Assembly: GCA_019635795.1 (NCBI GenBank)
Contig: JAHBYV010000001.1
Coordinates: forward strand, 186,001-250,000
Length of the DNA: 64,000 bases
Source of the DNA: Rhizobiaceae bacterium
GTDB taxonomy: Bacteria; Pseudomonadota; Alphaproteobacteria; Rhizobiales; Rhizobiaceae
Direction: 5' to 3'
Shown: in pieces, positions 1 to 64,000 of the stretch
How positions within the stretch are numbered: position 1 is the stretch's first letter
Layout of the letters: every line of letters starts with the position of its first letter
Position numbers and translations under genes: made by a program
The notes under the pieces: generated by a model
The model's input: the letters and a program-made list of their open reading frames with translations, nothing else
Databases searched by the model: none
Told to the model about the DNA's origin: nothing

Positions 1-264
1 GTTTCGAGCGGCGGCTTGCATCCAGTTCAATGAGAAGCAATTGCGGGTGAATGCTCTGTTCACAATTTGCCTTCTATATGATTGAAGGCTGGACGCAATG
101 TGTGCCCATCCTGTTAGCGTGGATGCAGGAGAATCGTTCCGGTTGGAGAGAATGCAGGCGGCGGGTAGCAGTGACCTTGGAGTATTTCCGCGTGGCAAGG
201 CGCTGCCAATGCGCGTTTACGACCTCTCAATAGATGCCTCTCCTGAAAAACAGGAATTGCATCG
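1..264. other. left edge, no gene recognised
   Basis: No open frame here has a convincing start or a recognisable product. The stretch presumably carries the promoter and leader of the polymerase gene that begins at 265, or the end of a feature outside the window. An AGGA about ten bases before the TTG at 265 is the only translation signal I could point to. Confidence 0.4.
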
Positions 265-1674
265 TTGAGAGCTGCTGTTTCATCGCCGGCTGGAAGGCGC
301 TCAGGCAGGCAAAGCGCAGAAGCCGAGCCGAAGGCGCTTGAGGCACCATTGGCGTGGCCGGTAAAGCTCTTCATCATAAGTCTTGCGGTGCCGTGGGAAT
401 GGGCGATTGGTCCGGCAGTCGTATCGCCAAGCCGGCTTGTCCTGTTGCTTTCACTCCCGATGTGCCTCATTGCCTGGCTGTCAGGAAAGATCGGACGTTT
501 CCAACTTACAGATTTCGGCGTTCTGTTCTTCACGCTCTGGTCGGCAATTGCGCTAACAATCAACGCCGGATCATCCAGCGCCGTACAGTCATCAGGTATT
601 TTGTTTGTCGAAACATTCGGCGCTTACATGCTGGCGCGCCGCTATGTTCGCAGCGCCGAAGTTCTTCACAGTTGCATGATTTTTACCGCGAAGATGGTGG
701 CGTGCATCCTGCCTTTCGCGCTCTTCGAGTGGATCACAGGCAAAAACATCCTGATGATGGTCGCCGACATGTTTTTCAACACGTTGCAATACGGGAACAA
801 TCCAAAGCGGATGGGTCTGTGGCGCGTGCAATCTTCATTTGCCCACCCGATTATTTTTGGCCTTTTTAGCGGAAGCATTATAGCGTTCCTTGCCGGCGAT
901 TATCTGCGTAAACCAGCGAAAGGCCGTGCACCATTGCTACTTGCCGTCATGCTGACGGCGATCACAGCAATGTCGTCTGCGCCATTCGCCGCGATGCTTC
1001 TGCAGTTGGCAATGGTTGGGTGGAACCACGCCCTCAGAAATAATGCGTTCCGGTGGAAACTATTATGGTTGTTCGTGTTTGCCGGCTATCTGCTCGTGGA
1101 ATTCGGTTCCAACCAGACGCCAATTGAATTCTATATTTCGAGGTTCACGTTTGAAGCAGAGTCCGGTTGGTATCGTCTGGCAATTTGGGATTTCGGCTCC
1201 GCTTCCGTGATGAACAATCCGTGGTTCGGCATAGGCTTGAATGATTGGGCGCGGCCAGGCTGGATGTATAGCGATAGCGTTGACAATTTCTGGCTTCTGA
1301 CCGCGATGCGCTATGGGTTGCCGGCTTTAATTGTGCTGGTCGTTCCGGTTTTCATCAGCTGGATGAAAATAGCACGGCATACCAAAGGTACCTCCGATGT
1401 GGCTTTCGTACGTACTTGCTACCTGATTTGCATGGTCGCCTTTGCCTTGGTCGGTACAACCGTCCATTTTTGGGGCGCGGTCTATTTGTGGTTCTTCTTT
1501 CTTGTGGGCGCGGGCGCATGCTTGCTTGATGCGCCAGATAGCCAGCAGAGCGAACCGATCAGCGCTTTGTCCGATCGCCAGTCTCGCCACGCGGAACGGT
1601 TAGCCAGAGAGGCAAGGGCAGGCCGGACCCGCGAGGTACCCAAACGGCGGTTTGAGCACCCGCAAGCGCGATGA
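265..1674 (+). CDS. Wzy-like O-antigen/exopolysaccharide polymerase (or ligase)
   Basis: Polytopic inner-membrane protein of 469 residues with about ten hydrophobic segments, the first near residue 35. A long periplasmic loop near residues 310-355 carries GIGLNDWARP followed by DNFWLLTAMRYGLPAL, the pattern of the O-antigen ligase/polymerase (Wzy_C, PF04932) superfamily. Such proteins join lipid-linked repeat units or transfer glycan to lipid A core at the periplasmic face. The ORF opens with TTG at 265 (AGGA ten bases upstream); no ATG precedes the first membrane segment, so the start is uncertain. The C-terminal 45 residues are charged and cytosolic. Polymerase is favoured over ligase because flippase, export and sugar-nucleotide genes share the locus, but sequence alone cannot separate them. 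It converges on fcl. Confidence 0.75.
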   Translation: MRAAVSSPAGRRSGRQSAEAEPKALEAPLAWPVKLFIISLAVPWEWAIGPAVVSPSRLVLLLSLPMCLIAWLSGKIGRFQLTDFGVLFFTLWSAIALTINAGSSSAVQSSGILFVETFGAYMLARRYVRSAEVLHSCMIFTAKMVACILPFALFEWITGKNILMMVADMFFNTLQYGNNPKRMGLWRVQSSFAHPIIFGLFSGSIIAFLAGDYLRKPAKGRAPLLLAVMLTAITAMSSAPFAAMLLQLAMVGWNHALRNNAFRWKLLWLFVFAGYLLVEFGSNQTPIEFYISRFTFEAESGWYRLAIWDFGSASVMNNPWFGIGLNDWARPGWMYSDSVDNFWLLTAMRYGLPALIVLVVPVFISWMKIARHTKGTSDVAFVRTCYLICMVAFALVGTTVHFWGAVYLWFFFLVGAGACLLDAPDSQQSEPISALSDRQSRHAERLAREARAGRTREVPKRRFEHPQAR

Positions 1675-1702
1675 GCGGGTGTTTAGAGGCTCGGAACTTC
1701 CG

Positions 1703-2650
1703 TCAGGATCGCAAGTGTTCTTGTTGAACGAACCACTGATACGTTTGGGCAAGCCCGTCGTCGAAGGCTATATGTGGCTGCCAGCCCATCTGCTCAATTT
1801 TCGAAATATCCATTCGCTTGAGCATGGTTCCATCCGGCTTTGTGCTGTCCCACAAAATGCTGCCGTTAAAGCCGACCACTCGCGCAATCGTCTCAGCAAG
1901 ATCTTTGATACTGATGTCGGAGCCGGTTCCAACATTAACATGCTCGTCCCCGGAGTAGTGCTTCAATAGAAACACGCATGCATCGGCCAGATCATCGACA
2001 TGCAGGAATTCCCGGCGCGGCCTTCCGCTGCCCCAGCAAGTAACTTCCTTGTCGCCCGCAAGCTTCGCCTCATGAAAACGCCGAAGCATTCCGGGTATGA
2101 CGTGACTGTTTTTCGGGTGAAAATAGTCGTTGGGACCATAGAGGTTTGAAGGCATGGCACTTATGTATTCGGCGCCATATTGCTTCCGGTATGCTTGGCA
2201 GAGCTTTATTCCCGCAATTTTGGCAATCGCATACCATTCATTGCTTGCTTCAAGCTTGCCTGTGAGCAGAGCGTCCTCACGAATTGGCTGCGGGGCCTCC
2301 TTGGGATAGATGCAGGATGAGCCGAGAAACAGCAGCCGTCCAACACCCGCATGATACGAAGCATTTATGAGATTGGCTTCGATCATGAGATTCTCATAGA
2401 GGAATTCAGCGGGATATGTGTCGTTTGCAACGATGCCGCCAACTTTCGCAGCAGCAATGAGAACGATATCTGGCCGTGCTTCTTGCACATACCGATTGAC
2501 CGCTTCCTGATTGACGAGATCAACCGCATCGCGGGTGGCTGTGATAATTTCGCAGTTTTCCTGCTCCAGCCGGCGCACACATGCTGAACCAACCATGCCC
2601 CGGTGACCGGCAACAAAAATGCGCTTCCCCGCGAGTGAGAACTCAGCCAT
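1703..2650 (-). CDS. fcl: GDP-L-fucose synthase
   Basis: Short-chain dehydrogenase-type enzyme of 315 residues, the usual family length. It converts GDP-4-keto-6-deoxymannose to GDP-L-fucose by 3,5-epimerisation and NADPH reduction. The N-terminal dinucleotide fold GHRGMVGSA (about residues 15-23), the family stretch LFLGSSCIYPK near residue 106, and YAIAKIAG with the catalytic Tyr/Lys near 138-142 are all present. The ATG directly follows the gmd stop (TGAATG), so the two are translationally coupled in the order gmd-fcl. Together with manC this supplies GDP-fucose to the fucosyltransferase at 4127. Confidence 0.95.
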   Translation of the reverse strand: MAEFSLAGKRIFVAGHRGMVGSACVRRLEQENCEIITATRDAVDLVNQEAVNRYVQEARPDIVLIAAAKVGGIVANDTYPAEFLYENLMIEANLINASYHAGVGRLLFLGSSCIYPKEAPQPIREDALLTGKLEASNEWYAIAKIAGIKLCQAYRKQYGAEYISAMPSNLYGPNDYFHPKNSHVIPGMLRRFHEAKLAGDKEVTCWGSGRPRREFLHVDDLADACVFLLKHYSGDEHVNVGTGSDISIKDLAETIARVVGFNGSILWDSTKPDGTMLKRMDISKIEQMGWQPHIAFDDGLAQTYQWFVQQEHLRS

Positions 2651-3748
2651 TCAAGCGTTCCTGATTTTTTCCAGTTGAATAGTGGCCGGATCATTGCCCT
2701 TCAACAGAGCGAAATCGGCGGTCACCATTTCCTGAACAAGCTCATCTAGCCCGACCTTGTGCTGCCATCCAAGTTTCGCCCGCGCTTTCGCCGGGTTGCC
2801 TAACAGCAGTTCGACTTCGGTGGGTCGGAAATAGGCCGGGTCAATACGAACAAGAACTTTTCCCGTCCGCTTGCAGATGCCTTGTTCATCAACATCGGAG
2901 CCGCGCCATTCGATTTCGGTTCCGAGGCACGCAAAGGCCAATTCGACAAACTTGCGGACCGTATGGGTTTCTCCTGTCGCAAGCACATAGTCGTCTGGCT
3001 CGTCCTGCTGGACGATCCGCCACATGCCTTCAACATAGTCCCGTGCATGGCCCCAGTCGCGTTGCGCGTTGAGATTTCCGAGCCAAAGGCAATCTTGTTG
3101 ACCAAGCGTTATGGCGGCAACGGCGCGGGTGATCTTGCGCGTCACAAATGTTTCACCGCGGCGAGGACTCTCGTGATTGAACAGAATCCCGTTCGAAGCA
3201 TGAATACCGTAAGCCTCGCGATAGTTCACGGTGATCCAGTACGCATACAGTTTTGCCGCGGCATAAGGGCTGCGCGGATAAAACGGAGTGTTCTCGTCCT
3301 GCGGCGTTTCCCGAACTTTTCCGTAAAGCTCGCTGGTCGACGCCTGGTAGAAGCGGGCGGTTTTCTGCATCCCGAGGATCCGGATTGCTTCAAGCAATCT
3401 CAGTGTTCCGAGGGCGTCGGAATTACCGGTATACTCAGGTGTTTCAAAGCTCACCTGCACGTGTGACTGCGCGCCAAGATTGTATATTTCGTTCGGCTTG
3501 GTTTCCTGCAAAATGCGGATCAGATTGGTTGAATCCGTAAGGTCCCCATAGTGCAGGAAGTACCTGACATCCTGCTCATGAGGGTCCCTGTACAAATGGT
3601 CAACGCGAGCCGTGTTCAAAGATGATGAACGTCTTTTGACACCATGAACGATGTAGCCCTTCTCGAGCAACAGCTCGGCCAGATAAGCTCCGTCTTGACC
3701 CGTTGCACCGGTTATCAAGGCGACCCGGCCTTCAGTCGAACCTGCCAT
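2651..3748 (-). CDS. gmd: GDP-mannose 4,6-dehydratase
   Basis: Catalyses GDP-D-mannose to GDP-4-keto-6-deoxymannose, the first committed step to GDP-fucose (also rhamnose or perosamine). About 365 residues from the ATG at 3748. The start is placed there because the conserved N-terminus [19 protein letters not shown] begins a few residues later and GGGG lies about nine bases upstream; the longer frame to 3793 adds only unconserved residues. The Rossmann motif TGATGQDG, the stretch STSELYGKV and the catalytic [10 protein letters not shown] are visible. It is followed without a gap by fcl and divergent from the fucosyltransferase across a roughly 380-base promoter region. Confidence 0.95.
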
Positions 3749-4126
3749 TTTATTGACCCCACACATAGAAACCAGTGTTCCTATCCCACTCACGCGCTAA
3801 ATCTGTCAATGACCGCATACCTGTCCGTTCGCTCGTAGGGTCAACGTTTGGTAAGGATTGGATGCGCCCAAAGTCGTCAAGACCGTCAGCTTTCGCATAC
3901 AGGTTCATCCAAACTGACGAACCCGTGAAGCCTTCGTTTGACCAGTCGGCAGCTATACAAACCTATATCTTGATCGCGTCTGGCAATTACATAATACAGC
4001 CTAGACCGTTTGGTTGGTGCGACTATAGCTAGTAATAAATACACGGGTCAGTTGAATTTCGCACTTTGCCTTTACGCTTGCGTGAGGAATTTGATCCAAG
4101 GAACAGAATGGTTTGGTGGAGACCCG
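3749..4126. promoter_or_regulatory. divergent intergenic region, gmd / fucosyltransferase
   Basis: No gene seen. It must hold promoters for gmd-fcl (minus) and the fucosyltransferase (plus). A candidate plus-strand promoter is TTGATC at 3970-3975, a 16-base spacer and TAATAC at 3992-3997, which would leave a leader of about 120 bases. This is pattern matching only; no operator-like repeat stood out. Confidence 0.3.
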
Positions 4127-5098
4127 ATGTTGACAACCCACAGTCGTTATATGCTCGTGAAAGCGAAGGGCGGTTTTGGAAACCGCATTCTTTCGGCCGT
4201 CACGGGCATCCTGCTCGCGGAAGTTGCGGGGCGTACCCCCGTCATTGACTGGCGCGATGGCGAATACATGGCTCGGGGAAACAACGCTTATCCTCTGCTG
4301 TTCGATGATCCGGTTGGCATTGATTCAGCTGAATTCGATGACCGACAGGACGTGAGTCCGAGCCTTTGGGCCGGGCGTTTGGCAGATCATCCAACAGACG
4401 TGATTGAACAGTTGTTTCCAGACAATCACAGCAATCCATTTATCTACAGGAAGCTTTCCGTCGATCTTGCGCGTCCTGTTGCAGACACTGATCTTGCGGT
4501 ATTTTGGTCGTACCTTCCGAAGATGGCGCGAATCCGCCGACAGGTGCAACAGCTTCCGGCATATCGCGGGCTTTCTACAAGCGAGATTACCCGTAACGTT
4601 CTCACCCGTTATTTCACGCCCAACAACCGTGTAAGGGCGAGGGTGCAGGAAGTTCTAAAGGACAGGAAGCGTCCAATTATCGGCGTCCATATCCGGTACA
4701 CTGACCGCAAGGTGTCATTGGACCGAATCTTCCACGAAGTTGCCGGCTTGCGTGAACGTATGCCCGATGCCCCGATATTTCTGGCGACGGACAATCAGCG
4801 CGTTCAGGAAAGCTTCAGATCGAAGTTTGATAACGTGATTGTCATTGAGAAGGCGCTCGGTGACGACGTCAACTCGCTGCATGAGCACGTCGTGCATGAC
4901 GATCCATTGCGCGAGGCTGAAAATGCGCTCGTCGATATGTGGACACTTGCCGGTTGTGACTGGCTGGTTCATTCGCGGCACTCGACTTTCTCTGTCGCTG
5001 CCGCTGAAATAGGAGCAATTCCAAAGTCTAACCAAAGAGACATCGACCGGCACAATGCGCGGGTCGTTTTGAAGCGATGGGTGCAGACGTGGGCGTGA
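4127..5098 (+). CDS. NodZ/GT23-like fucosyltransferase
   Basis: Predicted cytosolic fucosyltransferase of 323 residues using GDP-fucose. The N-terminal block GGFGNRILSAVTG followed by GRTPVIDWRDGEY closely resembles the start of NodZ (GFGD...GRTLVIDWRG), and GVHIRYTDRK near residue 185 matches the GDP-binding H-x-R-x-T-D motif of alpha-1,6-fucosyltransferases (NodZ, FUT8). The ATG at 4127 is chosen over upstream in-frame starts because GGTGGAG lies about four bases before it. Gmd and fcl are divergent and manC lies downstream, so donor and transferase genes are together. The acceptor is probably a glycan intermediate of this locus, since no nod genes are in view; linkage is unproven. Confidence 0.75.
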   Translation: MLTTHSRYMLVKAKGGFGNRILSAVTGILLAEVAGRTPVIDWRDGEYMARGNNAYPLLFDDPVGIDSAEFDDRQDVSPSLWAGRLADHPTDVIEQLFPDNHSNPFIYRKLSVDLARPVADTDLAVFWSYLPKMARIRRQVQQLPAYRGLSTSEITRNVLTRYFTPNNRVRARVQEVLKDRKRPIIGVHIRYTDRKVSLDRIFHEVAGLRERMPDAPIFLATDNQRVQESFRSKFDNVIVIEKALGDDVNSLHEHVVHDDPLREAENALVDMWTLAGCDWLVHSRHSTFSVAAAEIGAIPKSNQRDIDRHNARVVLKRWVQTWA

Positions 5099-5129
5099 CA
5101 GCTTCGAACGCGGAGCAGGGAGGGTTAAA

Positions 5130-6560
5130 ATGAAGCACACATCGGAAACCAGCACGATCATTCCGGTAATTATGGCGGGCGGAGCTGGAACGCGTCTCTG
5201 GCCGATTTCGCGCGAAACAATGCCAAAGCAGTTTATCGCCTTGATGAACGATGGTCTGTCCACGTTTCAGGCCGCGCTCAAACGTGTATCCGGGCCGGAA
5301 TTCGGCGCGCCTGTGGTCATTACAGGCAATGACTTTCGTTTCATCGTGGCCGAGCAAATGCAGGCAGTTGGTGTGAAAGGACAAATTGTTCTGGAGCCTG
5401 AGAGGCGAGACTCAGCCGCAGCTGTTGCGGTGGGGGCGCTGCTCGCGGCGCGGCACGGCGAGGGAGCTACCTGCCTCATTCTGGCAGCCGACCACATTAT
5501 CTCGGATGAAGCCAGCTTCGTTTCAGATTGCGTTCTGGCAGCACGTGCCGCAGCGGGTGGCCGGATTATGACGCTGGGCATTGCGCCAGACAGGCCCGCA
5601 ACAGCCTATGGCTATATCGCGGTGGGCAAGCCCCTGGCCGAAGAAAATGCCTTCGCTGTTGATCGCTTTGTTGAAAAGCCGGATGCGGAAACAGCAGCGC
5701 GCTATATTTCGGAAGGGATGGTCTGGAACAGCGGCAACTTCGTTTTCTCTCCGCAAACCATGTTAACGGAATTGGCGGCCGGCAACTCCGATATTCTAAA
5801 GGCAGTTGAACAGTCTCTGGACAAGGCAATAGTCGATCTCGATTTCCTTCGTCTTGACACGGAGGCATTCCGAAAAGCCCCGAAGACTTCTATCGACTAT
5901 GCGGTGATGGAGCGGGCTAAAAATGTTGGTGTGATACGCGCATCGTTCGATTGGTCTGATGTGGGCGCGTGGGACGCTCTTTATGAGATCACTGCACAGA
6001 ATGATGACGGCAACGTCCTGGATGGGCCGGTCGTCGCGATGGATACACACGGCAGCCTGATAAGATCTGAAGGTGCGCTAACCGCTGTCATAGGGCTGGA
6101 TAACGTTGTTGTGGTAAATACGCCTGATGCCGTGCTGGTCGCTTCAAGGGACAAGGCGCCCATGGTGAAGGACATGGTCGCGCAGCTTGCCAAAGATGGT
6201 CGCTCCGAAGCTGTGGAGCATTTGCGCATTCATAGGCCGTGGGGCTGGTATCAGCGCATTGATATCGGCGATCGCTTCCAGGTCAAACATATATGCGTGA
6301 AGCCGGGTGGCACGCTCTCGCTTCAACGGCACCATCACCGCGCAGAGCATTGGGTGGTGGTGCATGGCACGGCAGAGGTCACGATTGATGGGGTCGTAAA
6401 GCTCTATCACGAAAACGAAGCCGCGTACTTGCCGATTGGTTGCGTTCATCGAATGCGCAATCCGGGCAAAATTGACCTCAAGATCGTGGAAGTCCAGGTA
6501 GGGTCCTACACTGGTGAGGATGATATCGTGCGAATTGAAGATATCTACGCACGCTCTTGA
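5130..6560 (+). CDS. manC: mannose-1-phosphate guanylyltransferase / mannose-6-phosphate isomerase
   Basis: Bifunctional type II enzyme of 476 residues that makes mannose-1-phosphate into GDP-mannose with GTP and interconverts fructose-6-P and mannose-6-P. The nucleotidyltransferase signature GGAGTRLWPISRE with PKQ follows at residues 17-35, and VEKPD occurs near 175. A C-terminal cupin with the metal-binding HHHRAEH block (about residues 397-403) is the isomerase domain. GGAGGG is well placed before the ATG. It follows the fucosyltransferase by about 30 bases in the same direction and feeds gmd-fcl. A strong hairpin terminator ends it. Confidence 0.95.
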   Translation: MKHTSETSTIIPVIMAGGAGTRLWPISRETMPKQFIALMNDGLSTFQAALKRVSGPEFGAPVVITGNDFRFIVAEQMQAVGVKGQIVLEPERRDSAAAVAVGALLAARHGEGATCLILAADHIISDEASFVSDCVLAARAAAGGRIMTLGIAPDRPATAYGYIAVGKPLAEENAFAVDRFVEKPDAETAARYISEGMVWNSGNFVFSPQTMLTELAAGNSDILKAVEQSLDKAIVDLDFLRLDTEAFRKAPKTSIDYAVMERAKNVGVIRASFDWSDVGAWDALYEITAQNDDGNVLDGPVVAMDTHGSLIRSEGALTAVIGLDNVVVVNTPDAVLVASRDKAPMVKDMVAQLAKDGRSEAVEHLRIHRPWGWYQRIDIGDRFQVKHICVKPGGTLSLQRHHHRAEHWVVVHGTAEVTIDGVVKLYHENEAAYLPIGCVHRMRNPGKIDLKIVEVQVGSYTGEDDIVRIEDIYARS

Positions 6561-6583
6561 TGATCCAATGCACCGGAAACTAA

Positions 6584-6607
6584 AAAGGGTGGCAATTGCC
6601 ACCCTTT
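6584..6607. terminator. bidirectional Rho-independent terminator
   Basis: A perfect 24-base dyad with stem GGGTGGC/GCCACCC, loop AATT, and flanking A and T tracts on both sides. It lies between convergent manC and the RTX protein gene and can serve both strands. Confidence 0.85.
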
Positions 6608-6634
6608 CTTGTTTGTGATCTGATGTTTTGACTA

Positions 6635-8410
6635 TCAGATGATCTGGAAGTGATCAGAAGTGAGGTTCAGGTGCGGCGACAGGGTCGCGAACTGAACCGC
6701 CCCTCCTGGAGCGTTTCCGTTTGAATCGTAGATCAACGCGCCGGTATGCGGGTTGCTGATAATACGATCATTGGCGTCCTGTGCGGCAACTCCGACATGG
6801 AATGCACTTGCCGAGAGGGGCCCATCCGCGCCCAGCGCCTTGAAGATTGCATTATCGAGGGCAATCTTGTCTTCGCTCGGGTTGAAGTCGGTGATTTTGT
6901 CAACGTTCTTGCGCGCGTGGGGCAGGGTATTGAACACGAACGTGTCCTTCCCTGGTCCGCCGGTCAGCGTGTCGTTTCCGAACATTCCAGAAAGAACATT
7001 ATCCCCGGCATCTCCGAAGATTTTGTTGGAAAGATGATTACCAGTTCCGCTGATAGCCTCTTTTCCGTTCAGCACGAGGTTCTCAATCGCGCCATGTGCA
7101 TTGGGCCCGGAGAGTGAGAAGGATATGCTGGCTTTTACGGTATCGATCCCACCTGAATGGCGTATCGATTCAAACACCTTATCGTTGGAATGATTCACGA
7201 CATAGGTGTCGTTGCCACCGCGACCATACATGTGGTCGGCGCCTGGTGTACCTTTAAGGTGGTCTGGCCCGTTGGTGCCCTTGTCAACATTCCACTTGAT
7301 ATTGCCGCCATGGCCGAAATCCACGGGGCCTTTTCCGCCGCTAGATCCACCAGTGTCACCCTTGTTTCCTGTCGACCCACCGCTGCTGCCGCCAACCGAA
7401 CCGCTTGGGATGTTACCGCCGGTTGAACCGCCAGTATCGCCCTTGCTTCCTGTTGATCCACCGCTGCTGCCGCCGACTGACCCGCTGGGAATGTTCCCGC
7501 CGGTCGATCCGCCGCTGTCATGCCCACCTGATGGGGGCGTAGGCGCTGTTGGAGCCGTTGGTGCAGTTGGAGTTGTAGGCGCTGTCGGCGCTGGTGCTGA
7601 TGGCGCGGGGCTTGAAGAACCATCTGACGGCAAAGATGCTTTTGGCGTGGCGTCAACGCCATCCTGCCATTGAACATTGTTTCTGATCGTCGGGTTGTTT
7701 CCAACAACGTTGAAGTAGCCATACATGCCGCGTTCGACGTAGTTGTGCTCGATCAGAACGTTGGAAATGTTACCCTTTGCGGTATCTTCTACATAGACGG
7801 TGTAGGAAGCATCGCCGCCAAGAAGGTTGTTCTTGAGGGTCACATTGTTGATTGATCCAAACTCGGTCTTGATGAAGACGGCGGCTGTCCCGCCATTCTT
7901 CTCTGGCATGAGAATGGTGTTGTTTTCGATTACGTTGTTTCCGCCGCCAAACAGCGTGATCCCGTCGAAATGGCGGTCATCGGGGTTTGAGCTGGTATCG
8001 GCGAGATTGTGGATATAATTGCCCTTGACGTTGGCTGCTCCAAACAACTGGATGCCGATCACCATGCCGCGAATGTCGCAGCCGATGATGGCGGCGTTGC
8101 TTCCACCACCAAGGCCAATGCCGGAGGTTTTGGTGGAGCCGGTACCGTCAATATCGCAATATTCGACGCGTGCGTTGACTACGCCTTCATTCTGAAGAAT
8201 GCCCCAGTTTGAGAAATTCTGGATTACGCAGTTGCGGATTGTTACGTTGTCCGCGGCGATTGTCAGTGTCCCGTCGATGATGACGTTCTCGATGACAGCC
8301 CCTTCCTGGGTAATGATCATCGGCCCTTTATAGCGTTCCAGGGCTACGCCTGGCTGAACTCCTGTAGAGCTTGCATCGGGCATGCCGAAGTCTGAAGGAT
8401 TAATGGCCAT
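6635..8410 (-). CDS. secreted right-handed beta-helix protein with RTX C-terminus
   Basis: About 591 residues from the ATG at 8410 (AGAAAGG nine bases upstream; a TTG three codons earlier is also open). Residues about 30-250 contain repeated Asn/Ile/Val-rich rungs typical of right-handed beta-helix glycan-active proteins. A Pro/Ala/Thr linker (about 265-295) is followed by a Gly/Ser linker with two near-identical 27-residue repeats. The C-terminal third has RTX-type motifs (GRGGNDTYVV, GDAGDN, GMFGNDTLTGGPGKDTF), implying Ca2+-dependent folding after type I secretion; no N-terminal signal is seen, which fits. It may be an extracellular polysaccharide-modifying or matrix protein. I cannot assign catalytic residues. 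No type I secretion genes are in the window. Confidence 0.8.
   Translation of the reverse strand: MAINPSDFGMPDASSTGVQPGVALERYKGPMIITQEGAVIENVIIDGTLTIAADNVTIRNCVIQNFSNWGILQNEGVVNARVEYCDIDGTGSTKTSGIGLGGGSNAAIIGCDIRGMVIGIQLFGAANVKGNYIHNLADTSSNPDDRHFDGITLFGGGNNVIENNTILMPEKNGGTAAVFIKTEFGSINNVTLKNNLLGGDASYTVYVEDTAKGNISNVLIEHNYVERGMYGYFNVVGNNPTIRNNVQWQDGVDATPKASLPSDGSSSPAPSAPAPTAPTTPTAPTAPTAPTPPSGGHDSGGSTGGNIPSGSVGGSSGGSTGSKGDTGGSTGGNIPSGSVGGSSGGSTGNKGDTGGSSGGKGPVDFGHGGNIKWNVDKGTNGPDHLKGTPGADHMYGRGGNDTYVVNHSNDKVFESIRHSGGIDTVKASISFSLSGPNAHGAIENLVLNGKEAISGTGNHLSNKIFGDAGDNVLSGMFGNDTLTGGPGKDTFVFNTLPHARKNVDKITDFNPSEDKIALDNAIFKALGADGPLSASAFHVGVAAQDANDRIISNPHTGALIYDSNGNAPGGAVQFATLSPHLNLTSDHFQII
7352..7513 (-). 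repeat. 81-bp tandem repeat (2 copies) in RTX gene linker
   Basis: Two adjacent 81-base units (7433-7513 and 7352-7432) encode the same 27 residues apart from one Ser/Asn change; a partial third unit follows. They form the flexible Gly/Ser hinge between beta-helix and RTX domains. Copy number is likely variable between strains. Confidence 0.85.
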
Positions 8411-9098
8411 TGAAGGCAACCTTTCTTATCTCAAGCCCCCCGGCCCGATATTGACAGTCGCGACGCGCAAGCTCACGCGACTGGAGTTGCTTGGTGGGAA
8501 TACCTCCATCTGAGTTGGTATCATGATGTGCCAAAGAGGTAGCCTACCTACGCCACGACTCCACACCGATCAACAATAAATGCTAAAAAAATCGGGTAGA
8601 ATTTTATCAATATGGCATTTCTTTGAGATTACATGGTTGAGTATATGTGTACATCAAAGGAATGACACAAGTCTGTCCAATTTTGGACATAAATGAAAAC
8701 GGACTTGCTTACAGTAAAAGTAAGGATGTGTTCACAAGAGTTTACAAAACGCGAATCAGAGTCACGAGGCGTTAATTGTATATTTGAGCTATACATATAT
8801 AGTCATATAGATCAAAAGAAATAGACCATTCGGCTGTGTGCTGCATCAGATTAGGTGAATCGCAAAGCCGCAGCGTTTGGGCCAATCTGCTCACGGGGCA
8901 AAAAGGCGGCTTGTGGTCCGGGCTGGATCGGCGAGGGGGTTGTCAACTTGGCAAAAGCTGCAGACGCAGCTTGGCGGTTGTAATGATTTTTTTACCTCTC
9001 GCGCATTGCGGACCTGTTTAAATCTTCTGCCTGGCTCTACGTGTTGATGTAACTCGCAGCAAAGATGCTGCAAGAGCGAGAAGCGCAAGGGTAGATGC
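8411..9098. promoter_or_regulatory. 688-bp AT-rich divergent regulatory region
   Basis: No gene seen. The DNA is clearly more AT-rich than its flanks (8560-8830) and lies between the RTX gene (minus) and asnB (plus). It contains the palindromes AGGTAG-C-CTACCT at 8537-8549 and TGTCCAA-TT-TTGGACA at 8674-8689, a weaker GTATA-N7-TATAC dyad at 8778-8794, and a hairpin AAGCTGC-AGAC-GCAGCTT at 8955-8972 in the probable asnB leader. These suggest bound regulators and a long untranslated leader; none is matched to a known protein. Confidence 0.5.
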
Positions 9099-10967
9099 AT
9101 GTGCGGCATAGCCGGATGGATGGGGCCACCTGCTGAAGTTGGTGTCCTGCAGAGAATGACGGACATGGTTCGTCATCGCGGGCCGAACGGCGAAGGGCAG
9201 ATTATTTTGCCTTTGACTGGCGGCAATGTCGCTGCTCTCGGTCACCGCCGGCTTTCGATTATTGATTTGGCGGGCGGAGCGCAGCCTATGGCGAGCCATG
9301 ACGGCCGCTACACGATAGTCTTCAATGGCGAGATTTATAACTACATCGAAATCCGTGACGAGCTAGTCTCACGCGGAGCACGGTTTGAGACCAGGTCCGA
9401 CACTGAAGTAATTCTCGAAGCCTGGCGCGAGTGGGGCCCAGACGCCCTTGTGCGGTTTCGGGGAATGTTTGCTTTCGCTCTGTATGACAATGCCGAGCGG
9501 CAGGTAGTGCTTGCACGCGATCAGTTCGGCAAAAAGCCTCTCTATATTTACGATGGGCAATTTGGATCGTCCCGCTGCCTCGTATTTGGTTCCGAGATTT
9601 CGGCTTTGTTGGTCCATCCTTCGGTCAGGCGTGAACTGGATATCGATACGCTCTTTCAATATCTGTGCCAGCGCTATGCGCCCGGGCCTTTCACCTTCTT
9701 TAAAGGCATAACCAAAATTCCGCCCGGAAGTTATATGGTGTGGAAGAATGGCGTGATCGAAACGCACCGCTATTGGACTGCACCGGAAGAGACGCTGGCG
9801 AATGTTTCAGAGATAGACGACCCTGTCGGCGCGTTTCGCGAAATCTTTGACGAGGCCGTGCGCATACGTTTACGGGCGGATGTGCCTGTTGGTGCGTTTC
9901 TTTCAAGCGGTCTGGACTCAACAGCCATTGTCGCCAGTCTTGCACATCTGGGTGCGCAAAATATCCATACCTTCTCTGTGGGCTTCAGGAACGATCCGAA
10001 ATCGGAGCTACCGGCAGCGGCTGCCACCGCAAAAATATTGGGTACCTTGCACAAGCCCCTTGAGATTGATTCCGATAGTTTGACAGCACTACTGCCGATG
10101 CTGAGCAAGCACCGCGGTGCTCCAATCGCAGAGCCTGCGGACCTTCCTATCTATCTGATGTCGATGGAGGCGGCTAAATACGTCAAGGTTGTTCTCTCGG
10201 GAGAGGGATCAGACGAAATGTTTGCGGGTTACCCGAAACATCTCGTTGAGCGGTACTTTGGTGGTTTGCCAACGCCAGGACTATTGAGCGTTGCAGGCAA
10301 AGCGATGTTGGCGGCGACGTCGATTTTCCCCGCGCGGTCCCGCCGCTTGCATCTTGCGGCACGCGCTATGTCGGCAAAGGATTTCGACGAGCGCATGGTC
10401 CGCTGGTTTGGTGCCATCACAAGCGCCGAGCGTGACGAGCTGTGGATTGGCCCGAATGTTTCGCGCCCGGCGGAGCGTCGACCATTTGAAGCTGCAAATG
10501 GAACCTCAGCGCTGCGTCGCGTGCTGCATTTTGACCAGACTTCATGGCTTCCGGACAATTTGCTGGACCGCATGGACGTGATGACGATGGCGGCCTCAAT
10601 TGAAGGTCGCACGCCCTTTATGGATGTAAAGCTGGCCGAATTCGCCGCAACCCTGCCGGACCATTGGCGCATTGGGGGGAGAGTTACAAAGCGCATTGTG
10701 CGCACCGCGCTGTCTGAACGAATACCGCCCGAAGTCCTCAACAGGCCCAAAAATGGCTTCAGGCTGCCTGTTACACAATGGTTTCAGCAGAACCTGCGCG
10801 AACCATCGCGCGATTTGCTGCTCGCAAGCGATAGCAGAAGCGGCGAGTATCTGGATCGCAAGATTGTCGGCCAAATTCTGGACGAGCATGTCTCCGGTCG
10901 AAAAAATCATGACAAAACGCTTTGGGCGTTGTTCGCACTGGAAACATTCATGCGAGAGTTCTTTTGA
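9099..10967 (+). CDS. asnB: asparagine synthase (glutamine-hydrolysing) family amidotransferase
   Basis: 622 residues, normal for the family. The N-terminal class II glutaminase domain starts with MCGIAGW, where Cys2 would be the nucleophile after Met removal. The synthetase domain has the pyrophosphate-binding SSGLDS near residue 268 and VLSGEGSDEMFAGY near 366. The reference reaction is aspartate to asparagine with ATP and glutamine, but paralogues in polysaccharide clusters often amidate sugar acids or act on unknown acceptors, and the context favours that here. AAGGG precedes the ATG by seven bases. The GT2 gene follows ten bases after the stop, so they form an operon. Confidence 0.85.
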   Translation: MCGIAGWMGPPAEVGVLQRMTDMVRHRGPNGEGQIILPLTGGNVAALGHRRLSIIDLAGGAQPMASHDGRYTIVFNGEIYNYIEIRDELVSRGARFETRSDTEVILEAWREWGPDALVRFRGMFAFALYDNAERQVVLARDQFGKKPLYIYDGQFGSSRCLVFGSEISALLVHPSVRRELDIDTLFQYLCQRYAPGPFTFFKGITKIPPGSYMVWKNGVIETHRYWTAPEETLANVSEIDDPVGAFREIFDEAVRIRLRADVPVGAFLSSGLDSTAIVASLAHLGAQNIHTFSVGFRNDPKSELPAAAATAKILGTLHKPLEIDSDSLTALLPMLSKHRGAPIAEPADLPIYLMSMEAAKYVKVVLSGEGSDEMFAGYPKHLVERYFGGLPTPGLLSVAGKAMLAATSIFPARSRRLHLAARAMSAKDFDERMVRWFGAITSAERDELWIGPNVSRPAERRPFEAANGTSALRRVLHFDQTSWLPDNLLDRMDVMTMAASIEGRTPFMDVKLAEFAATLPDHWRIGGRVTKRIVRTALSERIPPEVLNRPKNGFRLPVTQWFQQNLREPSRDLLLASDSRSGEYLDRKIVGQILDEHVSGRKNHDKTLWALFALETFMREFF

Positions 10968-10977
10968 CGGGGTAGTC

Positions 10978-11877
10978 ATGCTTATCAGTGTTGTAGTTCC
11001 GCATTTGAACCAGCCCGAATTTCTTGAGACGGGCCTCGCCGCGCTGCACGCTCAAAAAGGTGTCACTTCTGACATTGAGATCATCGTGGTTGATAATGGC
11101 TCACGGGAATTGCCGCACAGCATCTGCGCCAAATGGGACAATGTGCAACTGGTAAGCGAGCCGACGCCTGGCCCCGGCCCTGCCCGGAATCGGGGAATAA
11201 ACCTGGCGAAAGGCGAAATTCTGGCTTTTATTGATGCAGATTGTAAAGCACACGCTGATTGGCTGAGCGCAATCGAAAATGCATTCTCTGACCCGAAGTG
11301 CGAGATCATTGGGGGCGACGTGCAGGTCGGATATGAACGGCCAGAGGCTCCAACTTTCTTGGAGCCTTATGAGAGTATTTACTCATACAGGAACAACGAA
11401 CACATTGCCGACGGCTTTTCAGGGACTGGCAACCTTGCTGTGCGCGCGTCTGTCATGAAGCAAGTCGGCCCATTTGCTGGTATTTCTGTGGCCGAAGACC
11501 GCGATTGGGGGCTGCGCGCTGGCAAATTGGGTTTCAAGATCCGCTATGTTCCCGAAATGATCGTATACCATCCTGCCCGCAAAACCTTTCAGGAATTGAT
11601 GCTTAAATGGGATCGGCACATCGCGCATGATTACGAATGGATCAGATCGAGGCCATTCGGCGGGCTGAAGTGGGCTGCGCGAGCAATCGCCGTTGCAGGT
11701 TCACCTGTGCTTGAGTTGAAAACTGTTCTGACTTCAAAGCGGGTATCCGGAGCGTACGAAAGGCTGCTTGCGTTGCTGTGCCTCATAAGGATCCGGCTCT
11801 ATCGTGGGCGTAAAATGCTGGCGATGCTGTTTGAAGGCAATTCGCGTGCGGTTTCCGGTGCCTGGAATCGCAAGTAG
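10978..11877 (+). CDS. GT2 family glycosyltransferase
   Basis: A 299-residue inverting GT-A glycosyltransferase. ISVVVPHLNQPEFLE opens the Rossmann-like domain, VVDNGS follows at about 36-41 and IDADCKAHADW at about 83 is the DxD-type metal-binding stretch. AEDRDWGLRAGKLG near 174 supplies the acidic catalytic-base region. The ATG at 10978 is used because homology starts there and GACGGGG lies seven bases upstream; the longer frame overlaps asnB. Cytosolic or membrane-associated; donor and acceptor unknown. It follows asnB and converges on the next gene with only three bases between the stops. Confidence 0.85.
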   Translation: MLISVVVPHLNQPEFLETGLAALHAQKGVTSDIEIIVVDNGSRELPHSICAKWDNVQLVSEPTPGPGPARNRGINLAKGEILAFIDADCKAHADWLSAIENAFSDPKCEIIGGDVQVGYERPEAPTFLEPYESIYSYRNNEHIADGFSGTGNLAVRASVMKQVGPFAGISVAEDRDWGLRAGKLGFKIRYVPEMIVYHPARKTFQELMLKWDRHIAHDYEWIRSRPFGGLKWAARAIAVAGSPVLELKTVLTSKRVSGAYERLLALLCLIRIRLYRGRKMLAMLFEGNSRAVSGAWNRK

Positions 11878-11880
11878 CGC

Positions 11881-12858
11881 CTATCGATTGCCGCTATTTT
11901 GAAGTTCTGGCCAACCATTCCACCATTCACCGCGGCGCTCCCAGATTTCGCCCCATGTGGCAGAGGCGCTGCTCCGGCCCAAAACCTTTGTTCCAAGATA
12001 CCGGCTGAGCGGATAGAGGCGCAAGAGCGCCAGTGCGACAGACTTTTGCCATGCCGGGAAATGGCGGCGGGCCAGCAGTACCTTTGCTTTTAGCAATCGC
12101 ACCATCTTATCAGATCGAACAGTCTCAGATGCGCCCGCGTAGTGTACGATCTGCGAAACAGGGGTCACGCGAGGCCGTGCCCCAAGCCTTCTGGCACGAA
12201 GGCATAAGTCAGCTTCTTCGCCATACATCACGTAGCTCAAATCGAATCCGCCAAGTTCATTCCAGAACGATCGCTTGATCAGGAAAAAGCACCCGCTGAC
12301 AATATCAACCTCGCGTTCAGTGCCGCGATCCCAGCCGCCATACCCTTCCGGATTGAACAGGCTCGATTGCCGAAAAATGCTTGTGAAGCCGAGTAGCTGA
12401 CTCGTGACACTCCAGAGTGTCATGCGACCCCAACAGCTCGCGGGGTTCAATTCACGGTCGCCATAAAGCGTCTTGCCGCCCCAAATCCTGGCGTCTGGCT
12501 TCGCCTCGGCAAAGCGCACCAGCTTGTCTATCGCGCCATCAAGAACGACAGTGTCAGGGTTGAGCAGAAGGATAAATTCGCCTGTAGCGCATTGAGCCGC
12601 AATATTATTAGCTTTAGCGAATCCATGATTGTCTTGCTCAGCAAGCAGACGCGCCGAGGGAAACTCAGCCGCGATAGCCTCAGCGGAACCGTCCGACGAA
12701 GCATTATCTACTACGATTAATTCGAACGGAGTCTGTGTCTCAGCATAAACCGAGCGCAAACATTCCAGGGTCATTTCGCGGGTGTTGTAGCTGACAACGA
12801 TTATTGAAACCGTAGGAGCATCATGCCGCGCGGGGCGAGATTTGTGTAAATCAGTCAC
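11881..12858 (-). CDS. GT2 family glycosyltransferase (rhamnosyltransferase-like)
   Basis: About 325 residues. VSIIVVSYNTREMTLECLRS, ELIVVDNASSDGS and FILLLNPDTVV (the last with the metal-binding acidic pair region) define a GT2 enzyme of the WcaA/RfbF-like group; MYGEEADLCLRARRLG is the catalytic-base region. With dTDP-rhamnose genes in the locus, a rhamnosyltransferase is plausible but unproven. The start is uncertain: GTG at 12858 has GGAG ten bases upstream and overlaps the stop of the small ORF 12851-13009; GTG at 12885 is the longest option but its AGAGG is too close. Transcribed away from the acetyltransferase gene. Confidence 0.8.
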   Translation of the reverse strand: MTDLHKSRPARHDAPTVSIIVVSYNTREMTLECLRSVYAETQTPFELIVVDNASSDGSAEAIAAEFPSARLLAEQDNHGFAKANNIAAQCATGEFILLLNPDTVVLDGAIDKLVRFAEAKPDARIWGGKTLYGDRELNPASCWGRMTLWSVTSQLLGFTSIFRQSSLFNPEGYGGWDRGTEREVDIVSGCFFLIKRSFWNELGGFDLSYVMYGEEADLCLRARRLGARPRVTPVSQIVHYAGASETVRSDKMVRLLKAKVLLARRHFPAWQKSVALALLRLYPLSRYLGTKVLGRSSASATWGEIWERRGEWWNGWPELQNSGNR

Positions 12859-13009
12859 GTATCGGGCACTCCGGAACGACGGCACCTCTATGTGCCAAAT
12901 GAGTAAATCGTTGTCTAGTTCGCGATCCTTCCGGGATGTAGATCGACAAAAGGCGCAAAATTAGAAGTTGAAATATAAAATTCATTGCAAGCATAGTTAT
13001 ATATGCCAT
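12851..13009 (-). CDS. possible small membrane protein (52 aa)
   Basis: The frame starts at an ATG preceded by GGAGGT with six-base spacing, one of the best ribosome-binding sites in the window. It encodes a peptide with one hydrophobic stretch (about residues 3-25: ITMLAMNFIFQLLILRLL) and a basic C-terminal tail. Its stop overlaps the proposed GTG start of the downstream glycosyltransferase, which suggests translational coupling. I do not recognise a family. It could be a leader ORF, a small membrane partner of the glycosyltransferase, or chance. Confidence 0.4.
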   Translation of the reverse strand: MAYITMLAMNFIFQLLILRLLSIYIPEGSRTRQRFTHLAHRGAVVPECPIRD

Positions 13010-13268
13010 TCTGCCACCTCCGGAGGGCGGTATGTTCATTTCCAATCAGCATAGATTTGGTACTAGACCTACCCCTTTCGTGGGCGATCTTAATGCAATT
13101 TCGGCAGTTTACTCGGGTGGTAAAAGAGCGCCCTGTCATTGCGTGAGGCGCTGCTTGGTCCTCACCCTGAGTCGTCACACTAAAGCTCAGTCAATGGGAC
13201 CGGCGCCGCGCCTTAAATCTTCGGTATCGGGGTTTGGCGCGAATATAGCGCCTGGGGCATGAGAACAA
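13010..13268. promoter_or_regulatory. divergent promoter region
   Basis: Separates the minus-strand small ORF/GT2 pair from the plus-strand acetyltransferase-oxidoreductase-aminotransferase operon. It presumably holds both promoters. If the small ORF is not real, the gap extends back to about 12859. I see no clear operator. Confidence 0.3.
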
Positions 13269-13775
13269 ATGATTTCTTCTGATGTGGTTCTCGGACCTGA
13301 CGTTGTTATTTTTCAACGTGACCAGGTGAATATGTACGGGTGTACCGTTGAGAGCGGAACACGCATTGGGCCGTTTGTAGAGATACAGCGCAACGCTTTT
13401 ATCGGGCGTAACTGCAAGATTTCCAGTCACAGTTTCATTTGCGAAGGCGTGACCATAGAAGACGGGGTGTTCATCGGTCATGGCGTGATGTTCACGAACG
13501 ACCTGTTCCCCCGTGCTGTCAATGATGACGGCAGCTTGCAAGGCGGCGACGACTGGACGGTGGTTCCTACGCGGGTGAAGGCCCGCGCATCCATCGGATC
13601 GAATGCAACAATTCTGGCAGGGGTGACAATTGGCGAGGGCGCTCTGGTTGGTGCGGGCGCAGTCGTCACAAAGGATGTCCCCGATGGCGCCGTTGTCGCC
13701 GGCGTACCAGCGCGCATCGTTAAGCAGCATCCTTCGAACATGGCGAAAAGTAGAATTGCGGAGAACCGTCAATGA
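13269..13775 (+). CDS. hexapeptide-repeat N-acetyltransferase (WlbB/WbpD-like)
   Basis: A 168-residue left-handed beta-helix acyltransferase. Hexapeptide rungs run throughout (VVLGPDVVIF, RIGPFVEI, TIEDGVFIGHGVMFTND, SIGSNATILAGVTIGEGALVGAGAVVTKDV) and it ends with the family motif VAGVPARIVKQ. The FTNDLFPRA loop is characteristic of WlbB/WbpD enzymes that acetylate the 3-amino group of UDP-2-acetamido-3-amino sugars with acetyl-CoA. It is first in a tight operon: its stop overlaps the next start (ATGA at 13772-13775). The following dehydrogenase and aminotransferase supply the preceding two steps, so N-acetylation of an amino sugar nucleotide is a strong inference. Confidence 0.88.
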   Translation: MISSDVVLGPDVVIFQRDQVNMYGCTVESGTRIGPFVEIQRNAFIGRNCKISSHSFICEGVTIEDGVFIGHGVMFTNDLFPRAVNDDGSLQGGDDWTVVPTRVKARASIGSNATILAGVTIGEGALVGAGAVVTKDVPDGAVVAGVPARIVKQHPSNMAKSRIAENRQ

Positions 13776-14809
13776 TTGGAATTGCAGTTGTAGGCTACGG
13801 CTATTGGGGGCCGAATCTGGTCCGCAACATCGCCGAATGTCCGAACGCGAAGTTGATAGCAGTCTGCGACCTTCGTGCCGAACGGTTGACAGCGGTAAGC
13901 GCTCGCTATCCCGGAGTTGTCGTAACAGACAATTTTGAGCAAGTGCTTTCGAACCCGAATGTCGATGCTGTGGCCATAGCCACGCCTGTTTCAAGCCACT
14001 TTCAGCTTGCAATGCGCGCGATGATGGCGGGTAAGCACGTATTTATCGAGAAGCCGATCGCTTCCACAGTTGAAGAAGCGCAAAGGCTTGTTGACGAAGC
14101 AGCGCGCCGCAATCTGGTATTGGCGGTTGACCACACGTTCGTTCACACCGGCGCTGTCAAAAAAATGCAAGAGCTGGTCAAGGACGGGCTTGGCGGGGTC
14201 TACTATTACGACTCCGTTCGTGTGAACCTTGGATTATTCCAGCACGATGTGAGTGTTTTGTGGGACCTCGCGGTTCACGATCTTTCAATCATGGACTATG
14301 TGCTCAACGAGCGCCCGGTGGCGGTCTCAGCAACCGGCATGTCTCATGTGACCGGCCAACCTGCGAACATCGCGTACCTTAACCTGTTCTTCCCGGGAAA
14401 ACTTATTGCGCACATCCATGTAAACTGGCTGGCGCCGGTCAAGGTTCGGCGAACTCTTGTTGGTGGGACGAACAAGATGATCGTTTACGACGATCTTGAA
14501 CCATCTGAGAAAATCAAAGTTTACGACAAGGGAATTACTGTAAGTGAAAATGCTGAGGCGCAGAGGCAGAACGCTTATCAGCAGATGGTGGGTTATCGCA
14601 GCGGAGACATGTGGGCTCCGAAGCTTGATATGACGGAAGCACTATCCAGCGAACTACGTGAATTCGCGGATTGTGTGATCAACAAGAAAGCGCCGACCGC
14701 CGACGGCCACGCCGGTTTGCGTGTGGTTCGCATTCTGGAAGCCGCAACCCAATCCCTTGCGCAGCGAGGGCAGGTAATAGAACTCGATGATGTCAGGCGG
14801 GTAGCATGA
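13772..14809 (+). CDS. Gfo/Idh/MocA-family sugar-nucleotide oxidoreductase (WlbA/WbpB-like)
   Basis: 345 residues. An N-terminal NAD-binding fold with GYGYWGPNLVRNI (about residues 8-20) and the family EKPIAS (about 91-96, with the conserved Lys) is followed by the alpha/beta substrate domain. In WlbA/WbpB these enzymes oxidise the 3-hydroxyl of UDP-GlcNAc(A) to a 3-keto group for the aminotransferase. Start and stop overlap neighbours as ATGA on both sides, so the three genes are translationally coupled. The exact substrate (UDP-GlcNAcA, UDP-GlcNAc or a dTDP sugar) cannot be read from the sequence. Confidence 0.87.
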   Translation: MIGIAVVGYGYWGPNLVRNIAECPNAKLIAVCDLRAERLTAVSARYPGVVVTDNFEQVLSNPNVDAVAIATPVSSHFQLAMRAMMAGKHVFIEKPIASTVEEAQRLVDEAARRNLVLAVDHTFVHTGAVKKMQELVKDGLGGVYYYDSVRVNLGLFQHDVSVLWDLAVHDLSIMDYVLNERPVAVSATGMSHVTGQPANIAYLNLFFPGKLIAHIHVNWLAPVKVRRTLVGGTNKMIVYDDLEPSEKIKVYDKGITVSENAEAQRQNAYQQMVGYRSGDMWAPKLDMTEALSSELREFADCVINKKAPTADGHAGLRVVRILEAATQSLAQRGQVIELDDVRRVA

Positions 14810-15918
14810 TCCCTTTTCTTGATCTCAAAGCACAGTACCAATCCATCAAGCCGGAAATAGACGCGGCCGTTCTAGGCGTTCTGGGTTCTGCCCAGTATAT
14901 TCTTGGCGACGAAGTTGCCGCGTTTGAGCGCGAATTTGCGCAGTTCTGCAACGTAAAGCACGCAATCGCTGTCAATACCGGGACGAGCGCGCTACACCTT
15001 GCGCTGCTGGCGGCAGGCGTTGGACCCGGCGACGAAGTAATAACCGTTCCATTTACCTTCGTCGCGACTGTTTCGGCAATTTGCTACACCGGTGCAACTC
15101 CCGTGTTTGTAGATGTGGACCCTGTGACATTTTGCATGGACCCATCAAAGCTTGAGGCAGCGATTACACCTCGCACCAAGGTAATCATGCCGGTCCACCT
15201 TTACGGTCAGATGGCTGACATGGACCCGATCATGGAGATCGGCGAGCGCCGCGGCGTCAAGGTGATCGAGGACGCGTGTCAGGCACACGGCGCTGAATAC
15301 AAGGGCCGTCGCGCAGGCAGCATCGGTCTTTCGGCAGGTTTCAGCTTCTATCCGGGCAAAAATCTGGGTGCATGTGGGGAAGGTGGCATCGTCGTCACAA
15401 ATGATGACAAGCAGATGGAAACAATGCGTATGCTGCGAGACTGGGGGCAAAGCGAACGCTACCATCACGTAATCAAGGGCTTCAATTACCGTATGGACGG
15501 AATTCAGGGCGCTATCCTTCGTGTCAAACTGCGTCACCTGGAACACTGGACCGAAGCTCGTCGTTCGCGCGCCAAGCTCTATGACGCTGAGCTTGCGGGC
15601 TCGACCCGGGTAGCACCTCCGATACAGGCGACAGATCGCCGCCATGTTTATCACGTCTATGCGGTGCGCAGCGCCGATCGCGACCTCATTCGCGAGGAGC
15701 TCAGCAGGGCGAACATACAGAGCGGCCTGCATTATCCAATACCAGTGCATTTGCAAAAGGCGCACGAAGATTTGGGATATAAGTCCGGCGATTTTCCGGC
15801 CTCCGAAAAGGCGGCATCAGAAGTGCTGTCCTTGCCGATCTTCCCTGAAATGACCGACGATCAGGTGCAAACGGTCGCCGATACTATTAACAGCGGCGGC
15901 CAGCGTAAGGCGGCCTGA
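14806..15918 (+). CDS. DegT/DnrJ/EryC1/StrS sugar aminotransferase (WbpE-like)
   Basis: A PLP-dependent enzyme of 370 residues that aminates keto-sugar nucleotides with glutamate. IPFLDLKAQYQSIKPEID is the typical family N-terminus. NTGTSALHLAL binds the PLP phosphate, EDACQAHGA holds the Asp/His stretch, and SFYPGKNLGACGEGG (about residues 182-196) contains the PLP Lys. Third gene of the coupled acetyltransferase-oxidoreductase-aminotransferase operon, so it likely aminates the product of the preceding oxidoreductase. A hairpin terminator-like sequence follows the stop. Confidence 0.9.
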   Translation: MIPFLDLKAQYQSIKPEIDAAVLGVLGSAQYILGDEVAAFEREFAQFCNVKHAIAVNTGTSALHLALLAAGVGPGDEVITVPFTFVATVSAICYTGATPVFVDVDPVTFCMDPSKLEAAITPRTKVIMPVHLYGQMADMDPIMEIGERRGVKVIEDACQAHGAEYKGRRAGSIGLSAGFSFYPGKNLGACGEGGIVVTNDDKQMETMRMLRDWGQSERYHHVIKGFNYRMDGIQGAILRVKLRHLEHWTEARRSRAKLYDAELAGSTRVAPPIQATDRRHVYHVYAVRSADRDLIREELSRANIQSGLHYPIPVHLQKAHEDLGYKSGDFPASEKAASEVLSLPIFPEMTDDQVQTVADTINSGGQRKAA

Positions 15919-15923
15919 TAAAG

Positions 15924-15949
15924 CGCGCGGCGAATTCCGCGCGTATTTT
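15924..15949 (+). terminator. possible intra-cluster terminator/attenuator
   Basis: The inverted repeat CGCGCGG-CGAATT-CCGCGCG is followed by TATTTTA, directly after the aminotransferase stop and before the epimerase start. The U-tract is short, so it may only partly terminate and set the ratio of upstream to downstream gene expression. Confidence 0.5.
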
Positions 15950-15980
15950 ACACGTGCAAGCAGAATTCCGGGGCAGGCAG

Positions 15981-16955
15981 ATGAAAGACAAACGTATCCT
16001 TATTACTGGCGGGGCAGGGCTCATCGGCTCGCACATCGCTGATCTCGTGGCACAAGAGCAGCCGCGCGAAATCATCGTGATCGATAACTTCACACGTGGA
16101 CGCCGCGACAATCTGCAAAAGGCGATTGAGATGGCGCCTGTCACGCTGATTGAAGGCGATATCCGCGACCGCGAATTGCTCGACAAGACGTTCCGAGGCG
16201 TGGACATCGTGTTCCATCAGGCCGCAATTCGCATAACTCAGTGCGCCGAAGACCCGCGCCTGGCGTTCGAAGTGTTGGCTGGCGGTACTTTTGACGTGCT
16301 GGAAGCTGCGGTCAATCACAAGGTCGGCAAAGTGGTGGCTGCCTCATCTGCTTCCGTTCTGGGTCTGGCAGAATCCTTCCCGACAAAAGAAGACCACCAC
16401 CCCTATAACAACCGCACTATCTACGGCGCGGCCAAAGTATTCAACGAAGGCCTGTTGCGCACATTCAACGATATGTACGGCCTGAACTATGTCGCCTTGC
16501 GCTACTTCAACGTTTACGGCCCGCGCATGGATGTTCATGGCGTCTATACCGAGGTGTTGATTCGTTGGATGGAGCGTATTGCGCGCGGCGAAGCACCGCT
16601 GATTTTCGGCGATGGCCTTCAGACGATGGACTTCGTCAACGCGCGGGACATTGCTCGCGCAAACATCCTCGCCGCAAAAGCGGACGTAACAGACGAAGTG
16701 TTCAATGTTGCAAGCGGAACTGAAACCAGCCTGCTCGAATTGGCGCAGATGCTTTCAAAAGTCATGGGTTCCACCTTGCCACCCGAGCACGGTCCGGAGC
16801 GCAAGGTAAACGCTGTAACCCGTCGTCTCGCCGATACTTCCAAGGCGCGCGACATGATCGGTTTTGAGGCTCAGATCAGCCTTGAGGACGGGTTGCGTGA
16901 ACTCGTTGAGTGGTGGCGGCAGGAACGCGCTGCAAGCATGGTGGCAGCACAATGA
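15981..16955 (+). CDS. NAD-dependent epimerase/dehydratase (UDP-glucose 4-epimerase-like)
   Basis: Extended short-chain dehydrogenase of 324 residues. ILITGGAGLIGSHIADL is the NAD-binding site (about residues 5-21), ASSASVLGLAES gives the catalytic Ser region, YGAAKVFNEGL the Tyr-x3-Lys, and YFNVYGPRMD follows near 182. The family epimerises or dehydrates NDP-hexoses; position between two sugar aminotransferases suggests an amino-sugar precursor. ATG at 15981 is chosen because GGGGCAGG sits just upstream; a GTG at 15954 is also open. The stop overlaps the next gene as ATGA. Confidence 0.85.
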   Translation: MKDKRILITGGAGLIGSHIADLVAQEQPREIIVIDNFTRGRRDNLQKAIEMAPVTLIEGDIRDRELLDKTFRGVDIVFHQAAIRITQCAEDPRLAFEVLAGGTFDVLEAAVNHKVGKVVAASSASVLGLAESFPTKEDHHPYNNRTIYGAAKVFNEGLLRTFNDMYGLNYVALRYFNVYGPRMDVHGVYTEVLIRWMERIARGEAPLIFGDGLQTMDFVNARDIARANILAAKADVTDEVFNVASGTETSLLELAQMLSKVMGSTLPPEHGPERKVNAVTRRLADTSKARDMIGFEAQISLEDGLRELVEWWRQERAASMVAAQ

Positions 16956-18139
16956 GCCAGGAACGCAAAATGATCCCTATAGCCAAGCCTACGCTGGACG
17001 AACGGGAAACCGAAGCTGCAAGCAAGGTCATTCTTTCGGGCTGGCTGACACAGGGTCCGCAGGTTGCGGCCTTTGAGAAGGAATTTGCTGAAGTAGTCGG
17101 CGCGCCATATGCATGCGCCGTCTCAAACTGCACAACTGCGCTGCACCTTGCCTTGCTTGCGGTGGGCGTAGGGCAGGGCGATGAGGTCATTACAGTCAGT
17201 CATTCGTTCATCGCGACAGCCAGCGTTATTCGCTATTGCGGCGCAATGCCGGTGTTCGTTGATATTGAAGAAAATGGCTTCAACGTTGATGTCCGGCAGA
17301 TTGAAAAGGCGATCACCCCGAAAACCAAAGCGATCTTATGTGTGCACCAGCTTGGTATGCCATGCGACCTTCGCAAGATCGTCGAGATCGGCAAGCAGCA
17401 TAACATTCCTGTGGTTGAGGATGCGGCGTGCGCCATTGGATCGGAGATTCAGTGGGGCGTGGAGTGGCACAAGATAGGCAAGCCGCACGGCGATATTGCC
17501 TGTTTCTCGTTCCATCCGCGCAAGATCCTCACGACAGGCGACGGTGGCATGATTACTACCGGATCGAAAGAGCTGGATGCAAAGGTGCGGCTGTGGCGGC
17601 AACATTCCATGAATGTTCCAGACACCGTTCGTCACGGTTCACCGACGGTCATTTTCGAGAACTATCCGGAAGTTGGTTTCAACTATCGCATGACTGATGT
17701 GCAGGCCGCGATTGGCCGTGAACAGCTCAAACGGTTGCCTGAGATTGTCGAGAAGCGCCGCCGCATCGCGCGTCTTTACGCACAGCGCCTTGGCAGCATT
17801 TCCGGCCTGGGCATACCAAGCGAGCCGGTATGGGCGCGAACGAATTGGCAAAGCTATTGCGTGCGACTGCCTTCAGGCGTTGACCAGCGGGCCGTCATGC
17901 AGTCAATGCTGGACCATGGCGTTTCGACCCGGCGCGGCGTGATGTGCGCGCATCGTGAGGCCGCTTATCCGGCAGGATCGTATCGTGCTGTGTCAAACCT
18001 TGCGCATAGCGAGGCCGCGCAAGACAATTGCATCATTCTTCCACTGTATGGACAGATGACAGAGGAAGATGTGAATACGGTGGGAGAGGCGCTGGAATAT
18101 GCGCTGGCCAATGCAACGCCAATTGCGCTTTCTGCCTGA
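16952..18139 (+). CDS. DegT/DnrJ/EryC1/StrS sugar aminotransferase
   Basis: A second PLP sugar aminotransferase, 395 residues. MIPIAKPTLDERE is a typical N-terminal block (perosamine-synthase-like group), followed by SNCTTALHLAL, EDAACAIGSE and CFSFHPRKILTTGDGG with the PLP Lys. The start overlaps the epimerase stop; an internal ATG at 16970, preceded by CAGGAA, is an alternative. Its sequence differs clearly from the aminotransferase at 14806, so the two are not a recent duplication and probably act on different keto sugars. A strong terminator follows. Confidence 0.88.
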   Translation: MSQERKMIPIAKPTLDERETEAASKVILSGWLTQGPQVAAFEKEFAEVVGAPYACAVSNCTTALHLALLAVGVGQGDEVITVSHSFIATASVIRYCGAMPVFVDIEENGFNVDVRQIEKAITPKTKAILCVHQLGMPCDLRKIVEIGKQHNIPVVEDAACAIGSEIQWGVEWHKIGKPHGDIACFSFHPRKILTTGDGGMITTGSKELDAKVRLWRQHSMNVPDTVRHGSPTVIFENYPEVGFNYRMTDVQAAIGREQLKRLPEIVEKRRRIARLYAQRLGSISGLGIPSEPVWARTNWQSYCVRLPSGVDQRAVMQSMLDHGVSTRRGVMCAHREAAYPAGSYRAVSNLAHSEAAQDNCIILPLYGQMTEEDVNTVGEALEYALANATPIALSA

Positions 18140-18163
18140 CTTCTCAAATCTGGAGAAAATTAA

Positions 18164-18201
18164 CCCGCCTTGCGATCAGCGTTTCGCAAGGCGGGTTTTC
18201 T
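18164..18201 (+). terminator. Rho-independent terminator
   Basis: A 12-bp perfect stem, CCCGCCTTGCGA with TCGCAAGGCGGG, an 8-base loop and TTTTCTT. It ends the 13.3-18.1 kb amino-sugar operon before the convergent flippase gene. Confidence 0.9.
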
Positions 18202-18227
18202 TATGCGGATTCATAGTTCGATGAATT

Positions 18228-19811
18228 TTATCGAGCTTTAGGCAGGAAACGCCGCAGCATTGCCGGGAAGCGTTCTTCCGGTACGAGAGTCAGAAGCGCA
18301 TACAGGGAATGAATGCTGCAAGCAGCAGTCACGGCTAGACCGAGCCCGAGCGACAGCCAGCCATCGAGATAGAAGAACCCGGCGCACACAATCGCTGATG
18401 CCGCGACATAAAGCGCGCCAAGCTGAAGGTTTATTTGCGACCAGCGGAAACCGCTCAGATGCTTCGCAATCACCCAGACAATGAGCGTGTGCCATATGTA
18501 CAAGCCGAAGAAAGCGGCACCGGCCCCGACAGGACCCAAACGCTTGACCAGAAGCCAGGCCAGGCCAACCTGGACAAGCGCTGCTGCAAGTTCGGTCCAG
18601 AAAAAGAGCCGTTGCTCATTCTTGGCAAGAATGATGAAGCCCATCGGCCAGGAAATAATGCGAAGCATCATGCCCAGACAAAACCAGCGCAGGATGTCCA
18701 CAGCCGGGTTGAACTCCGCCGAGTAGAATAGGTGCACCACGAAAGGCGCTAGCGTGAGCGTGGCGATAAGTCCGGGGCCTGCGAGCAGGATGGAAACTTG
18801 CGTCTGTTCATTGACGAGCCGGTTGCACTGCTGGTTGTCGTGCGCGACCTCAGTAAGTCTCGGGTAAAAGTCCACACCCATGGCCTGAAGGATAAACCCG
18901 GCATAAAGCGAAGCGATGGCCCAGGCAGCCTGATAGAGGCCAGCAGCAGCCAAACCCGATTCTGTGGTTACGATGATCCTGACTGCATAGGCCGCGCCAA
19001 GCACAAACAGCCCATTCACCATAAAAACCAGTCCGAGTCGCAGGATGGCGCGGGATTCGGCGGTAATCTCCTGCTTTCGCAGCGGCACCAGCCCCCTGTC
19101 GATTTTCCGGGCGAACCACCAACCAAGTGCGGCAAGCAATCCTGCGTCGATTATCAGCGCTGGAACGATGCCTTGTTTGCCGAAGGTCCAGATCAGGCAA
19201 ACGAAGCAGAGCGCCCCCAGAACCGCCGTCAATATGTGGACGCGAGCGAGGTCACCGATACGGCGAAGCCCTTGCAACGCCGCTATCTGGCCGAATGCCA
19301 GAATCCGCAGAAGCACAGCAAGCGAAACAAGCGCCACTCCTACCGCAAAACCAGTATTTCCGAATGTCACCGTTGAGATAGGCAGGGCAAAAATCACGAG
19401 AATTGCAGCACCTAACAAGCCCAGGCCCAAGGATAGCCAGTGCAAGGCGGATGCGGTCGCCGCGACGCGGCGTGAGTCGCCGGCTCCGTTAGCTTCTGCA
19501 ATTTGACGAACACCAGCGCTGAGCAGACCGCTGCCCGCAAGGCCTTGCGTAAACTCAATGATCGACCAGAACAGCCCTATAAGGCCCACACCGTCTGGCC
19601 CGAGCCAAACAGCAGCCGCCTTATTGCGCACTACCGAAAAGACAAGGCCAACGAGTGACGATCCAGCGATCGTGGCGCTGGATTTGAATATTTGAAGGTA
19701 GGAGCGTTCGCCCTCTGGCGGCGTTTCAGGCGCGTCGCCACCTGGGAGGTTTTCATCTTTTGGCACTGAATTTTCCGAGATGGCTGCCGTCTTGTTCTCT
19801 GCCAGGCTCAT
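18228..19811 (-). CDS. wzx: Wzx-type polysaccharide flippase
   Basis: Inner-membrane MOP/MVF-superfamily protein of 527 residues with about 12-14 hydrophobic helices after a 40-residue hydrophilic N-terminus. SSATIAGSSLVGLVFSVVRNKAAAVWLGPDGVG is the family's first helix pair and AGSGLLSAGVRQIAEA follows. Such proteins flip undecaprenyl-PP-linked repeat units to the periplasm, where the Wzy-like protein would polymerise them. The start overlaps the stop of the ExoF/Wza-like gene (ATGA at 19808-19811), tying flippase to export. Confidence 0.85.
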   Translation of the reverse strand: MSLAENKTAAISENSVPKDENLPGGDAPETPPEGERSYLQIFKSSATIAGSSLVGLVFSVVRNKAAAVWLGPDGVGLIGLFWSIIEFTQGLAGSGLLSAGVRQIAEANGAGDSRRVAATASALHWLSLGLGLLGAAILVIFALPISTVTFGNTGFAVGVALVSLAVLLRILAFGQIAALQGLRRIGDLARVHILTAVLGALCFVCLIWTFGKQGIVPALIIDAGLLAALGWWFARKIDRGLVPLRKQEITAESRAILRLGLVFMVNGLFVLGAAYAVRIIVTTESGLAAAGLYQAAWAIASLYAGFILQAMGVDFYPRLTEVAHDNQQCNRLVNEQTQVSILLAGPGLIATLTLAPFVVHLFYSAEFNPAVDILRWFCLGMMLRIISWPMGFIILAKNEQRLFFWTELAAALVQVGLAWLLVKRLGPVGAGAAFFGLYIWHTLIVWVIAKHLSGFRWSQINLQLGALYVAASAIVCAGFFYLDGWLSLGLGLAVTAACSIHSLYALLTLVPEERFPAMLRRFLPKAR

Positions 19812-21100
19812 TGGCTTGCTGATGTGCCTGTCCGGCGGGTGTCATCTTCTGGAAGAAGCGCCGTGCCTGGTGGTAGCTTGAGACGTAGATTCACGACGTC
19901 GCCAGGCTGAAGCAGGGTCGTTTCATCGGCTTCGATTTGCGACGCTTTTCCGTCCACCACGCGCACCACTGTCAACGTCATCGCGGGACCGCTGGCACCC
20001 TCTTCGGAAGGCGAAGATATGGAGTCGACAAGCAGCCTTTGCGTAACGTCACGTCGTAGGCGCGCCTGATCCAGCAGGGTACGAGTGTCCTGGATCTCGC
20101 GAGCAACTTCCGAACGGCGTCGATCTTTAAGTGCATCCAGATTTCGCATGGCTTCTGCTGCGCCCTGGCGGGCGCGCATGATGGCGGTTGTCTGGTCAAG
20201 AGCGTCAGATTTGAAGCCGCTTACAATGCGTTCCATTTCCGACTTGCGCGATGCAACTGCGAAACCCTTGTCCACCAGCTTTGCAACGCCCTCAAGCTCC
20301 TTCTCGGCGCTCACCACGCCCTGCTCAGATGCAACGCGTTTCTGTTCAAGAACCGATATTTCCTGCTCGAACAGATCATGGAGTTCGTTCAAGGATTTAG
20401 ACTGACGGGCGAGTTCTTCATTGCGGGCTTCAAACAGCATTCGTTCGCGCGCAAATACTTCGTCGGCCGCTAAACGATCGGCCTCTGGCATGTTCGGAAA
20501 GTTGATTTCGCTCGCCCCGTCAAGCTCAGCCTGAAGCCGTGCAATGCGGGCAGAGGTGCGCACGATTTCGTCGTTGGTGTTCCTCAGTTCGCTGATCATG
20601 CGAATGGTGCCGCCTCCACCTTCCAGTGATCGACGTTCACCACCCGCAATTGCAATAGCCTGCAAGACGGTCATGCCTTCCCGAAATCTGTAGTCGCCGG
20701 GGCGGGCTACGTCGCCCGCTACATACACGGGCGGATATTCGATGATCTCAACAGAAACTTCCGGTTTGTTGACGAGGCCGGTGCTTTTTTGAAGGCGGGC
20801 AGCAACTTCATCAGCAAATGCCTGAGTATCCATATCACCGATAGAGATTTCTCCCACAACTGGCAGCGAAATATTGCCTGAATGCGAAATGGTGAATTCG
20901 CCGCCTAGTGCAGCCCACTCTTCATATTCACTCCTCACAGGAATCCACTGGATGACCTTCAGTCTTATCCTGGTCTGAGGGGCGAGGTCTGCGGCATTTG
21001 CCCCGGTTGTTCCCATTGCCATAGCCAGCGCGAGTGTAGCGCTTATTGAAACCCTGCGCCCCAATCGAATTGATTTGATAAAGCCGCTACCAAAGCCCAT
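19808..21100 (-). CDS. polysaccharide export protein, ExoF/Wza family
   Basis: 430 residues from the ATG at 21100, which has CAGG eight bases upstream; the TTG frame start at 21160 is less likely. A signal peptide (about residues 10-35, ending ANA-AD) leads to a Poly_export (Wza N-terminal) domain with GEFTISHSGNISLPVVGEI. An SLBB-like stretch begins VAGDVARPGDYRFREGMTVLQAIAIAGG. A long coiled coil (about 180-350) and a short C-terminal beta domain follow, an arrangement like rhizobial ExoF rather than the lipoprotein Wza, and no lipobox Cys is seen. Role: periplasmic/outer-membrane export of the polymer. Coupled to wzx. Confidence 0.85.
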   Translation of the reverse strand: MGFGSGFIKSIRLGRRVSISATLALAMAMGTTGANAADLAPQTRIRLKVIQWIPVRSEYEEWAALGGEFTISHSGNISLPVVGEISIGDMDTQAFADEVAARLQKSTGLVNKPEVSVEIIEYPPVYVAGDVARPGDYRFREGMTVLQAIAIAGGERRSLEGGGGTIRMISELRNTNDEIVRTSARIARLQAELDGASEINFPNMPEADRLAADEVFARERMLFEARNEELARQSKSLNELHDLFEQEISVLEQKRVASEQGVVSAEKELEGVAKLVDKGFAVASRKSEMERIVSGFKSDALDQTTAIMRARQGAAEAMRNLDALKDRRRSEVAREIQDTRTLLDQARLRRDVTQRLLVDSISSPSEEGASGPAMTLTVVRVVDGKASQIEADETTLLQPGDVVNLRLKLPPGTALLPEDDTRRTGTSASQ

Positions 21101-21254
21101 TTCAGTTACCTGCCGATAATTTTGCAAATAACGGCCGCCCAAGCCGTGTGAGTTTTCCAATGTGCGTCAAAGTTGTGACTTTTGTTAGTTGCCGCGTTGG
21201 CTACGGGCCTAGTCCTTTGTGTTAATCTTAATAGATTGTACTAAGCCAATTGCA

Positions 21255-22148
21255 CTACGCGGCGCGATTGCGCCCGTTTGCAGGGGAAGGTAATCGACCC
21301 AGTTCGTCAAGCACAACCCGCAGACTGCTTCGCCAATCGGGGCGTGTAATACCAAAAACCGTTTCGATCGACGTGCAGTCCAATCTTGAGTTGATTGGCC
21401 GCTTCGCTGGCGTGGGGTATTCAGCCGTAGTAATCTCTTCAACCATAGTTGCCGTGCCGGACTGCATGAAGATTTCGCGCGCAAATTGCGCCCAGCTAAC
21501 ATCCGGCATTCCTGCAAAATGAAAAATGCCGCCCACTTTCGGGCCGGTTGTCATGCGCAAAGCCATCCGGAAAATCGCGTCCGCTATGTCTGCGGCTGAG
21601 GTGGGGCCGCCAGTTTGATCGGCCACTACTCTCAACCTGTCGCGTTCAGCCCCCAGGCGCAGCATGGTCTTTACAAAGTTCGACCCGTGGGCGGAGAACA
21701 CCCACGAAGTTCGCAATATCGCCCATTGGCCTCCGGCAGCCATAACACCTTCTTCGCCACGGCGCTTCGAGCGGCCATAAGCGTTTTGAGGCGCGCAACG
21801 GTCATCGGGCTTCCAGGGCGCGTCGCCACTGCCATCAAACACATAATCAGTTGAGATGTGGATGCAGGGAATGCCTCGCACAGCCGCCGCATTCGCAATG
21901 GCGCCGGGTGCCTTGCCGTTGATAATATTTGAGAGGACTTTGTCTTTCTCGGCCTGATCGACTGCAGTGTAAGCCGCCGCATTAACGATGACATCGGCAT
22001 CTGTTTCTTCGACAAGGCGGGCGCAGGCTCGCGGGTCTACCAGATCGGCGTTCGGCCTTCCCAATGCTGTAATCGAAACGCCATCAGGAACGCGGCGAAC
22101 CATTTCCGTCGCCACTTGCCCGGAGCGCCCGAACATCAGGATATTCAT
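21255..22148 (-). CDS. rfbD: dTDP-4-dehydrorhamnose reductase
   Basis: A 297-residue SDR enzyme that reduces dTDP-4-keto-L-rhamnose to dTDP-L-rhamnose with NAD(P)H, the last step of the pathway. [16 protein letters not shown] is the N-terminal cofactor site, [12 protein letters not shown] (about 56-67) is a family signature, and [10 protein letters not shown] with [11 protein letters not shown] holds the catalytic Thr/Tyr/Lys. The start overlaps the rfbB stop. Last of the coupled regulator-rfbC-rfbB-rfbD series; the export gene begins about 150 bases downstream. Confidence 0.94.
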
Positions 22149-23185
22149 GCTACCTTACCCAGCCTCTGGTTTACACCGGGGCGATCATGCAACGCGCGCC
22201 ACCAGCGCTCGTTCTGGAGGTACCAATCCACGGTTTGCTCCAAACCTTCCGCGAGCGTGTAGGAGGGTCGCCAGCCAAGCTCAGTGCGCATACGCGTTGG
22301 ATCAATAGCATATCGCAAATCATGACCCGGTCGGTCGGTCACGTAGGTAATTAGGTCCGCGTGAGGCTTGGCAGATGGCCTGCGCCGGTCGAGAATTTCG
22401 CAAAGCATCCGAACAAGATCGATGTTTCTGGCTTCGCTATCGCCACCGATATTATAGCTGCGCCCGGTCTCGCCCTTTGTCAGAACCGTCAAAAGCGCTT
22501 CTGCATGATCTTCAACATGCAGCCAGTCGCGAACATTCTCGCCCTTTCCGTAAACCGGTATTGGTTGACCGGCCATCGCCTTCAGGATCACGACCGGGAT
22601 CAATTTTTCCGGAAACTGATAGGGGCCATAATTGTTGGAACAATTGGTCAGGACAACCGGTAGGCCATACGTTTCATGCCAAGCCCGAACGAGATGGTCC
22701 GACGACGCTTTTGACGCAGAATAGGGGCTGCGCGGCGAATATGGAGTGTCTTCAGTAAACTCACCGGTTTCACCGAGTGAGCCGAACACTTCATCGGTAG
22801 AAACGTGGTGAAACCTGAAATCCGATGGGCGGCCTTTGCCTTCCCAATACGCACGTGCTGCTTCGAGGAGTGTTCCCGTCCCAATGACGTTGGTGTTGAG
22901 AAACGCCAGCGGACCGTCAATCGAGCGGTCTACATGGCTTTCGGCAGCCAGATGGAGCACGGCATCCGGCTCATGCATATAAAATATCCGATTGAGCGCG
23001 TTGCGGTCGCAAATATCTGCATGTTCAAAGGAATACTTTGGAGAGTCCGCAACAGACGCGACATTGTCGACGCAGCCCGCATAGGTCAGCGCGTCAAGGT
23101 TCACAATTTCTATACCGCGCGCGATCGCCTTACGCACAACTGCAGAACCAATAAACCCGCAGCCCCCCGTCACAAGAATTTTCAT
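22145..23185 (-). CDS. rfbB: dTDP-glucose 4,6-dehydratase
   Basis: 346-residue SDR enzyme, second step to dTDP-rhamnose. [18 protein letters not shown] is the NAD site, [15 protein letters not shown] and [13 protein letters not shown] (with the catalytic Asp-Glu pair) and [22 protein letters not shown] follow. The ATG at 23185 is preceded by GAGGG and starts at the conserved N-terminus; the longer frame to 23338 merely overlaps rfbC in another frame. Ten bases separate it from rfbC. Confidence 0.95.
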
Positions 23186-23195
23186 GTGATGTCCC

Positions 23196-23741
23196 TCAGC
23201 TTGAAAGGTCGCGCAACAATGGCGCGTTTGCGTCCTTCTCCGACAAGATAGCATCCTTCGGATCAATGCCCCAATCAATGCCAATCTGCGGGTCGTCAAA
23301 ACGCACGGAGCGCTCATGCGTCGGCGCGTAAAAATCACTGCATTTGTAAACCACTTCCGTATCCGGTTCGCGCGTCACAAAACCGTGTAGAAACCCGGCC
23401 GGAATAAACAATTGGTGCATGTTCTGCGCGCTGAGCAGCGCACCGGTCCAGCGGCCCCAGGTCGCAGAACCGGGGCGTATGTCAACAGCTACATCGAATA
23501 CTGACCCGCGCACAACCCGCACCAGCTTGGCCTGAGCATACGGGTCAAGCTGGCAGTGAAGGCCGCGTACGGTACCGGTTTGGCGCGAAAGCGATTGATT
23601 TTCCTGTACGAAATCAATGTCCAGGCCAGCATCAATCAGTTTAGCGCGATGCCACGTTTCCACAAAATGTCCGCGGGCATCTTCAAATTTACGCGGCTCC
23701 AGAAGGAGCACGCCGGGCAGGTTGGTTTGTGTGACCTTCAC
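23196..23741 (-). CDS. rfbC: dTDP-4-dehydrorhamnose 3,5-epimerase
   Basis: 181-residue cupin enzyme, third step to dTDP-rhamnose. [36 protein letters not shown] includes the catalytic His in RGLH and the substrate-binding Lys; [11 protein letters not shown] and [12 protein letters not shown] are also conserved. Starts at GTG with GAGG just upstream. It lies six bases after the LuxR-type regulator stop, so regulator and rhamnose genes are almost certainly co-transcribed. Confidence 0.94.
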
Positions 23742-23747
23742 GGCGCC

Positions 23748-24524
23748 TCACCCGCGCGCCTGATTTTGGCGCTCATCTTCAGACGTATTGGCAGGGGTGC
23801 GATATTGCGCAAAATGGCTGCGGAACCGGGCCGCCGCCTCGGTGCGATTGTGTGAGCCAAGTTTGCTGATGATATTGTGCAGATGGATTTTGACCGTGTG
23901 CTCGGAGATACGGCACTCAGCCGCGATTGCTTTATTCTGCAACCCTTGGGATACCAATGCAAGTATCTGTGTTTCCCGATTGGTCAGGTTTGCCAGCTCA
24001 CCCGGCCGGTTGGCGGGCGAGGCGAAAGGATCGGGACCCGGATACGTCTCAACCTTGCGTTGTTGGGATAGGAAATTTTGAACCATCGCAGGCGGCAGAT
24101 ATTCGCCGCCGGTCAGCAGCAGTCGGACCACGGAAAGCCAGACATCCAGTTGTAGGTTCATCGGCAAAACGGATCGTACAGCCTTATTGGAAATGATGTC
24201 CCGAATGCTGAGGTTTGAATTCGCCGGGTCCGCTTGCATAAGCGCCAATGCAGCGTATGGGTGCCGGCGGCTCAACGCAGTCGCATTTGCTTCCACCTCG
24301 GAAAGGTAGACAGGATCAACAAGGATAAGTGAGACGGGATTTTGCGTTTCGCCCAAAGTCTCTTCAACACTTGTCGTCAGCTCAACGTCAATCCAGGGAA
24401 ATTCGCGTTGCAGCGCTCCAACAATGCTGTCCGAAACATTCAAGGAAATAAACAGCAGCGTTCTGCGCGCTTCTGCACGGTCCGTACCCCGCGGCGATTG
24501 CTCTGTTGGCGTTATACCGTCCAT
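23748..24524 (-). CDS. LuxR/NarL-family regulator with atypical receiver
   Basis: About 258 residues from the ATG at 24524 (an upstream TTG at 24575 would give 275). The C-terminal LuxR helix-turn-helix is clear: LTNRETQILALVSQGLQNKAIAAECRISEHTVKIHLHNIISKLG with NRTEAA. The N-terminal half resembles a receiver fold (LILVDP has an Asp at the phosphorylation-strand position), but the first strand LLFISLNVSD lacks the usual acidic pair and the conserved C-terminal Lys is not evident. It may therefore work without phosphorylation. It leads the rfbCBD operon and faces rfbA across a repeat-rich region, so autoregulation and control of exopolysaccharide are likely but inferred. Confidence 0.8.
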   Translation of the reverse strand: MDGITPTEQSPRGTDRAEARRTLLFISLNVSDSIVGALQREFPWIDVELTTSVEETLGETQNPVSLILVDPVYLSEVEANATALSRRHPYAALALMQADPANSNLSIRDIISNKAVRSVLPMNLQLDVWLSVVRLLLTGGEYLPPAMVQNFLSQQRKVETYPGPDPFASPANRPGELANLTNRETQILALVSQGLQNKAIAAECRISEHTVKIHLHNIISKLGSHNRTEAAARFRSHFAQYRTPANTSEDERQNQARG

Positions 24525-24954
24525 GCTGTCACTCGTACCCAAGTCTTTGAATGAACCGAGACCTCGCGGTTTCAAGGTTCAATCCCCAATGTCCATTGCC
24601 GATCATAGACAGGTGTGGCCGGGAGTTCGACGGAGCCAATGGGATTAAAACCGTCTCTTTGGGCTAGGTCGTGGGGTGGTGCAGGGTGACATAGTGGTTA
24701 GTCCGAACGGACTAGTAACGGGTTATTCTCCATGGTGACGAACACTCATTCCGCAACGTCACACAGGCATTGAACTGTAGAATCAACTCTGTATATCAGC
24801 TCATATCAGAATGTGCGGTCTGAGCTGGGCGGTATGGGGTGTAGCTGGTGCTACCCTGCTAAATCCAATGGATTAGTCTCACTCAACGAAGCTTTGGCTT
24901 ACGCAAAGCAGATTGCTCAAGCACATTTGTGGCGGCTATGGGAGTAGGGTGGCG
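24525..24954. promoter_or_regulatory. 430-bp divergent control region, regulator / rfbA
   Basis: No gene seen. Inverted repeats are TAGTCCG-AA-CGGACTA (24699-24714), GTAGC-TGGT-GCTAC (24841-24854), AATCC-AAT-GGATT (24862-24874) and GCTTTG-GCTTACG-CAAAGC (24891-24909). The first is the size and symmetry expected of a LuxR-family operator; the last three lie in the probable rfbA leader and could be operators or RNA hairpins. Confidence 0.5.
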
Positions 24955-25830
24955 ATGAAGGGTATTATTCTGGCGGGTGGAAGCGGCACACGCCTGTATC
25001 CGCTTACGATAGCGGTTTCGAAGCAGATATTGCCGATCTACGACAAGCCGATGATATATTATCCGCTCAGCGTTCTGATGCTGGCAGGTATCCGCGAAAT
25101 ACTCATCATTTCGACCAGCCGTGATCTGCCCAGCTTTCAGGCGCTGCTTGGAGATGGGTCAGACTTCGGTATAAAACTGGACTATGCGGTGCAGGAGCAT
25201 CCCAATGGATTGGCCGAAGCGTTTATCATAGGTCGCGAATTCATCGGGGATGGCAGTGTAGCCATGGTGCTCGGCGATAATCTGTTTTTCGGGCACGGTT
25301 TGCCGGAGATCTGCATTGAGGCTGCACAACGCACGAGCGGCGCGACTGTGTTTGCCTATCAGGTCGATGAGCCGGAGCGTTATGGCATTGTCGCTTTCGA
25401 TGCGAAAACCGGGGTGGCAACTGACATTGAAGAAAAGCCTGCAAAGCCAAAATCCAATTGGGCTGTGACCGGGCTGTATTTCTATGACAATGACGTTGTG
25501 GACATAGCCGCCTCCATCAAGCCTTCAGCGCGCGGCGAGCTGGAAATTACGTCGGTCAACAACATCTATCTCGAACGGGGAGATTTGAATGTGGCGCGGC
25601 TGGGCCGAGGCTTTGCATGGCTCGACACAGGCACTTGCGAAAGCTTGTTCGACGCAGCTTCTTTCGTGCGCTCGATAGAACGGCGACAGGGATTTCAGAT
25701 CGCTTGCCCGGAAGAGATTGCGCTTGGTCAAAAATGGCTTGAGGCTGAACAGGTACTGAAGAGAGCAGACCAGTTGGGAAAGACCGCATACGCAACTTAT
25801 CTTCGGAACATTGCCTCAGCCGCCACCTGA
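24955..25830 (+). CDS. rfbA: glucose-1-phosphate thymidylyltransferase
   Basis: 291 residues; makes dTDP-glucose from dTTP and glucose-1-phosphate, the entry step to dTDP-rhamnose. [18 protein letters not shown] is the nucleotidyltransferase signature, with [23 protein letters not shown]-type [13 protein letters not shown] and [25 protein letters not shown] following. The ATG at 24955 is chosen for homology and the GGGAGTAGGG just upstream. It faces rfbCBD and their regulator, so the four rml genes are split into two divergent units. Its stop codon abuts that of the convergent receiver gene. Confidence 0.95.
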
Positions 25831-26196
25831 TTAATCGAGGCGGGCAAGCCAGTTTTCCAAAGCCGTGACAAGTTCATCGACGGAGAACGGCTTTTGAATA
25901 GTCGCGTGGCCCGCCCATGCAGGATCGAGGCTCGCTTTCTCGTAGCCCGTGCAAAAAATGAAAGGAATCCCGCGCTCTGCAAGCAGTTCTGCGACGGGGT
26001 ATACTTTCTCGCCCTTCAGATTGACATCAATCACGGCGAAATCGGCTTCCACCTTTCCCGCCCAATTCAACGCATCTTCCAGAGAACCAGTGGCATGAAC
26101 GACCAGACAGCCCATTCTGGTCAATGCGTCCTTTACGTCAAGGAGCACGAAATACTCGTCCTCGACCACGAATGCCCGTTTTGGCAGCTTCCGCAT
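25831..26196 (-). CDS. single-domain response regulator (CheY-like)
   Basis: A 121-residue receiver domain with no output domain. The acidic pair is in VVEDEYFVLLDV (residues 10-21), the phospho-acceptor Asp is in FAVIDVNLKG (about 57), Thr/Tyr occurs in FCTGYEK and the conserved Lys in TIQKPFSVDEL. Rhizobial proteins of this type often relay signals from HWE/HisKA_2 kinases, as part of general stress or light sensing. No partner kinase is in the window. It lies just downstream of the carnitine genes on the same strand, which may be coincidence. Confidence 0.85.
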   Translation of the reverse strand: MRKLPKRAFVVEDEYFVLLDVKDALTRMGCLVVHATGSLEDALNWAGKVEADFAVIDVNLKGEKVYPVAELLAERGIPFIFCTGYEKASLDPAWAGHATIQKPFSVDELVTALENWLARLD

Positions 26197-26243
26197 TGGG
26201 CGACCCTCGCTCGCCGGCTCGGATCGTGTAGCATCTTTGAGAC

Positions 26244-27743
26244 CTATGCGCCATCCATCTTTATGGCTCGTATCGGCTGTCCTGCATAATCTGGTATGTC
26301 AAGCGACGCATGGCGCCCCCACATCGCTGTGAGCGCGCGGTGCAAAGACGCCCCCATATCTGAGGCCGCAGATTTTATCGTATCGACATGCAAAAGCATG
26401 TGTTCACCAGTCGCCAGAAGCTCGTCGTTTGGGCCTCCGAACATTTCATGAAGGATACGCGCCCGCTTGTTATCGTAGCCCAGCAGCCGGGTTTCCACAC
26501 GTAAAGGCTGGCCGATTTTCACTTCGCGAACATGCCGTATATGCGTTTCAACCGTGTACATGGAGCGGCCAGTTGCCAAATAATCCGGCCCCATGCCGAT
26601 ATAGCGCAGAAACGCATCGGTGGCCTCACCGAACACGTGGAGATAACGGCTCTCGGTCATGTGACCGTTGTAGTCCACGTAGTCGTCACGAACCGTATCA
26701 CTGTGAAGCGCAAGCGGCTTCCCGTGGACTTGAGTAACAGATTCTACATATGAAGCTGCGTTGCGATAGAGCTGGTTTTCATAGGCTTCCAGCGTCTCGC
26801 CAGCACCCCAGAGCTGAAATTTTAACGCCGATATGATGGCAACGAGATTGTCATCACGGATTCGCTCCAAGTCCCGAATCGAGTGATCGCCTGACTGTGC
26901 ATCGGACTGGTCAGCAATCCGGGAAATGAGTTCATCTCTCATTTCAGGAACGTTGGTCAGTTTGGTCCAAGGCCAGTCAAGCGCCGGGGCAAACTGCGCA
27001 AGAAAATGCTTCATGCCAGCTTCGCCGCCCGCAATCCGATATGTCTCGAACAGGCCCATTTGCGCCCAGCGCAAGCCGAAACCATAGCGAATGACGTCAT
27101 CAATCTGCTGGGTGGTGGCAATGCCATCGTTCACCAGCCACAAAGCTTCTCGCCATACGGCCTCAAGAAGCCGGTCAGCAATGTGGCCATCAATTTCCTT
27201 GTCTACCACAAGCGGCTTCATGCCAAGCTTCGTCAAGAAGGATCTGGCGCGCTCGACCGCCTTCTGTGATGTGGCGGGGCCGGGGACAATTTCGACCGCA
27301 GGCAAAATATAAACCGGATTGAACGGGTGGGCGACGAACATTCGTTCAGACGTCTCCATGCGCTCGGCCAGTTGCGAAGGGCGAAATCCCGAGGTCGAAG
27401 AGCCAATCAACGCATCGGAAAGGGCGAACTGTTCTATTTCGGCAAGGAGTTGTTGCTTCAGCTCAAGCCGCTCCGGTACGCTCTCCTGTATATAATCGGC
27501 ACCGCTGACAGCTTCCGCCACGCTTGAGACGAACCGCAAATTGCCTCTGGCTGGAAGTGGTGCATGTGTCAGGCGCCGGAGTGCGCGTTCAGCATTCGCG
27601 ATTACCTCATTGACCAGGCGATGTGAATCCGGACGCAGATCAAAAGCCTGAACGTCATATCCGTTTAACAGGAACCGCGCGATCCAGCCGCCACCAATGA
27701 CGCCGCCGCCAATAGCAGCCGTGATCACAGGCTTTTCAAACAT
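26244..27743 (-). CDS. lcdH: L-carnitine 3-dehydrogenase fused to thioesterase
   Basis: 499 residues. The N-terminal two thirds are a 3-hydroxyacyl-CoA-dehydrogenase-type NAD enzyme: AAIGGGVIGGGWIARFLLNGYDV holds the glycine-rich loop and SSTSGFRPSQLA plus VAHPFNPVYILP carry the catalytic His region. The C-terminal part (about 345-480) is a hot-dog thioesterase, with DYVDYNGHMTESRYLHVFGEATD as the 4HBT-type active-site stretch. This fusion is known from rhizobial L-carnitine dehydrogenases, which oxidise carnitine to 3-dehydrocarnitine, the second domain hydrolysing betainyl-CoA. Its ATG directly follows the BKACE stop, so both steps are co-translated. Confidence 0.88.
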   Translation of the reverse strand: MFEKPVITAAIGGGVIGGGWIARFLLNGYDVQAFDLRPDSHRLVNEVIANAERALRRLTHAPLPARGNLRFVSSVAEAVSGADYIQESVPERLELKQQLLAEIEQFALSDALIGSSTSGFRPSQLAERMETSERMFVAHPFNPVYILPAVEIVPGPATSQKAVERARSFLTKLGMKPLVVDKEIDGHIADRLLEAVWREALWLVNDGIATTQQIDDVIRYGFGLRWAQMGLFETYRIAGGEAGMKHFLAQFAPALDWPWTKLTNVPEMRDELISRIADQSDAQSGDHSIRDLERIRDDNLVAIISALKFQLWGAGETLEAYENQLYRNAASYVESVTQVHGKPLALHSDTVRDDYVDYNGHMTESRYLHVFGEATDAFLRYIGMGPDYLATGRSMYTVETHIRHVREVKIGQPLRVETRLLGYDNKRARILHEMFGGPNDELLATGEHMLLHVDTIKSAASDMGASLHRALTAMWGRHASLDIPDYAGQPIRAIKMDGA

Positions 27744-28637
27744 TTAGCTACGCTTCTTGAGATTGAGCTTTTTTCGCACGTCTTCCGGCCCCAGAATATT
27801 GACATTCATTGCTGAAAGTATTGTCGCGGCACGTTCAACCAATTGTCCATTCGTTGCAAGCTGCCCGCGCGAAAGCATCAGATTGTCCTCAAGGCCGACG
27901 CGCACATTGCCACCCGCCAACGCCGCCATTGCCACATATGGCAACTGCATTCTGCCGATAGAGAAAGCCGAAAACGTCCATCCTTCAGGTATGGCATTGG
28001 CTAGCGCCATAAGCGTCAGAGGATCCTCCGGAGCACCGTAAGGAATACCCATACAAAGCTGGATCATGACCGGATCGTCAATGAGCCCTTCTTTGACGAG
28101 TTGCTTGGCAAGTACAAGGTGGCCCGTGTCAAAGACCTCAATCTCCGGCTTGACGCCGCAATCCTGAATACGCTTCGCCATCGCCCGCAACATGCCCGGC
28201 GTGTTGGTCATCACATAGTCGGCTTCCGCGAAGTTCATCGTCCCGCAATCAAGCGTGCAAACTTCGGGAAGCAGTTCCTCAACATGAACGAGACGCTCTG
28301 TTGCGCCAACCATATCGGTCTGGTTGGGGTTGAGGGGCAGGGGCTGTTCGGGCGATCCCAGAACCAGATCGCCGCCCATTCCAGCTGTCAGGTTCAGCAC
28401 AACATCGATCCCGCTGTCGCGCACCCGTGCCACTACCTCGCGATAAAGTGCCGGATCACGAGAAGGTTTTCCCGTTTCTGGATCACGCACATGAACATGA
28501 GCAATAGCAGCGCCTGCTTTGGCAGCGTCCACACAGGCTTGTGCAATCTGACTGGGTGTAATTGGAACCTTATCGCTCTTGTCGGCTGTGTTGCCCGATC
28601 CGGTTACCGCGCAAGTGATGAAAACGTCCCAGTTCAC
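27744..28637 (-). CDS. BKACE-family 3-dehydrocarnitine cleavage enzyme (DUF849)
   Basis: 297 residues starting at GTG 28637, chosen because AGGGAGCGGGG lies just upstream and the family N-terminus (DVFITCAVTGSG) follows; the TTG frame start at 28688 adds unconserved residues. BKACE enzymes are TIM barrels that condense a beta-keto acid with acetyl-CoA. The metal-binding HVHVRDPETGKPSRD (His-x-His, about residues 48-50) and CTLDCGTMNFAE are present. Beside carnitine dehydrogenase it should turn 3-dehydrocarnitine plus acetyl-CoA into acetoacetate and betainyl-CoA. Divergent from a GlxA-type regulator. Confidence 0.88.
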   Translation of the reverse strand: MNWDVFITCAVTGSGNTADKSDKVPITPSQIAQACVDAAKAGAAIAHVHVRDPETGKPSRDPALYREVVARVRDSGIDVVLNLTAGMGGDLVLGSPEQPLPLNPNQTDMVGATERLVHVEELLPEVCTLDCGTMNFAEADYVMTNTPGMLRAMAKRIQDCGVKPEIEVFDTGHLVLAKQLVKEGLIDDPVMIQLCMGIPYGAPEDPLTLMALANAIPEGWTFSAFSIGRMQLPYVAMAALAGGNVRVGLEDNLMLSRGQLATNGQLVERAATILSAMNVNILGPEDVRKKLNLKKRS

Positions 28638-28747
28638 GGCCCCGCTCCCTGTAAAAAGAGTTCGACTATCAACCGTCGAGGGTTCCAAAACTTTGCGTAA
28701 TTTGCCAATCTCTTTGCATATCAGGACAATCAGATCGGGTTATTCAG

Positions 28748-29677
28748 TTGTTACGCTGCGGATTTCTGGTTCTCGACGGCTTCTCCAACATGGTGTTAGC
28801 CAGTGCAGTCGAGCCTTTGCGCGTCGCGCGTGACTACAGTTCGAACACGGAATTTTTCTGGCAGCTACTTTCATCGGACGGAAACGACGTCAAAAGCTCC
28901 AGCGGAATTGTTCTGCGATGTGAGAAAAGTCTGACTGACGCGAAAAATCTGGACATGCTGTTCGTAGTCGCAGGCTACGGTGCGCGCGCTCACGCAAAGC
29001 CGTCGCTTATCAAGTCATTGCAATTGGCCGAGCGCCGCTTTCGGGTGATTGGCGGGCTTGACTCGGGCGCGTGGTTGTTGGCCGCAGCCGGTCTGCTGGA
29101 TGGGCATAAAGCAACCATACACTGGCAGGATTTGTCTCAGTTTGCAGAAACCTGCCTCGAGATCGAAGTGGTGGCCGACCGCTATGTGATTGATCGGGAC
29201 AGAATCACCGCGGGCAGCGCGGTCACTGTTACTGACCTGATGCTCAAACTGATTGGCGACCATGGTGGCGGGGCGTTGGCATTCGATGTTGCCAACATGT
29301 TTTTCCATGACGGGCTCCCGCGAAACTCCCGGCAGGGTGAACTCGTCGACGAGAATATGACACGGGTTGCAAAGGCAGTCGCAATTATGCGGGCAAATGT
29401 GGAGCGGCCGGTTGGTCTGGAGGCACTGGCAGCGCGGGCGGCTCTTTCTACGCGCACGCTGGCAAGGCTTTTCGAGCGCGAGTTTGGCATGGGGCCGGGC
29501 AGATACTACCAGAATATTCGACTGGACGTCGCCCGGTCTTATGTGGAAGAAACCCGACTGAGTGCCAGTGAGATTGCTGAAAGGACGGGCTTTGCATCCA
29601 GTGCTTGCCTCTCCCGTGCGTATAAGCTGCACTTCAGGCAGAGTCTGCGGGAAGTGCGGCGCAGCCTGAAGGGGTGA
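28748..29677 (+). CDS. GlxA/CdhR-type AraC-family regulator of carnitine genes
   Basis: 309 residues. An N-terminal DJ-1/PfpI-like (class I amidotransferase-fold) domain occupies about 1-170 (LVLDGFSNMVLASAVEPLRVA, GLDSGAWLLAAAGLLDGHKATIHW). A C-terminal AraC DNA-binding domain (about 215-305) contains LEALAARAALSTRTLARLFEREFG and ASEIAERTGFASSACLSRAYKLHF. Same architecture as CdhR and GbdR, regulators responding to carnitine and glycine betaine. The frame has only a TTG start at 28748 before the conserved domain (CGGG eight bases upstream). Divergent from the BKACE-lcdH operon, so it probably activates it. Confidence 0.85.
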   Translation: MLRCGFLVLDGFSNMVLASAVEPLRVARDYSSNTEFFWQLLSSDGNDVKSSSGIVLRCEKSLTDAKNLDMLFVVAGYGARAHAKPSLIKSLQLAERRFRVIGGLDSGAWLLAAAGLLDGHKATIHWQDLSQFAETCLEIEVVADRYVIDRDRITAGSAVTVTDLMLKLIGDHGGGALAFDVANMFFHDGLPRNSRQGELVDENMTRVAKAVAIMRANVERPVGLEALAARAALSTRTLARLFEREFGMGPGRYYQNIRLDVARSYVEETRLSASEIAERTGFASSACLSRAYKLHFRQSLREVRRSLKG

Positions 29678-29774
29678 AACGTGCTTTGCGGTTCAGGTTT
29701 TGCTCAAGAACGGGTATTGCACCTGCACTTGAAGTTCAAAGGGCACCAATGTTCGGCGCATCAGGATTAGGCCA

Positions 29775-31157
29775 GTGCAACTAACAATTTTTGGAACCGG
29801 ATATGTCGGGCTGGTTACCGCTGCCTGTCTGTCGGATGTGGGCCACAACGTCGCTTGCATCGACATAGATGCAAGGCGCATCGGCGAACTGAATGAAGGC
29901 AAAATTCCTATTTTTGAACCGGGCCTCAAGGAGCTGGTTGTTCGAAACGCTCAGGCCAGGCGTCTGACATTTTCTACAGATGCGGAGTTTGGCGTTCGTC
30001 ACGGCGAGATCATCTTCATCGCCGTCGGCACACCTCCGATGGAGGATGGTTCGGCAGACGTTCGCGCGGTCCAGTCTGTGGCAGATACAATTGGCAAGCA
30101 CATTCAAAGCTATAAGGTGGTTGTGAATAAATCCACCGTGCCTGTCGGGTCTGCCGAAATGGTCGAAACGCGCATTCGTGATATTTTGAAGACCCGCGGC
30201 GTGAATGTCGAATTTGACGTTTGCTCAAATCCTGAATTTCTCAAGGAAGGGAGCGCCGTCGAAGACTTCATGCGCCCGGCAAGAATTATCGTCGGAACCT
30301 CTTCCCAGCGCGTCCGCGATGCCATGCAGGAATGCTACGCACCTTACAACCGCAACCACGACAAGCTCATGACGATGGACGTCAGGGCGGCTGAGCTGAC
30401 CAAATATGCGGCCAATGCAATGTTGGCCACCAAGATAAGCTTCATGAATGAAATCGCCAATATTGCGGAAAAGCTTGGCGCTGACATTGAACAGGTGCGT
30501 AGGGGCATCGGCTCAGACCCGCGTATTGGATACCACTTCATTTATCCTGGTGCTGGTTATGGTGGTTCCTGCTTTCCAAAGGATGTACGCGCGCTGGCGA
30601 AAGTTGCGCGCGATAGCGGCCACGCTGCCGAGCTTCTGGACGCGGTGGAATCGGTCAATGAACGCCAGAAAAGCCAACTCTTTGCAAAATTGAATCTCGC
30701 TCTCGACGGTGAGATGAAAGGGCGCCGGATTGCCGTTTGGGGACTGGCATTCAAGCCAAATACTGATGACATGCGCGAGGCACCGAGCAGGGCGCTTCTG
30801 GAGTCGGTTTGGGCGGCAGGCGGGACTGTCAGCGCGTTCGACCCCGAATCAATGGCTGAAACGCGCAAGATTTATGGTGATCGCGCCGATCTCGTACTCG
30901 CTAACAGCGCCGAGGAGGCGGCAAAGGGAGCTGACGCGCTGGTTATATGCACCGAATGGAAGCAGTTCCGGGTCGCAGATTTTGAGTGGCTACGCCAGAA
31001 CTTGCGCAATCCTGTCATTGTGGATGGTCGCAACCTCTACGATCCGGAGCGCGTGCGCCAGCACGGATTGCTGTATCTCGCCATCGGTCGTGGAGATTCA
31101 TTGCGCCAGCTGGAAAATGAAGGTTCGCAAGCAAACCATAAACGCAGCGTCGCCTAG
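29775..31157 (+). CDS. ugd: UDP-glucose 6-dehydrogenase
   Basis: 460 residues; oxidises UDP-glucose to UDP-glucuronate with two NAD+. LTIFGTGYVGLVTAACLSDVGH is the NAD site, VNKSTVPVGS and SNPEFLKEGSAV follow, and GAGYGGSCFPKDVRAL (about residues 254-269) has the catalytic Cys. Start is GTG with AGGATTAGG upstream. Its last four bases overlap the convergent UDP-glucuronate epimerase, whose substrate it makes. It also could supply acid for the AsnB-like or WbpB-like enzymes. Confidence 0.94.
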   Translation: MQLTIFGTGYVGLVTAACLSDVGHNVACIDIDARRIGELNEGKIPIFEPGLKELVVRNAQARRLTFSTDAEFGVRHGEIIFIAVGTPPMEDGSADVRAVQSVADTIGKHIQSYKVVVNKSTVPVGSAEMVETRIRDILKTRGVNVEFDVCSNPEFLKEGSAVEDFMRPARIIVGTSSQRVRDAMQECYAPYNRNHDKLMTMDVRAAELTKYAANAMLATKISFMNEIANIAEKLGADIEQVRRGIGSDPRIGYHFIYPGAGYGGSCFPKDVRALAKVARDSGHAAELLDAVESVNERQKSQLFAKLNLALDGEMKGRRIAVWGLAFKPNTDDMREAPSRALLESVWAAGGTVSAFDPESMAETRKIYGDRADLVLANSAEEAAKGADALVICTEWKQFRVADFEWLRQNLRNPVIVDGRNLYDPERVRQHGLLYLAIGRGDSLRQLENEGSQANHKRSVA

Positions 31158-32128
31158 CGCTGATTATACCCTCTGAACCATTCCACGAAGTCGGCCATTC
31201 CGGCTTCGATGGTGGTTTGAGGCGCAAAACCAAGGTCACGTTGCGCAAGATCTATGTTTGCATAAGTAACGGTAACATCGCCAGGCGGCTTTGGCTTGAA
31301 TTCCTTGATTGCCGCGCGCCCCGCGGCCTTCTCGATTGCTTCAATGAAATCTGCAAGCTTCACCGGCTTGTTGTTGCCTAGATTGTAAACCGGCTCCAGT
31401 GGCAAGGTAAGGTCCATCGCACGATCTACCGCGCCGACGACACCTGAAACAATATCGCTGACGTGGGTGAAATCCCGCAGCATTTCGCCATTGTTGAAAA
31501 CGGAAATGGGCTCACCCTGCAATATGGCATTGGTGAACATCCACGGAGCCATATCGGGGCGTCCGTATCGGCCATACACAGTGAAGAATCTCATGCCTGT
31601 TGAGCGGATGCCGTGGGTGCCTTCGTAAACATGAGCCAGCATCTCGCAGGCGCGCTTTGTTGCCGCGTATACCGAGATTGGCTTGTCGGCTCGTGCATCT
31701 TCGCAAAAGGGTATTTTCTCGCCTAGTCCGTACACCGAGGATGAGCTGGCATAGACCACCGGCGGCCGCTTCGGCAGCCTGGCGGCGAGTTCAAGTATAG
31801 AGACCTGGCCCATCACGTTGGAATGGACATAGGCATAAGGGTTCTGCATCGAATAGCGAACGCCCGCCTGTGCAGCGAGGTGAACAATAACGTCTACATC
31901 TTCGATGCTGTGTCCTATTGCTTCAAATAGGTCGGGTGTACCAACATCCATCCGTATAAAACGAAATTCGGGATGCGCTTCCGCGATTGTCAGCCGATCC
32001 TGCTTGAGGCTGACCTGATAATAGTCGTTGAGATTGTCCAGGCCAACAACGCTATCGCCACGCTCAAGAAAGCGGATTGCAGTGTGATGACCGATAAATC
32101 CTGCCGCGCCTGTCAGTAATATTTTCAT
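31154..32128 (-). CDS. UDP-glucuronate 4-epimerase
   Basis: 324-residue extended SDR. MKILLTGAAGFIGHHTAIRFLERGDSVVGLDNLNDYYQVSLK is characteristic of the UDP-glucuronate 4-epimerase (LspL/GAE) group rather than GalE. YASSSSVYGLGEKIPF gives the catalytic Ser, and YAATKRACEML the Tyr-x3-Lys. It makes UDP-galacturonate for surface polysaccharide or LPS core. The ATG at 32128 begins the conserved N-terminus; the frame to 32230 is longer but unconserved. Convergent with ugd, divergent from the methyltransferase. Confidence 0.88.
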   Translation of the reverse strand: MKILLTGAAGFIGHHTAIRFLERGDSVVGLDNLNDYYQVSLKQDRLTIAEAHPEFRFIRMDVGTPDLFEAIGHSIEDVDVIVHLAAQAGVRYSMQNPYAYVHSNVMGQVSILELAARLPKRPPVVYASSSSVYGLGEKIPFCEDARADKPISVYAATKRACEMLAHVYEGTHGIRSTGMRFFTVYGRYGRPDMAPWMFTNAILQGEPISVFNNGEMLRDFTHVSDIVSGVVGAVDRAMDLTLPLEPVYNLGNNKPVKLADFIEAIEKAAGRAAIKEFKPKPPGDVTVTYANIDLAQRDLGFAPQTTIEAGMADFVEWFRGYNQR

Positions 32129-32230
32129 GGTACGCTCAATTGCATAGCTGCACGAGCATGTCCAACATTTGGCTTGAGGAACGGGCGCGGGTAGGGCAAC
32201 GATTGCGCACTTCGAACATGGCGGTGACAA

Positions 32231-32728
32231 GTGAAACTGACACGACTGGATAAGTTGAGATTGCGCCTAGTTGCGCAGGATGCGTGCCTTGCATGGGCGT
32301 TTGAGAACATCAAAGGCAGGTCCGGAATAGTGTTCGAACTGGGGCTTGGGCATGGCCGCACTTACGACCACATTCGTACTCATTTGCCGGACCGGGAAAT
32401 CTACGTTTTTGACCGCGAGGTCGATTGTTATGAGGACTGCATTCCGCCGACGGACAAAATGATCCTTGGGGACATGCGTCAGACAGTGCCGGAAGCGGTG
32501 CGGCGCTTTGCGGGACAGGTTGTTCTGCTCCACGCCGATACGGGCTCTTACGGCGACAAACACAACACTGAAATGCAGCAGCTTTTGAGCGCCACGCTGG
32601 CTCCCGCGCTGGCGCCGGAAGGGTTGTTGCTTTCAGACCTCAAGCTGGACGTGCCGGGAACCGAGGCGGTGCCTTTGCCGCCAGGCGCCACTGAGGGCAG
32701 GTATTTTATCTATCGACGTCAGCGATAG
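32231..32728 (+). CDS. class I SAM-dependent methyltransferase-like protein
   Basis: 165 residues starting at GTG. VFELGLGHGRTYDHIRTHLP (about 35-54) is a standard SAM-binding motif I, with the acidic motif II in YVFDREVDCYED and LLHADTGSYG further on. The substrate is unknown. It stands alone on the plus strand between the UDP-GlcA epimerase and the importer operon. Its 3' end overlaps the convergent permease gene by ten bases, so expression of either may affect the other. Confidence 0.75.
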   Translation: MKLTRLDKLRLRLVAQDACLAWAFENIKGRSGIVFELGLGHGRTYDHIRTHLPDREIYVFDREVDCYEDCIPPTDKMILGDMRQTVPEAVRRFAGQVVLLHADTGSYGDKHNTEMQQLLSATLAPALAPEGLLLSDLKLDVPGTEAVPLPPGATEGRYFIYRRQR

Positions 32729-33897
32729 GGATCTGCGGCATCGCGTAGTCCATCGCCCAGAAAGTTGAAGGCAAGGATGACGAGGATCACGGGAATCATC
32801 GGAAACAGCAGCCAAGGATAGAACGCAATCGTGCTGACGCTTCGCGCTTCAGTCAGCAAAATTCCCCAACTGGTGATCGGTGGTCGAAGCCCAAGGCCCA
32901 GAAAACTAAGCGCTGTTTCGCCAAGGATCATACCGGGGACGGAGATGGTGGCAGTCGCAATGAGATGCGACATGAATCCCGGCACCAGATGCTTCCCAAT
33001 GATGCGGCTTGTCTTTGCACCCATGAGTTGGGCTGCAAGCACATAATCCTCTTCGCGCAATGCGAGAAGCTTTGAGCGCACCGCGCGCGCCAGACCTGTC
33101 CAGTCGAGCAGGCCGAGAATGAGCGTTATGCCAAAATAGATGAATATGGGGCTCCATGTTACCGGCATGATGGCGGCCAATGCCATCCAAAGCGGAATGC
33201 TGGGAATGGATTGCAGCACTTCAATGATGCGCTGAACCACCATATCGAACCAGCCGCCCTTATATCCCGCCAGCCCGCCTATAACCACGCCCAGCACAAA
33301 GCTGAAAGCAATGCCAATCAATCCAATGGTCAGGGAGATGCGAGCGCCATAGATAATGCGCGAGAGCACGTCCCGGCCAAGGCGGTCAGTTCCGAGCAGG
33401 AACATATGCCCGTCTTTGGCAGGGCATATCAAATGCAGATCGCCTTCGAACAATCCCCAAAAGCGATATGTGTCACCACGGCAGAAAAAGCGGATCGGCT
33501 GCACATCGCTTGGATTGTCGCGGTAAACGCGCCGCAGATTCTCAATATCCAGCGTCATTTGTCGGCCATAGACGAATGGGCCAACGAACTGGCCATGATC
33601 GAAAAGGCGAATTCGCTGCGGCGGCTGGTAAATGTGGTCCACGTTGCGCGTGTGCAGATTGTAAGGCGCAAGGAACTCACAGAATAAAATCATGGTGTAA
33701 ATACAAAGCAGGAATATCCCGGACCATAGCGCCACCTTGTGGCGCTTGAATTTCCACCACATCAATCTTGCTTGCGAAGCCTGATAGACGCGCTCTTGCT
33801 CATGCGTCATGGCCTCGATCGACATGGGGTCGAAGGGGGCTGTCGAGACGTAATGCTTCAGCGGAGCGCCGGGTTGCGGCAGCGGAGAATCTGTCAT
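32719..33897 (-). CDS. Dpp/Opp-type ABC importer permease (DppC/YejE-like)
   Basis: 392-residue inner-membrane permease. A 55-residue cytosolic N-terminus and first helix (about 56-75) lead to a periplasmic insert of about 115 residues. Then comes the BPD_transp_1 core with ISLTIGLIGIAFSFVLGVVIGGLAGY, the ATPase-contact EAA loop around DYVLAAQLMGAKTSRIIGKHLVPG, and GMILGETALSFLGLGLRPP. The insert between helices one and two occurs in some peptide and oligosaccharide importers. Last gene of the ATPase-binding protein-permease-permease operon; start overlaps the upstream permease stop. Confidence 0.88.
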   Translation of the reverse strand: MTDSPLPQPGAPLKHYVSTAPFDPMSIEAMTHEQERVYQASQARLMWWKFKRHKVALWSGIFLLCIYTMILFCEFLAPYNLHTRNVDHIYQPPQRIRLFDHGQFVGPFVYGRQMTLDIENLRRVYRDNPSDVQPIRFFCRGDTYRFWGLFEGDLHLICPAKDGHMFLLGTDRLGRDVLSRIIYGARISLTIGLIGIAFSFVLGVVIGGLAGYKGGWFDMVVQRIIEVLQSIPSIPLWMALAAIMPVTWSPIFIYFGITLILGLLDWTGLARAVRSKLLALREEDYVLAAQLMGAKTSRIIGKHLVPGFMSHLIATATISVPGMILGETALSFLGLGLRPPITSWGILLTEARSVSTIAFYPWLLFPMIPVILVILAFNFLGDGLRDAADPYR

Positions 33898-34892
33898 TTT
33901 GTGCTGCCGCCCTGCAAACGAATTCTTGGATCGAGTACTGCCAGCGCGAGATCAGAGATCAGCACGCCGATCACGGTCAAAAATGCCAGAAACATCAGGA
34001 ATGAACCAGCCAGATACATATCCTGACTTTGCAACGCCTTGATGAGCATGGGACCAGTGGTTTCCAGAGAAAGCACAATTGCTGTGATTTCAGCGCCGGA
34101 AATGATGGCGGGCAGTATCGATCCAATGTCGGATATGAAGAAGTTCAGCGCCATACGCAGCGGATATTTTACCAGCGTTCTATGAGGCGAAAGCCCCTTT
34201 GCGCGGGCCGTAACAACGTATTGCTTCTGGAGTTCGTCGAGCAGGTTCGCCCGCAAACGGCGGATCATGCCAGCAGTGCCGGCAGTTCCCACGATGATTA
34301 CCGGAATCCAGAGGTGGTTCATGATAGACTTGGCCTTATCCCAACTCATGGGTTGGCCGAGATATTGCAAGTCCATCAAGTGACCGATGGAAACGCCAAA
34401 CCAGATATTGGCGAAATACATCAGGATCAGCGCCAGCATGAAGTTTGGTATCGCGATGCCGAGCAGGCCCAGGAAGGTCAGGCCGTAGTCGCCCCAGCTA
34501 TATTGATGCGTTGCTGAGTAAATTCCTATCGGGAAGGCGATGAGCCAGGTGAAGATGATTGTGACAACCGAAACAAGGACGGTCAGCCACATTCGATCAC
34601 CCACAACTTCAGTGACCGGCAGCTGATATTCGAACGAGTACCCGAAATCGCCCTGCAACATGCCGCCGAGCCAGTAAAAATACCGGATCACAGGCGGCTT
34701 GTCGAAATTGTATTCCTTGCGCAGCGCGTCAAGATATTCGGTATCGACATCTTCGCCCTGGGCTTTGATTTCAGCCGCGTAGCTCTCGAAATAGTCACCC
34801 GGTGGAAGCTCGATAATGGTGAAAACCAGCGCCGAAATAATCAGCAGCGTCGGCACCATCATCGCAACGCGCCAAACAATGTAACGCAGCAC
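33894..34892 (-). CDS. Dpp/Opp-type ABC importer permease (DppB/YejB-like)
   Basis: 332 residues, six predicted membrane helices. MLRYIVWRVAMMVPTLLIISALVFTIIELPPGDY is the classic DppB N-terminal helix, and the EAA loop is QKQYVVTARAKGLSPHRTLVKYPLRMAL. Forms the heterodimeric channel with the next permease. Begins three bases after the binding protein stop and overlaps the next start as ATGA. Confidence 0.9.
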   Translation of the reverse strand: MLRYIVWRVAMMVPTLLIISALVFTIIELPPGDYFESYAAEIKAQGEDVDTEYLDALRKEYNFDKPPVIRYFYWLGGMLQGDFGYSFEYQLPVTEVVGDRMWLTVLVSVVTIIFTWLIAFPIGIYSATHQYSWGDYGLTFLGLLGIAIPNFMLALILMYFANIWFGVSIGHLMDLQYLGQPMSWDKAKSIMNHLWIPVIIVGTAGTAGMIRRLRANLLDELQKQYVVTARAKGLSPHRTLVKYPLRMALNFFISDIGSILPAIISGAEITAIVLSLETTGPMLIKALQSQDMYLAGSFLMFLAFLTVIGVLISDLALAVLDPRIRLQGGSTK

Positions 34893-34895
34893 GAT

Positions 34896-36803
34896 CTACG
34901 CCTCCTGATCGGAAAGCCAGAACGTGTCCGGCGAAAGCGTTCCAAAATAGGCTGTTGGATCGAAGCCGAAAAAGGCTTCATCAGGAAAATTCTGCAACCG
35001 GGTTGTGCGAAGCACTGGTTGGGGGGTGGTGTTGACAAGACCGATAGAAAATACCTGGTCGGAATACAGAGCGAGAATGGAGGCCCACAAACGCGCGCGC
35101 TCCTCGCTTTCGGTGGTTCTACGCCAGCGCATGGCAAGCTCAAGCAATGTCTGGGCGGCTGGCAGGTCCGGCGCCGTTCCGCGCTGCCCTCGCGAGAGGT
35201 AGTGAGCACCCCAGAGCGGCCATTGCAATTGATCGTCGGTCATTGGCGCGAACTGCCGCGGGTTCATGTCCGCGGTTGGAATGCCATTGTCCACGCCGGA
35301 CCACATGGAAACCATGATCTGACCAGCCATGCCACGAGAGCGGAACACATCCCGCTGCGAGGTTCTGATGAAAAGAGCTATGCCGACGTTTCGCCAGTGG
35401 TCTGTTATCAGCTCCAGCACGTCCGTTTCCTGAGTCCCTTCGCCGGCTGTCTCGACTATGATTTGTGCCGGTCGGCCGTCAGGCAAAAGGCGAATGCCAT
35501 CATCATCGAACTTGTCCAAACCTGCTTGGGCCAGCAGGTCAGATGCCAAAGAGGGATCATAAAAGCTCCACGCCGCCGCATATTCGGGGCGAAATAGCGG
35601 GCTGGCCTGCAAGACCGTGTCTGAGCTGACATGGCCGAGTCCGTAAAACACGACCTTATTGATTTCATCCCGGTTTATCGCGATTGAAAGTGCGCGTCGA
35701 ACACGTACATCATGCAGCAAGGGACCCCATCCCGCATCTGTGCAGTTCATGTTTGGAAGCAGGGCGAAGCGCGAGCCGATTGTCCGCTTCCAAAGCGATA
35801 CCTTGACCGGAAAACGCTGCTCGGCCTCCTTGAGATATGTGTAATCCGGAAAATCAATGCCTGTCCCTTGCAGGTCGGAATCACCCGCACCTACCTTCGC
35901 CGGAAGTATCGCAGAAGATGAGACGTTTAGAATGAAGCGGTCGATATATGGCAATTGCAGGCCGTTAGGATCGACGCGATGAAAGTAGGGGTTTCTCTCA
36001 AAGACGAATTGTTCTGCAGGTGGCTCCGTGGTGTTGCGCCACGGTTCCAGCGTCGGCAATTCAGGATTTTCTGGTCGATATGACCGGGAGAGCTTGATGT
36101 GCAGCGAGGACCAACGCTTTGCGCGATACTTCTTCAGCAATGACTTCAGCGTGTCCGGGTCCTGATACTTTTCGTGGAATTGTTTGAGATACGCCGAAGG
36201 CAGGACAATAACCATGGGTTGTGCGGCTGCCAGTGCAGGCAAAAAGTCCGGGTTTGGTGCATCCCAACTGTAACGGATTGTCAGCGGATCAAGAATTTCG
36301 AAACGGGGCGGCTTGTCATCAACGACCAACGCCGTTGGCGGGCCGACAGGAGATAAATCCTCGTTGAGCCATACATCTTCAAGAGCGTAGCGAAAATCTT
36401 CCGGCGTAAGCGGGCTGCCATCCGACCATTTGTGACCCTCGCGAAGTCGGAACGTAAAAACCCGATCCTGCTCCTGTTGATAGCTTTCGAGAATGTCGGC
36501 ATGCATGTTCAGATCATTGTCGTAGCCGACGAGCCGCGAATAACCGTTAATGGTCATGTAGCGAATATCTTTCTGGCTACCGATCAGCATTCGGATCTGG
36601 CCACCATACTTTCCGGGCGTGCGACCAAGCGCGTCGAAGTTCATCACGCGCGGTACTTTCGGCAGGCGCGCGGCCATTGGCGGAAGTGTTCCGCTCTTTA
36701 AACGGTCGGCAAATACTTCCGGTTCACCTATTGCCGCGAAACTACGTTGCGGAACGAGCGCGGCTGCCAATACACCAAGTGCGGTTCGTCGGTTCATTTT
36801 CAT
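34896..36803 (-). CDS. ABC importer solute-binding protein (SBP_bac_5 family)
   Basis: About 635 residues from the ATG at 36803, which overlaps the ATPase stop. The N-terminus NRRTALGVLAAALVPQRSFA is a signal peptide with a twin Arg, so Tat or Sec export is possible. The mature protein is periplasmic: FRLREGHKWSDGSPLTPEDFRYALED is the cluster 5 signature (about residues 115-140). At this size it exceeds most dipeptide-binding proteins (about 510-540) and resembles large oligosaccharide- or oligopeptide-binding members. A polysaccharide lyase gene precedes the operon, which favours oligosaccharide uptake, but the ligand is unproven. Confidence 0.85.
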   Translation of the reverse strand: MKMNRRTALGVLAAALVPQRSFAAIGEPEVFADRLKSGTLPPMAARLPKVPRVMNFDALGRTPGKYGGQIRMLIGSQKDIRYMTINGYSRLVGYDNDLNMHADILESYQQEQDRVFTFRLREGHKWSDGSPLTPEDFRYALEDVWLNEDLSPVGPPTALVVDDKPPRFEILDPLTIRYSWDAPNPDFLPALAAAQPMVIVLPSAYLKQFHEKYQDPDTLKSLLKKYRAKRWSSLHIKLSRSYRPENPELPTLEPWRNTTEPPAEQFVFERNPYFHRVDPNGLQLPYIDRFILNVSSSAILPAKVGAGDSDLQGTGIDFPDYTYLKEAEQRFPVKVSLWKRTIGSRFALLPNMNCTDAGWGPLLHDVRVRRALSIAINRDEINKVVFYGLGHVSSDTVLQASPLFRPEYAAAWSFYDPSLASDLLAQAGLDKFDDDGIRLLPDGRPAQIIVETAGEGTQETDVLELITDHWRNVGIALFIRTSQRDVFRSRGMAGQIMVSMWSGVDNGIPTADMNPRQFAPMTDDQLQWPLWGAHYLSRGQRGTAPDLPAAQTLLELAMRWRRTTESEERARLWASILALYSDQVFSIGLVNTTPQPVLRTTRLQNFPDEAFFGFDPTAYFGTLSPDTFWLSDQEA

Positions 36804-38680
36804 GCCCGCAACTCCCGCATATCGACGTTTCGGCGCGCCAGCACGTAGTGACCGTTGCCAAGGTCCGCCGGCAGCAATGTATCCCGTTCGTCCGCTTTGA
36901 ACTGGGGTGCCCACGATTGTTCGGCGATGCTTGAGGAACGGATTTCGCCGAAATCCAACGGCTTGTCCAGATCGGGGAAGGGCACGGCCGCCAGCAGTGC
37001 CCGCGTGTATGGATGGACTGGCGCACGCATCAATATCTCGCGCGGAGCGATCTCGACAATCCGCCCAGCATACATAACCGCGATACGATCCGCCATGTAG
37101 TCAACGACCGCAAGGTTGTGAGATATAAATAAATATGTTAGTCCAAGATTCTTCTGCAAGTCTTTGAGAAGATTCAAAATCTGCGCCTGAACGGACACGT
37201 CCAGCGCGGACACTGGCTCGTCGCAAACAACAAGATCGGGACCGAGGGCTATCGCCCTTGCTATTCCAATGCGTTGCCGTTGACCGCCTGAAAAACTGTG
37301 CGGGTATCGCTTGATGTAACGCTTGTCGAGGCCGATAGCTTCCATCAACGCTTTAACCCGTTCCAACCGCGAACTTGAGTTGCCGCGCTTATGGATTTCA
37401 AGCGGCTCAGAAATGATATTCTGCACCGTCATGCGCGGTGAAAGCGAAGACACAGGGTCTTGGAATACCATCTGGATTTTTGTGCGCACCGTCTCCAGAT
37501 CATTGCCTGTTGCATTCAGCACATCGATGGAATTGCTCGCACCATTATAGGTGACTGACCCGCTGTCCGGTGTCAGGGCTCGCATGATGATTTTGCTGAC
37601 AGTAGTCTTGCCGCAGCCGCTTTCACCCACCAACCCGAGACATTCGCCGCGCTTGATGTCAAAGCTTACATCATCGACAGCTTTGACAGGCGCTTCTCCT
37701 TTTCCAAACCAGCCGGAGCTACGTGTGACGAACGATTTCGAAAGATTTTTGACCTGAAGAAGCACGTCGCCAGCCGGTCCGTCGTCCTTTTTTCTCCCAA
37801 GCAAATGCTCAACATTTACAGGTATTTCGCGCAATGCCTTGAGACGCTGGCCGGGCTTCATATCGAAATGGGGGACTGCGGCCATCAACCCTTTAAGGTA
37901 GGGGTGCTGTGGGTTGCGGAAAATATCCTCAACCGTCCCGGCTTCCATCACCTCGCCGTGGTACATGACCACAACCTCGTCCGCGACATTGGCAACAACG
38001 CCAAGGTCATGCGTGATGAGCAACATGGCCATATTCAGCTTCTGTTGAAGGTCGCGCAGCAATTGAAGGATCTGGGCTTGAATGGTCACGTCCAACGCAG
38101 TCGTGGGTTCATCTGCCACCAGCAAGGCAGGGCGGCAGATCAGAGCCATTGCGATCATCGCCCGCTGACGCAAGCCGCCGGAAAGCTCAAATGAATACAT
38201 ATCATAGGCGCGCTTGGGGTTCTTGAAACCAACATGCCCAAGCATCTCTTCCGTGCGCGCTCTTCGCTCTTCTTTCGGCAAATCGGTATGTATGGCCAAC
38301 ACTTCGCTGATCTGGTTTCCGATTGTGTGCAGCGGCGACAGCGACGTCATTGGCTCCTGGAATATCTTGGCAATACGGCTGCCGCGTAGTGCGCGGATTT
38401 CTTCCCCATCTGTCGGCATCTGTAGAATATCGACTGTTTGGACGGGAACTTGCGGGTCTGAAAAAAGGATGCGCCCGCTTGCCTGTGCGGTGTTAGGCAG
38501 AATGCCAAGCACTGCCTGACTGGTGACCGATTTCCCAGAACCGGATTCCCCGACGAGCGCAGTCACTTTACCCGGAAGAACGCGCAGGCTGGCGTTTCGA
38601 ACGGCCTCGATAGGGCCACCCATCGTGGCGAACGAGATGCCCAGATTTTCGATCCTGAGAAGATCTGTCGCAACCACCAT
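36800..38680 (-). CDS. ABC importer ATPase with two fused nucleotide-binding domains
   Basis: About 627 residues with two complete ABC domains as in YejF/GsiA. The first has Walker A GESGSGKSVTS, signature ELSGGLRQRAM and Walker B LLVADEPTTALD. The second (from about 310) has GESGCGKTTVSK, FSGGQRQRIGIARAIA and LVVCDEPVSALD. Oligopeptide-transporter C-terminal extensions follow each (PYLKGLMAAVPHFD, PYTRALLAAVPFPD). The ATG at 38680, with GAGG upstream, is preferred over the longer frame. It energises the adjacent importer and overlaps the binding-protein gene by four bases. Confidence 0.93.
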   Translation of the reverse strand: MVVATDLLRIENLGISFATMGGPIEAVRNASLRVLPGKVTALVGESGSGKSVTSQAVLGILPNTAQASGRILFSDPQVPVQTVDILQMPTDGEEIRALRGSRIAKIFQEPMTSLSPLHTIGNQISEVLAIHTDLPKEERRARTEEMLGHVGFKNPKRAYDMYSFELSGGLRQRAMIAMALICRPALLVADEPTTALDVTIQAQILQLLRDLQQKLNMAMLLITHDLGVVANVADEVVVMYHGEVMEAGTVEDIFRNPQHPYLKGLMAAVPHFDMKPGQRLKALREIPVNVEHLLGRKKDDGPAGDVLLQVKNLSKSFVTRSSGWFGKGEAPVKAVDDVSFDIKRGECLGLVGESGCGKTTVSKIIMRALTPDSGSVTYNGASNSIDVLNATGNDLETVRTKIQMVFQDPVSSLSPRMTVQNIISEPLEIHKRGNSSSRLERVKALMEAIGLDKRYIKRYPHSFSGGQRQRIGIARAIALGPDLVVCDEPVSALDVSVQAQILNLLKDLQKNLGLTYLFISHNLAVVDYMADRIAVMYAGRIVEIAPREILMRAPVHPYTRALLAAVPFPDLDKPLDFGEIRSSSIAEQSWAPQFKADERDTLLPADLGNGHYVLARRNVDMRELRA

Positions 38681-38742
38681 TCGCAACCTCAAACTCCGCA
38701 CGCATTGCCAGTGCAGAGTCGAGACTATCGGAATGAATGATG

Positions 38743-38756
38743 GCTGCCTAGGCAGC
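38743..38756. promoter_or_regulatory. 14-bp perfect palindrome between lyase and importer genes
   Basis: GCTGCC-TA-GGCAGC (fully self-complementary, 14 bases) lies 11 bases after the lyase stop and about 60 bases before the ATPase start. It could be an operator for the importer operon or an intercistronic hairpin; without a T-tract it is a poor terminator. Confidence 0.45.
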
Positions 38757-38767
38757 AAATAGGCTTG

Positions 38768-39721
38768 TTAAAACTGTGGACAGCTTCCCCCGGAAAGTAC
38801 ATCGGCACAATCCGGCGATCGACGGAACTTGTCGTAATAAACCACCCAGTCGTCTGAATGTCCCGCCCGGTATGGCCCAAACTTGAAGTATTGGTTTTTT
38901 CCCAAATCCTTGTCGTTGTGGCCGACCATCCCGGTGACTGTTACGATAGGCTTTCCGTTTGCGAATAATTCAACCCGGCCATCGCCTTCCGGTCCGGGAC
39001 GGGTGTAAATAGCGAAATCAATCCAGCCGGAGTCGGGTTTGGGAAGCGGGTTGTGCTGCACCACATTCATCCTGTCGGTACAGCCGGAATAGAGCTCGCC
39101 ATCTTTCCCGGTCCAATCAGGGTCTGCGGCAACCAGTGCACGCATCTGATTGGTGTCGGGCCGCAACCAGACGGGAACGCCGTTGGGCGCACAGATTCCG
39201 GCTTTTCCTGTTGGCTTCGCGTCGGAGAGGCCCGGCCTATAGTTCGTCTCAACGGTTACGTGCAGCTTTCCATTTAAGAGGCGTAGAGCCAGGAATGGGC
39301 TGAAATCTCCATCCGCGCCGGGGTCAATTTCCCGCTTCCATTGCGCAATAAGATAGCGGTGGTCGTCAGAGGGTATAGGTTCGGCGAGCTTAACTGCAAA
39401 CCCGTGCCAAACACCCTGATCGTAGGGAACGCGAAGGTCCGTCTTTTCCCAGATTTCCGCGCGCTCGCTACAGCGTTCATCTTCCACCGGGCACATGGCG
39501 CGCACGCTCAATTTTAACGCACCCTTGCCTTCGAACACTTCGTCGCCCTGGAACTCCACCTTTCCAGCCTGTTGTTCCTTGTTTTCACGGTAGTAAAGCC
39601 CACCCTCCGGGGCAAAATCGGTTCCTTCAAAGCCATCTGAAAGTTTGGCGCTTTGTGCCGAAGCTGGAAGGGCTATAAGCGTGGAAACTAATAGGGCGGC
39701 TGCTCTGATGGTGCGCTTCAC
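38768..39721 (-). CDS. secreted heparin-lyase-I-like polysaccharide lyase
   Basis: 317 residues with a Sec signal peptide (about 1-22, cut after ASA). The mature part has the features I associate with the Polysacc_lyase (PF14099, heparin lyase I-like) jelly-roll fold: FEGTDF near the start, RAEIWEKTDLRVPYDQGVWHGFAVKL (about 87-112), YLIAQWKRE, PFLALRLLNGKLHVTVE and IVYYDKFRRS-type WVVYYDKFRRS near the end. These enzymes cleave acidic glycans by beta-elimination in periplasm or outside. The start overlaps the cyclase stop (ATGA), so the two are translationally coupled. Substrate unknown; a uronic-acid polymer, possibly the host's own, is suggested by ugd and epimerase genes nearby. Confidence 0.78.
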   Translation of the reverse strand: MKRTIRAAALLVSTLIALPASAQSAKLSDGFEGTDFAPEGGLYYRENKEQQAGKVEFQGDEVFEGKGALKLSVRAMCPVEDERCSERAEIWEKTDLRVPYDQGVWHGFAVKLAEPIPSDDHRYLIAQWKREIDPGADGDFSPFLALRLLNGKLHVTVETNYRPGLSDAKPTGKAGICAPNGVPVWLRPDTNQMRALVAADPDWTGKDGELYSGCTDRMNVVQHNPLPKPDSGWIDFAIYTRPGPEGDGRVELFANGKPIVTVTGMVGHNDKDLGKNQYFKFGPYRAGHSDDWVVYYDKFRRSPDCADVLSGGSCPQF

Positions 39722-41052
39722 TGGAAATTCTTCTCCCCGTCTTCTACTTTTTGCGGCTTGCGATGGAGCAAGATAAGTCTCTCGGCATCTGACATGTGGA
39801 CAGCTTCGCGATCAATCGCAGCGCCGTCAAATTCATTGATGCTTGCTATTTCTGGTGTCAAAACTGTTACTTTACTGCGCAAACCGGCGAGTTTTTCCTC
39901 ACCGATTGTTTTCCATCTTTCTGATGAGCAGTAATCAGCGAACTCTTTGCTGGCTATCAAGCGGGTTGCATACTTCTTACTGAGGTTTTGCAAGCGGGAC
40001 GCTTCGTTTACCGCCGAGCCGAAAACCGAAAAGGTAAGCCGGTCGGACAAACCGACATTGCCAAACATGACGTTGCCGACATTCATGCCGATACCGAAGT
40101 TGATCGGGTCCTGTCCGTGCGCTGTACGTTTCTCGTTCAGCAGCTTCATGCGTCCCGCTGCGCTTTGTGCTGCGTGAAGCGCTGACAGGCACGCCTTTTC
40201 CGATGGAACACGGTGTCGTTCGCATGGAAAGAGGGCCAGAAAGCCATCACCCAGAAAGCTCAGAATTTGGCCACCGGCCCGATTGAATGGTGTCGCTATG
40301 GCATCGAAGAATTGGTTTAGCGTGTCGATATAAACCTCGCGCCCCGCCGTTTCGGCCAGTTTGGTGGAGCCGCGCATATCTGCAATGACAAGTGCGGCGC
40401 GTATCGTGTCGCCTTCGCCGCGCTTGATCTTCCCGTTCAGCACGCGCCGCCCGGCCTCTCCGCCGAGGTAAGTGCACATCATGTTGTCGGCAAGTTTGCT
40501 AAGAACAGCCATTTTGCAAGCCATGGCAAGATGGCTCTGCAAGCGCAGAAGCTCAGCTATCATTTCATCGCTGAACCCTGACGGATGGTCGGTGGCCCAC
40601 GAACCAATCATCCCCTTTTCCTGCGAACTGTCGAAGGAATGGCGAAATGCAATGTAGTCTGTTGCGCCAAGCGCCTTAAGGTCTTCAAATACCGGAAACT
40701 CCGGCACAATATCCGGATTTATCCGTCGCCGAAGATGCTCAAGATCATACTCGAACAGGTAATAATAGGGGCTTTGGGTGAAGCGCTCGGATGCTCCGTC
40801 GGCGCTCTTGCGAATGCCCTCTACTTCCATCTGCCTGCCGCGCACCCAGGTGAACCCGAGGGCATCATAAAGCGGGTGCAGCATGGAAAAGCTCATATGT
40901 GCCCGCAAAAGAGGCATTCCTGTCGCTGCAAGGCGGTCGCAAAAGCCGCAAACGATTTTTTCCAGACTGTCCCCGCGAAGAGCCGCACGGGTCAGCCATT
41001 CCGCCACCCTGTCCAGCATTATGCGCGAAACTTCATTTGAAGGTGGCAACAT
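39718..41052 (-). CDS. class III adenylate/guanylate cyclase-domain protein
   Basis: About 444 residues from the ATG at 41052 (GAGG ten bases upstream; longer frames are open). The N-terminal 200 residues form an unrecognised, probably sensory domain without membrane helices. The cyclase domain (about 215-385) has metal Asp in VIADMRGST (225) and FLGDGFLALF (269). Transition-state Asn and Arg lie in AVNEASRL (349, 353). The purine-specifying Lys and Asp positions are both Ser (QILSFLGD, VFGSAV), so nucleotide preference is unclear. It is coupled to the downstream lyase gene and follows the DUF3095 gene by about 50 bases. Confidence 0.85.
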   Translation of the reverse strand: MLPPSNEVSRIMLDRVAEWLTRAALRGDSLEKIVCGFCDRLAATGMPLLRAHMSFSMLHPLYDALGFTWVRGRQMEVEGIRKSADGASERFTQSPYYYLFEYDLEHLRRRINPDIVPEFPVFEDLKALGATDYIAFRHSFDSSQEKGMIGSWATDHPSGFSDEMIAELLRLQSHLAMACKMAVLSKLADNMMCTYLGGEAGRRVLNGKIKRGEGDTIRAALVIADMRGSTKLAETAGREVYIDTLNQFFDAIATPFNRAGGQILSFLGDGFLALFPCERHRVPSEKACLSALHAAQSAAGRMKLLNEKRTAHGQDPINFGIGMNVGNVMFGNVGLSDRLTFSVFGSAVNEASRLQNLSKKYATRLIASKEFADYCSSERWKTIGEEKLAGLRSKVTVLTPEIASINEFDGAAIDREAVHMSDAERLILLHRKPQKVEDGEKNFQ

Positions 41053-41104
41053 GTGTTCTGTCCTCGAAGAATGACAGTCTAGGTAGGAAGGCGAAAGAAC
41101 AACC

Positions 41105-42295
41105 TCAAGCTGCAATCTTTGATTTAAGATTCTCTGCTGCCATTGCGTAGCCGCCAGCAGCTCCGTCCACAAAATGAATGTGATCGGGAGCAAGAGGCGT
41201 TGCTACGATACATGTCATCAAAGCGGCATTCTGCTTGTGCAGGCCAAAACGGCAAACTCCGTCCCGTTCGGCATCAATGAGTTTCTTTTCCAGTTGCGCA
41301 AGGGTTGCTGCATCAATGTCGATGGTCATTTTCAGACCGTCATCGAATTTTCGAAAGTCCGAGTTTGCTGCAACGTCTCGCTTGTAACGCTCCGCATTGA
41401 ACCGACCGAGTGAGCGTCCCGTCTTGTCGCTGTAAATGTTAAGCGCGAGTTGAATGAGGATCCAGAGCTTATAAGCGAGGCGCCTGCCTTTAGGCGCAGC
41501 CGCGCGAGCCTCGATGTCCATGCCAACGCTTGGAAAGCTGTGGTGCGGACCATCCATGGGAACGGGATGCCCGCCACGCTCGCTTTGGCTTGCGATTTCT
41601 ATGAGGTCAGCGACCAAAGCGCTGAAACGCGGCAGGCTTTCAATCCCGGTTGGCATAGCAATAACTGATACGATCTCGCCGCGCCGCGCGTCGATAGGGT
41701 CCCAGCGGCAAGACAGGCCGGCAAGGTCTGGCCGTGTGCCGCTTGCTGCCGGCGCAACGCGATAACGCCCGGCCTTCATCTCCGCTTCCGCCCAGCTTGC
41801 GCCGCCGCCCGCGAACATGGCGTATGTGACGTGCTCCGACACCCGCATTCGCGCAACGCGAACATCAAGGCCAGTCTTGCGCACATCCTCAACCGGCACG
41901 AGCGCAGCGCGAAGCTCGAGCCCCAGCTCGTCCATGACCCAGGCCTGCACTGCGGCTAGTGCTTCCTGCGCGGGGGTCCGCGCCGTGTGCGGCAGGGCGA
42001 CAAGAGCCCCGTCGCCGCCAAACGCAAACGGCAGATCGCGCGATCCGATACGGTTGAGCAGGGCGGAAATGACGCTTGCGCCGGCGGTGTTCACCGCCTT
42101 GTAGCGACCGGCCGCGATTGCGTCGGTGGATTTGACGATATCAGCGCAAGCCAGAAGCCAGCCATCGGGAAGAGGCTCATAGCCGCCAAAATCCGTGACG
42201 TCCTCGAACGCCGCAAGGACGGGAAGGTTTTCGAGAAAAGACCTGTCGGCGTCAAAGCTGACCATGTAGTGATAGCTATCACAAGTTGAACCCAT
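41105..42295 (-). CDS. DUF3095 cyclase-like protein
   Basis: About 396 residues from the ATG at 42295; no good ribosome-binding site distinguishes it from 42265. Matches the DUF3095 family in my judgement. The N-terminal half resembles a class III cyclase palm: LLACADIVKST and FAFGGDGALVALP retain both metal-site Asp residues in the cyclase spacing. The later catalytic Asn/Arg motif is not evident. The C-terminal half (AYKLWILIQLALNIYSDKTGRSLGRFNAERYKRDVAANSDFRKFDD) is specific to the family. No signal or membrane segment. First gene of a presumed operon with the cyclase and lyase; divergent from the GT4 gene. Confidence 0.8.
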   Translation of the reverse strand: MGSTCDSYHYMVSFDADRSFLENLPVLAAFEDVTDFGGYEPLPDGWLLACADIVKSTDAIAAGRYKAVNTAGASVISALLNRIGSRDLPFAFGGDGALVALPHTARTPAQEALAAVQAWVMDELGLELRAALVPVEDVRKTGLDVRVARMRVSEHVTYAMFAGGGASWAEAEMKAGRYRVAPAASGTRPDLAGLSCRWDPIDARRGEIVSVIAMPTGIESLPRFSALVADLIEIASQSERGGHPVPMDGPHHSFPSVGMDIEARAAAPKGRRLAYKLWILIQLALNIYSDKTGRSLGRFNAERYKRDVAANSDFRKFDDGLKMTIDIDAATLAQLEKKLIDAERDGVCRFGLHKQNAALMTCIVATPLAPDHIHFVDGAAGGYAMAAENLKSKIAA

Positions 42296-42337
42296 CGTCG
42301 CGGCCAAAGGGATTTGACAAGGGTGCGAAATCGGACA

Positions 42338-43432
42338 ATGAGCGATCAAATGCGCATTGCTTTTTACGCTCCGCTCAAGGCGCCCGATCACCCCGTTCCT
42401 TCCGGAGACCGTCAGATGGCGCGTCTTCTGGTTGAAGCGCTGAGCAATTGCGGCCATCAGGTGGAATTGGTTTCCAGTTTGCGTTCTTTTTGCGCGACCA
42501 ACGATGCCGGGCACTACGAGCGCATATCAGCAGAGGCTGGACGCGAAATTGAACGTATAGCTGCTGCTTGGCGTGTGTCAGGCGCGCCGCAAGCGTGGTT
42601 TACCTACCATCCATATTACAAAGCACCGGATTTGCTTGGTCCACGCTTATCTCGCATAGCCCAAATTCCGTACTTCACGGCTGAGGCCTCATGGTCGCAT
42701 CGTCGCAATGAGGGCGCATGGCGGGAAACACAAGCGCTGGTTGCCGAGGCGGTTGGGATGGCAACGGCCAATCTGTGCTTTACCGCTCGAGATAAAAACG
42801 GTTTGCAGGCTATCTGCCCGAACGCGCGGCTGGCTTCTTTTCCCCCTTTCATCAAGCCATCGCCGATCTTTAAACAAGCCAGTAGTGGCACAAGGCTCGT
42901 CACGGTCGCCATGATGCGCCCGGGAGACAAGCTGGAAAGCTATCGAATGCTTGCCAGCGCGCTTGAGCAAATCGCAGATATTGAATGGACGTTGACGATT
43001 GTTGGTTCTGGCCCCGCCGAACAATGGGTCCGTCAGGCTTTCGCCGCGCTTCCGTCGAAGCGGTTGCATTGGCTTGGCGAAGTGCCACCGCACGAGGTTC
43101 CAGCGATCTTGTCGGGTTTGGATATATATGTCTGGCCCGGATTTGGCGAAGCCTACGGCTTAGCCTATCTGGAGGCGGGAGCAGCAGGGCTTCCGGTTGT
43201 GGCGCAAAATATTGCTGGCGTTCCGGAGGCCGTTCGCGATGGTGTAACAGGTTTGCTGACCGAGGCAGGTAGCGTCGAAGCATTTGCCAGCGCAATATCT
43301 CGGATGTTGATCGATCCCGAACTGCAGGTAAAACTGGGTCAGCGGGGCAGGGCATTCGCGAACAGCGAAAGATCAATGAGTGCTGCGGTAGCGCGCCTCA
43401 ATGCCATTCTGGCGGAGGCTCTTCATGAATGA
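42338..43432 (+). CDS. GT4 family glycosyltransferase
   Basis: About 364 residues from ATG 42338; a TTG at 42314 and an ATG at 42350 are alternatives. Retaining GT-B enzyme: MRIAFYAPLKAPDHPVPSGDRQMARLL opens the acceptor domain, and PGFGEAYGLAYLEAGAAGLPVVAQNIAGVPEAV (about 265-297) is the donor-site E-x7-E motif region. Substrates unknown. Its end overlaps the deacetylase start by eight bases, so both act in one pathway, probably making and trimming the same glycan. Confidence 0.88.
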   Translation: MSDQMRIAFYAPLKAPDHPVPSGDRQMARLLVEALSNCGHQVELVSSLRSFCATNDAGHYERISAEAGREIERIAAAWRVSGAPQAWFTYHPYYKAPDLLGPRLSRIAQIPYFTAEASWSHRRNEGAWRETQALVAEAVGMATANLCFTARDKNGLQAICPNARLASFPPFIKPSPIFKQASSGTRLVTVAMMRPGDKLESYRMLASALEQIADIEWTLTIVGSGPAEQWVRQAFAALPSKRLHWLGEVPPHEVPAILSGLDIYVWPGFGEAYGLAYLEAGAAGLPVVAQNIAGVPEAVRDGVTGLLTEAGSVEAFASAISRMLIDPELQVKLGQRGRAFANSERSMSAAVARLNAILAEALHE

Positions 43433-44165
43433 ACCGACCGAAATATGGGAACCGTTGCGTGAAGTGCTGCGGGAGGCTCGGAGGCAGGGGCATGGAGTCC
43501 AGTTCTGGTTGCGTGACGATGATGCTGTCGAACCAACCCCTGCACTGGACAGGTTGTTGAACCTTTGTGATGAGTGGCGCGTTCCACTTGTGCTGGCTGT
43601 CATACCGCAGCCGACCGGTAACGCTCTGGCTGACCGCCTTGCGGCGTTCAACACGGTCAGCGTTGCTGTCCACGGTTGGGCGCATCTCAATCATGCTTTG
43701 CCGGGAGAAAAGAAGCAGGAGTTAGGAAGGCATCGCCCGGCGAGTACTATAATTGGAGAGTTGCGGGAGGGCCTCGAAAAGCTGAAAGGCCTCTATGGTT
43801 CGCGCGCAATCCCGATGCTGGTTCCGCCCTGGAACCGAATTGATCCCGATCTTGTTCCCCGCCTGAAGGATGCGGGGTTTACGACGCTATCGACATACGG
43901 TCCAAAGAAGATGCGCGACGTTCAAGTCATGAACAGCACTGTGGACGTGATTGACTGGCATGGAACTCGCGGATGCGTCGATCACGCCCGGTTGGTCGGC
44001 CAGATCGTGCAGCAGGTGAGATCAGGAGAGACCATTGGAATTCTGACTCACCATCTGGTTCACGACGAAGCGGTGTGGTTGTTCCTGCAACGTTTATTCG
44101 ACACGACAAGAGCCTACAACGTAGAATGGCTCTCGTCGGAAAAACTGCTCAAATCTCCAGAGTAA
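43425..44165 (+). CDS. polysaccharide deacetylase-like protein (CE4/NodB superfamily)
   Basis: About 246 residues from ATG 43425 with GGAGG four bases upstream. FWLRDDDAVEPTPALDRLL has the catalytic/metal Asp pair, VAVHGWAHLNHA the metal His region, and MLVPPWNRIDPDLVPRLKDAGFTTLSTYG the PPWN motif of a NodB-like TIM barrel. No signal peptide is seen, so it may act in the cytosol on a lipid- or nucleotide-linked sugar. Translationally coupled to the GT4 gene. Some members of the superfamily lack activity, so the reaction is inferred. Confidence 0.82.
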   Translation: MNEPTEIWEPLREVLREARRQGHGVQFWLRDDDAVEPTPALDRLLNLCDEWRVPLVLAVIPQPTGNALADRLAAFNTVSVAVHGWAHLNHALPGEKKQELGRHRPASTIIGELREGLEKLKGLYGSRAIPMLVPPWNRIDPDLVPRLKDAGFTTLSTYGPKKMRDVQVMNSTVDVIDWHGTRGCVDHARLVGQIVQQVRSGETIGILTHHLVHDEAVWLFLQRLFDTTRAYNVEWLSSEKLLKSPE

Positions 44166-44970
44166 GGCCGTCTCGAGCCGCAAAAGCCCCTGAAAATTCT
44201 GCTTTGGCCAACCGCTCATGAGCCTCAAGCTCCCCGTCGGTGCGCGCGGGGTCATGGTGAAACATCGCAAGACGCTTTGCACCGGCCGCCCTGCACAATT
44301 TCACGCCTTGCTGCCAGGTGGAATGACCAAAGCCGACACGGAAGGGCATTTCCTGTTCGGTATAGGTGCAGTCATAGATCGCCAGATCTGCACCGTTCAT
44401 CAAAGACAGAACCGCAGGATCAAGCTCGTCGCAGAGGTGCTCCGTGTCGCTCACATAGGCGACCGCCTTTCCTCCCCATTCAACCCGATACCCGATACAT
44501 CCGCCCGGATGGTTCAGGCTTGCGGTGCGAACCACAACATCGGGCTGCGGGGTCAGCACATCCGTAGAGCGAAAATCACGCCACTGAAATTTTGCTTGGC
44601 AAATGTCGATCTTCCCCGGGAACCAGGGTGGTGTGATGAAGCTCTCAACCATTTCGCGTGTGCTCATGCGCCCGGCCAGATGGCCGGACCACGTGGTCAG
44701 CCTTGTGCTCTTGCCGTAAAGCGGCCCGAAGAACGGGAACCCAAGAATATGGTCGTAGTGGCAATGGGTAAAAAAGAGGTCGAGTTTCCCGACGCCCTCC
44801 CGTTGCAGGCTTTCACCCAAGGGCCGAATTCCTGATCCCGCATCGAAAACAAGCAGATGTTCACCGCAACGCATCTCGATGCAGGCTGTATTGCCGCCAT
44901 ACCGGATGTATTCTGGCCCTGAAACCGGGACGCTGCCGCGCACTCCCCAAAACTTTACACGAAAACCCAT
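44149..44970 (-). CDS. MBL-fold metallo-hydrolase (PhnP/COG1235-like)
   Basis: 273 residues. GVRGSVPVSGPEYIRYGGNTACIE is a signature of the COG1235 group. The metal-binding HCHYDH (residues 69-74), NHPGG, SDTEH and MFHHDP supply the dinuclear site. Known relatives include phosphodiesterases acting on cyclic phosphates and RNA, so a cyclic-nucleotide phosphodiesterase is an attractive guess next to a cNMP-binding protein, but unproven. Last gene of the minus-strand operon with the pseudo-ABC protein; its end overlaps the convergent deacetylase by 17 bases. Confidence 0.85.
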   Translation of the reverse strand: MGFRVKFWGVRGSVPVSGPEYIRYGGNTACIEMRCGEHLLVFDAGSGIRPLGESLQREGVGKLDLFFTHCHYDHILGFPFFGPLYGKSTRLTTWSGHLAGRMSTREMVESFITPPWFPGKIDICQAKFQWRDFRSTDVLTPQPDVVVRTASLNHPGGCIGYRVEWGGKAVAYVSDTEHLCDELDPAVLSLMNGADLAIYDCTYTEQEMPFRVGFGHSTWQQGVKLCRAAGAKRLAMFHHDPARTDGELEAHERLAKAEFSGAFAARDGLTLEI

Positions 44971-45033
44971 CTGCCTCAGCTTTATTTACCCGACGCCTGC
45001 ACCCTAATTCGCCAGCCTGAATATGGCGAGGCC

Positions 45034-45483
45034 TCAATGATGCGCACGCGCCTCCGCCAGCTCGGCGGTGGTGTTGGAAAGACGCATTGCAAGCACGCGG
45101 ACAATTTCGATCGTCATTTCCGGGAATTCGTGCAGCATCCGCAAGAAGTGATCCTTGCGGATACGCAAAGTTTCCACCCGACCGTTGGCGCGAACAGTTG
45201 CAGTGCGCGAGACGTCGCAGAGTATGGCAATCTCACCCACAATCGAGTTCGGCTCGACAACAGCAACAACAATCGGGCCGGCCTCAGATTCCACGACAAC
45301 ATCTGCCTTCCCGGTCAAGATGACATAGGCCGCGTCGCCCTCATCGCCTTGCCGGAAAAGTACCTGGCCGTCGTTGTAATTGACCCTTTCAGACGTAAAG
45401 GCGAGCAGCTTGAGCTTTGAAGGCTCAATACCGGAGAAAAGCGGCACTTGCCTTAGCATTCCGACTTCTTCTTTGAGCATCAT
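45034..45483 (-). CDS. stand-alone cyclic-nucleotide-binding protein
   Basis: 149 residues, one CAP-type cNMP-binding domain and no helix-turn-helix or enzymatic domain. LFSGIEPSKLKLLAF, DGQVLFRQGDEGDAAYVILTGKADV and the phosphate-binding cassette IVGEIAILCDVSRTATVRA (with Gly-Glu and Arg-Thr-Ala retained, about 82-100) indicate real ligand binding. It resembles regulatory subunits more than transcription factors. Its ATG overlaps the stop of the pseudo-ABC gene, suggesting it gates or senses for that protein. Confidence 0.88.
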   Translation of the reverse strand: MMLKEEVGMLRQVPLFSGIEPSKLKLLAFTSERVNYNDGQVLFRQGDEGDAAYVILTGKADVVVESEAGPIVVAVVEPNSIVGEIAILCDVSRTATVRANGRVETLRIRKDHFLRMLHEFPEMTIEIVRVLAMRLSNTTAELAEARAHH

Positions 45484-48209
45484 GGCTGCGGGTCCCAACT
45501 AATCAGCGATTTGAATATAGTGTTTTCTTCTCTAAGTTTCTCGCACGTCCCGTCCCCGACGAGCTTCCCTCTGTCGAATACCAGAACTCGATCAAAATAT
45601 TGCGACATTGAAGGTGAGCCGACAACCCAAAGCACAGCGGCATTGGGATCAATCTTGCGGACAAGTTCCAGAACACTCTGAACAATTTGTTCCTGGGCGC
45701 GTGTATCAAGCGCCAGCAGAGGCCGGTTGACGACCAGATAGTCTGGGCGCTTGATCAGAGCGCGGGCAAGATCAAGTTTCTGGCGCAGCGCACCACTCAG
45801 CCTTCGACCGCCAACTCCTACATTGAAGCTCAGGCCCACATCCAGAACTTCGTCGTAGAGGCCATGCTCTTCCAGTATATCGCAAACCATGGTCCGGACC
45901 TGTTCGGAGCCGTTGGCATGTCCATGGCCTATGCGTCCGAAAAGAATGTTATCCATCACGCTGGATGAACTGTTGTAGCGATCTGGATCGTACCGCTCGA
46001 TCAACCCTTCCAGATCGGGAGGCAAATTCCGATAGAATGCCTCGCGGGCCTCAACGATCCTGTCCATCAGATCTGCTGAAAGAAGCCCGAAACGATGCCG
46101 CGGTTCGATATAGGCAAAACTCAGGGAAATTATCGAAGCGCGGTCGTCCTGACCCACGTCCTGAAATTGCTTGCCGCCCAGCTTTTGCAACAGTGTTTGA
46201 TACGTCGGAATTTCTTCGGCGGTCATAAACTCTTGCTGCTGGAAGAACGGGTGGTCAGGTGGCAGGTCAGCAAACAGTTCGATTGTCTGCTCGGCAATGT
46301 TCAAACCCATAGCGTAAAGCCGGGTATCCAGACCTGTCTCCTTGAGAACAGATGCGAAATATGGATCGTTAGCCAAAGCGATACGTGGCGAAACCGGTCC
46401 CGCCGCTGCACCAAAAAGAAGGTTTACGCCTATCGTGGCTTCGCGGTTATAGCTTCCCGGCTCGAATGGAACCACAAGGTCGCTCATGTTCGCGTCATCC
46501 AACCGCTTGCGCAAAGCGCTGCGCAGCTCAACGATGTGTGTGGCTAACCCGGTGTGCCGTGCCGTATCCGCAGCTGATCTCAGCCCCAGATCGAGCACAT
46601 CGCGCGACATGCCAACAGCGTCTAACGCGGGGCGTACCGCTTGATATATATCCTGCGGCCCTTTTGCGCCCGCTGACTCATAGTCAACCCAGTCGCTCGC
46701 AATATCCAGGTCCGGGTTGCCTGCACTGTTTGCTTCGGCAATTTCCCACTCGCGATGCACCGCGGCCTGCTCGTCATATTCCTTTGCCCTGTAGGGAGCG
46801 TGCTTCAGCCCATAGAGCAGGTTATCGCGCAATGTCCCCTGAAACAGTGAGGCGTCGGATGAGGCATAAGCCATACGGCGGCCGGAAACAGCCTCCGGTA
46901 TTTCCGCAAGGTCACGATCCTCAGCAATAACGCGCCCGGTAAAAGGTTTCTCCAGCCTCACGAGCGCTGCCGCTAGTGCGTCGGCGCCACTGGAAGCTGT
47001 GCCCACCAGCGCAACATGCTCACCCGGTTTGACCTCAAACGTGACATGCTCGACCAGTGAAGCGCCGCTATCGTCCTGAACTGTAAGATTGTTCGCGCAA
47101 AGCGGGCCGCTAATGTGGGGAATTTCTTCCAGCGTCACGCGCTGAAGGCTGGGGTCAAGCACCTGATCGATGGTGAACTGCTCAACAACCTGAGCATATT
47201 TCACCTGCACATCCTGGCGCATCTGATCCCAGTCGATCAGGTCTTTCATGGGGCCGGGCAGGTCTTTGTAGGCACCGATAACTGCAACAAGCTGGCCCAC
47301 ATCAAGCCGGCCTTCCAGCGCCAGATAGCCGCCAATCATGTAGAAGAGGAAAGGCGTGACCTGCGCCAGAAAATTGTTGATGAATTTGACCAGAAACTTC
47401 CACTGGTAAAGGTCGTACCGGATCTTGAAAATTCTGCCGAGGCGGGCAGTTATATCGGCTCTTTCAAAGTTCGATGTATCGTTGATGTGGATTGCTCCAA
47501 TTCCATCAACGATTTCACCCACCCGTCCTGAAAGCTCGCGGGCAGTCAGTTGACGCTCTCGCCCCAAAATCAGCAAACGGCGGCGCATACGGGGAATGAG
47601 GACAATCTGAACCAGCACGATTGCCAGAGCGATCAGCCCGAGCCAAAAGCTCTGTACCATGATAAATGCCAGAGCGGTGAGCGCCTGTCCGCCGAGGAAA
47701 ACCGGCTGTACGAAGGCATCCCCAATGAACCCGCCCATTGGCTCGACTTCATCTTTTATCATTGTGGCAACTTCAGCGGATTTCACGCGCTTGAAGTGTC
47801 CGATGGGGAACCGCAGGACGAGATCGACAAGTTCATATCGGACCCGGCGCAACATGCGCTCGCCAAGCCGTCCCTTATAAGTGTTGATGTAGAGCTTGAA
47901 GAGACCGTTGATGATCACAAGCAGCAGGAACACCATGCTGAGCGCAAACAGCATCTGTTCGCGACCAAGCTGGAAGCCGGAGAAAAACTCGACGTGACCG
48001 AAGAACGGCACGTCAAAGGCGATGTTCAGGAAGGTTTGCGTGGCGTCAGGACTGCCGAAACCATCACCCTGAATTGGTCCATTGACGATCAGCTTCGGCA
48101 GATCGAAAGACATATAATAGGGCACCATCGATAGCAGGACGATTGCCACTATCCAGAGTTGCTGGCGCCAGGTGTGAGTCCAAATATAGCGGAGTAGTGA
48201 CGGCTCCAT
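45480..48209 (-). CDS. ABC exporter-like protein with degenerate ATPase site
   Basis: 909 residues. An exporter-type membrane domain occupies about 15-330 (six helices) with a large loop at about 43-80. The nucleotide-binding domain is abnormal. Walker A is GTASSGAD (403-410; Lys and Ser/Thr missing), signature LSGAL (804-808), Walker B YLVVNRP (Asp to Asn, Glu to Arg), and the switch His is replaced (VVGSPS, about 862-867). Between Walker A and signature about 270 extra residues contain repeats of the segment NLLYG...GMSRDVLDLGL: DNLLYG 462, NLLFG 596, DNILFG 753. It is unlikely to hydrolyse ATP normally and may be a scaffold, channel or regulated pore. Coupled to the cNMP-binding gene. Confidence 0.85.
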   Translation of the reverse strand: MEPSLLRYIWTHTWRQQLWIVAIVLLSMVPYYMSFDLPKLIVNGPIQGDGFGSPDATQTFLNIAFDVPFFGHVEFFSGFQLGREQMLFALSMVFLLLVIINGLFKLYINTYKGRLGERMLRRVRYELVDLVLRFPIGHFKRVKSAEVATMIKDEVEPMGGFIGDAFVQPVFLGGQALTALAFIMVQSFWLGLIALAIVLVQIVLIPRMRRRLLILGRERQLTARELSGRVGEIVDGIGAIHINDTSNFERADITARLGRIFKIRYDLYQWKFLVKFINNFLAQVTPFLFYMIGGYLALEGRLDVGQLVAVIGAYKDLPGPMKDLIDWDQMRQDVQVKYAQVVEQFTIDQVLDPSLQRVTLEEIPHISGPLCANNLTVQDDSGASLVEHVTFEVKPGEHVALVGTASSGADALAAALVRLEKPFTGRVIAEDRDLAEIPEAVSGRRMAYASSDASLFQGTLRDNLLYGLKHAPYRAKEYDEQAAVHREWEIAEANSAGNPDLDIASDWVDYESAGAKGPQDIYQAVRPALDAVGMSRDVLDLGLRSAADTARHTGLATHIVELRSALRKRLDDANMSDLVVPFEPGSYNREATIGVNLLFGAAAGPVSPRIALANDPYFASVLKETGLDTRLYAMGLNIAEQTIELFADLPPDHPFFQQQEFMTAEEIPTYQTLLQKLGGKQFQDVGQDDRASIISLSFAYIEPRHRFGLLSADLMDRIVEAREAFYRNLPPDLEGLIERYDPDRYNSSSSVMDNILFGRIGHGHANGSEQVRTMVCDILEEHGLYDEVLDVGLSFNVGVGGRRLSGALRQKLDLARALIKRPDYLVVNRPLLALDTRAQEQIVQSVLELVRKIDPNAAVLWVVGSPSMSQYFDRVLVFDRGKLVGDGTCEKLREENTIFKSLISWDPQP

Positions 48210-48215
48210 CGCGCC

Positions 48216-48788
48216 TCATCCGGCCGGATGCAGGACGTAGAAAAGGCGACGCGTGTAAGGAGAATCCTCAATCGCCGCATCGTGCAGGTCCAGCGCAAAA
48301 TTACAGTGCATCTTCAAGGAAGGCCGGGCGATAATTTCCGGCACTTGCGAGGTGGCACGCTCCAGTTCTGGCGGGTACTCGATCACCACGACTTTGGCAT
48401 TGTCGATCAGCGAGAACAAAAGCTGCCCAAGTGGTTCGCGCTTGCCGAAGGGTTTGAGCGAATAACCGAGCAGCACCAGCCCATAGCTGAAGGGTGAAAA
48501 ATCATACTCAACCTCCTGAAATTTCCTGGATAAATGTCGGACATGGCAAGGCTTGCCGTTAAGTTCGCTCGATTCATAGTCAGGCGTTTTCGGATCAACT
48601 GAGAGAACCGACTTTGGAGTATGCGTAAGGTAGCTGGTAATCGGTCTTATGTGCCCGCCAATTTCGACTATGTTTTCGCAGTCACGGACGAAATGAGCGG
48701 CCAGAACTTGACGGATTTCCGCTGCCGGGCCGGAAAGATGAGGCAGGCTGTCAAAAACATTCGCAGGAAGATATTCGGCCTGAGACAT
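48216..48788 (-). CDS. SAM-methyltransferase-fold protein, function unknown
   Basis: 190 residues, no signal or membrane segment. IVEIGGHIRPITSYL resembles motif I of class I methyltransferases, VLSVDPKTPDYE the acidic second strand, and SYGLVLLGYSLKPFG the position of motif IV. Glycines of motif I are partly replaced, so SAM binding is uncertain. It starts the operon leading to the pseudo-ABC gene six bases downstream. It faces another methyltransferase-like gene across 60 bases. Confidence 0.6.
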   Translation of the reverse strand: MSQAEYLPANVFDSLPHLSGPAAEIRQVLAAHFVRDCENIVEIGGHIRPITSYLTHTPKSVLSVDPKTPDYESSELNGKPCHVRHLSRKFQEVEYDFSPFSYGLVLLGYSLKPFGKREPLGQLLFSLIDNAKVVVIEYPPELERATSQVPEIIARPSLKMHCNFALDLHDAAIEDSPYTRRLFYVLHPAG

Positions 48789-48848
48789 GAAATTCTCTTT
48801 TTTGGGGAATGCGTTGTGTCCTGATGCAACTCACCATAGAACACAGCC

Positions 48849-49517
48849 ATGGATCACAACAACATTATTGATTCAACTAAAGATTGGCATGAAGACGCGT
48901 TCGACCTGACGCGCGGTATTGCCGCTTATACGCGCTCGCCGCTTGTCGCGAGGATTGCGAAGGTACTCGCAAAGCACCCGCAAGCCTCCATTGCAAATGC
49001 CTTCAATCATAAGCAGGTCGCCTGCAAGATGTGGGCACGCGATGAGCTGCACAATGCTTTTGGCGGCAAATACCAGCGCATTTGGGTGTTGGGGGGTTGG
49101 TATGGCGTGTTGGCCGCCATGCTGTTTGACGATGCGCGATTTGATATAGGCTCGATTGAAACCATCGACCTTGATGAGAATGTCGCCGCTATCGCCCAAA
49201 CCTTGAATGGAAACGATCCGCGTCTGATCGCGCGAACCTGCGATATGTACGCCCTTGATTATGCAGGCGGAAAGCCGGACCTCGTGGTTAATACGAGTTG
49301 CGAGCACATTGCTGATGTGCGCGGCTGGCTGGACATGCTACCCGGCGGAACCAGGGTTCTGCTTCAATCGAATGATTATTACGCCGAGCCGACCCACATC
49401 AATTGCGTTAGCTCGCAAGATGCATTCGAGAGACTCGCCAGTTTGTCCAGTGTAAGCTTTGCGGGCACGCTGCCTCAGAAAAAGTACAACCGCTTCATGC
49501 TGATTGGGACTGCCTGA
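48849..49517 (+). CDS. class I SAM-dependent methyltransferase-like protein
   Basis: 222 residues. RIWVLGGWYGVLAAMLFDD (about 77-95) fits motif I, IETIDLDENVAAIAQTLNG the acidic second strand, and LVVNTSCEHIADVRGWLDMLP the motif IV region. Proteins of this kind occur beside glycosyltransferases. Divergent from the 48216-48788 gene; its 3' end overlaps the convergent glycosyltransferase by 23 bases. Substrate unknown. Confidence 0.7.
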   Translation: MDHNNIIDSTKDWHEDAFDLTRGIAAYTRSPLVARIAKVLAKHPQASIANAFNHKQVACKMWARDELHNAFGGKYQRIWVLGGWYGVLAAMLFDDARFDIGSIETIDLDENVAAIAQTLNGNDPRLIARTCDMYALDYAGGKPDLVVNTSCEHIADVRGWLDMLPGGTRVLLQSNDYYAEPTHINCVSSQDAFERLASLSSVSFAGTLPQKKYNRFMLIGTA

Positions 49518-50646
49518 CGCGCCAGTGCTCAAGCAGGATTTGAACCGTGCGCTGCGCGCCATTCAAGTCAAGCGTACTGGCGGGCGGTGGATTCTGTTCC
49601 AATGCACCTTCAATCGCGATCAGGAGCGTATCACCGTCGAGTTTTTCTTCCGATAACATAGATGCAAGGCCCAATGCCTCCAATCTGCGGGCTCGGCTCG
49701 TCTGTTCCGTTTCGCCTCCTTCCGCGAACGGAATGAGCAGGGACCGGCACCGGGCTCGCAGTATGTCACAAACGGTGTTGTAACCTGCTTGCGAGACAGA
49801 CAATTTAGCCCCAGACAGCAGGTCAGGGAAGTCCGGCCTGAATCGAAAAACAGACAGGTTTGGCGATGCAGCGGCAAGCGCATGGCGGTAATCGGCTTCT
49901 GGCAAATTTGGTCCGGTAATCAGGGAGATTGACCGGTCGCGCGGCATCTTGGCCGCAGCATCCACGCTTGCTGCAACAAGCTTTCTGCCCGCTGCACCGC
50001 CGCCAGCTGAAATCAAGATATCAAACCGCTCCTGCGGTGCATCGGGGGCAGGTCCCGCGACCATACCGGTATAGGCAATGCGGTCAGCGATCTGGCCCGC
50101 TAAGGGAAACGTCTCTTCCAGCCTGGCAAATGCCGCGTCTCCGTGCACAAGCACGAGATCGAAATAGCGGCGCACCAGTTCAACCGTTTCCTCATTGCGT
50201 CCGGGCTTGGTGCGTTCCTGCATTATGTCGCGCAAAGAGCAGGCAAGCAGCGGCTTTGGCGCGCCCTGCGATATGGCCTCAAGCAAAGGCACAAGCTCAA
50301 ATCGCATTTGCCGCCTTCCAAATGGGAAGGCTTCCACGATCACTATATCTGGCTGAAATTCGGAATAAATTGAGAGTAGCAGGTCACGCCTGTCGTTCAG
50401 AAAACGTTCGTCGACGGCGGACCCGTCAGGATGTGCCAGACCGGAAAAACCTTCGCTGGCGACAACTGGCGGCAATGCTACATGCGCAATTTCTGAGGGC
50501 GGAAAACCATCAACGGGCGCGCCGCCGGTTACAAGCTTGAGATTGGCGCCAGCACGGTGAAGCGCAGAAGAAATGCGACTTGCGCGCGCCAAATGTCCAA
50601 TGCCTAGCAGATGCTGAACATAGAACAGAATGCGCGGGGCGTTCAT
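49495..50646 (-). CDS. MurG-like GT-B glycosyltransferase (1)
   Basis: About 383 residues from ATG 50646. ILFYVQHLLGIGHLARASRISSAL is a MurG/GT28-like N-terminal loop, ILISAGGGAAGRKL begins the donor domain, and LSVSQAGYNTVCDILRARCRSLLIPFAEGGETEQTSRA (about 295-333) is the GT28 C-terminal nucleotide-sugar site. Cytosolic. Its start overlaps the end of the GT4 gene upstream by four bases. Last of a three-glycosyltransferase operon. Confidence 0.85.
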   Translation of the reverse strand: MNAPRILFYVQHLLGIGHLARASRISSALHRAGANLKLVTGGAPVDGFPPSEIAHVALPPVVASEGFSGLAHPDGSAVDERFLNDRRDLLLSIYSEFQPDIVIVEAFPFGRRQMRFELVPLLEAISQGAPKPLLACSLRDIMQERTKPGRNEETVELVRRYFDLVLVHGDAAFARLEETFPLAGQIADRIAYTGMVAGPAPDAPQERFDILISAGGGAAGRKLVAASVDAAAKMPRDRSISLITGPNLPEADYRHALAAASPNLSVFRFRPDFPDLLSGAKLSVSQAGYNTVCDILRARCRSLLIPFAEGGETEQTSRARRLEALGLASMLSEEKLDGDTLLIAIEGALEQNPPPASTLDLNGAQRTVQILLEHWRVRQSQSA

Positions 50647-51884
50647 ATGCGGTCCCATTCCTGTTCGAACAGCGCTTTAAGCTGCCGAATGCTGGAATGA
50701 TAATCAAAGCGGGTGCGAACACGATCTTCAGCGGCAGTGCCGAGTTGTGCTCTCAAGGAAGGGTTGCGAATAAGTCGCTCCAGAGCTTGCGCCAGTGCAG
50801 CCGGGCTTTCCGATGGAACGACAAGGCCGTTCTGACCATCTGTCAGCAGTTCGGGCACGCCGGACACGTCCGTCGAAACGCAGGCAAGGCCCTGACTCGC
50901 CGCTTCAACCAGCACATTGGGCAGTCCGTCACGATCGCCGTCTGGCGCTATTCGGCAGGCAAGCGCAAAAATATCCGAGGCGCGATATTGAGAAAGCACA
51001 TCTTCCTGAGCTTGTGCTCCCTTCCAGACAATGCGGCCATCCAACCCAAGACGCGTCGCTTGCGCCTTCAGTTCCGCAATTTTTTCACCTGACCCGATGT
51101 GAGTAAAACGCCAGTGCAGATCGCGCGGTAGCAATGCGAGCGCATCGAGCAGCGTGTCGAATCCCTTCTTGTGAACCGCACGTCCAACACTCACGATTTC
51201 GACGGGATTGGCCGTGTCGCTTCCATCGCGATCATGAGCGCGTGCGGGGAAGGTCGCAAAACGATCAAGATCAAGGCCGTGATAACTGAGGTGGACAGCA
51301 GAGCGACCGTCCAAAAGCTGTTCTAAATGCTGATGGCCGCTTTGCGTGCAGGTAACAGTCCACCGCGCACCGGCCAGTTTGTCGGACAACTCCTTGTCCT
51401 CAGAGGTCCAAATGTCCTTTGCGTGGGCCGAACAGGTCCATGGAATACCGCGCAGCATGGCGGCGTAGCGCGTTACAGAGGCCGGAGTATGCGCGAAATG
51501 CGCGTGAAGCCAGAACCCGCGTTCCGGCCATTCATTGGCCAGAACCAGAGCCTGACCAAATCTTCTGAACCGGTTGCGCGTGAAGTCGCGCGTGAGGTCC
51601 TTCGCGAAGGCAGGGATGGCCTTCCAGAAACGGGCCGTCGGCATGACAGCAAGCAGCGCCCGCAACACGCGCCCTCGCTCATCATGCAAGTACTCCGGCA
51701 GGTAGCGCACCTCCGCCTCGATCTCATCATGCACGGGATGGCGTTTGGTATCGGTTGGCCTGCGCAGTACAACGATGACAATCTCGATGCCGGATTGCTC
51801 AAGCCCACGTAACTCTTGGGCAATGAAGGTTTCGGAAAGGCGTGGATAGCCTTTGAGAACGATGACGAGACGCTGATTTCTCAT
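50643..51884 (-). CDS. GT4 family glycosyltransferase
   Basis: About 413 residues from ATG 51884, 13 bases after the preceding stop. RLVIVLKGYPRLSETFIAQELRGLEQSG is a GT4 N-terminus of the kind found in exopolysaccharide glycosyltransferases. The donor site is IAPDGDRDGLPNVLVEAASQGLACVSTDVSGVPELL (about 315-350) with the conserved second Glu. FPARAH and VEIVSVGRAVHKKGFDTLL mark the domain junction. Middle gene of the operon. Confidence 0.88.
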   Translation of the reverse strand: MRNQRLVIVLKGYPRLSETFIAQELRGLEQSGIEIVIVVLRRPTDTKRHPVHDEIEAEVRYLPEYLHDERGRVLRALLAVMPTARFWKAIPAFAKDLTRDFTRNRFRRFGQALVLANEWPERGFWLHAHFAHTPASVTRYAAMLRGIPWTCSAHAKDIWTSEDKELSDKLAGARWTVTCTQSGHQHLEQLLDGRSAVHLSYHGLDLDRFATFPARAHDRDGSDTANPVEIVSVGRAVHKKGFDTLLDALALLPRDLHWRFTHIGSGEKIAELKAQATRLGLDGRIVWKGAQAQEDVLSQYRASDIFALACRIAPDGDRDGLPNVLVEAASQGLACVSTDVSGVPELLTDGQNGLVVPSESPAALAQALERLIRNPSLRAQLGTAAEDRVRTRFDYHSSIRQLKALFEQEWDRI

Positions 51885-51897
51885 GTGTATCGGCGAG

Positions 51898-53112
51898 TCA
51901 AATCGCGCCTTCAACGACCGAAAAGTTCCGGCGCTCGCTTCGATCAAGCCAAGTGCCGACACGGTCGGAAATTCTCGACAAACCTTCAAGCTGCAAGTCA
52001 GGATTGCTTTGTGACGGACGAGGGCGGCGCAGCAATTCTTTCAATTTAGCCGCCATCAGGGCGGGTTCTTCGGCTTGTTCGGGCAAAATCATATCAACCA
52101 GCCCCAATTCGGCGGCACGCTGCGCCCGAATGAGCTGCTCTTCGCGCGGCGCAACGCGCGGAACGATCAAGGCTGGCTTGTCGAAGGAAAGAATCTCGCA
52201 ATAGGTGTTGTAGCCGCCCATTGCCACAACCGCCTTGGCGCCGGCGACCAGATCTTCCATGCGATTGTCGAACTCTATCATCTTGATACTGCTGATCGGC
52301 GCGCTCTTGCGCATCAGTTTCCGACGCTTGTTCGCGGGCATGTATGGTCCGAGCACGATGAGCGCGCGTTGCGTCAGGCTCGAGTCACTCTGATAAGCAT
52401 GTATGACGTTATGCACCAGATCGGCACCGTCGCCGCCGCCACCGGTTGTAACCAATATGTAGTCGCCCTCAGGCCGGTGATCCTCCGATTGCAAATCCGG
52501 CACCTTGCGTTGCAGAAATCCAACGAAATCCATCTTTGAGCGCACGCTGGATGGCACGTCGAGACCGGTCAGCGGGTCATAGAAATCTGGCGGGCCGTAG
52601 ACCCAGATCGAATCATAGAACATGGCAATCTTGCGCATGACATCCGCGCGCTTCCATTCGGCATCCAGCAATCGCGGAGCGTCCATAACCTCCCGCAAGC
52701 CGAGAATCAGCGTTGTTCCGCGCGTCTTGAGATATGACAGCGTATCTGCAACCTCACCGCGCAGACCCAGAGGCTCCTTGTCCACGATGAAAATGTCGGG
52801 GCGGAACGTCTCTGCAGTGCTGCGAATGATGGACTGGCGCATCTTCAGTGTATCCTGAAGATCAATGTGCTTTTCGAGGGAAGTGTACTCCCCGTTCCGC
52901 AGTTTGATCACGCTTGGAATTTTCACGAAATCGACGCGGGCCCGATAGTCGAACGCTCCCGCGATGGGCGAGCCGGATATGATCAGAACATTCAGCCCAC
53001 GATAATCTTCGACGAGCGCATGAGCGATTGTCCGACAACGACGCAAATGGCCAAGGCCAAACGTGTCGTGACTGTACATAAGGATACGTGCTTCCTCGAA
53101 ACGCCGCTTCAT
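51898..53112 (-). CDS. MurG-like GT-B glycosyltransferase (2)
   Basis: 404 residues. ILMYSHDTFGLGHLRRCRTIAHAL is related to the N-terminus of the 49495 protein (shared H-x6-GHL-R pattern), and DYILVTTGGGGDGADLVHN plus VAMGGYNTYCEILSFDKPALIVPRVAPREEQLIRA (about 300-334) form the donor domain. The two genes probably arose from one ancestor but are strongly diverged. First of the three-glycosyltransferase operon and divergent from the membrane cyclase across about 230 bases that must hold both promoters. Confidence 0.85.
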   Translation of the reverse strand: MKRRFEEARILMYSHDTFGLGHLRRCRTIAHALVEDYRGLNVLIISGSPIAGAFDYRARVDFVKIPSVIKLRNGEYTSLEKHIDLQDTLKMRQSIIRSTAETFRPDIFIVDKEPLGLRGEVADTLSYLKTRGTTLILGLREVMDAPRLLDAEWKRADVMRKIAMFYDSIWVYGPPDFYDPLTGLDVPSSVRSKMDFVGFLQRKVPDLQSEDHRPEGDYILVTTGGGGDGADLVHNVIHAYQSDSSLTQRALIVLGPYMPANKRRKLMRKSAPISSIKMIEFDNRMEDLVAGAKAVVAMGGYNTYCEILSFDKPALIVPRVAPREEQLIRAQRAAELGLVDMILPEQAEEPALMAAKLKELLRRPRPSQSNPDLQLEGLSRISDRVGTWLDRSERRNFSVVEGAI

Positions 53113-53340
53113 CGTTTTTAGCCTATGCTTTCCGTTCGACCGGATCGGCGTTTTCGAACGCTCTCATTTGAAATTACACCACCCTAGCGGGAACAATGCA
53201 ACCAATGGAGGAATTCTTCAAATTATACGTTAAAGCATTTTTGGTAACAACCTGTGCGAGTACTATTCGACATTCTACAGAGAGAAACGCTGTAACAATA
53301 CCGAAACGGCGTGCTGGCACAGAACTGAAAGCAGGTGAGA

Positions 53341-55224
53341 ATGGCGGCTGAAGCCGACACTTCCTCGCATGAAGAGCAATCGACACGGCGTTGGGCCATA
53401 GGCAAATTTCTGCCTGCGGTGCTTGCTATGCTGATTCTGGCTGTAATGCTTCCGGTGCTTCTCGTTGCCGCGTTCGCCGCACATGAGGTGACTGCGTGGT
53501 TGCTGCGGGACCGGGGTGATTTGCTGGTCGAATCCGTGGTGACACCAATTGAGACCGCAACGCTGCCAGTCTCAGTGCAGATTGATGCTGCGGCATCCAT
53601 GATGGCCAGCGGCGCAATTTCTTCTGAAAATCCGGGCGAATTTGGCGCATTTGTTCAAGGCCTGCTTGCCGCCTCGCCGCGCGCCGGGGGCATCGCTCTT
53701 ATCGAAACAGATGGCGCGTTGCGCAGGTGGAACAGGCTTGGGGAGGAGGCCGTTGCTGAAACGACTGGCACGGCCTTCCGCGAGCGACTGTTGAACGAAG
53801 CGAGAGAAGGCAAAGCCGGACGGTGGTCGGAACCAGTCTTCTCCCATAGCACTGGCGAAATTATATTTACCTACGCAGCGCCCGTTCGGCGCAATGGAGG
53901 GTTGGTAGGTATACTCGCTGCTTTCATGCTCGCGCGTTCGCTTTCCGAGGAATTGGCGGATATTGGCAAGCAATTCGACGTGACGCCCTTCCTGATTGCG
54001 CAAGACAAATATGTTGTTGCCCATCCCTCAATGGTGTCGCGGGAGGTGTTGCAGAAGGCGGTTGAGAACGAACAGCTTCCCACAATAGCCTCGCTGGGCG
54101 ATCCGGTACTCGCTTCCATGTGGAATGAAACCGGCAAGCTTGAACTTTCAATGCCATTGCGTGACGCGACCGGGCACCGGGCAAATGTCGATGGCACCTC
54201 GTATACCTATATCTACCGGAAGCTGGCGCTGCCCGGGGAAGCTGAAATGATTGCAGGTTTCTACCTTCCGACTTCAGCTACCCAGCAGGATCGATGGCTA
54301 AGTGCTGCTGTGACAGGCGTTGGCCTGCTGCTCATGGCATTGGCAATCTACGCTGCCACCTGGCTGGCGCGGGGACTTGCGCGCCCTATGATGGATTTTG
54401 GCGCGGCCTCGCGCGCCATCGGAGAGTTTGATTTCCGCGAAAAGGGTCTCCAGCATTGGGAAAACAGCCGTGTGGAAGAGGTTGCCGATACGGCTGCCGC
54501 AATGCGGCGAACCTCTCGGGCACTGACAGCATTCGAGCGCTACGTCCCGAAAACGCTGGTTCGTCAGTTGCTATCGCTCGGAAATGACAGCAGCCGTCCT
54601 GTTCGCCGCGATATGACGGTTATGTTTCTCGACCTCCAAGGCTACACGCGGTTTGCCAAGGATCGTCCCGCAGATGAGGTTGCTGACTATCTCGATACGA
54701 TCTTTGGCAGGATTGGCCCTATTATCGAGCAATGCGGCGGCACAATCGATAAATATACCGGCGATGGCCTGATGGCCTTTTGGGGCGCACCTTTGCCCGA
54801 TGAACTTCATGCAACGCACGCAGTAGAGGCGGCGATGAGAATCGCAGACGAATTAACGCCTTACATCCACGACCAACGCGAAAAAAGCGTCGAGCATTGC
54901 CGCATTCGCATCGGGATACATTCCGGCGAAGCGGTGGTTGGCGATCTCGGGTATGGCGGACGGATGAACTACACCGTTGTGGGTGACACGGTGAACATGG
55001 CGAAACGCACCGAGGGGGCAGGGCGCGTGGTGCCGCTCGAAATTGCCGTGGTTGTTGTGGTCACGCCAGCCGTAGTCAGCAAGGTACGTCTCGAAGAGGC
55101 CGGAATTGAACGCGCACCACTTGATGGCGGCGAAGTCCTTGGTCAACTTTGGCTGCTTGGAGAAGCGGCCAAAGTGAAAATCATGAATCCCGCTATTCAG
55201 GACCGTCCCGTCACACAGGGTTGA
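53341..55224 (+). CDS. membrane sensor adenylate cyclase (class III)
   Basis: About 627 residues from ATG 53341 (AGG six bases upstream; GTG 53335 also open). TM1 about 25-48, an extracytoplasmic Cache-like sensor about 50-315, TM2 about 320-343, a HAMP-like linker, then a cyclase domain from about 425. Metal Asp residues are in VMFLDLQGYT and KYTGDGLMAFWG; the purine Lys (IDKYTGD) and Asp (YTVVGDTVN) are kept, predicting ATP as substrate. Transition-state Asn and Arg are in TVNMAKRTE. It should make cAMP in response to a periplasmic signal. Divergent from the glycosyltransferase operon. Confidence 0.9.
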   Translation: MAAEADTSSHEEQSTRRWAIGKFLPAVLAMLILAVMLPVLLVAAFAAHEVTAWLLRDRGDLLVESVVTPIETATLPVSVQIDAAASMMASGAISSENPGEFGAFVQGLLAASPRAGGIALIETDGALRRWNRLGEEAVAETTGTAFRERLLNEAREGKAGRWSEPVFSHSTGEIIFTYAAPVRRNGGLVGILAAFMLARSLSEELADIGKQFDVTPFLIAQDKYVVAHPSMVSREVLQKAVENEQLPTIASLGDPVLASMWNETGKLELSMPLRDATGHRANVDGTSYTYIYRKLALPGEAEMIAGFYLPTSATQQDRWLSAAVTGVGLLLMALAIYAATWLARGLARPMMDFGAASRAIGEFDFREKGLQHWENSRVEEVADTAAAMRRTSRALTAFERYVPKTLVRQLLSLGNDSSRPVRRDMTVMFLDLQGYTRFAKDRPADEVADYLDTIFGRIGPIIEQCGGTIDKYTGDGLMAFWGAPLPDELHATHAVEAAMRIADELTPYIHDQREKSVEHCRIRIGIHSGEAVVGDLGYGGRMNYTVVGDTVNMAKRTEGAGRVVPLEIAVVVVVTPAVVSKVRLEEAGIERAPLDGGEVLGQLWLLGEAAKVKIMNPAIQDRPVTQG

Positions 55225-55735
55225 GCGTCATTGATGTTCCGGTCGCCGCAACATTCAGCCCCGTTTGGCCAGATACACTAAGCAACTGGAGATGAACGGA
55301 GCCGGTCGTACCACCAACCAGAACATTGGCTCCCGCGCCAATGCCAACGGTCGCCTCCGCGGTTGCACCGCGATAGCGCCCGGCCAACGACCCTTTGTGA
55401 TAGCCAGCAGTCGGGGCAAATACTGCCCAGACAATCCGGCCATGTTTGGTGAATCCAAGATCGACGCCAAGCTTCCTGACGACGCCAGAATAATTATCCG
55501 TGCCGCCGCGGACCGAATTGAATGTGCAATCGACCGTCTTGGCGGAGCCGAACACGTAACCTACACCGCCGCCTACATCGCAACGCAGTGTCCCGATCTT
55601 CACACCGCCGTAATCATCCATAGCCGGAGCTATTTCCGGGGCTGACGCATCTGCTGCCAGCGCGGAGGAGTAAGGCGCAATCGCCATAGAGGAAATCGCG
55701 ATTGACGCCGCTATTGCAGCGATTCTTTTTTTCAT
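55211..55735 (-). CDS. DUF992 secreted protein
   Basis: 174 residues with a signal peptide (about 1-28, AALA-AD). VKIGTLRCDVGGGVGYVFGSAKTVDCTF and GFTKHGRIVWAVFAPTAGYHKGSLAGRYRGATAEATVGIGAGANVLVGG are, by my recognition, the DUF992 family of Hyphomicrobiales. Predicted beta-rich periplasmic protein of unknown function; the two Cys may form a disulfide. Its 3' end overlaps the convergent cyclase gene by 14 bases. Confidence 0.88.
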   Translation of the reverse strand: MKKRIAAIAASIAISSMAIAPYSSALAADASAPEIAPAMDDYGGVKIGTLRCDVGGGVGYVFGSAKTVDCTFNSVRGGTDNYSGVVRKLGVDLGFTKHGRIVWAVFAPTAGYHKGSLAGRYRGATAEATVGIGAGANVLVGGTTGSVHLQLLSVSGQTGLNVAATGTSMTLNPV

Positions 55736-56040
55736 CTCTTAGCACTCCGGAACTTGTTCGTTCTCATCACAACCGTTATCCGCTGCGCGGCAAAATTGGC
55801 AAAACCGTGATGGACCTGTTGTTGCCGCTGGAGTAGGTTATGAGCTGAACAACGCGCGACGGTCGCGCGAGGTTGCCGGCGGAAAAAACGATAATGCAAG
55901 CACCCCGCTGCGGAACGAATTGCCTGAAAAGGCATTTCCTAAACTCGTGATCCAGATTGCAACTCAAAAACAACCTCAAGTGCATTGAGTGCGCTTGCGG
56001 GTTTCATCAAATGAAGCGCGCAATCTTTGCAGTGAGTAAG
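55736..56040. other. 305-bp intergenic region
   Basis: No gene seen. It holds the promoters of the DUF992 gene (minus) and the XRE gene (plus). The perfect dyad CGCGCGAC-G-GTCGCGCG lies at 55853-55869 and could be a DNA-binding site or hairpin. Confidence 0.4.
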
Positions 56041-56373
56041 ATGAGTAATCCACGCAAACCAAGTGTACATGATCGGGAACGCGGCCGACAGTTGGCGCGT
56101 ATGCGCAAGGATCGCGGTTTGTCGCAAGCCGAAGTTGCGTCCATGCTAGGCGTTTCGACACAGCAATATGGAAAGTATGAGCGTGGGGAGAACCGCCTCA
56201 CCGCTAGTAGATATGAGCTGCTGGAAGGTTTCTTCAGAGGTGAAAACACCGGTATGGAAGAAGCGGAGCAATCCAAATATCAAGCTCCCATTAGCAAAAG
56301 CTCATTACAGAAGAGCCTCGACCAGATTCGCGCTGCGGTTGATCTTCTTCAGCGTCATTTGGATCGGCTCTAA
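56041..56373 (+). CDS. XRE-family helix-turn-helix regulator
   Basis: 110 residues from ATG 56041; upstream in-frame starts exist and no strong ribosome-binding site decides. RGRQLARMRKDRGLSQAEVASMLGVSTQQYGKYERGENRLTASRYELLEGFF (about 13-65) is a Cro/C1-type DNA-binding domain. The C-terminal 40 residues look helical (SLDQIRAAVDLLQRHLDRL), perhaps for oligomerisation. Its end overlaps the convergent RES toxin gene by four bases, so it may be an extra regulator of that system or an unrelated neighbour. Confidence 0.8.
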   Translation: MSNPRKPSVHDRERGRQLARMRKDRGLSQAEVASMLGVSTQQYGKYERGENRLTASRYELLEGFFRGENTGMEEAEQSKYQAPISKSSLQKSLDQIRAAVDLLQRHLDRL

Positions 56374-57065
56374 GTAATCGCCAGCACTTTGCCGGTGTCC
56401 TGCTGCCGAACGTAGTCGACCCGCGTTCCATCCCAATGGTAGCTGTAGTGGCAGCCTTGAACCGGGATAGAAACGACATCAGGCCACAACGCTCCGATGC
56501 ATTTCCCTTGCGGCATGCGCACACTGTTCCAGACAAAGCCGTCGCTGCCACTTGTTCGCAACGTCCGACCGGCCATCTGTGACGCGGTGTAGTCAATCGG
56601 ATCGCGCGCACCCTGCACACCATTCATGTCGTGCAGGTCGCGATCTATGCTGCCAATGAGGACTCGGAAATCTGCAGTCCAGCCCGGCGCTTCGTTTGTG
56701 GCGAGCATGAATTTCTGGTGGTGGTGGATGGTTTCCGCCAGCGCGACGTCTTCACTGTCGCCTGCAAAGTAAATTCCGTAACTCCCATCCGTGAAACGTC
56801 CGGGTCGCGATGTTGAACAGTGGACAAACGGTGCCATGACATAGCTCGCGCCGGGGCCGGAAACGCGGCGGGCAGGGGGCACTTTCCCAAGTTCACCAAT
56901 CTCGAAACGAATTCGAGGGTTGGTTTTGGCTTCAACTGAAGCCAGCGCGTCCCAGTCGCGTGGGTCTGCAATGTCTTCAAACAGATGGATTGGCGGAAAG
57001 ATCGAGCGGATTATGCGGTAAGTGTTCGGCCAGTTCACCCGCTTCAGAACTGCGGCACTCACCAT
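56370..57065 (-). CDS. RES-domain toxin
   Basis: 231 residues of the RES family (named for conserved Arg, Glu, Ser). TYRIIRSIFPP has the Arg (about 17-20), ALAETIHHHQ the Glu (about 110) and WNSVRMPQG the Ser region (about 185). Characterised members modify or degrade NAD+ and are held by a cognate Xre/MbcA antitoxin, encoded here directly upstream with seven bases of overlap. At about 230 residues it is on the long side for the family. Confidence 0.85.
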   Translation of the reverse strand: MVSAAVLKRVNWPNTYRIIRSIFPPIHLFEDIADPRDWDALASVEAKTNPRIRFEIGELGKVPPARRVSGPGASYVMAPFVHCSTSRPGRFTDGSYGIYFAGDSEDVALAETIHHHQKFMLATNEAPGWTADFRVLIGSIDRDLHDMNGVQGARDPIDYTASQMAGRTLRTSGSDGFVWNSVRMPQGKCIGALWPDVVSIPVQGCHYSYHWDGTRVDYVRQQDTGKVLAIT

Positions 57066-57472
57066 GCGCCACGCTCAGAATCGATCCACTCACGCATCGC
57101 CGAAAGGTCAGCCATCTCGCCACGAAGCATAAGGTCTAGCGCGGATTTGCCGCCAAATGATGCGTTGGGCTTTTTGATCCACTCGTATCCCCGCGAGGGC
57201 TCGCGAAAGAGATAGCGCAGACCTTTGTGAATGCCCATCAAATGAGCCATGCGCATCCGAAGGTCGCGGTCGATGCGCCCGATAGCGCCATCTTTCCACC
57301 GCGCCCAGGTTCGCGCCGACATCCCGCCCAACAAAACGCACGCCTCTGAATCGGAGAGGTTCCAGGCTCTGAACAGATTGAGCGTGCTGCGCGCGAGTGC
57401 CGCCGCTTCCTCCTCAGTTATGTTGGGCGTGTCCACCGCAGCGGGTGTGGCTATCACCGGTTGAATCAACAT
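57059..57472 (-). CDS. Xre/MbcA/ParS-type antitoxin (DUF2384)
   Basis: 137 residues. An Xre-like N-terminal part (LNLFRAWNLSDSEACVLLGGMSARTWARWKDG, about 31-62) leads to the MbcA/ParS C-terminal toxin-binding domain (MAHLMGIHKGLRYLFREPSRGYEWIKKPNASFGGKSALDLMLRG). Typical partner of RES toxins, neutralising the toxin and repressing the operon. GGAGG six bases before the ATG is a strong ribosome site, expected for an antitoxin made in excess. A possible promoter is TTGCCA, 16 bases, TACATT within 57491-57530. Confidence 0.87.
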   Translation of the reverse strand: MLIQPVIATPAAVDTPNITEEEAAALARSTLNLFRAWNLSDSEACVLLGGMSARTWARWKDGAIGRIDRDLRMRMAHLMGIHKGLRYLFREPSRGYEWIKKPNASFGGKSALDLMLRGEMADLSAMREWIDSERGAW

Positions 57473-57695
57473 TCACGCCTCCGCATTTGGCATGAATGTA
57501 ATATAAAAATGACAAATGGCAAGCTAAATCAGTTTGGCCCGCTATGACGCCTCTGATGATTGTCGGTAGAAGGCCAGAGCCGCGCCCGCATTGGTGGTGA
57601 AATAGTCCTGCACGTCATCCTCGGCCTTGTGCCGAGGATCTAATCGCCCCGACACAGAGCATGAAGCGCAACCATTCAGGAGTTAGCCTGCCGCA

Positions 57696-57720
57696 AAAGG
57701 GCCGGGTTACCCGGCCCTTT
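57696..57720. terminator. Rho-independent terminator of nrdJ
   Basis: AAAGGGCCGGG-TTA-CCCGGCCCTTT, an 11-bp perfect stem with TTTTGC after it on the minus strand, 18 bases beyond the nrdJ stop. Confidence 0.85.
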
Positions 57721-57737
57721 GGTGCTTAAAATCGGCC

Positions 57738-60700
57738 TCAGCTGCAGCCGCTTGTTGCGCCGCAGGTGTCGCACTTTTCGCAGGTGCCATTGCGCACCAT
57801 TGTGAAGTTCGAGCACTCCGAGCAGATATTACCGGTGTAGCCCTGCGCGATTGAGCGGATGCGGCGTTCGGCTTCCACCTTTTTGGCTTCGGCCTTGGCG
57901 GCAGCGGCGTCTGCTTGCGCCTTGTCGGAGAAGAGAGCGGTTGCCGCCGGTTCGCCTTCGTCAAACAGATCTGGCGGGCTGTCCTCTTCTACTTCTTCGG
58001 CAAACTCTGCTGCGCGCTCTTCATAGTCACGCTTGAAGGCTGAGACTTCTTCGCTTTTCACAAGCGACAACACGTTCGAGCCGGAAAAGGCTGTCGGTGC
58101 TACACGAGCAGAAGAGGGCGCACTGGCGGATGACATGCCCTTGGCGTCATTGCCTTTGCTGACGAGCGTTGGCTTGTGACCACGCGTCCAGCCGGTCGAG
58201 ATCAGATTTGTCCGGCCTTCTTCGATGCCCTTGCCGAGCGATGTGTTAGAGAAGTCAGACATATCGACATGCGCAAGATCGTGACGCCCCAGATAAGAGA
58301 CCGCCAATTCGCGGAACACATAATCCAGAATTGATGTCGCGTTCTTGATGGCATCGTTGCCCACGACCATCCCGGCAGGCTCGAACTTGGTAAAGGTGAA
58401 CGCCTCGACATATTCTTCGAGCGGAACGCCATATTGAAGGCCAAGCGAAATCGCGATGGCGAAATTGTTCATCATGGCGCGGAAAGCAGCGCCTTCCTTG
58501 TGCATGTCGATGAAAATTTCACCCAGACGACCGTCGCCAAACTCACCTGTTCTCAAGTAAACCTTGTGGCCACCAATGATTGCCTTTTGCGTATAACCTT
58601 GACGGCGGTTCGGCAGTTTCTCCCGGTCGCGATACAGCTTTTCGACAATGCGCTCGACAATCTTCTCCGTAACCTGAGTTGCGCGCGCTGCGGCGGGCTG
58701 GGCAATCAGCGCCTCCACGACATCATCCTCGTCTTCCTCATCATCGGCTATGAGGGCAGAATTAAGCGGCTGGGACAGCTTCGAGCCGTCGCGATAGAGT
58801 GCGTTGGCTTTCAAGGCCAGCTTCCAGGAAAGCATGTAGGCTTCCTTGCAATCCTCAACGGTTGCCTCATTTGGCATATTGATCGTCTTGGAGATTGCAC
58901 CTGAAATGAAGGGCTGTGCCGCCGCCATCATGCGGATGTGCGATTCCACTGAAAGATAACGCTTGCCGATCTTGCCGCATGGGTTGGCGCAATCGAAAAC
59001 CGGATAATGCTCGGTCTTGAGGAACGGCGCGCCTTCCAGTGTCATTGCGCCGCAAACATGGATGTTTGCCGCTTCAATGTCCTTCTTCGAGAAGCCAAGC
59101 GCTGGCAGCATCTCGAAAGAGAAGTCATTGAGCTGTTCTTCAGTAAATCCTAGCGCGGTCTTGCAGAAATCTTCGCCGAGCGTCCACTTGTTGAAGGCAA
59201 ACTTGATATCGAAAGCCGATTTCAGCGCTATATTCAGAGCTTCAATTTTTTCCTCGTTGAAGCCCTTGGAGCGCAGGGTTCCGGGGTTAATGCCGGGTGC
59301 CTGATTCAAATTGCCATGACCAACGGCATAGGCCTCGATCTCGGCAATCTGACTCTCGGAATACCCAAGCGTACGCAGCGCTTCCGGCACGGCGCGGTTT
59401 ATAATCTTGAAGTATCCGCCGCCAGCCAGCTTTTTGAACTTTACCAGAGCAAAATCGGGCTCAATGCCTGTTGTGTCGCAATCCATGACGAGGCCGATTG
59501 TGCCTGTCGGCGCGATAACGGTGGCTTGCGCGTTGCGATAGCCATGCTCTTCGCCAAGCTCCAGCGCGCGATCCCATGCGGCTTTTGCACGTTCGCCAAG
59601 CTCCGCCTGCTTCAGATCAGCATGATTGATCGGAACCGGATTGACGGCCAGCTTCTCGTAACCGTCGCGCTCTCCATAAGCAGCGCGGCGATGGTTGCGC
59701 ATAACACGCAACATGCTGTCAGCGTTGCGGTCATAATCAGAAAAAGCACCAAGTTCGGACGCCATCTCGGCAGATGTCGCGTAGGAGATGCCGGTCATGA
59801 TTGCAGTAATTGCGGCACAAATTGCGCGGCCTTCCGTCGAATCATAGGGAATGCCCGATGTCATCAGCAAGCCGCCAATGTTGGCATAACCCAGACCGAG
59901 CGTACGATATTCGTAAGAAAGCTTGGCAATTTCCTTTGACGGGAATTGCGCCATCATCACCGATATTTCCAGCACGATGGTCCACAGGCGCACCGAATGC
60001 TCGAAGGCGTCTACATCAAATGTGCCGTCTGCCTTGCGGTATGGCAACAGGTTGATCGAAGCCAGGTTGCAGGCCGTGTCATCAAGGAACATATATTCCG
60101 AGCAGGGGTTCGACGCGCGGATCGGCCCCGCAGCAGGCGAAGTATGCCAATCATTCATCGTCGTGTTGAAATGCAATCCGGGGTCCGCTGAGGCCCAGGC
60201 CGCATAGCCAATCTTCTCCCACAGATCGCGCGCCTTGAGCGCCTTGTATGGCTTCCCGTCAGTGCGGCGGATCAGGTTCCAATCACCGTCATTTTCCACG
60301 GCACGCAAGAAATCATCCTTGAGGGAGATTGAATTGTTCGAGTTCTGGCCGGAAACGGTGAGATAGGCTTCTGAATCCCAGTCTGTATCGTAGGTCTGGA
60401 AATCAATAGATGTGTAGCCTTGGCGCGCAAACTGTATGACGCGCTTGACGTAGTTCTCAGGAACCGAATTTTTCTTCGCGGCCTTGATTTCGCGCTTCAA
60501 CGCCGGATTCTTGGCCGGGTCGAAACAATCATCATTGTCTCCCTCGCAATTCACGCAGGCGGACATGATCTTCGTCAGGTGCTGCTTGACGATCTTCGAG
60601 CCGGTGACAAGCGCGGCGACCTTCTGCTCTTCCTTCACCTTCCAGTCGATGAAGGCCTCAATATCAGGGTGGTCGGCATCAACGATCACCATCTTGGCCG

Positions 60701-61529
60701 CCCGGCGCGTCGTACCGCCAGACTTGATCGCACCCGCAGCGCGGTCACCGATCTTGAGGAACGACATAAGGCCGGAGGACTTGCCACCGCCGGAAAGCTT
60801 TTCGCCTTCGCCACGCAGCATCGAAAAATTGGAACCAGTGCCGGAGCCGTACTTGAACAGGCGCGCCTCACGCACCCACAGATCCATAATGCCACCTTCA
60901 TTTACCAGATCGTCCTGAACGGACTGGATGAAGCAGGCATGTGGTTGCGGATGCTCGTAGGCAGATTTGGATTTTGTCAGCTTGCCGGTAAATGGATCGA
61001 CATAGAAATGGCCTTGGCCGGGACCGTCGATTCCATATGCCCAATGCAGGCCGGTGTTGAACCATTGAGGTGAGTTCGGCGCAACACGCTGGGTTGCCAG
61101 CATGTAGGCCAGCTCATCGCGGAAGGTTTGCGCATCTGCCTCTGAGGCGAAATATCCGCCCTTCCAGCCCCAATAGGTCCATGTGCCGGCAAGACGGTCG
61201 AAAACCTGACGTGCGTCGGTTTCTGAACCATAGCGCTGATCTTCCGGCAGTTTTACCAGTTCGGCCTCATCGGCCACGGAACGCCAGAGGAACGATGGGA
61301 CGCTATTTTCCTCAATCTTCTTCAGCCGTGCGGGAACGCCAGCCTTGCGAAAATACTTCTGAGCCAGAACATCAGTTGCGACCTGGCTGAACTGCGCGGG
61401 CACATCAATATCGGCCAGCCGGAACACGATTGAACCGTCGGGGTTCTTGATTTCAGAAACCGCTTTCCGGAACTCGATATCCGCATAGGCCGATTGGCCT
61501 TCTTTCGTGAACCGCCGTTCAATACGCAT
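57738..61529 (-). CDS. nrdJ: vitamin B12-dependent ribonucleoside-diphosphate reductase (class II)
   Basis: 1263 residues, the long rhizobial form. It reduces ribonucleotides using adenosylcobalamin. [23 protein letters not shown] has an active-site Cys, [36 protein letters not shown] forms the conserved barrel segment, and the C-terminal tail [28 protein letters not shown] carries cysteines for metal binding or re-reduction. Between barrel and tail is a TSCPD-like domain ([25 protein letters not shown]). Single gene with its own terminator and a pair of NrdR boxes about 240 bases upstream. No ATP cone was obvious to me. Confidence 0.96.
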
Positions 61530-62167
61530 CCTTATCGTCCCTCGTTCCGTCTATATATAGCACATCTGGGGGCGAGCCCGCAGGCTCTCTTGATGTGCAA
61601 ATTGCATGTCCCGTCCAGACGCTATCTTGCGCCCGGCTCTACAACTCTTCGACCTTCACCTGTCTCACGCGCGGAAAACAAACCGTCTACAGAATTTTCC
61701 GACTTTTCGCGGTGGCCCTGCCAGCCTTTCCGCTTGGGCGGAGCGTCTTTCCTTTTCGAAGAAATAACGCTCTATCTTGTGTTGATTGTGCTTTCAAACA
61801 CTAAATATAGTGTTAACAGCTTATTTTTTCCACCCCGTATTTTGTCATTATCTCCCACCTGAATCGGGACCAATCGACCCGGGCCGCGCGCAACGACTAG
61901 CATCGCTGAACGCGCACAAATCCCTCAAAAACTGGAAAAAAACGGACCGGCGACGAACTTGCCGGCCACGCCCTCAACAAGGGTGCATAGCCCATAAAAA
62001 GCGACTCGCTCCGAGCCGTCAAGGGATCGTTTGTTAAACTTTGATGACCGCTATATGTTGTGCGTCGAGCATGTGGATAGCGGGGACTTTTCATTGCCTG
62101 AACATGCCGTGATGCGTCCGGCTCGCTTTGCGTGCGAATCGTGCCGAACCTGCCCGTCTGGCAGTGA
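61530..62167. other. 638-bp intergenic region upstream of nrdJ
   Basis: No gene seen. The NrdR operator pair and a likely nrdJ promoter lie at 61767-61813, leaving a 5' leader of about 230 bases. I found no conserved cobalamin-riboswitch B12 box in it. The rest (61860-62167) lies between the nrdJ promoter and the gpt stop and shows nothing I can name. Confidence 0.45.
61767..61813 (-). promoter_or_regulatory. paired NrdR boxes and nrdJ promoter
   Basis: Box 1 ACACTAAATATAGTGT (61798-61813) is a full match to the 16-bp NrdR-box pattern ACACWATATATWGTGT apart from one position; box 2 ACGCTCTATCTTGTGT (61767-61782) is weaker. Their starts are 31 bp apart, three helical turns, as is usual for NrdR tandem sites. 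On the minus strand TTGAAA (61792-61797) and TAGAGC (61769-61774), 17 bp apart, could be -35 and -10, so bound NrdR would block the promoter. nrdR itself is not in the window. Confidence 0.8.
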
Positions 62168-62665
62168 TTAGCCGGGGTTCGCTTCAGCAATTGGCTTTTG
62201 ATACGTAAAGCCCATATCCCACGGGAAATATATCCACGTATCCTGGCTGACCTCGGTCACAAAGGTGTCTACCAGCGGGCGGCCCTTCGGCTTCGCGTAG
62301 ACCGTAGCAAAATGTGCCTTTGGCATCATTGCCCGCACAATGGCGGCAGTTTTCCCGGTGTCGGTCAGGTCGTCCACGATCAATACGTTTGAACCGTCAT
62401 TCTCCAGAAGGGCAGGGGTTATCTCTTTGAGAACCTGCAACTCACCTTGCGAGGTGTAATCATGGTAGGATGCGACGCTTACCGTTTCGATGACACGAAT
62501 GCCGAGTTCGCGCGATATAATTGCCGCGGGAACCAGCCCGCCACGCGTGATGCAAACAATGGCTTTCCAGCTATTCCCAGCACCTGCGAGCCGCCAGGCG
62601 AGCGCGCGCGCGTCACGGTGGAACTGATCCCAGGAAACGGGGAAAGCTTTTTCGGGAAGCGACAT
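62168..62665 (-). CDS. gpt: xanthine phosphoribosyltransferase
   Basis: 165 residues. Salvages xanthine and guanine to XMP and GMP with [20 protein letters not shown] and [29 protein letters not shown] are conserved in Gpt, and [14 protein letters not shown] (about 93-106) is the PRPP-binding loop. FPWDMGF near the end is also typical. It lies 70 bases downstream of the CinA-like gene on the same strand. Confidence 0.93.
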
Positions 62666-62735
62666 GATTGCACTCCAGCGGGGTATGCGGCGGAATTAGC
62701 GGCAAATAGCGTTCATTGGCAAGCGGATCATTGCG

Positions 62736-63482
62736 TTATGCTGATGATTCGGTCGTTATCGCCTTGACCATTTCCTCAACCGCGCGTCTTGCTCTCTCAA
62801 GTGTTTCGCTATCCCGTGCGCGAACGACAAGCTCGGTCCAAAAGCTGCCTTCCTGGAACTTGGGATAGGAGCCGATGATGGTATCGGGAAAGTCCTTCTG
62901 GATTTGGGCAAGCGGCAACCCGATCGTGCCTTCGCCAAAAGGACAGTGAACTGTCGCAGATAACAGCTTTGTGCCGGTTTCAAGGGTTGGCAGAACGTTG
63001 TCCAGCATTGCCTGGAATATTTCTGGCACGCCAGCCATCACGTGCACATTCTCAATGCGAAAGCCCGGTGCTACCGAGACGGGATTGTCTATATGTACCG
63101 CGCCTTTTGGCATTCTCGCCATGCGTTTGCGCGTGTCGGTGAACTCAATTCCGCGACGGGCATAGCTTTGCGCCATCAGCGCAAGGGCTTTTTCATCATA
63201 TTCGCATGGCAAGCCAAATGCTGCAGAAACGGCATCAGCGGTTATGTCGTCATGTGTCGGCCCTATGCCGCCCGTGGTGAACACATATCGGTAGGCAGCG
63301 CGCAAGGCGTTTACGGCATTGACGATAGCTGGTTCCTCATCCGGAACAATTCGAACCTCTTTCAAATCAATTCCGACGGCCGTCATGACGTCGGCCAGAT
63401 GCCCAATGTTGCGATCCTTGGTCCGACCGGAGAGAATCTCGTCTCCGATAACAAGCATTGCGGCGGTAATGATCTTGCTCAT
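62736..63482 (-). CDS. CinA/MoaB-like molybdopterin-binding domain protein
   Basis: 248 residues consisting of the MPT-binding (MoCF) domain only: AAMLVIGDEILSGRTKDRN (about 7-25) and VFTTGGIGPTHDDITADAVSAAFG (about 67-90). This corresponds to the N-terminal half of CinA without the C-terminal nicotinamide-nucleotide amidase domain. Annotated relatives are called competence/damage-inducible protein A, but the role is not established. Likely co-transcribed with gpt. Confidence 0.88.
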   Translation of the reverse strand: MSKIITAAMLVIGDEILSGRTKDRNIGHLADVMTAVGIDLKEVRIVPDEEPAIVNAVNALRAAYRYVFTTGGIGPTHDDITADAVSAAFGLPCEYDEKALALMAQSYARRGIEFTDTRKRMARMPKGAVHIDNPVSVAPGFRIENVHVMAGVPEIFQAMLDNVLPTLETGTKLLSATVHCPFGEGTIGLPLAQIQKDFPDTIIGSYPKFQEGSFWTELVVRARDSETLERARRAVEEMVKAITTESSA

Positions 63483-63609
63483 GGTTCTGCCCTCTTAGGA
63501 GAATCCATAGAGGCGAGGAGCGTTACAAGCAACGCCCTGAGCAAGTTGGTTCCAGGAGATCATGATGCAGGTCGGCGAACGCAGGCACGAAAGCGCCGAC
63601 CTTTAGTGG

Positions 63610-63816
63610 CTAGCGACGTTTGGGAGAAATGTTTTCAAGCATTACCTTACCGTCGCTGGTAAGTGCCCAACCTGTCGCACACATCGTTATAAGTCCGCGA
63701 TCCTGAAGTTTAAGCAGAAGATGCAAGGTCTCGCGCGGTTCGATTCCCAGCATCTTTCCTTGTGAGACCTGGGCAAGCAGCGCCTGATCGGACTTGGTCA
63801 CAACAGCTTCCATCAT
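63610..63816 (-). CDS. small hypothetical protein (68 aa), winged-helix-like
   Basis: Starts at the ATG pair at 63814-63816 preceded by GGAGGT with six-base spacing, a strong site that makes translation likely. The sequence LLAQVSQGKMLGIEPRETLHLLLKLQDRGLITMCATGWALTSDGKVMLENI resembles a minimal winged helix, helix then a beta wing, without an obvious DNA-recognition motif. I do not recognise a named family. It stands alone, about 125 bases upstream of the CinA-like gene. Confidence 0.65.
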   Translation of the reverse strand: MMEAVVTKSDQALLAQVSQGKMLGIEPRETLHLLLKLQDRGLITMCATGWALTSDGKVMLENISPKRR

Positions 63817-64000
63817 CGGAATACCTCCAGACCCAGCAACGAAATCCTCACATAGAGGTTCCTTCACAATTTGCTGAATGGAGCGCGTTTTTTAATGGCT
63901 GTTACCAAAGAGACCGGGAGTGAACTGATAACAGAGATTTAATGAGCCTGTTGGTAGCGTAGCGTTCTTGTGACAGCGAAGAATGCAATGCTCCTGTTTC
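63817..64000. other. right edge, no gene recognised
   Basis: Contains the promoter side of the small protein gene. No coding frame or RNA gene was recognised before the window ends. Confidence 0.35.

Follow-up and report, generated by a model that had tools for sequence, protein, structure and literature searches.

Exporter-fold ABC proteins of alphaproteobacteria that lack the full set of canonical ATPase residues are nearly always paired with a cyclic-nucleotide-binding domain

The window, i.e. the whole stretch of 64,000 nucleotides analysed here, encodes at 45480..48209 (minus strand) an ABC exporter homologue, here called pseudo-ABC, that is probably a signal-controlled part of a surface sugar polymer pathway and not an ordinary pump. 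We consider this role probable because a cyclic-nucleotide-binding (cNMP) sensor is nearly always adjacent or fused to the protein, within a surface-polymer cluster. Its relatives share the loss of catalytic residues, the gene is under purifying selection, the membrane domain is conserved, and glycosyltransferase genes surround it. About even confidence goes to the fuller reading that an ATPase-dead exporter homologue serves surface polysaccharide under the control of a cyclic nucleotide, where both the switching and the substrate are what we infer.

The frame of 909 codons starts with ATG, has homologues and occupies exactly the coordinates given in a preliminary description of this DNA; it lies on the minus strand, the plus-strand reading from the same base being interrupted by stops. 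Pfam places ABC_membrane at residues 86-311 (7e-18) and then ABC_tran at residues 387-482 (9.1e-11), the order of a type IV ABC exporter, and the protein also has the nucleotide-binding-domain fold of that class. Among the members of Alignment A3, ABC_membrane is found in 39/39 and ABC_tran in 38/39.

Motif positions were set by alignment with four canonical exporters from the same genome. As previously described, Walker A (G403-TASSG-A409-D410, i.e. GTASSGAD, residues 403-410; 46980..47003, minus strand) lacks both Lys and Ser/Thr, their places being taken by A409 and D410, and Walker B (VVNRP, residues 826-830; 45720..45734, minus strand) has N828 and R829 for Asp and Glu. The switch His, reported as replaced by SPS, is indeed gone, but the aligned position is Gly 864 (45618..45620, minus strand) and SPS begins one residue later. 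The claim that every motif is degenerate holds for Walker A, Walker B and the switch His but not for the protein's own signature, L804-S-G-A-L808 (LSGAL, residues 804-808; 45786..45800, minus strand), which is near normal: Ser and Gly are retained and Gln is gone. Two further changes had been overlooked: S451 replaces the Q-loop Gln, and the A-loop aromatic is missing (D379). The protein does not hold the residue set of an active ABC ATPase, namely Walker A Lys and Ser/Thr, Walker B Asp and Glu, and the switch His.

Of the 240 matches from the homologue search, 8 partial or weak ones were dropped; the other 232, with the same gene retrieved twice among them, were reduced to 186 sequences at 98% non-redundancy (the window's included) and to 105 at 70%. 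The window's clade is represented by 36 sequences (70% non-redundant, window included). No member of the alphaproteobacterial family (0/186, 98% non-redundant) carries K, S/T, D, E and H all together; as a control, a canonical exporter was followed through related genomes, where its aligned orthologues keep them in 29/29 cases (query excluded). Within the clade, K409, D828, E829 and H864 are absent from 36/36 representatives, and N828 is invariant (36/36). The residues at 409 and 864 differ between members, in keeping with loss of function. The check that the preliminary description had proposed, whether the degenerate residues are themselves conserved, gave a divided answer: conservation applies to N828 but not to 409 and 864. 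As to its refuting condition, homologues with intact motifs, none of the 186 holds all five residues, but distant relatives retain several.

Of the distant relatives, L211, L165, L172 and L191 retain part of the Lys, Asp/Glu and His set, and L211 reads K, E, D, E, H. In the family, a Ser/Thr follows the Walker A Lys in L172, L173, L191, L153 and L155. From such partial sites, the loss of catalytic machinery across the family looks graded and stepwise. Distant members such as L211, which has an adjacent cNMP gene as well, retain much of the site, so some relatives may still bind or hydrolyse ATP. A rival reading is that pseudo-ABC itself is still ATP-powered, either with a canonical half-transporter as its partner in trans or by binding ATP and using a remnant mechanism as in TmrAB or TM287/288. 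We regard this as unlikely. It is favoured by the deep relatives that retain most catalytic residues, by four other exporter-like matches in the window's genome, and by family-wide conservation in and after the signature (Ser/Thr at position 805 in 156/186 members, Gln 808 in 167/186, Arg 809 in 170/186). However, the signature Gly is retained in only 27/186, a big insert precedes the signature, the clade is uniformly devoid of K, D, E and H, and an exporter partner gene nearby is not conserved (7/133 loci vs 1/40 controls).

Pseudo-ABC is, judging from substitution rates, not decaying but under purifying selection. In comparisons with finite dS, the membrane domain shows dN/dS of 0.02-0.08 and the remainder of the protein 0.09-0.20, values that are rough because dS is high. 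The membrane domain (residues 1-350; 47160..48209, minus strand) is the best-conserved part: across the 105 representatives, 47 of its 350 columns are at least 95% identical, and 15 charged residues are conserved at 95% or more. It is conserved much better than the nucleotide-binding domain, whose first part covers residues 360-470 (46800..47132, minus strand), unlike what is seen in the canonical control exporter. Decay would accord with this weaker nucleotide-binding domain, with the patchy presence of the gene (26/61 genomes), with the internal stop carried by a few homologue matches elsewhere and with a frame broken in the S. meliloti 1021 record. Yet all 27/27 match rows of the 61-genome search are free of internal stops, dN/dS is below 0.2 where finite and N828 is kept throughout the clade, so that decay is already largely refuted and we hold it to be very improbable. 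We also set aside a pseudogene or an error of sequencing as the explanation, because the frame is open in the window and relatives share the altered residues. The previously proposed choice of a selected, non-hydrolytic role over decay is backed by the clade-wide loss of K/D/E/H, by N828 and by the low dN/dS, but it needs rewording, as the loss is graded among distant relatives.

The nucleotide-binding domain is split by an insert of about 285 residues, absent from the preliminary description and placed after the Q-loop region and ahead of the signature (residues 471-755; 45945..46799, minus strand). It is mostly helical and partly duplicated: hhalign matches two copies with E 3.6e-20 over 75 columns, the first at residues 560-640 (46290..46532, minus strand; containing N-L-L-F-G) and the second, which extends into the signature, at residues 720-810 (45780..46052, minus strand; containing N-I-L-F-G). 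In 249 genomes searched, matches to the insert profile are confined to the pseudo-ABC family and near relatives. No match was found among the sequences of solved structures; a separate model of the insert (mean pLDDT 65.4) had no Foldseek match at E <=0.001, a result that is uninformative and no proof of a new fold.

The most telling evidence on pseudo-ABC is its pairing or fusion with a cNMP domain in 132 of 133 loci, 120 times directly downstream and 12 times as a C-terminal fusion (as in L190), compared to 0/40 control stretches; L203 is the sole exception, and in L205, L225 and L199 the domain lies in an overlapping frame directly downstream. In the window, the partner is a single-domain protein at 45034..45483 (minus strand); its ATG at 45483 and the ABC gene's TGA stop codon overlap as ATGA. 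It bears a phosphate-binding-cassette-like GEIAIL...RTATV; the cassette pattern is missing in 8 of 42 partner proteins. The preliminary description named a scaffold, channel or nucleotide sensor without choosing among them; what can be added is the cNMP domain, separate or fused, that accompanies the protein.

Downstream of the cNMP gene, the next gene encodes an MBL-fold hydrolase (Lactamase_B_2; 44149..44970, minus strand). Three glycosyltransferase genes lie upstream of pseudo-ABC (49495-50658, 50643-51989 and 51898-53112, together 49495..53112, minus strand), and on the plus strand a further one (42314-43432) stands next to a polysaccharide-deacetylase-like gene (43401-44165; weak Pfam match, below the cut-off). 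An oligopeptide-type importer (two permeases, a solute-binding protein of family 5, a fused double ATPase) with a polysaccharide lyase occupies 32719..39721 (minus strand). A canonical partner exporter next door was set aside: with frames >450 aa it occurs in the flanks of the 7/133 loci vs 1/40 controls given above, and without length limit, summed by query, in at most 13/133 vs 4/40.

Pseudo-ABC might alternatively act only as a scaffold that keeps cNMP sensor and glycosyltransferases at the membrane, with no passage through the protein. Although the pairing with both speaks for it, the best-conserved part is the membrane domain, and its 15 near-invariant charged residues exceed an anchor's expected need; we find this improbable. 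The window also holds a class III cyclase-domain gene (39718-41193, minus strand) with a DUF3095 gene (41105-42514, minus strand), and a second cyclase-domain gene with a Cache-like stretch (53335..55224, plus strand). These nearby cyclases, and the match of PADLOC Pycsar-type models to the cNMP protein, would suit a Pycsar-like anti-phage system in which a cyclase signal activates a membrane effector through the cNMP domain. Such a system is hardly credible here: the match is limited to the shared cNMP domain, the two cyclases are found near only 20 and 17 of the 133 loci (flanks of about 10 kb or less), and the conserved neighbours across the loci are polysaccharide genes.

We propose that pseudo-ABC represents a group of exporter-fold ABC proteins of long standing in the alphaproteobacteria, and that ATP hydrolysis would have been lost long ago in the window's clade. 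Pseudo-ABC probably assembles from two copies as a dimer, as is usual, and the nucleotide-binding domain, enlarged by the partly duplicated helical insert, would have become a structural platform. The single cNMP domain, be it the next gene's product or a C-terminal fusion, is predicted to associate with it and bind cAMP or cGMP. The ligand-bound partner would then switch the membrane domain, which may participate in the synthesis or movement of a surface polysaccharide made by the neighbouring glycosyltransferases. Several of the observations above weigh against this proposal: the partly retained sites of distant members that have a cNMP partner too, the cyclases matched near a minority of loci, the cassette pattern missing in 8 of 42 partners, and locus L203 with no cNMP domain.

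By gene order and counting, the likely S. meliloti counterpart of the cluster is the PPP surface-polysaccharide cluster, smb21252-smb21271 (PMC10128002), whose gene order fits. In the parts of that paper covered, the screen used strain S. meliloti 1021, a gene tested from the cluster is smb21265, which encodes a protein of a glycosyltransferase family, cAMP is discussed, the cyaA mutant itself showed little change on retest, and the pseudo-ABC protein is unmentioned (PMC10128002). As the homologue's frame is broken in the 1021 record, the PPP polymer may not need it. Another gene, pRL110056, which may or may not be part of the pseudo-ABC cluster because the pRL11 record bears newer locus tags, is described as an O-antigen gene required for root colonisation (PMC11103875). 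The open-licence literature searched contained no description of the family. Of 60 plasmid records listed, 37 have a product name, which in 21 is "ABC transporter ATP-binding protein", probably a misleading one.

Rhizobia have many cyclases and few known cyclic-nucleotide targets. Our data suggest a possible route for cyclic nucleotides to act directly on surface-polysaccharide machinery. Moreover, the predicted family-wide loss of ATPase activity in a full-length bacterial exporter, under selection across many genera and coupled to a cNMP sensor, offers a naturally occurring way to test which functions an ABC membrane domain can fulfil without ATP power.

Type IV ABC exporters of the MsbA, TmrAB and ComA/PCAT kinds share domain families and fold with pseudo-ABC and are its best sequence and structure matches; they differ in that pseudo-ABC has lost the catalytic residues, carries the ~285-residue insert with its internal repeat, has a cNMP partner and conserves its membrane domain better than its nucleotide-binding domain. 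In the half-degenerate heterodimeric exporters TmrAB, TM287/288 and BmrCD, a degenerate nucleotide site is likewise tolerated and selected, but one working site is kept and a partner subunit is present, whereas pseudo-ABC has no conserved partner gene nearby (7/133 vs 1/40 controls), a partner elsewhere in the genome being possible.

CFTR and SUR, which still bind ATP, resemble pseudo-ABC as ABC exporter folds serving a non-pump purpose, and SUR2 structures are among its structure matches; evolutionary closeness is not claimed. It is rather doubtful that pseudo-ABC is their bacterial counterpart in kind, that is, a conduit or flippase gated by cyclic nucleotides, with cAMP or cGMP binding by the partner domain replacing ATP power. 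If true, unpowered exporter membrane domains would make up a wider group that also takes in the relatives having a membrane domain but no nucleotide-binding one; these relatives occur in copper operons and next to CBS, universal-stress and P-type ATPase genes.

Finally, HetC of Nostoc unites a cNMP domain, a C39 peptidase and an ABC exporter (PMC10986499). The combination of exporter and cNMP domain recurs in pseudo-ABC loci (120 downstream and 12 fused of 133), but in HetC the latter is N-terminal and comes with a peptidase, while pseudo-ABC has no peptidase by Pfam and has lost the catalytic residues. HetC requires both its cNMP domain and its ATPase residue for function, and that domain bound ppGpp, not cAMP (PMC10986499), so related cNMP domains can bind ligands other than cyclic nucleotides.

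The pseudo-ABC protein, an exporter-fold ABC protein with its catalytic residues replaced, is encoded on the minus strand at window 45480-48209 in a frame of 909 codons. Pfam recognises in it both the membrane domain of an exporter and the ATPase domain of an ABC protein. In the list of the 25 highest-ranking curated NCBIfam models, exporters (MsbA and the NHLP type, for example) come first, all scoring well short of the model cut-offs. We placed the motifs by alignment with four canonical exporters from the same genome. It had been proposed that Walker A lacks Lys and Ser/Thr and that Walker B carries Asn and Arg, and the alignment bears this out: A409 stands for Lys, D410 for Ser/Thr, N828 for Asp and R829 for Glu. 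The switch His position is G864, that of the Q-loop Gln S451 and that of the A-loop aromatic D379. The broader claim that every motif is degenerate stands for the catalytic residues and fails for the signature, which retains Ser and Gly. An insert (approximately residues 471-755) lies between the signature and the Q-loop region. The first periplasmic loop (window 47964-48068, minus strand, residues ~48-82) is long, with predicted beta strands; to our knowledge, such a loop is unusual for a bacterial exporter.

Residues were counted in 232 full-length hits, the window's own included, reduced to 186 at 98% non-redundancy. Position 409 holds A in 75, R in 37, K in 35 and G in 29; position 410, E in 113, D in 31, S in 13 and T in 11; position 828, N in 137 and D in 32; position 829, R in 102 and E in 28; position 864, S in 74 and H in 14. 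Close homologues with intact motifs were looked for, and none of the 186 has K, S/T, D, E and H all together; all five are intact in 29/29 canonical exporter orthologues from related genomes. Of the 186, 27 retain the signature Gly, 167 retain Gln 808 and 170 retain Arg 809.

A tree of 105 representatives, thinned to 70% non-redundancy, was built with FastTree with the five motif columns left in and the four canonical exporters as outgroup. In it the window's protein falls in a 36-member clade with support 1.0; several backbone branches are weak, down to 0.17 for the one just below this clade. None of these 36 has K or R at position 409 or H at 864; position 828 is N in 36/36, and 829 is R in 29, Q in 4, K in 2 and N in 1. 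Outside the clade, mixtures of K, D, E and H remain; at positions 409, 410, 828, 829 and 864, L211 reads K, E, D, E, H, L172 reads K, T, N, E, H, and L191 reads K, S, D, E, G. Because these residues persist in mixtures outside the clade and are gone within it, we read the sequences as a probable stepwise loss of the catalytic site, ending in a clade with a dead site yet a fixed N828. Whether the degenerate residues are themselves conserved, as the preliminary description asked, has a divided answer: N828 is, within the clade, while 409 and 864 vary.

At E <= 1e-60, homologues occur in 26 of the 61 own and related genomes and in 94 of 297 genomes from the order. At E <= 1e-40, 98 of 289 class genomes and 32 of 398 phylum genomes have one, and of the latter 32 a single one, with a membrane-domain-only match, lies outside the class. 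A scan of named genomes yielded 301 relatives; the titles of the best 80 name Mesorhizobium, Rhizobium, Phyllobacterium, Pseudaminobacter, Paramesorhizobium, Ensifer and unclassified Rhizobiales. The family is also present in 262 plasmid records; a product name is given in 37 of the 60 listed, and it reads 'ABC transporter ATP-binding protein' in 21 of these and 'ABC transporter transmembrane domain-containing protein' in 10.

The catalytic residues are lost while the protein is under selection, and its membrane domain is conserved. Across 25 homologues from related genomes, identity to the window's protein is 64% in the membrane domain, whereas the nucleotide-binding domain reaches 41% in one half and 44% in the other; for the canonical exporter, comparison with 29 orthologues gives 72% and 71% for the two domains. 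Among the 105 representatives, columns at least 95% identical number 47/350 in the membrane domain, 1/111 and 5/150 in the nucleotide-binding domain and 7/285 in the insert. Against five homologues, where dS is finite, dN/dS ranges from 0.023 to 0.077 in the membrane domain and from 0.086 to 0.195 in the other parts, ratios that are rough because dS is saturated in several comparisons and elsewhere exceeds 1.4. Internal stops are absent from 27/27 match rows in the 61 own and related genomes; the wider searches of order, phylum and class gave a few rows with one stop or more.

The class also holds relatives of the membrane domain of ~320-430 residues, too short for an added ATPase domain. Neighbourhoods were viewed for four of them (L198 9040-10281; L376 5992-7296; L377 6058-7032; L378 5920-7008): they lie in copper operons, next to genes for a P-type ATPase, a universal stress protein and a CBS-domain protein, or next to mgtA and a universal stress protein gene. 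These short relatives suggest that a membrane domain of this type can exist without its own ATPase, though they may use a separate ATPase subunit. Three other relatives (L193, L194, L196) retain the nucleotide-binding domain and insert but show no significant similarity in the N-terminal membrane part.

The next gene (window 45034..45483, minus strand), which has an ATG overlapping the TGA of the pseudo-ABC gene, encodes a single cyclic-nucleotide-binding (cNMP) domain (Pfam 4.6e-21), with no DNA-binding domain by Pfam. Such a partner or fusion is near-universal at pseudo-ABC loci. Among 133 homologue loci, each 12 kb or longer, which are mutually related and some of which share one genome, phmmer finds the cNMP gene directly downstream in 117 and a fused domain in 11. 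An HMM raises the fusions to 12 and locates the domain at three further loci, where its frame overlaps the end of the ABC gene, so that it is missing only at L203. None of the 40 control stretches, each 19.9 kb long and drawn from 20 family-carrying genomes, has a cNMP match. Pfam confirms C-terminal fusion at L191, L185, L228, L200 and L229; L199, also scanned, has an unfused domain of the downstream kind. Of the 56 among the 133 loci that represent 70% non-redundant homologues, 44 have a cNMP frame separate from the ABC frame. The phosphate-binding-cassette pattern is retained in 34/42 aligned partners, and among 93 distinct sequences matched by the window's partner is the cAMP-binding subunit of protein kinase A (7.4e-20).

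The pseudo-ABC gene sits in a polysaccharide cluster. Across the 133 loci, the three glycosyltransferases upstream of it have matches in 104, 109 and 107 (controls 0, 2 and 0 of 40), and the glycosyltransferase at 42314-43432 has matches in 48 (controls 1/40). The solute-binding protein is matched at 82 loci, the polysaccharide-deacetylase-like gene at 45, the MBL hydrolase at 33 and the two cyclases at 20 and 17, with 0/40 controls for each. Canonical exporters above 450 aa flank 7/133 loci versus 1/40 controls. Window 32719-39721 (minus strand) encodes an importer of the oligopeptide type, which comprises a fused double ATPase and a solute-binding protein of 672 aa and adjoins a polysaccharide lyase. 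The importer recurs next to the pseudo-ABC cluster at other loci, and the block is found whole in S. meliloti pSymB; the importer may take up polymer fragments. Elsewhere, a RES-domain gene (56370-57065) with an Xre/MbcA/ParS-type antitoxin-like gene directly upstream (57059-57472, both minus strand) looks like a RES-Xre toxin-antitoxin pair.

On pSymB of S. meliloti 1021 the genes run deacetylase-like, MBL, DUF3095, cyclase, polysaccharide lyase and importer, then three glycosyltransferases, a homologue of window 48849-49517 (annotated methyltransferase in other records), pseudo-ABC and cNMP; in strain RCAM1750 the next genes encode an FkbM methyltransferase and a LacI regulator. SM_b21272 is described as a LacI regulator (PMC11387232); counting back along this order, the pseudo-ABC gene would be SMb21269 and the first glycosyltransferase SMb21265, in agreement with the published name of the latter. 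PPP is reported as an uncharacterised surface polysaccharide that protects against phazolicin, with nine genes between smb21252 and smb21271 and a role confirmed with smb21252 and smb21265 mutants (PMC10128002); seven of the nine are reported up-regulated under Myxococcus attack (PMC10315480). We infer that the pseudo-ABC gene belongs to the PPP set. Against this counts its broken frame in the 1021 pSymB record (L379 17685-20450), intact in 2011, which reflects either an error or a strain-specific loss. The same report suggests cAMP for PPP from depletion of the adenylate cyclase gene cyaA in the screen, and describes little change in a cyaA mutant on retest (PMC10128002).

In the mechanism that seems most likely, the pseudo-ABC protein would lack ATPase activity and form a dimer contacted by the cNMP partner; cAMP or cGMP would be the ligand of the latter, and the membrane domain would be switched. 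The cargo would be a polysaccharide or its lipid-linked precursor. The closest published parallel we found is HetC, in which a cNMP domain is likewise reported to be joined to an ABC exporter (PMC10986499); HetC, however, is reported there to require its ATPase, whereas the pseudo-ABC protein has lost its catalytic residues.
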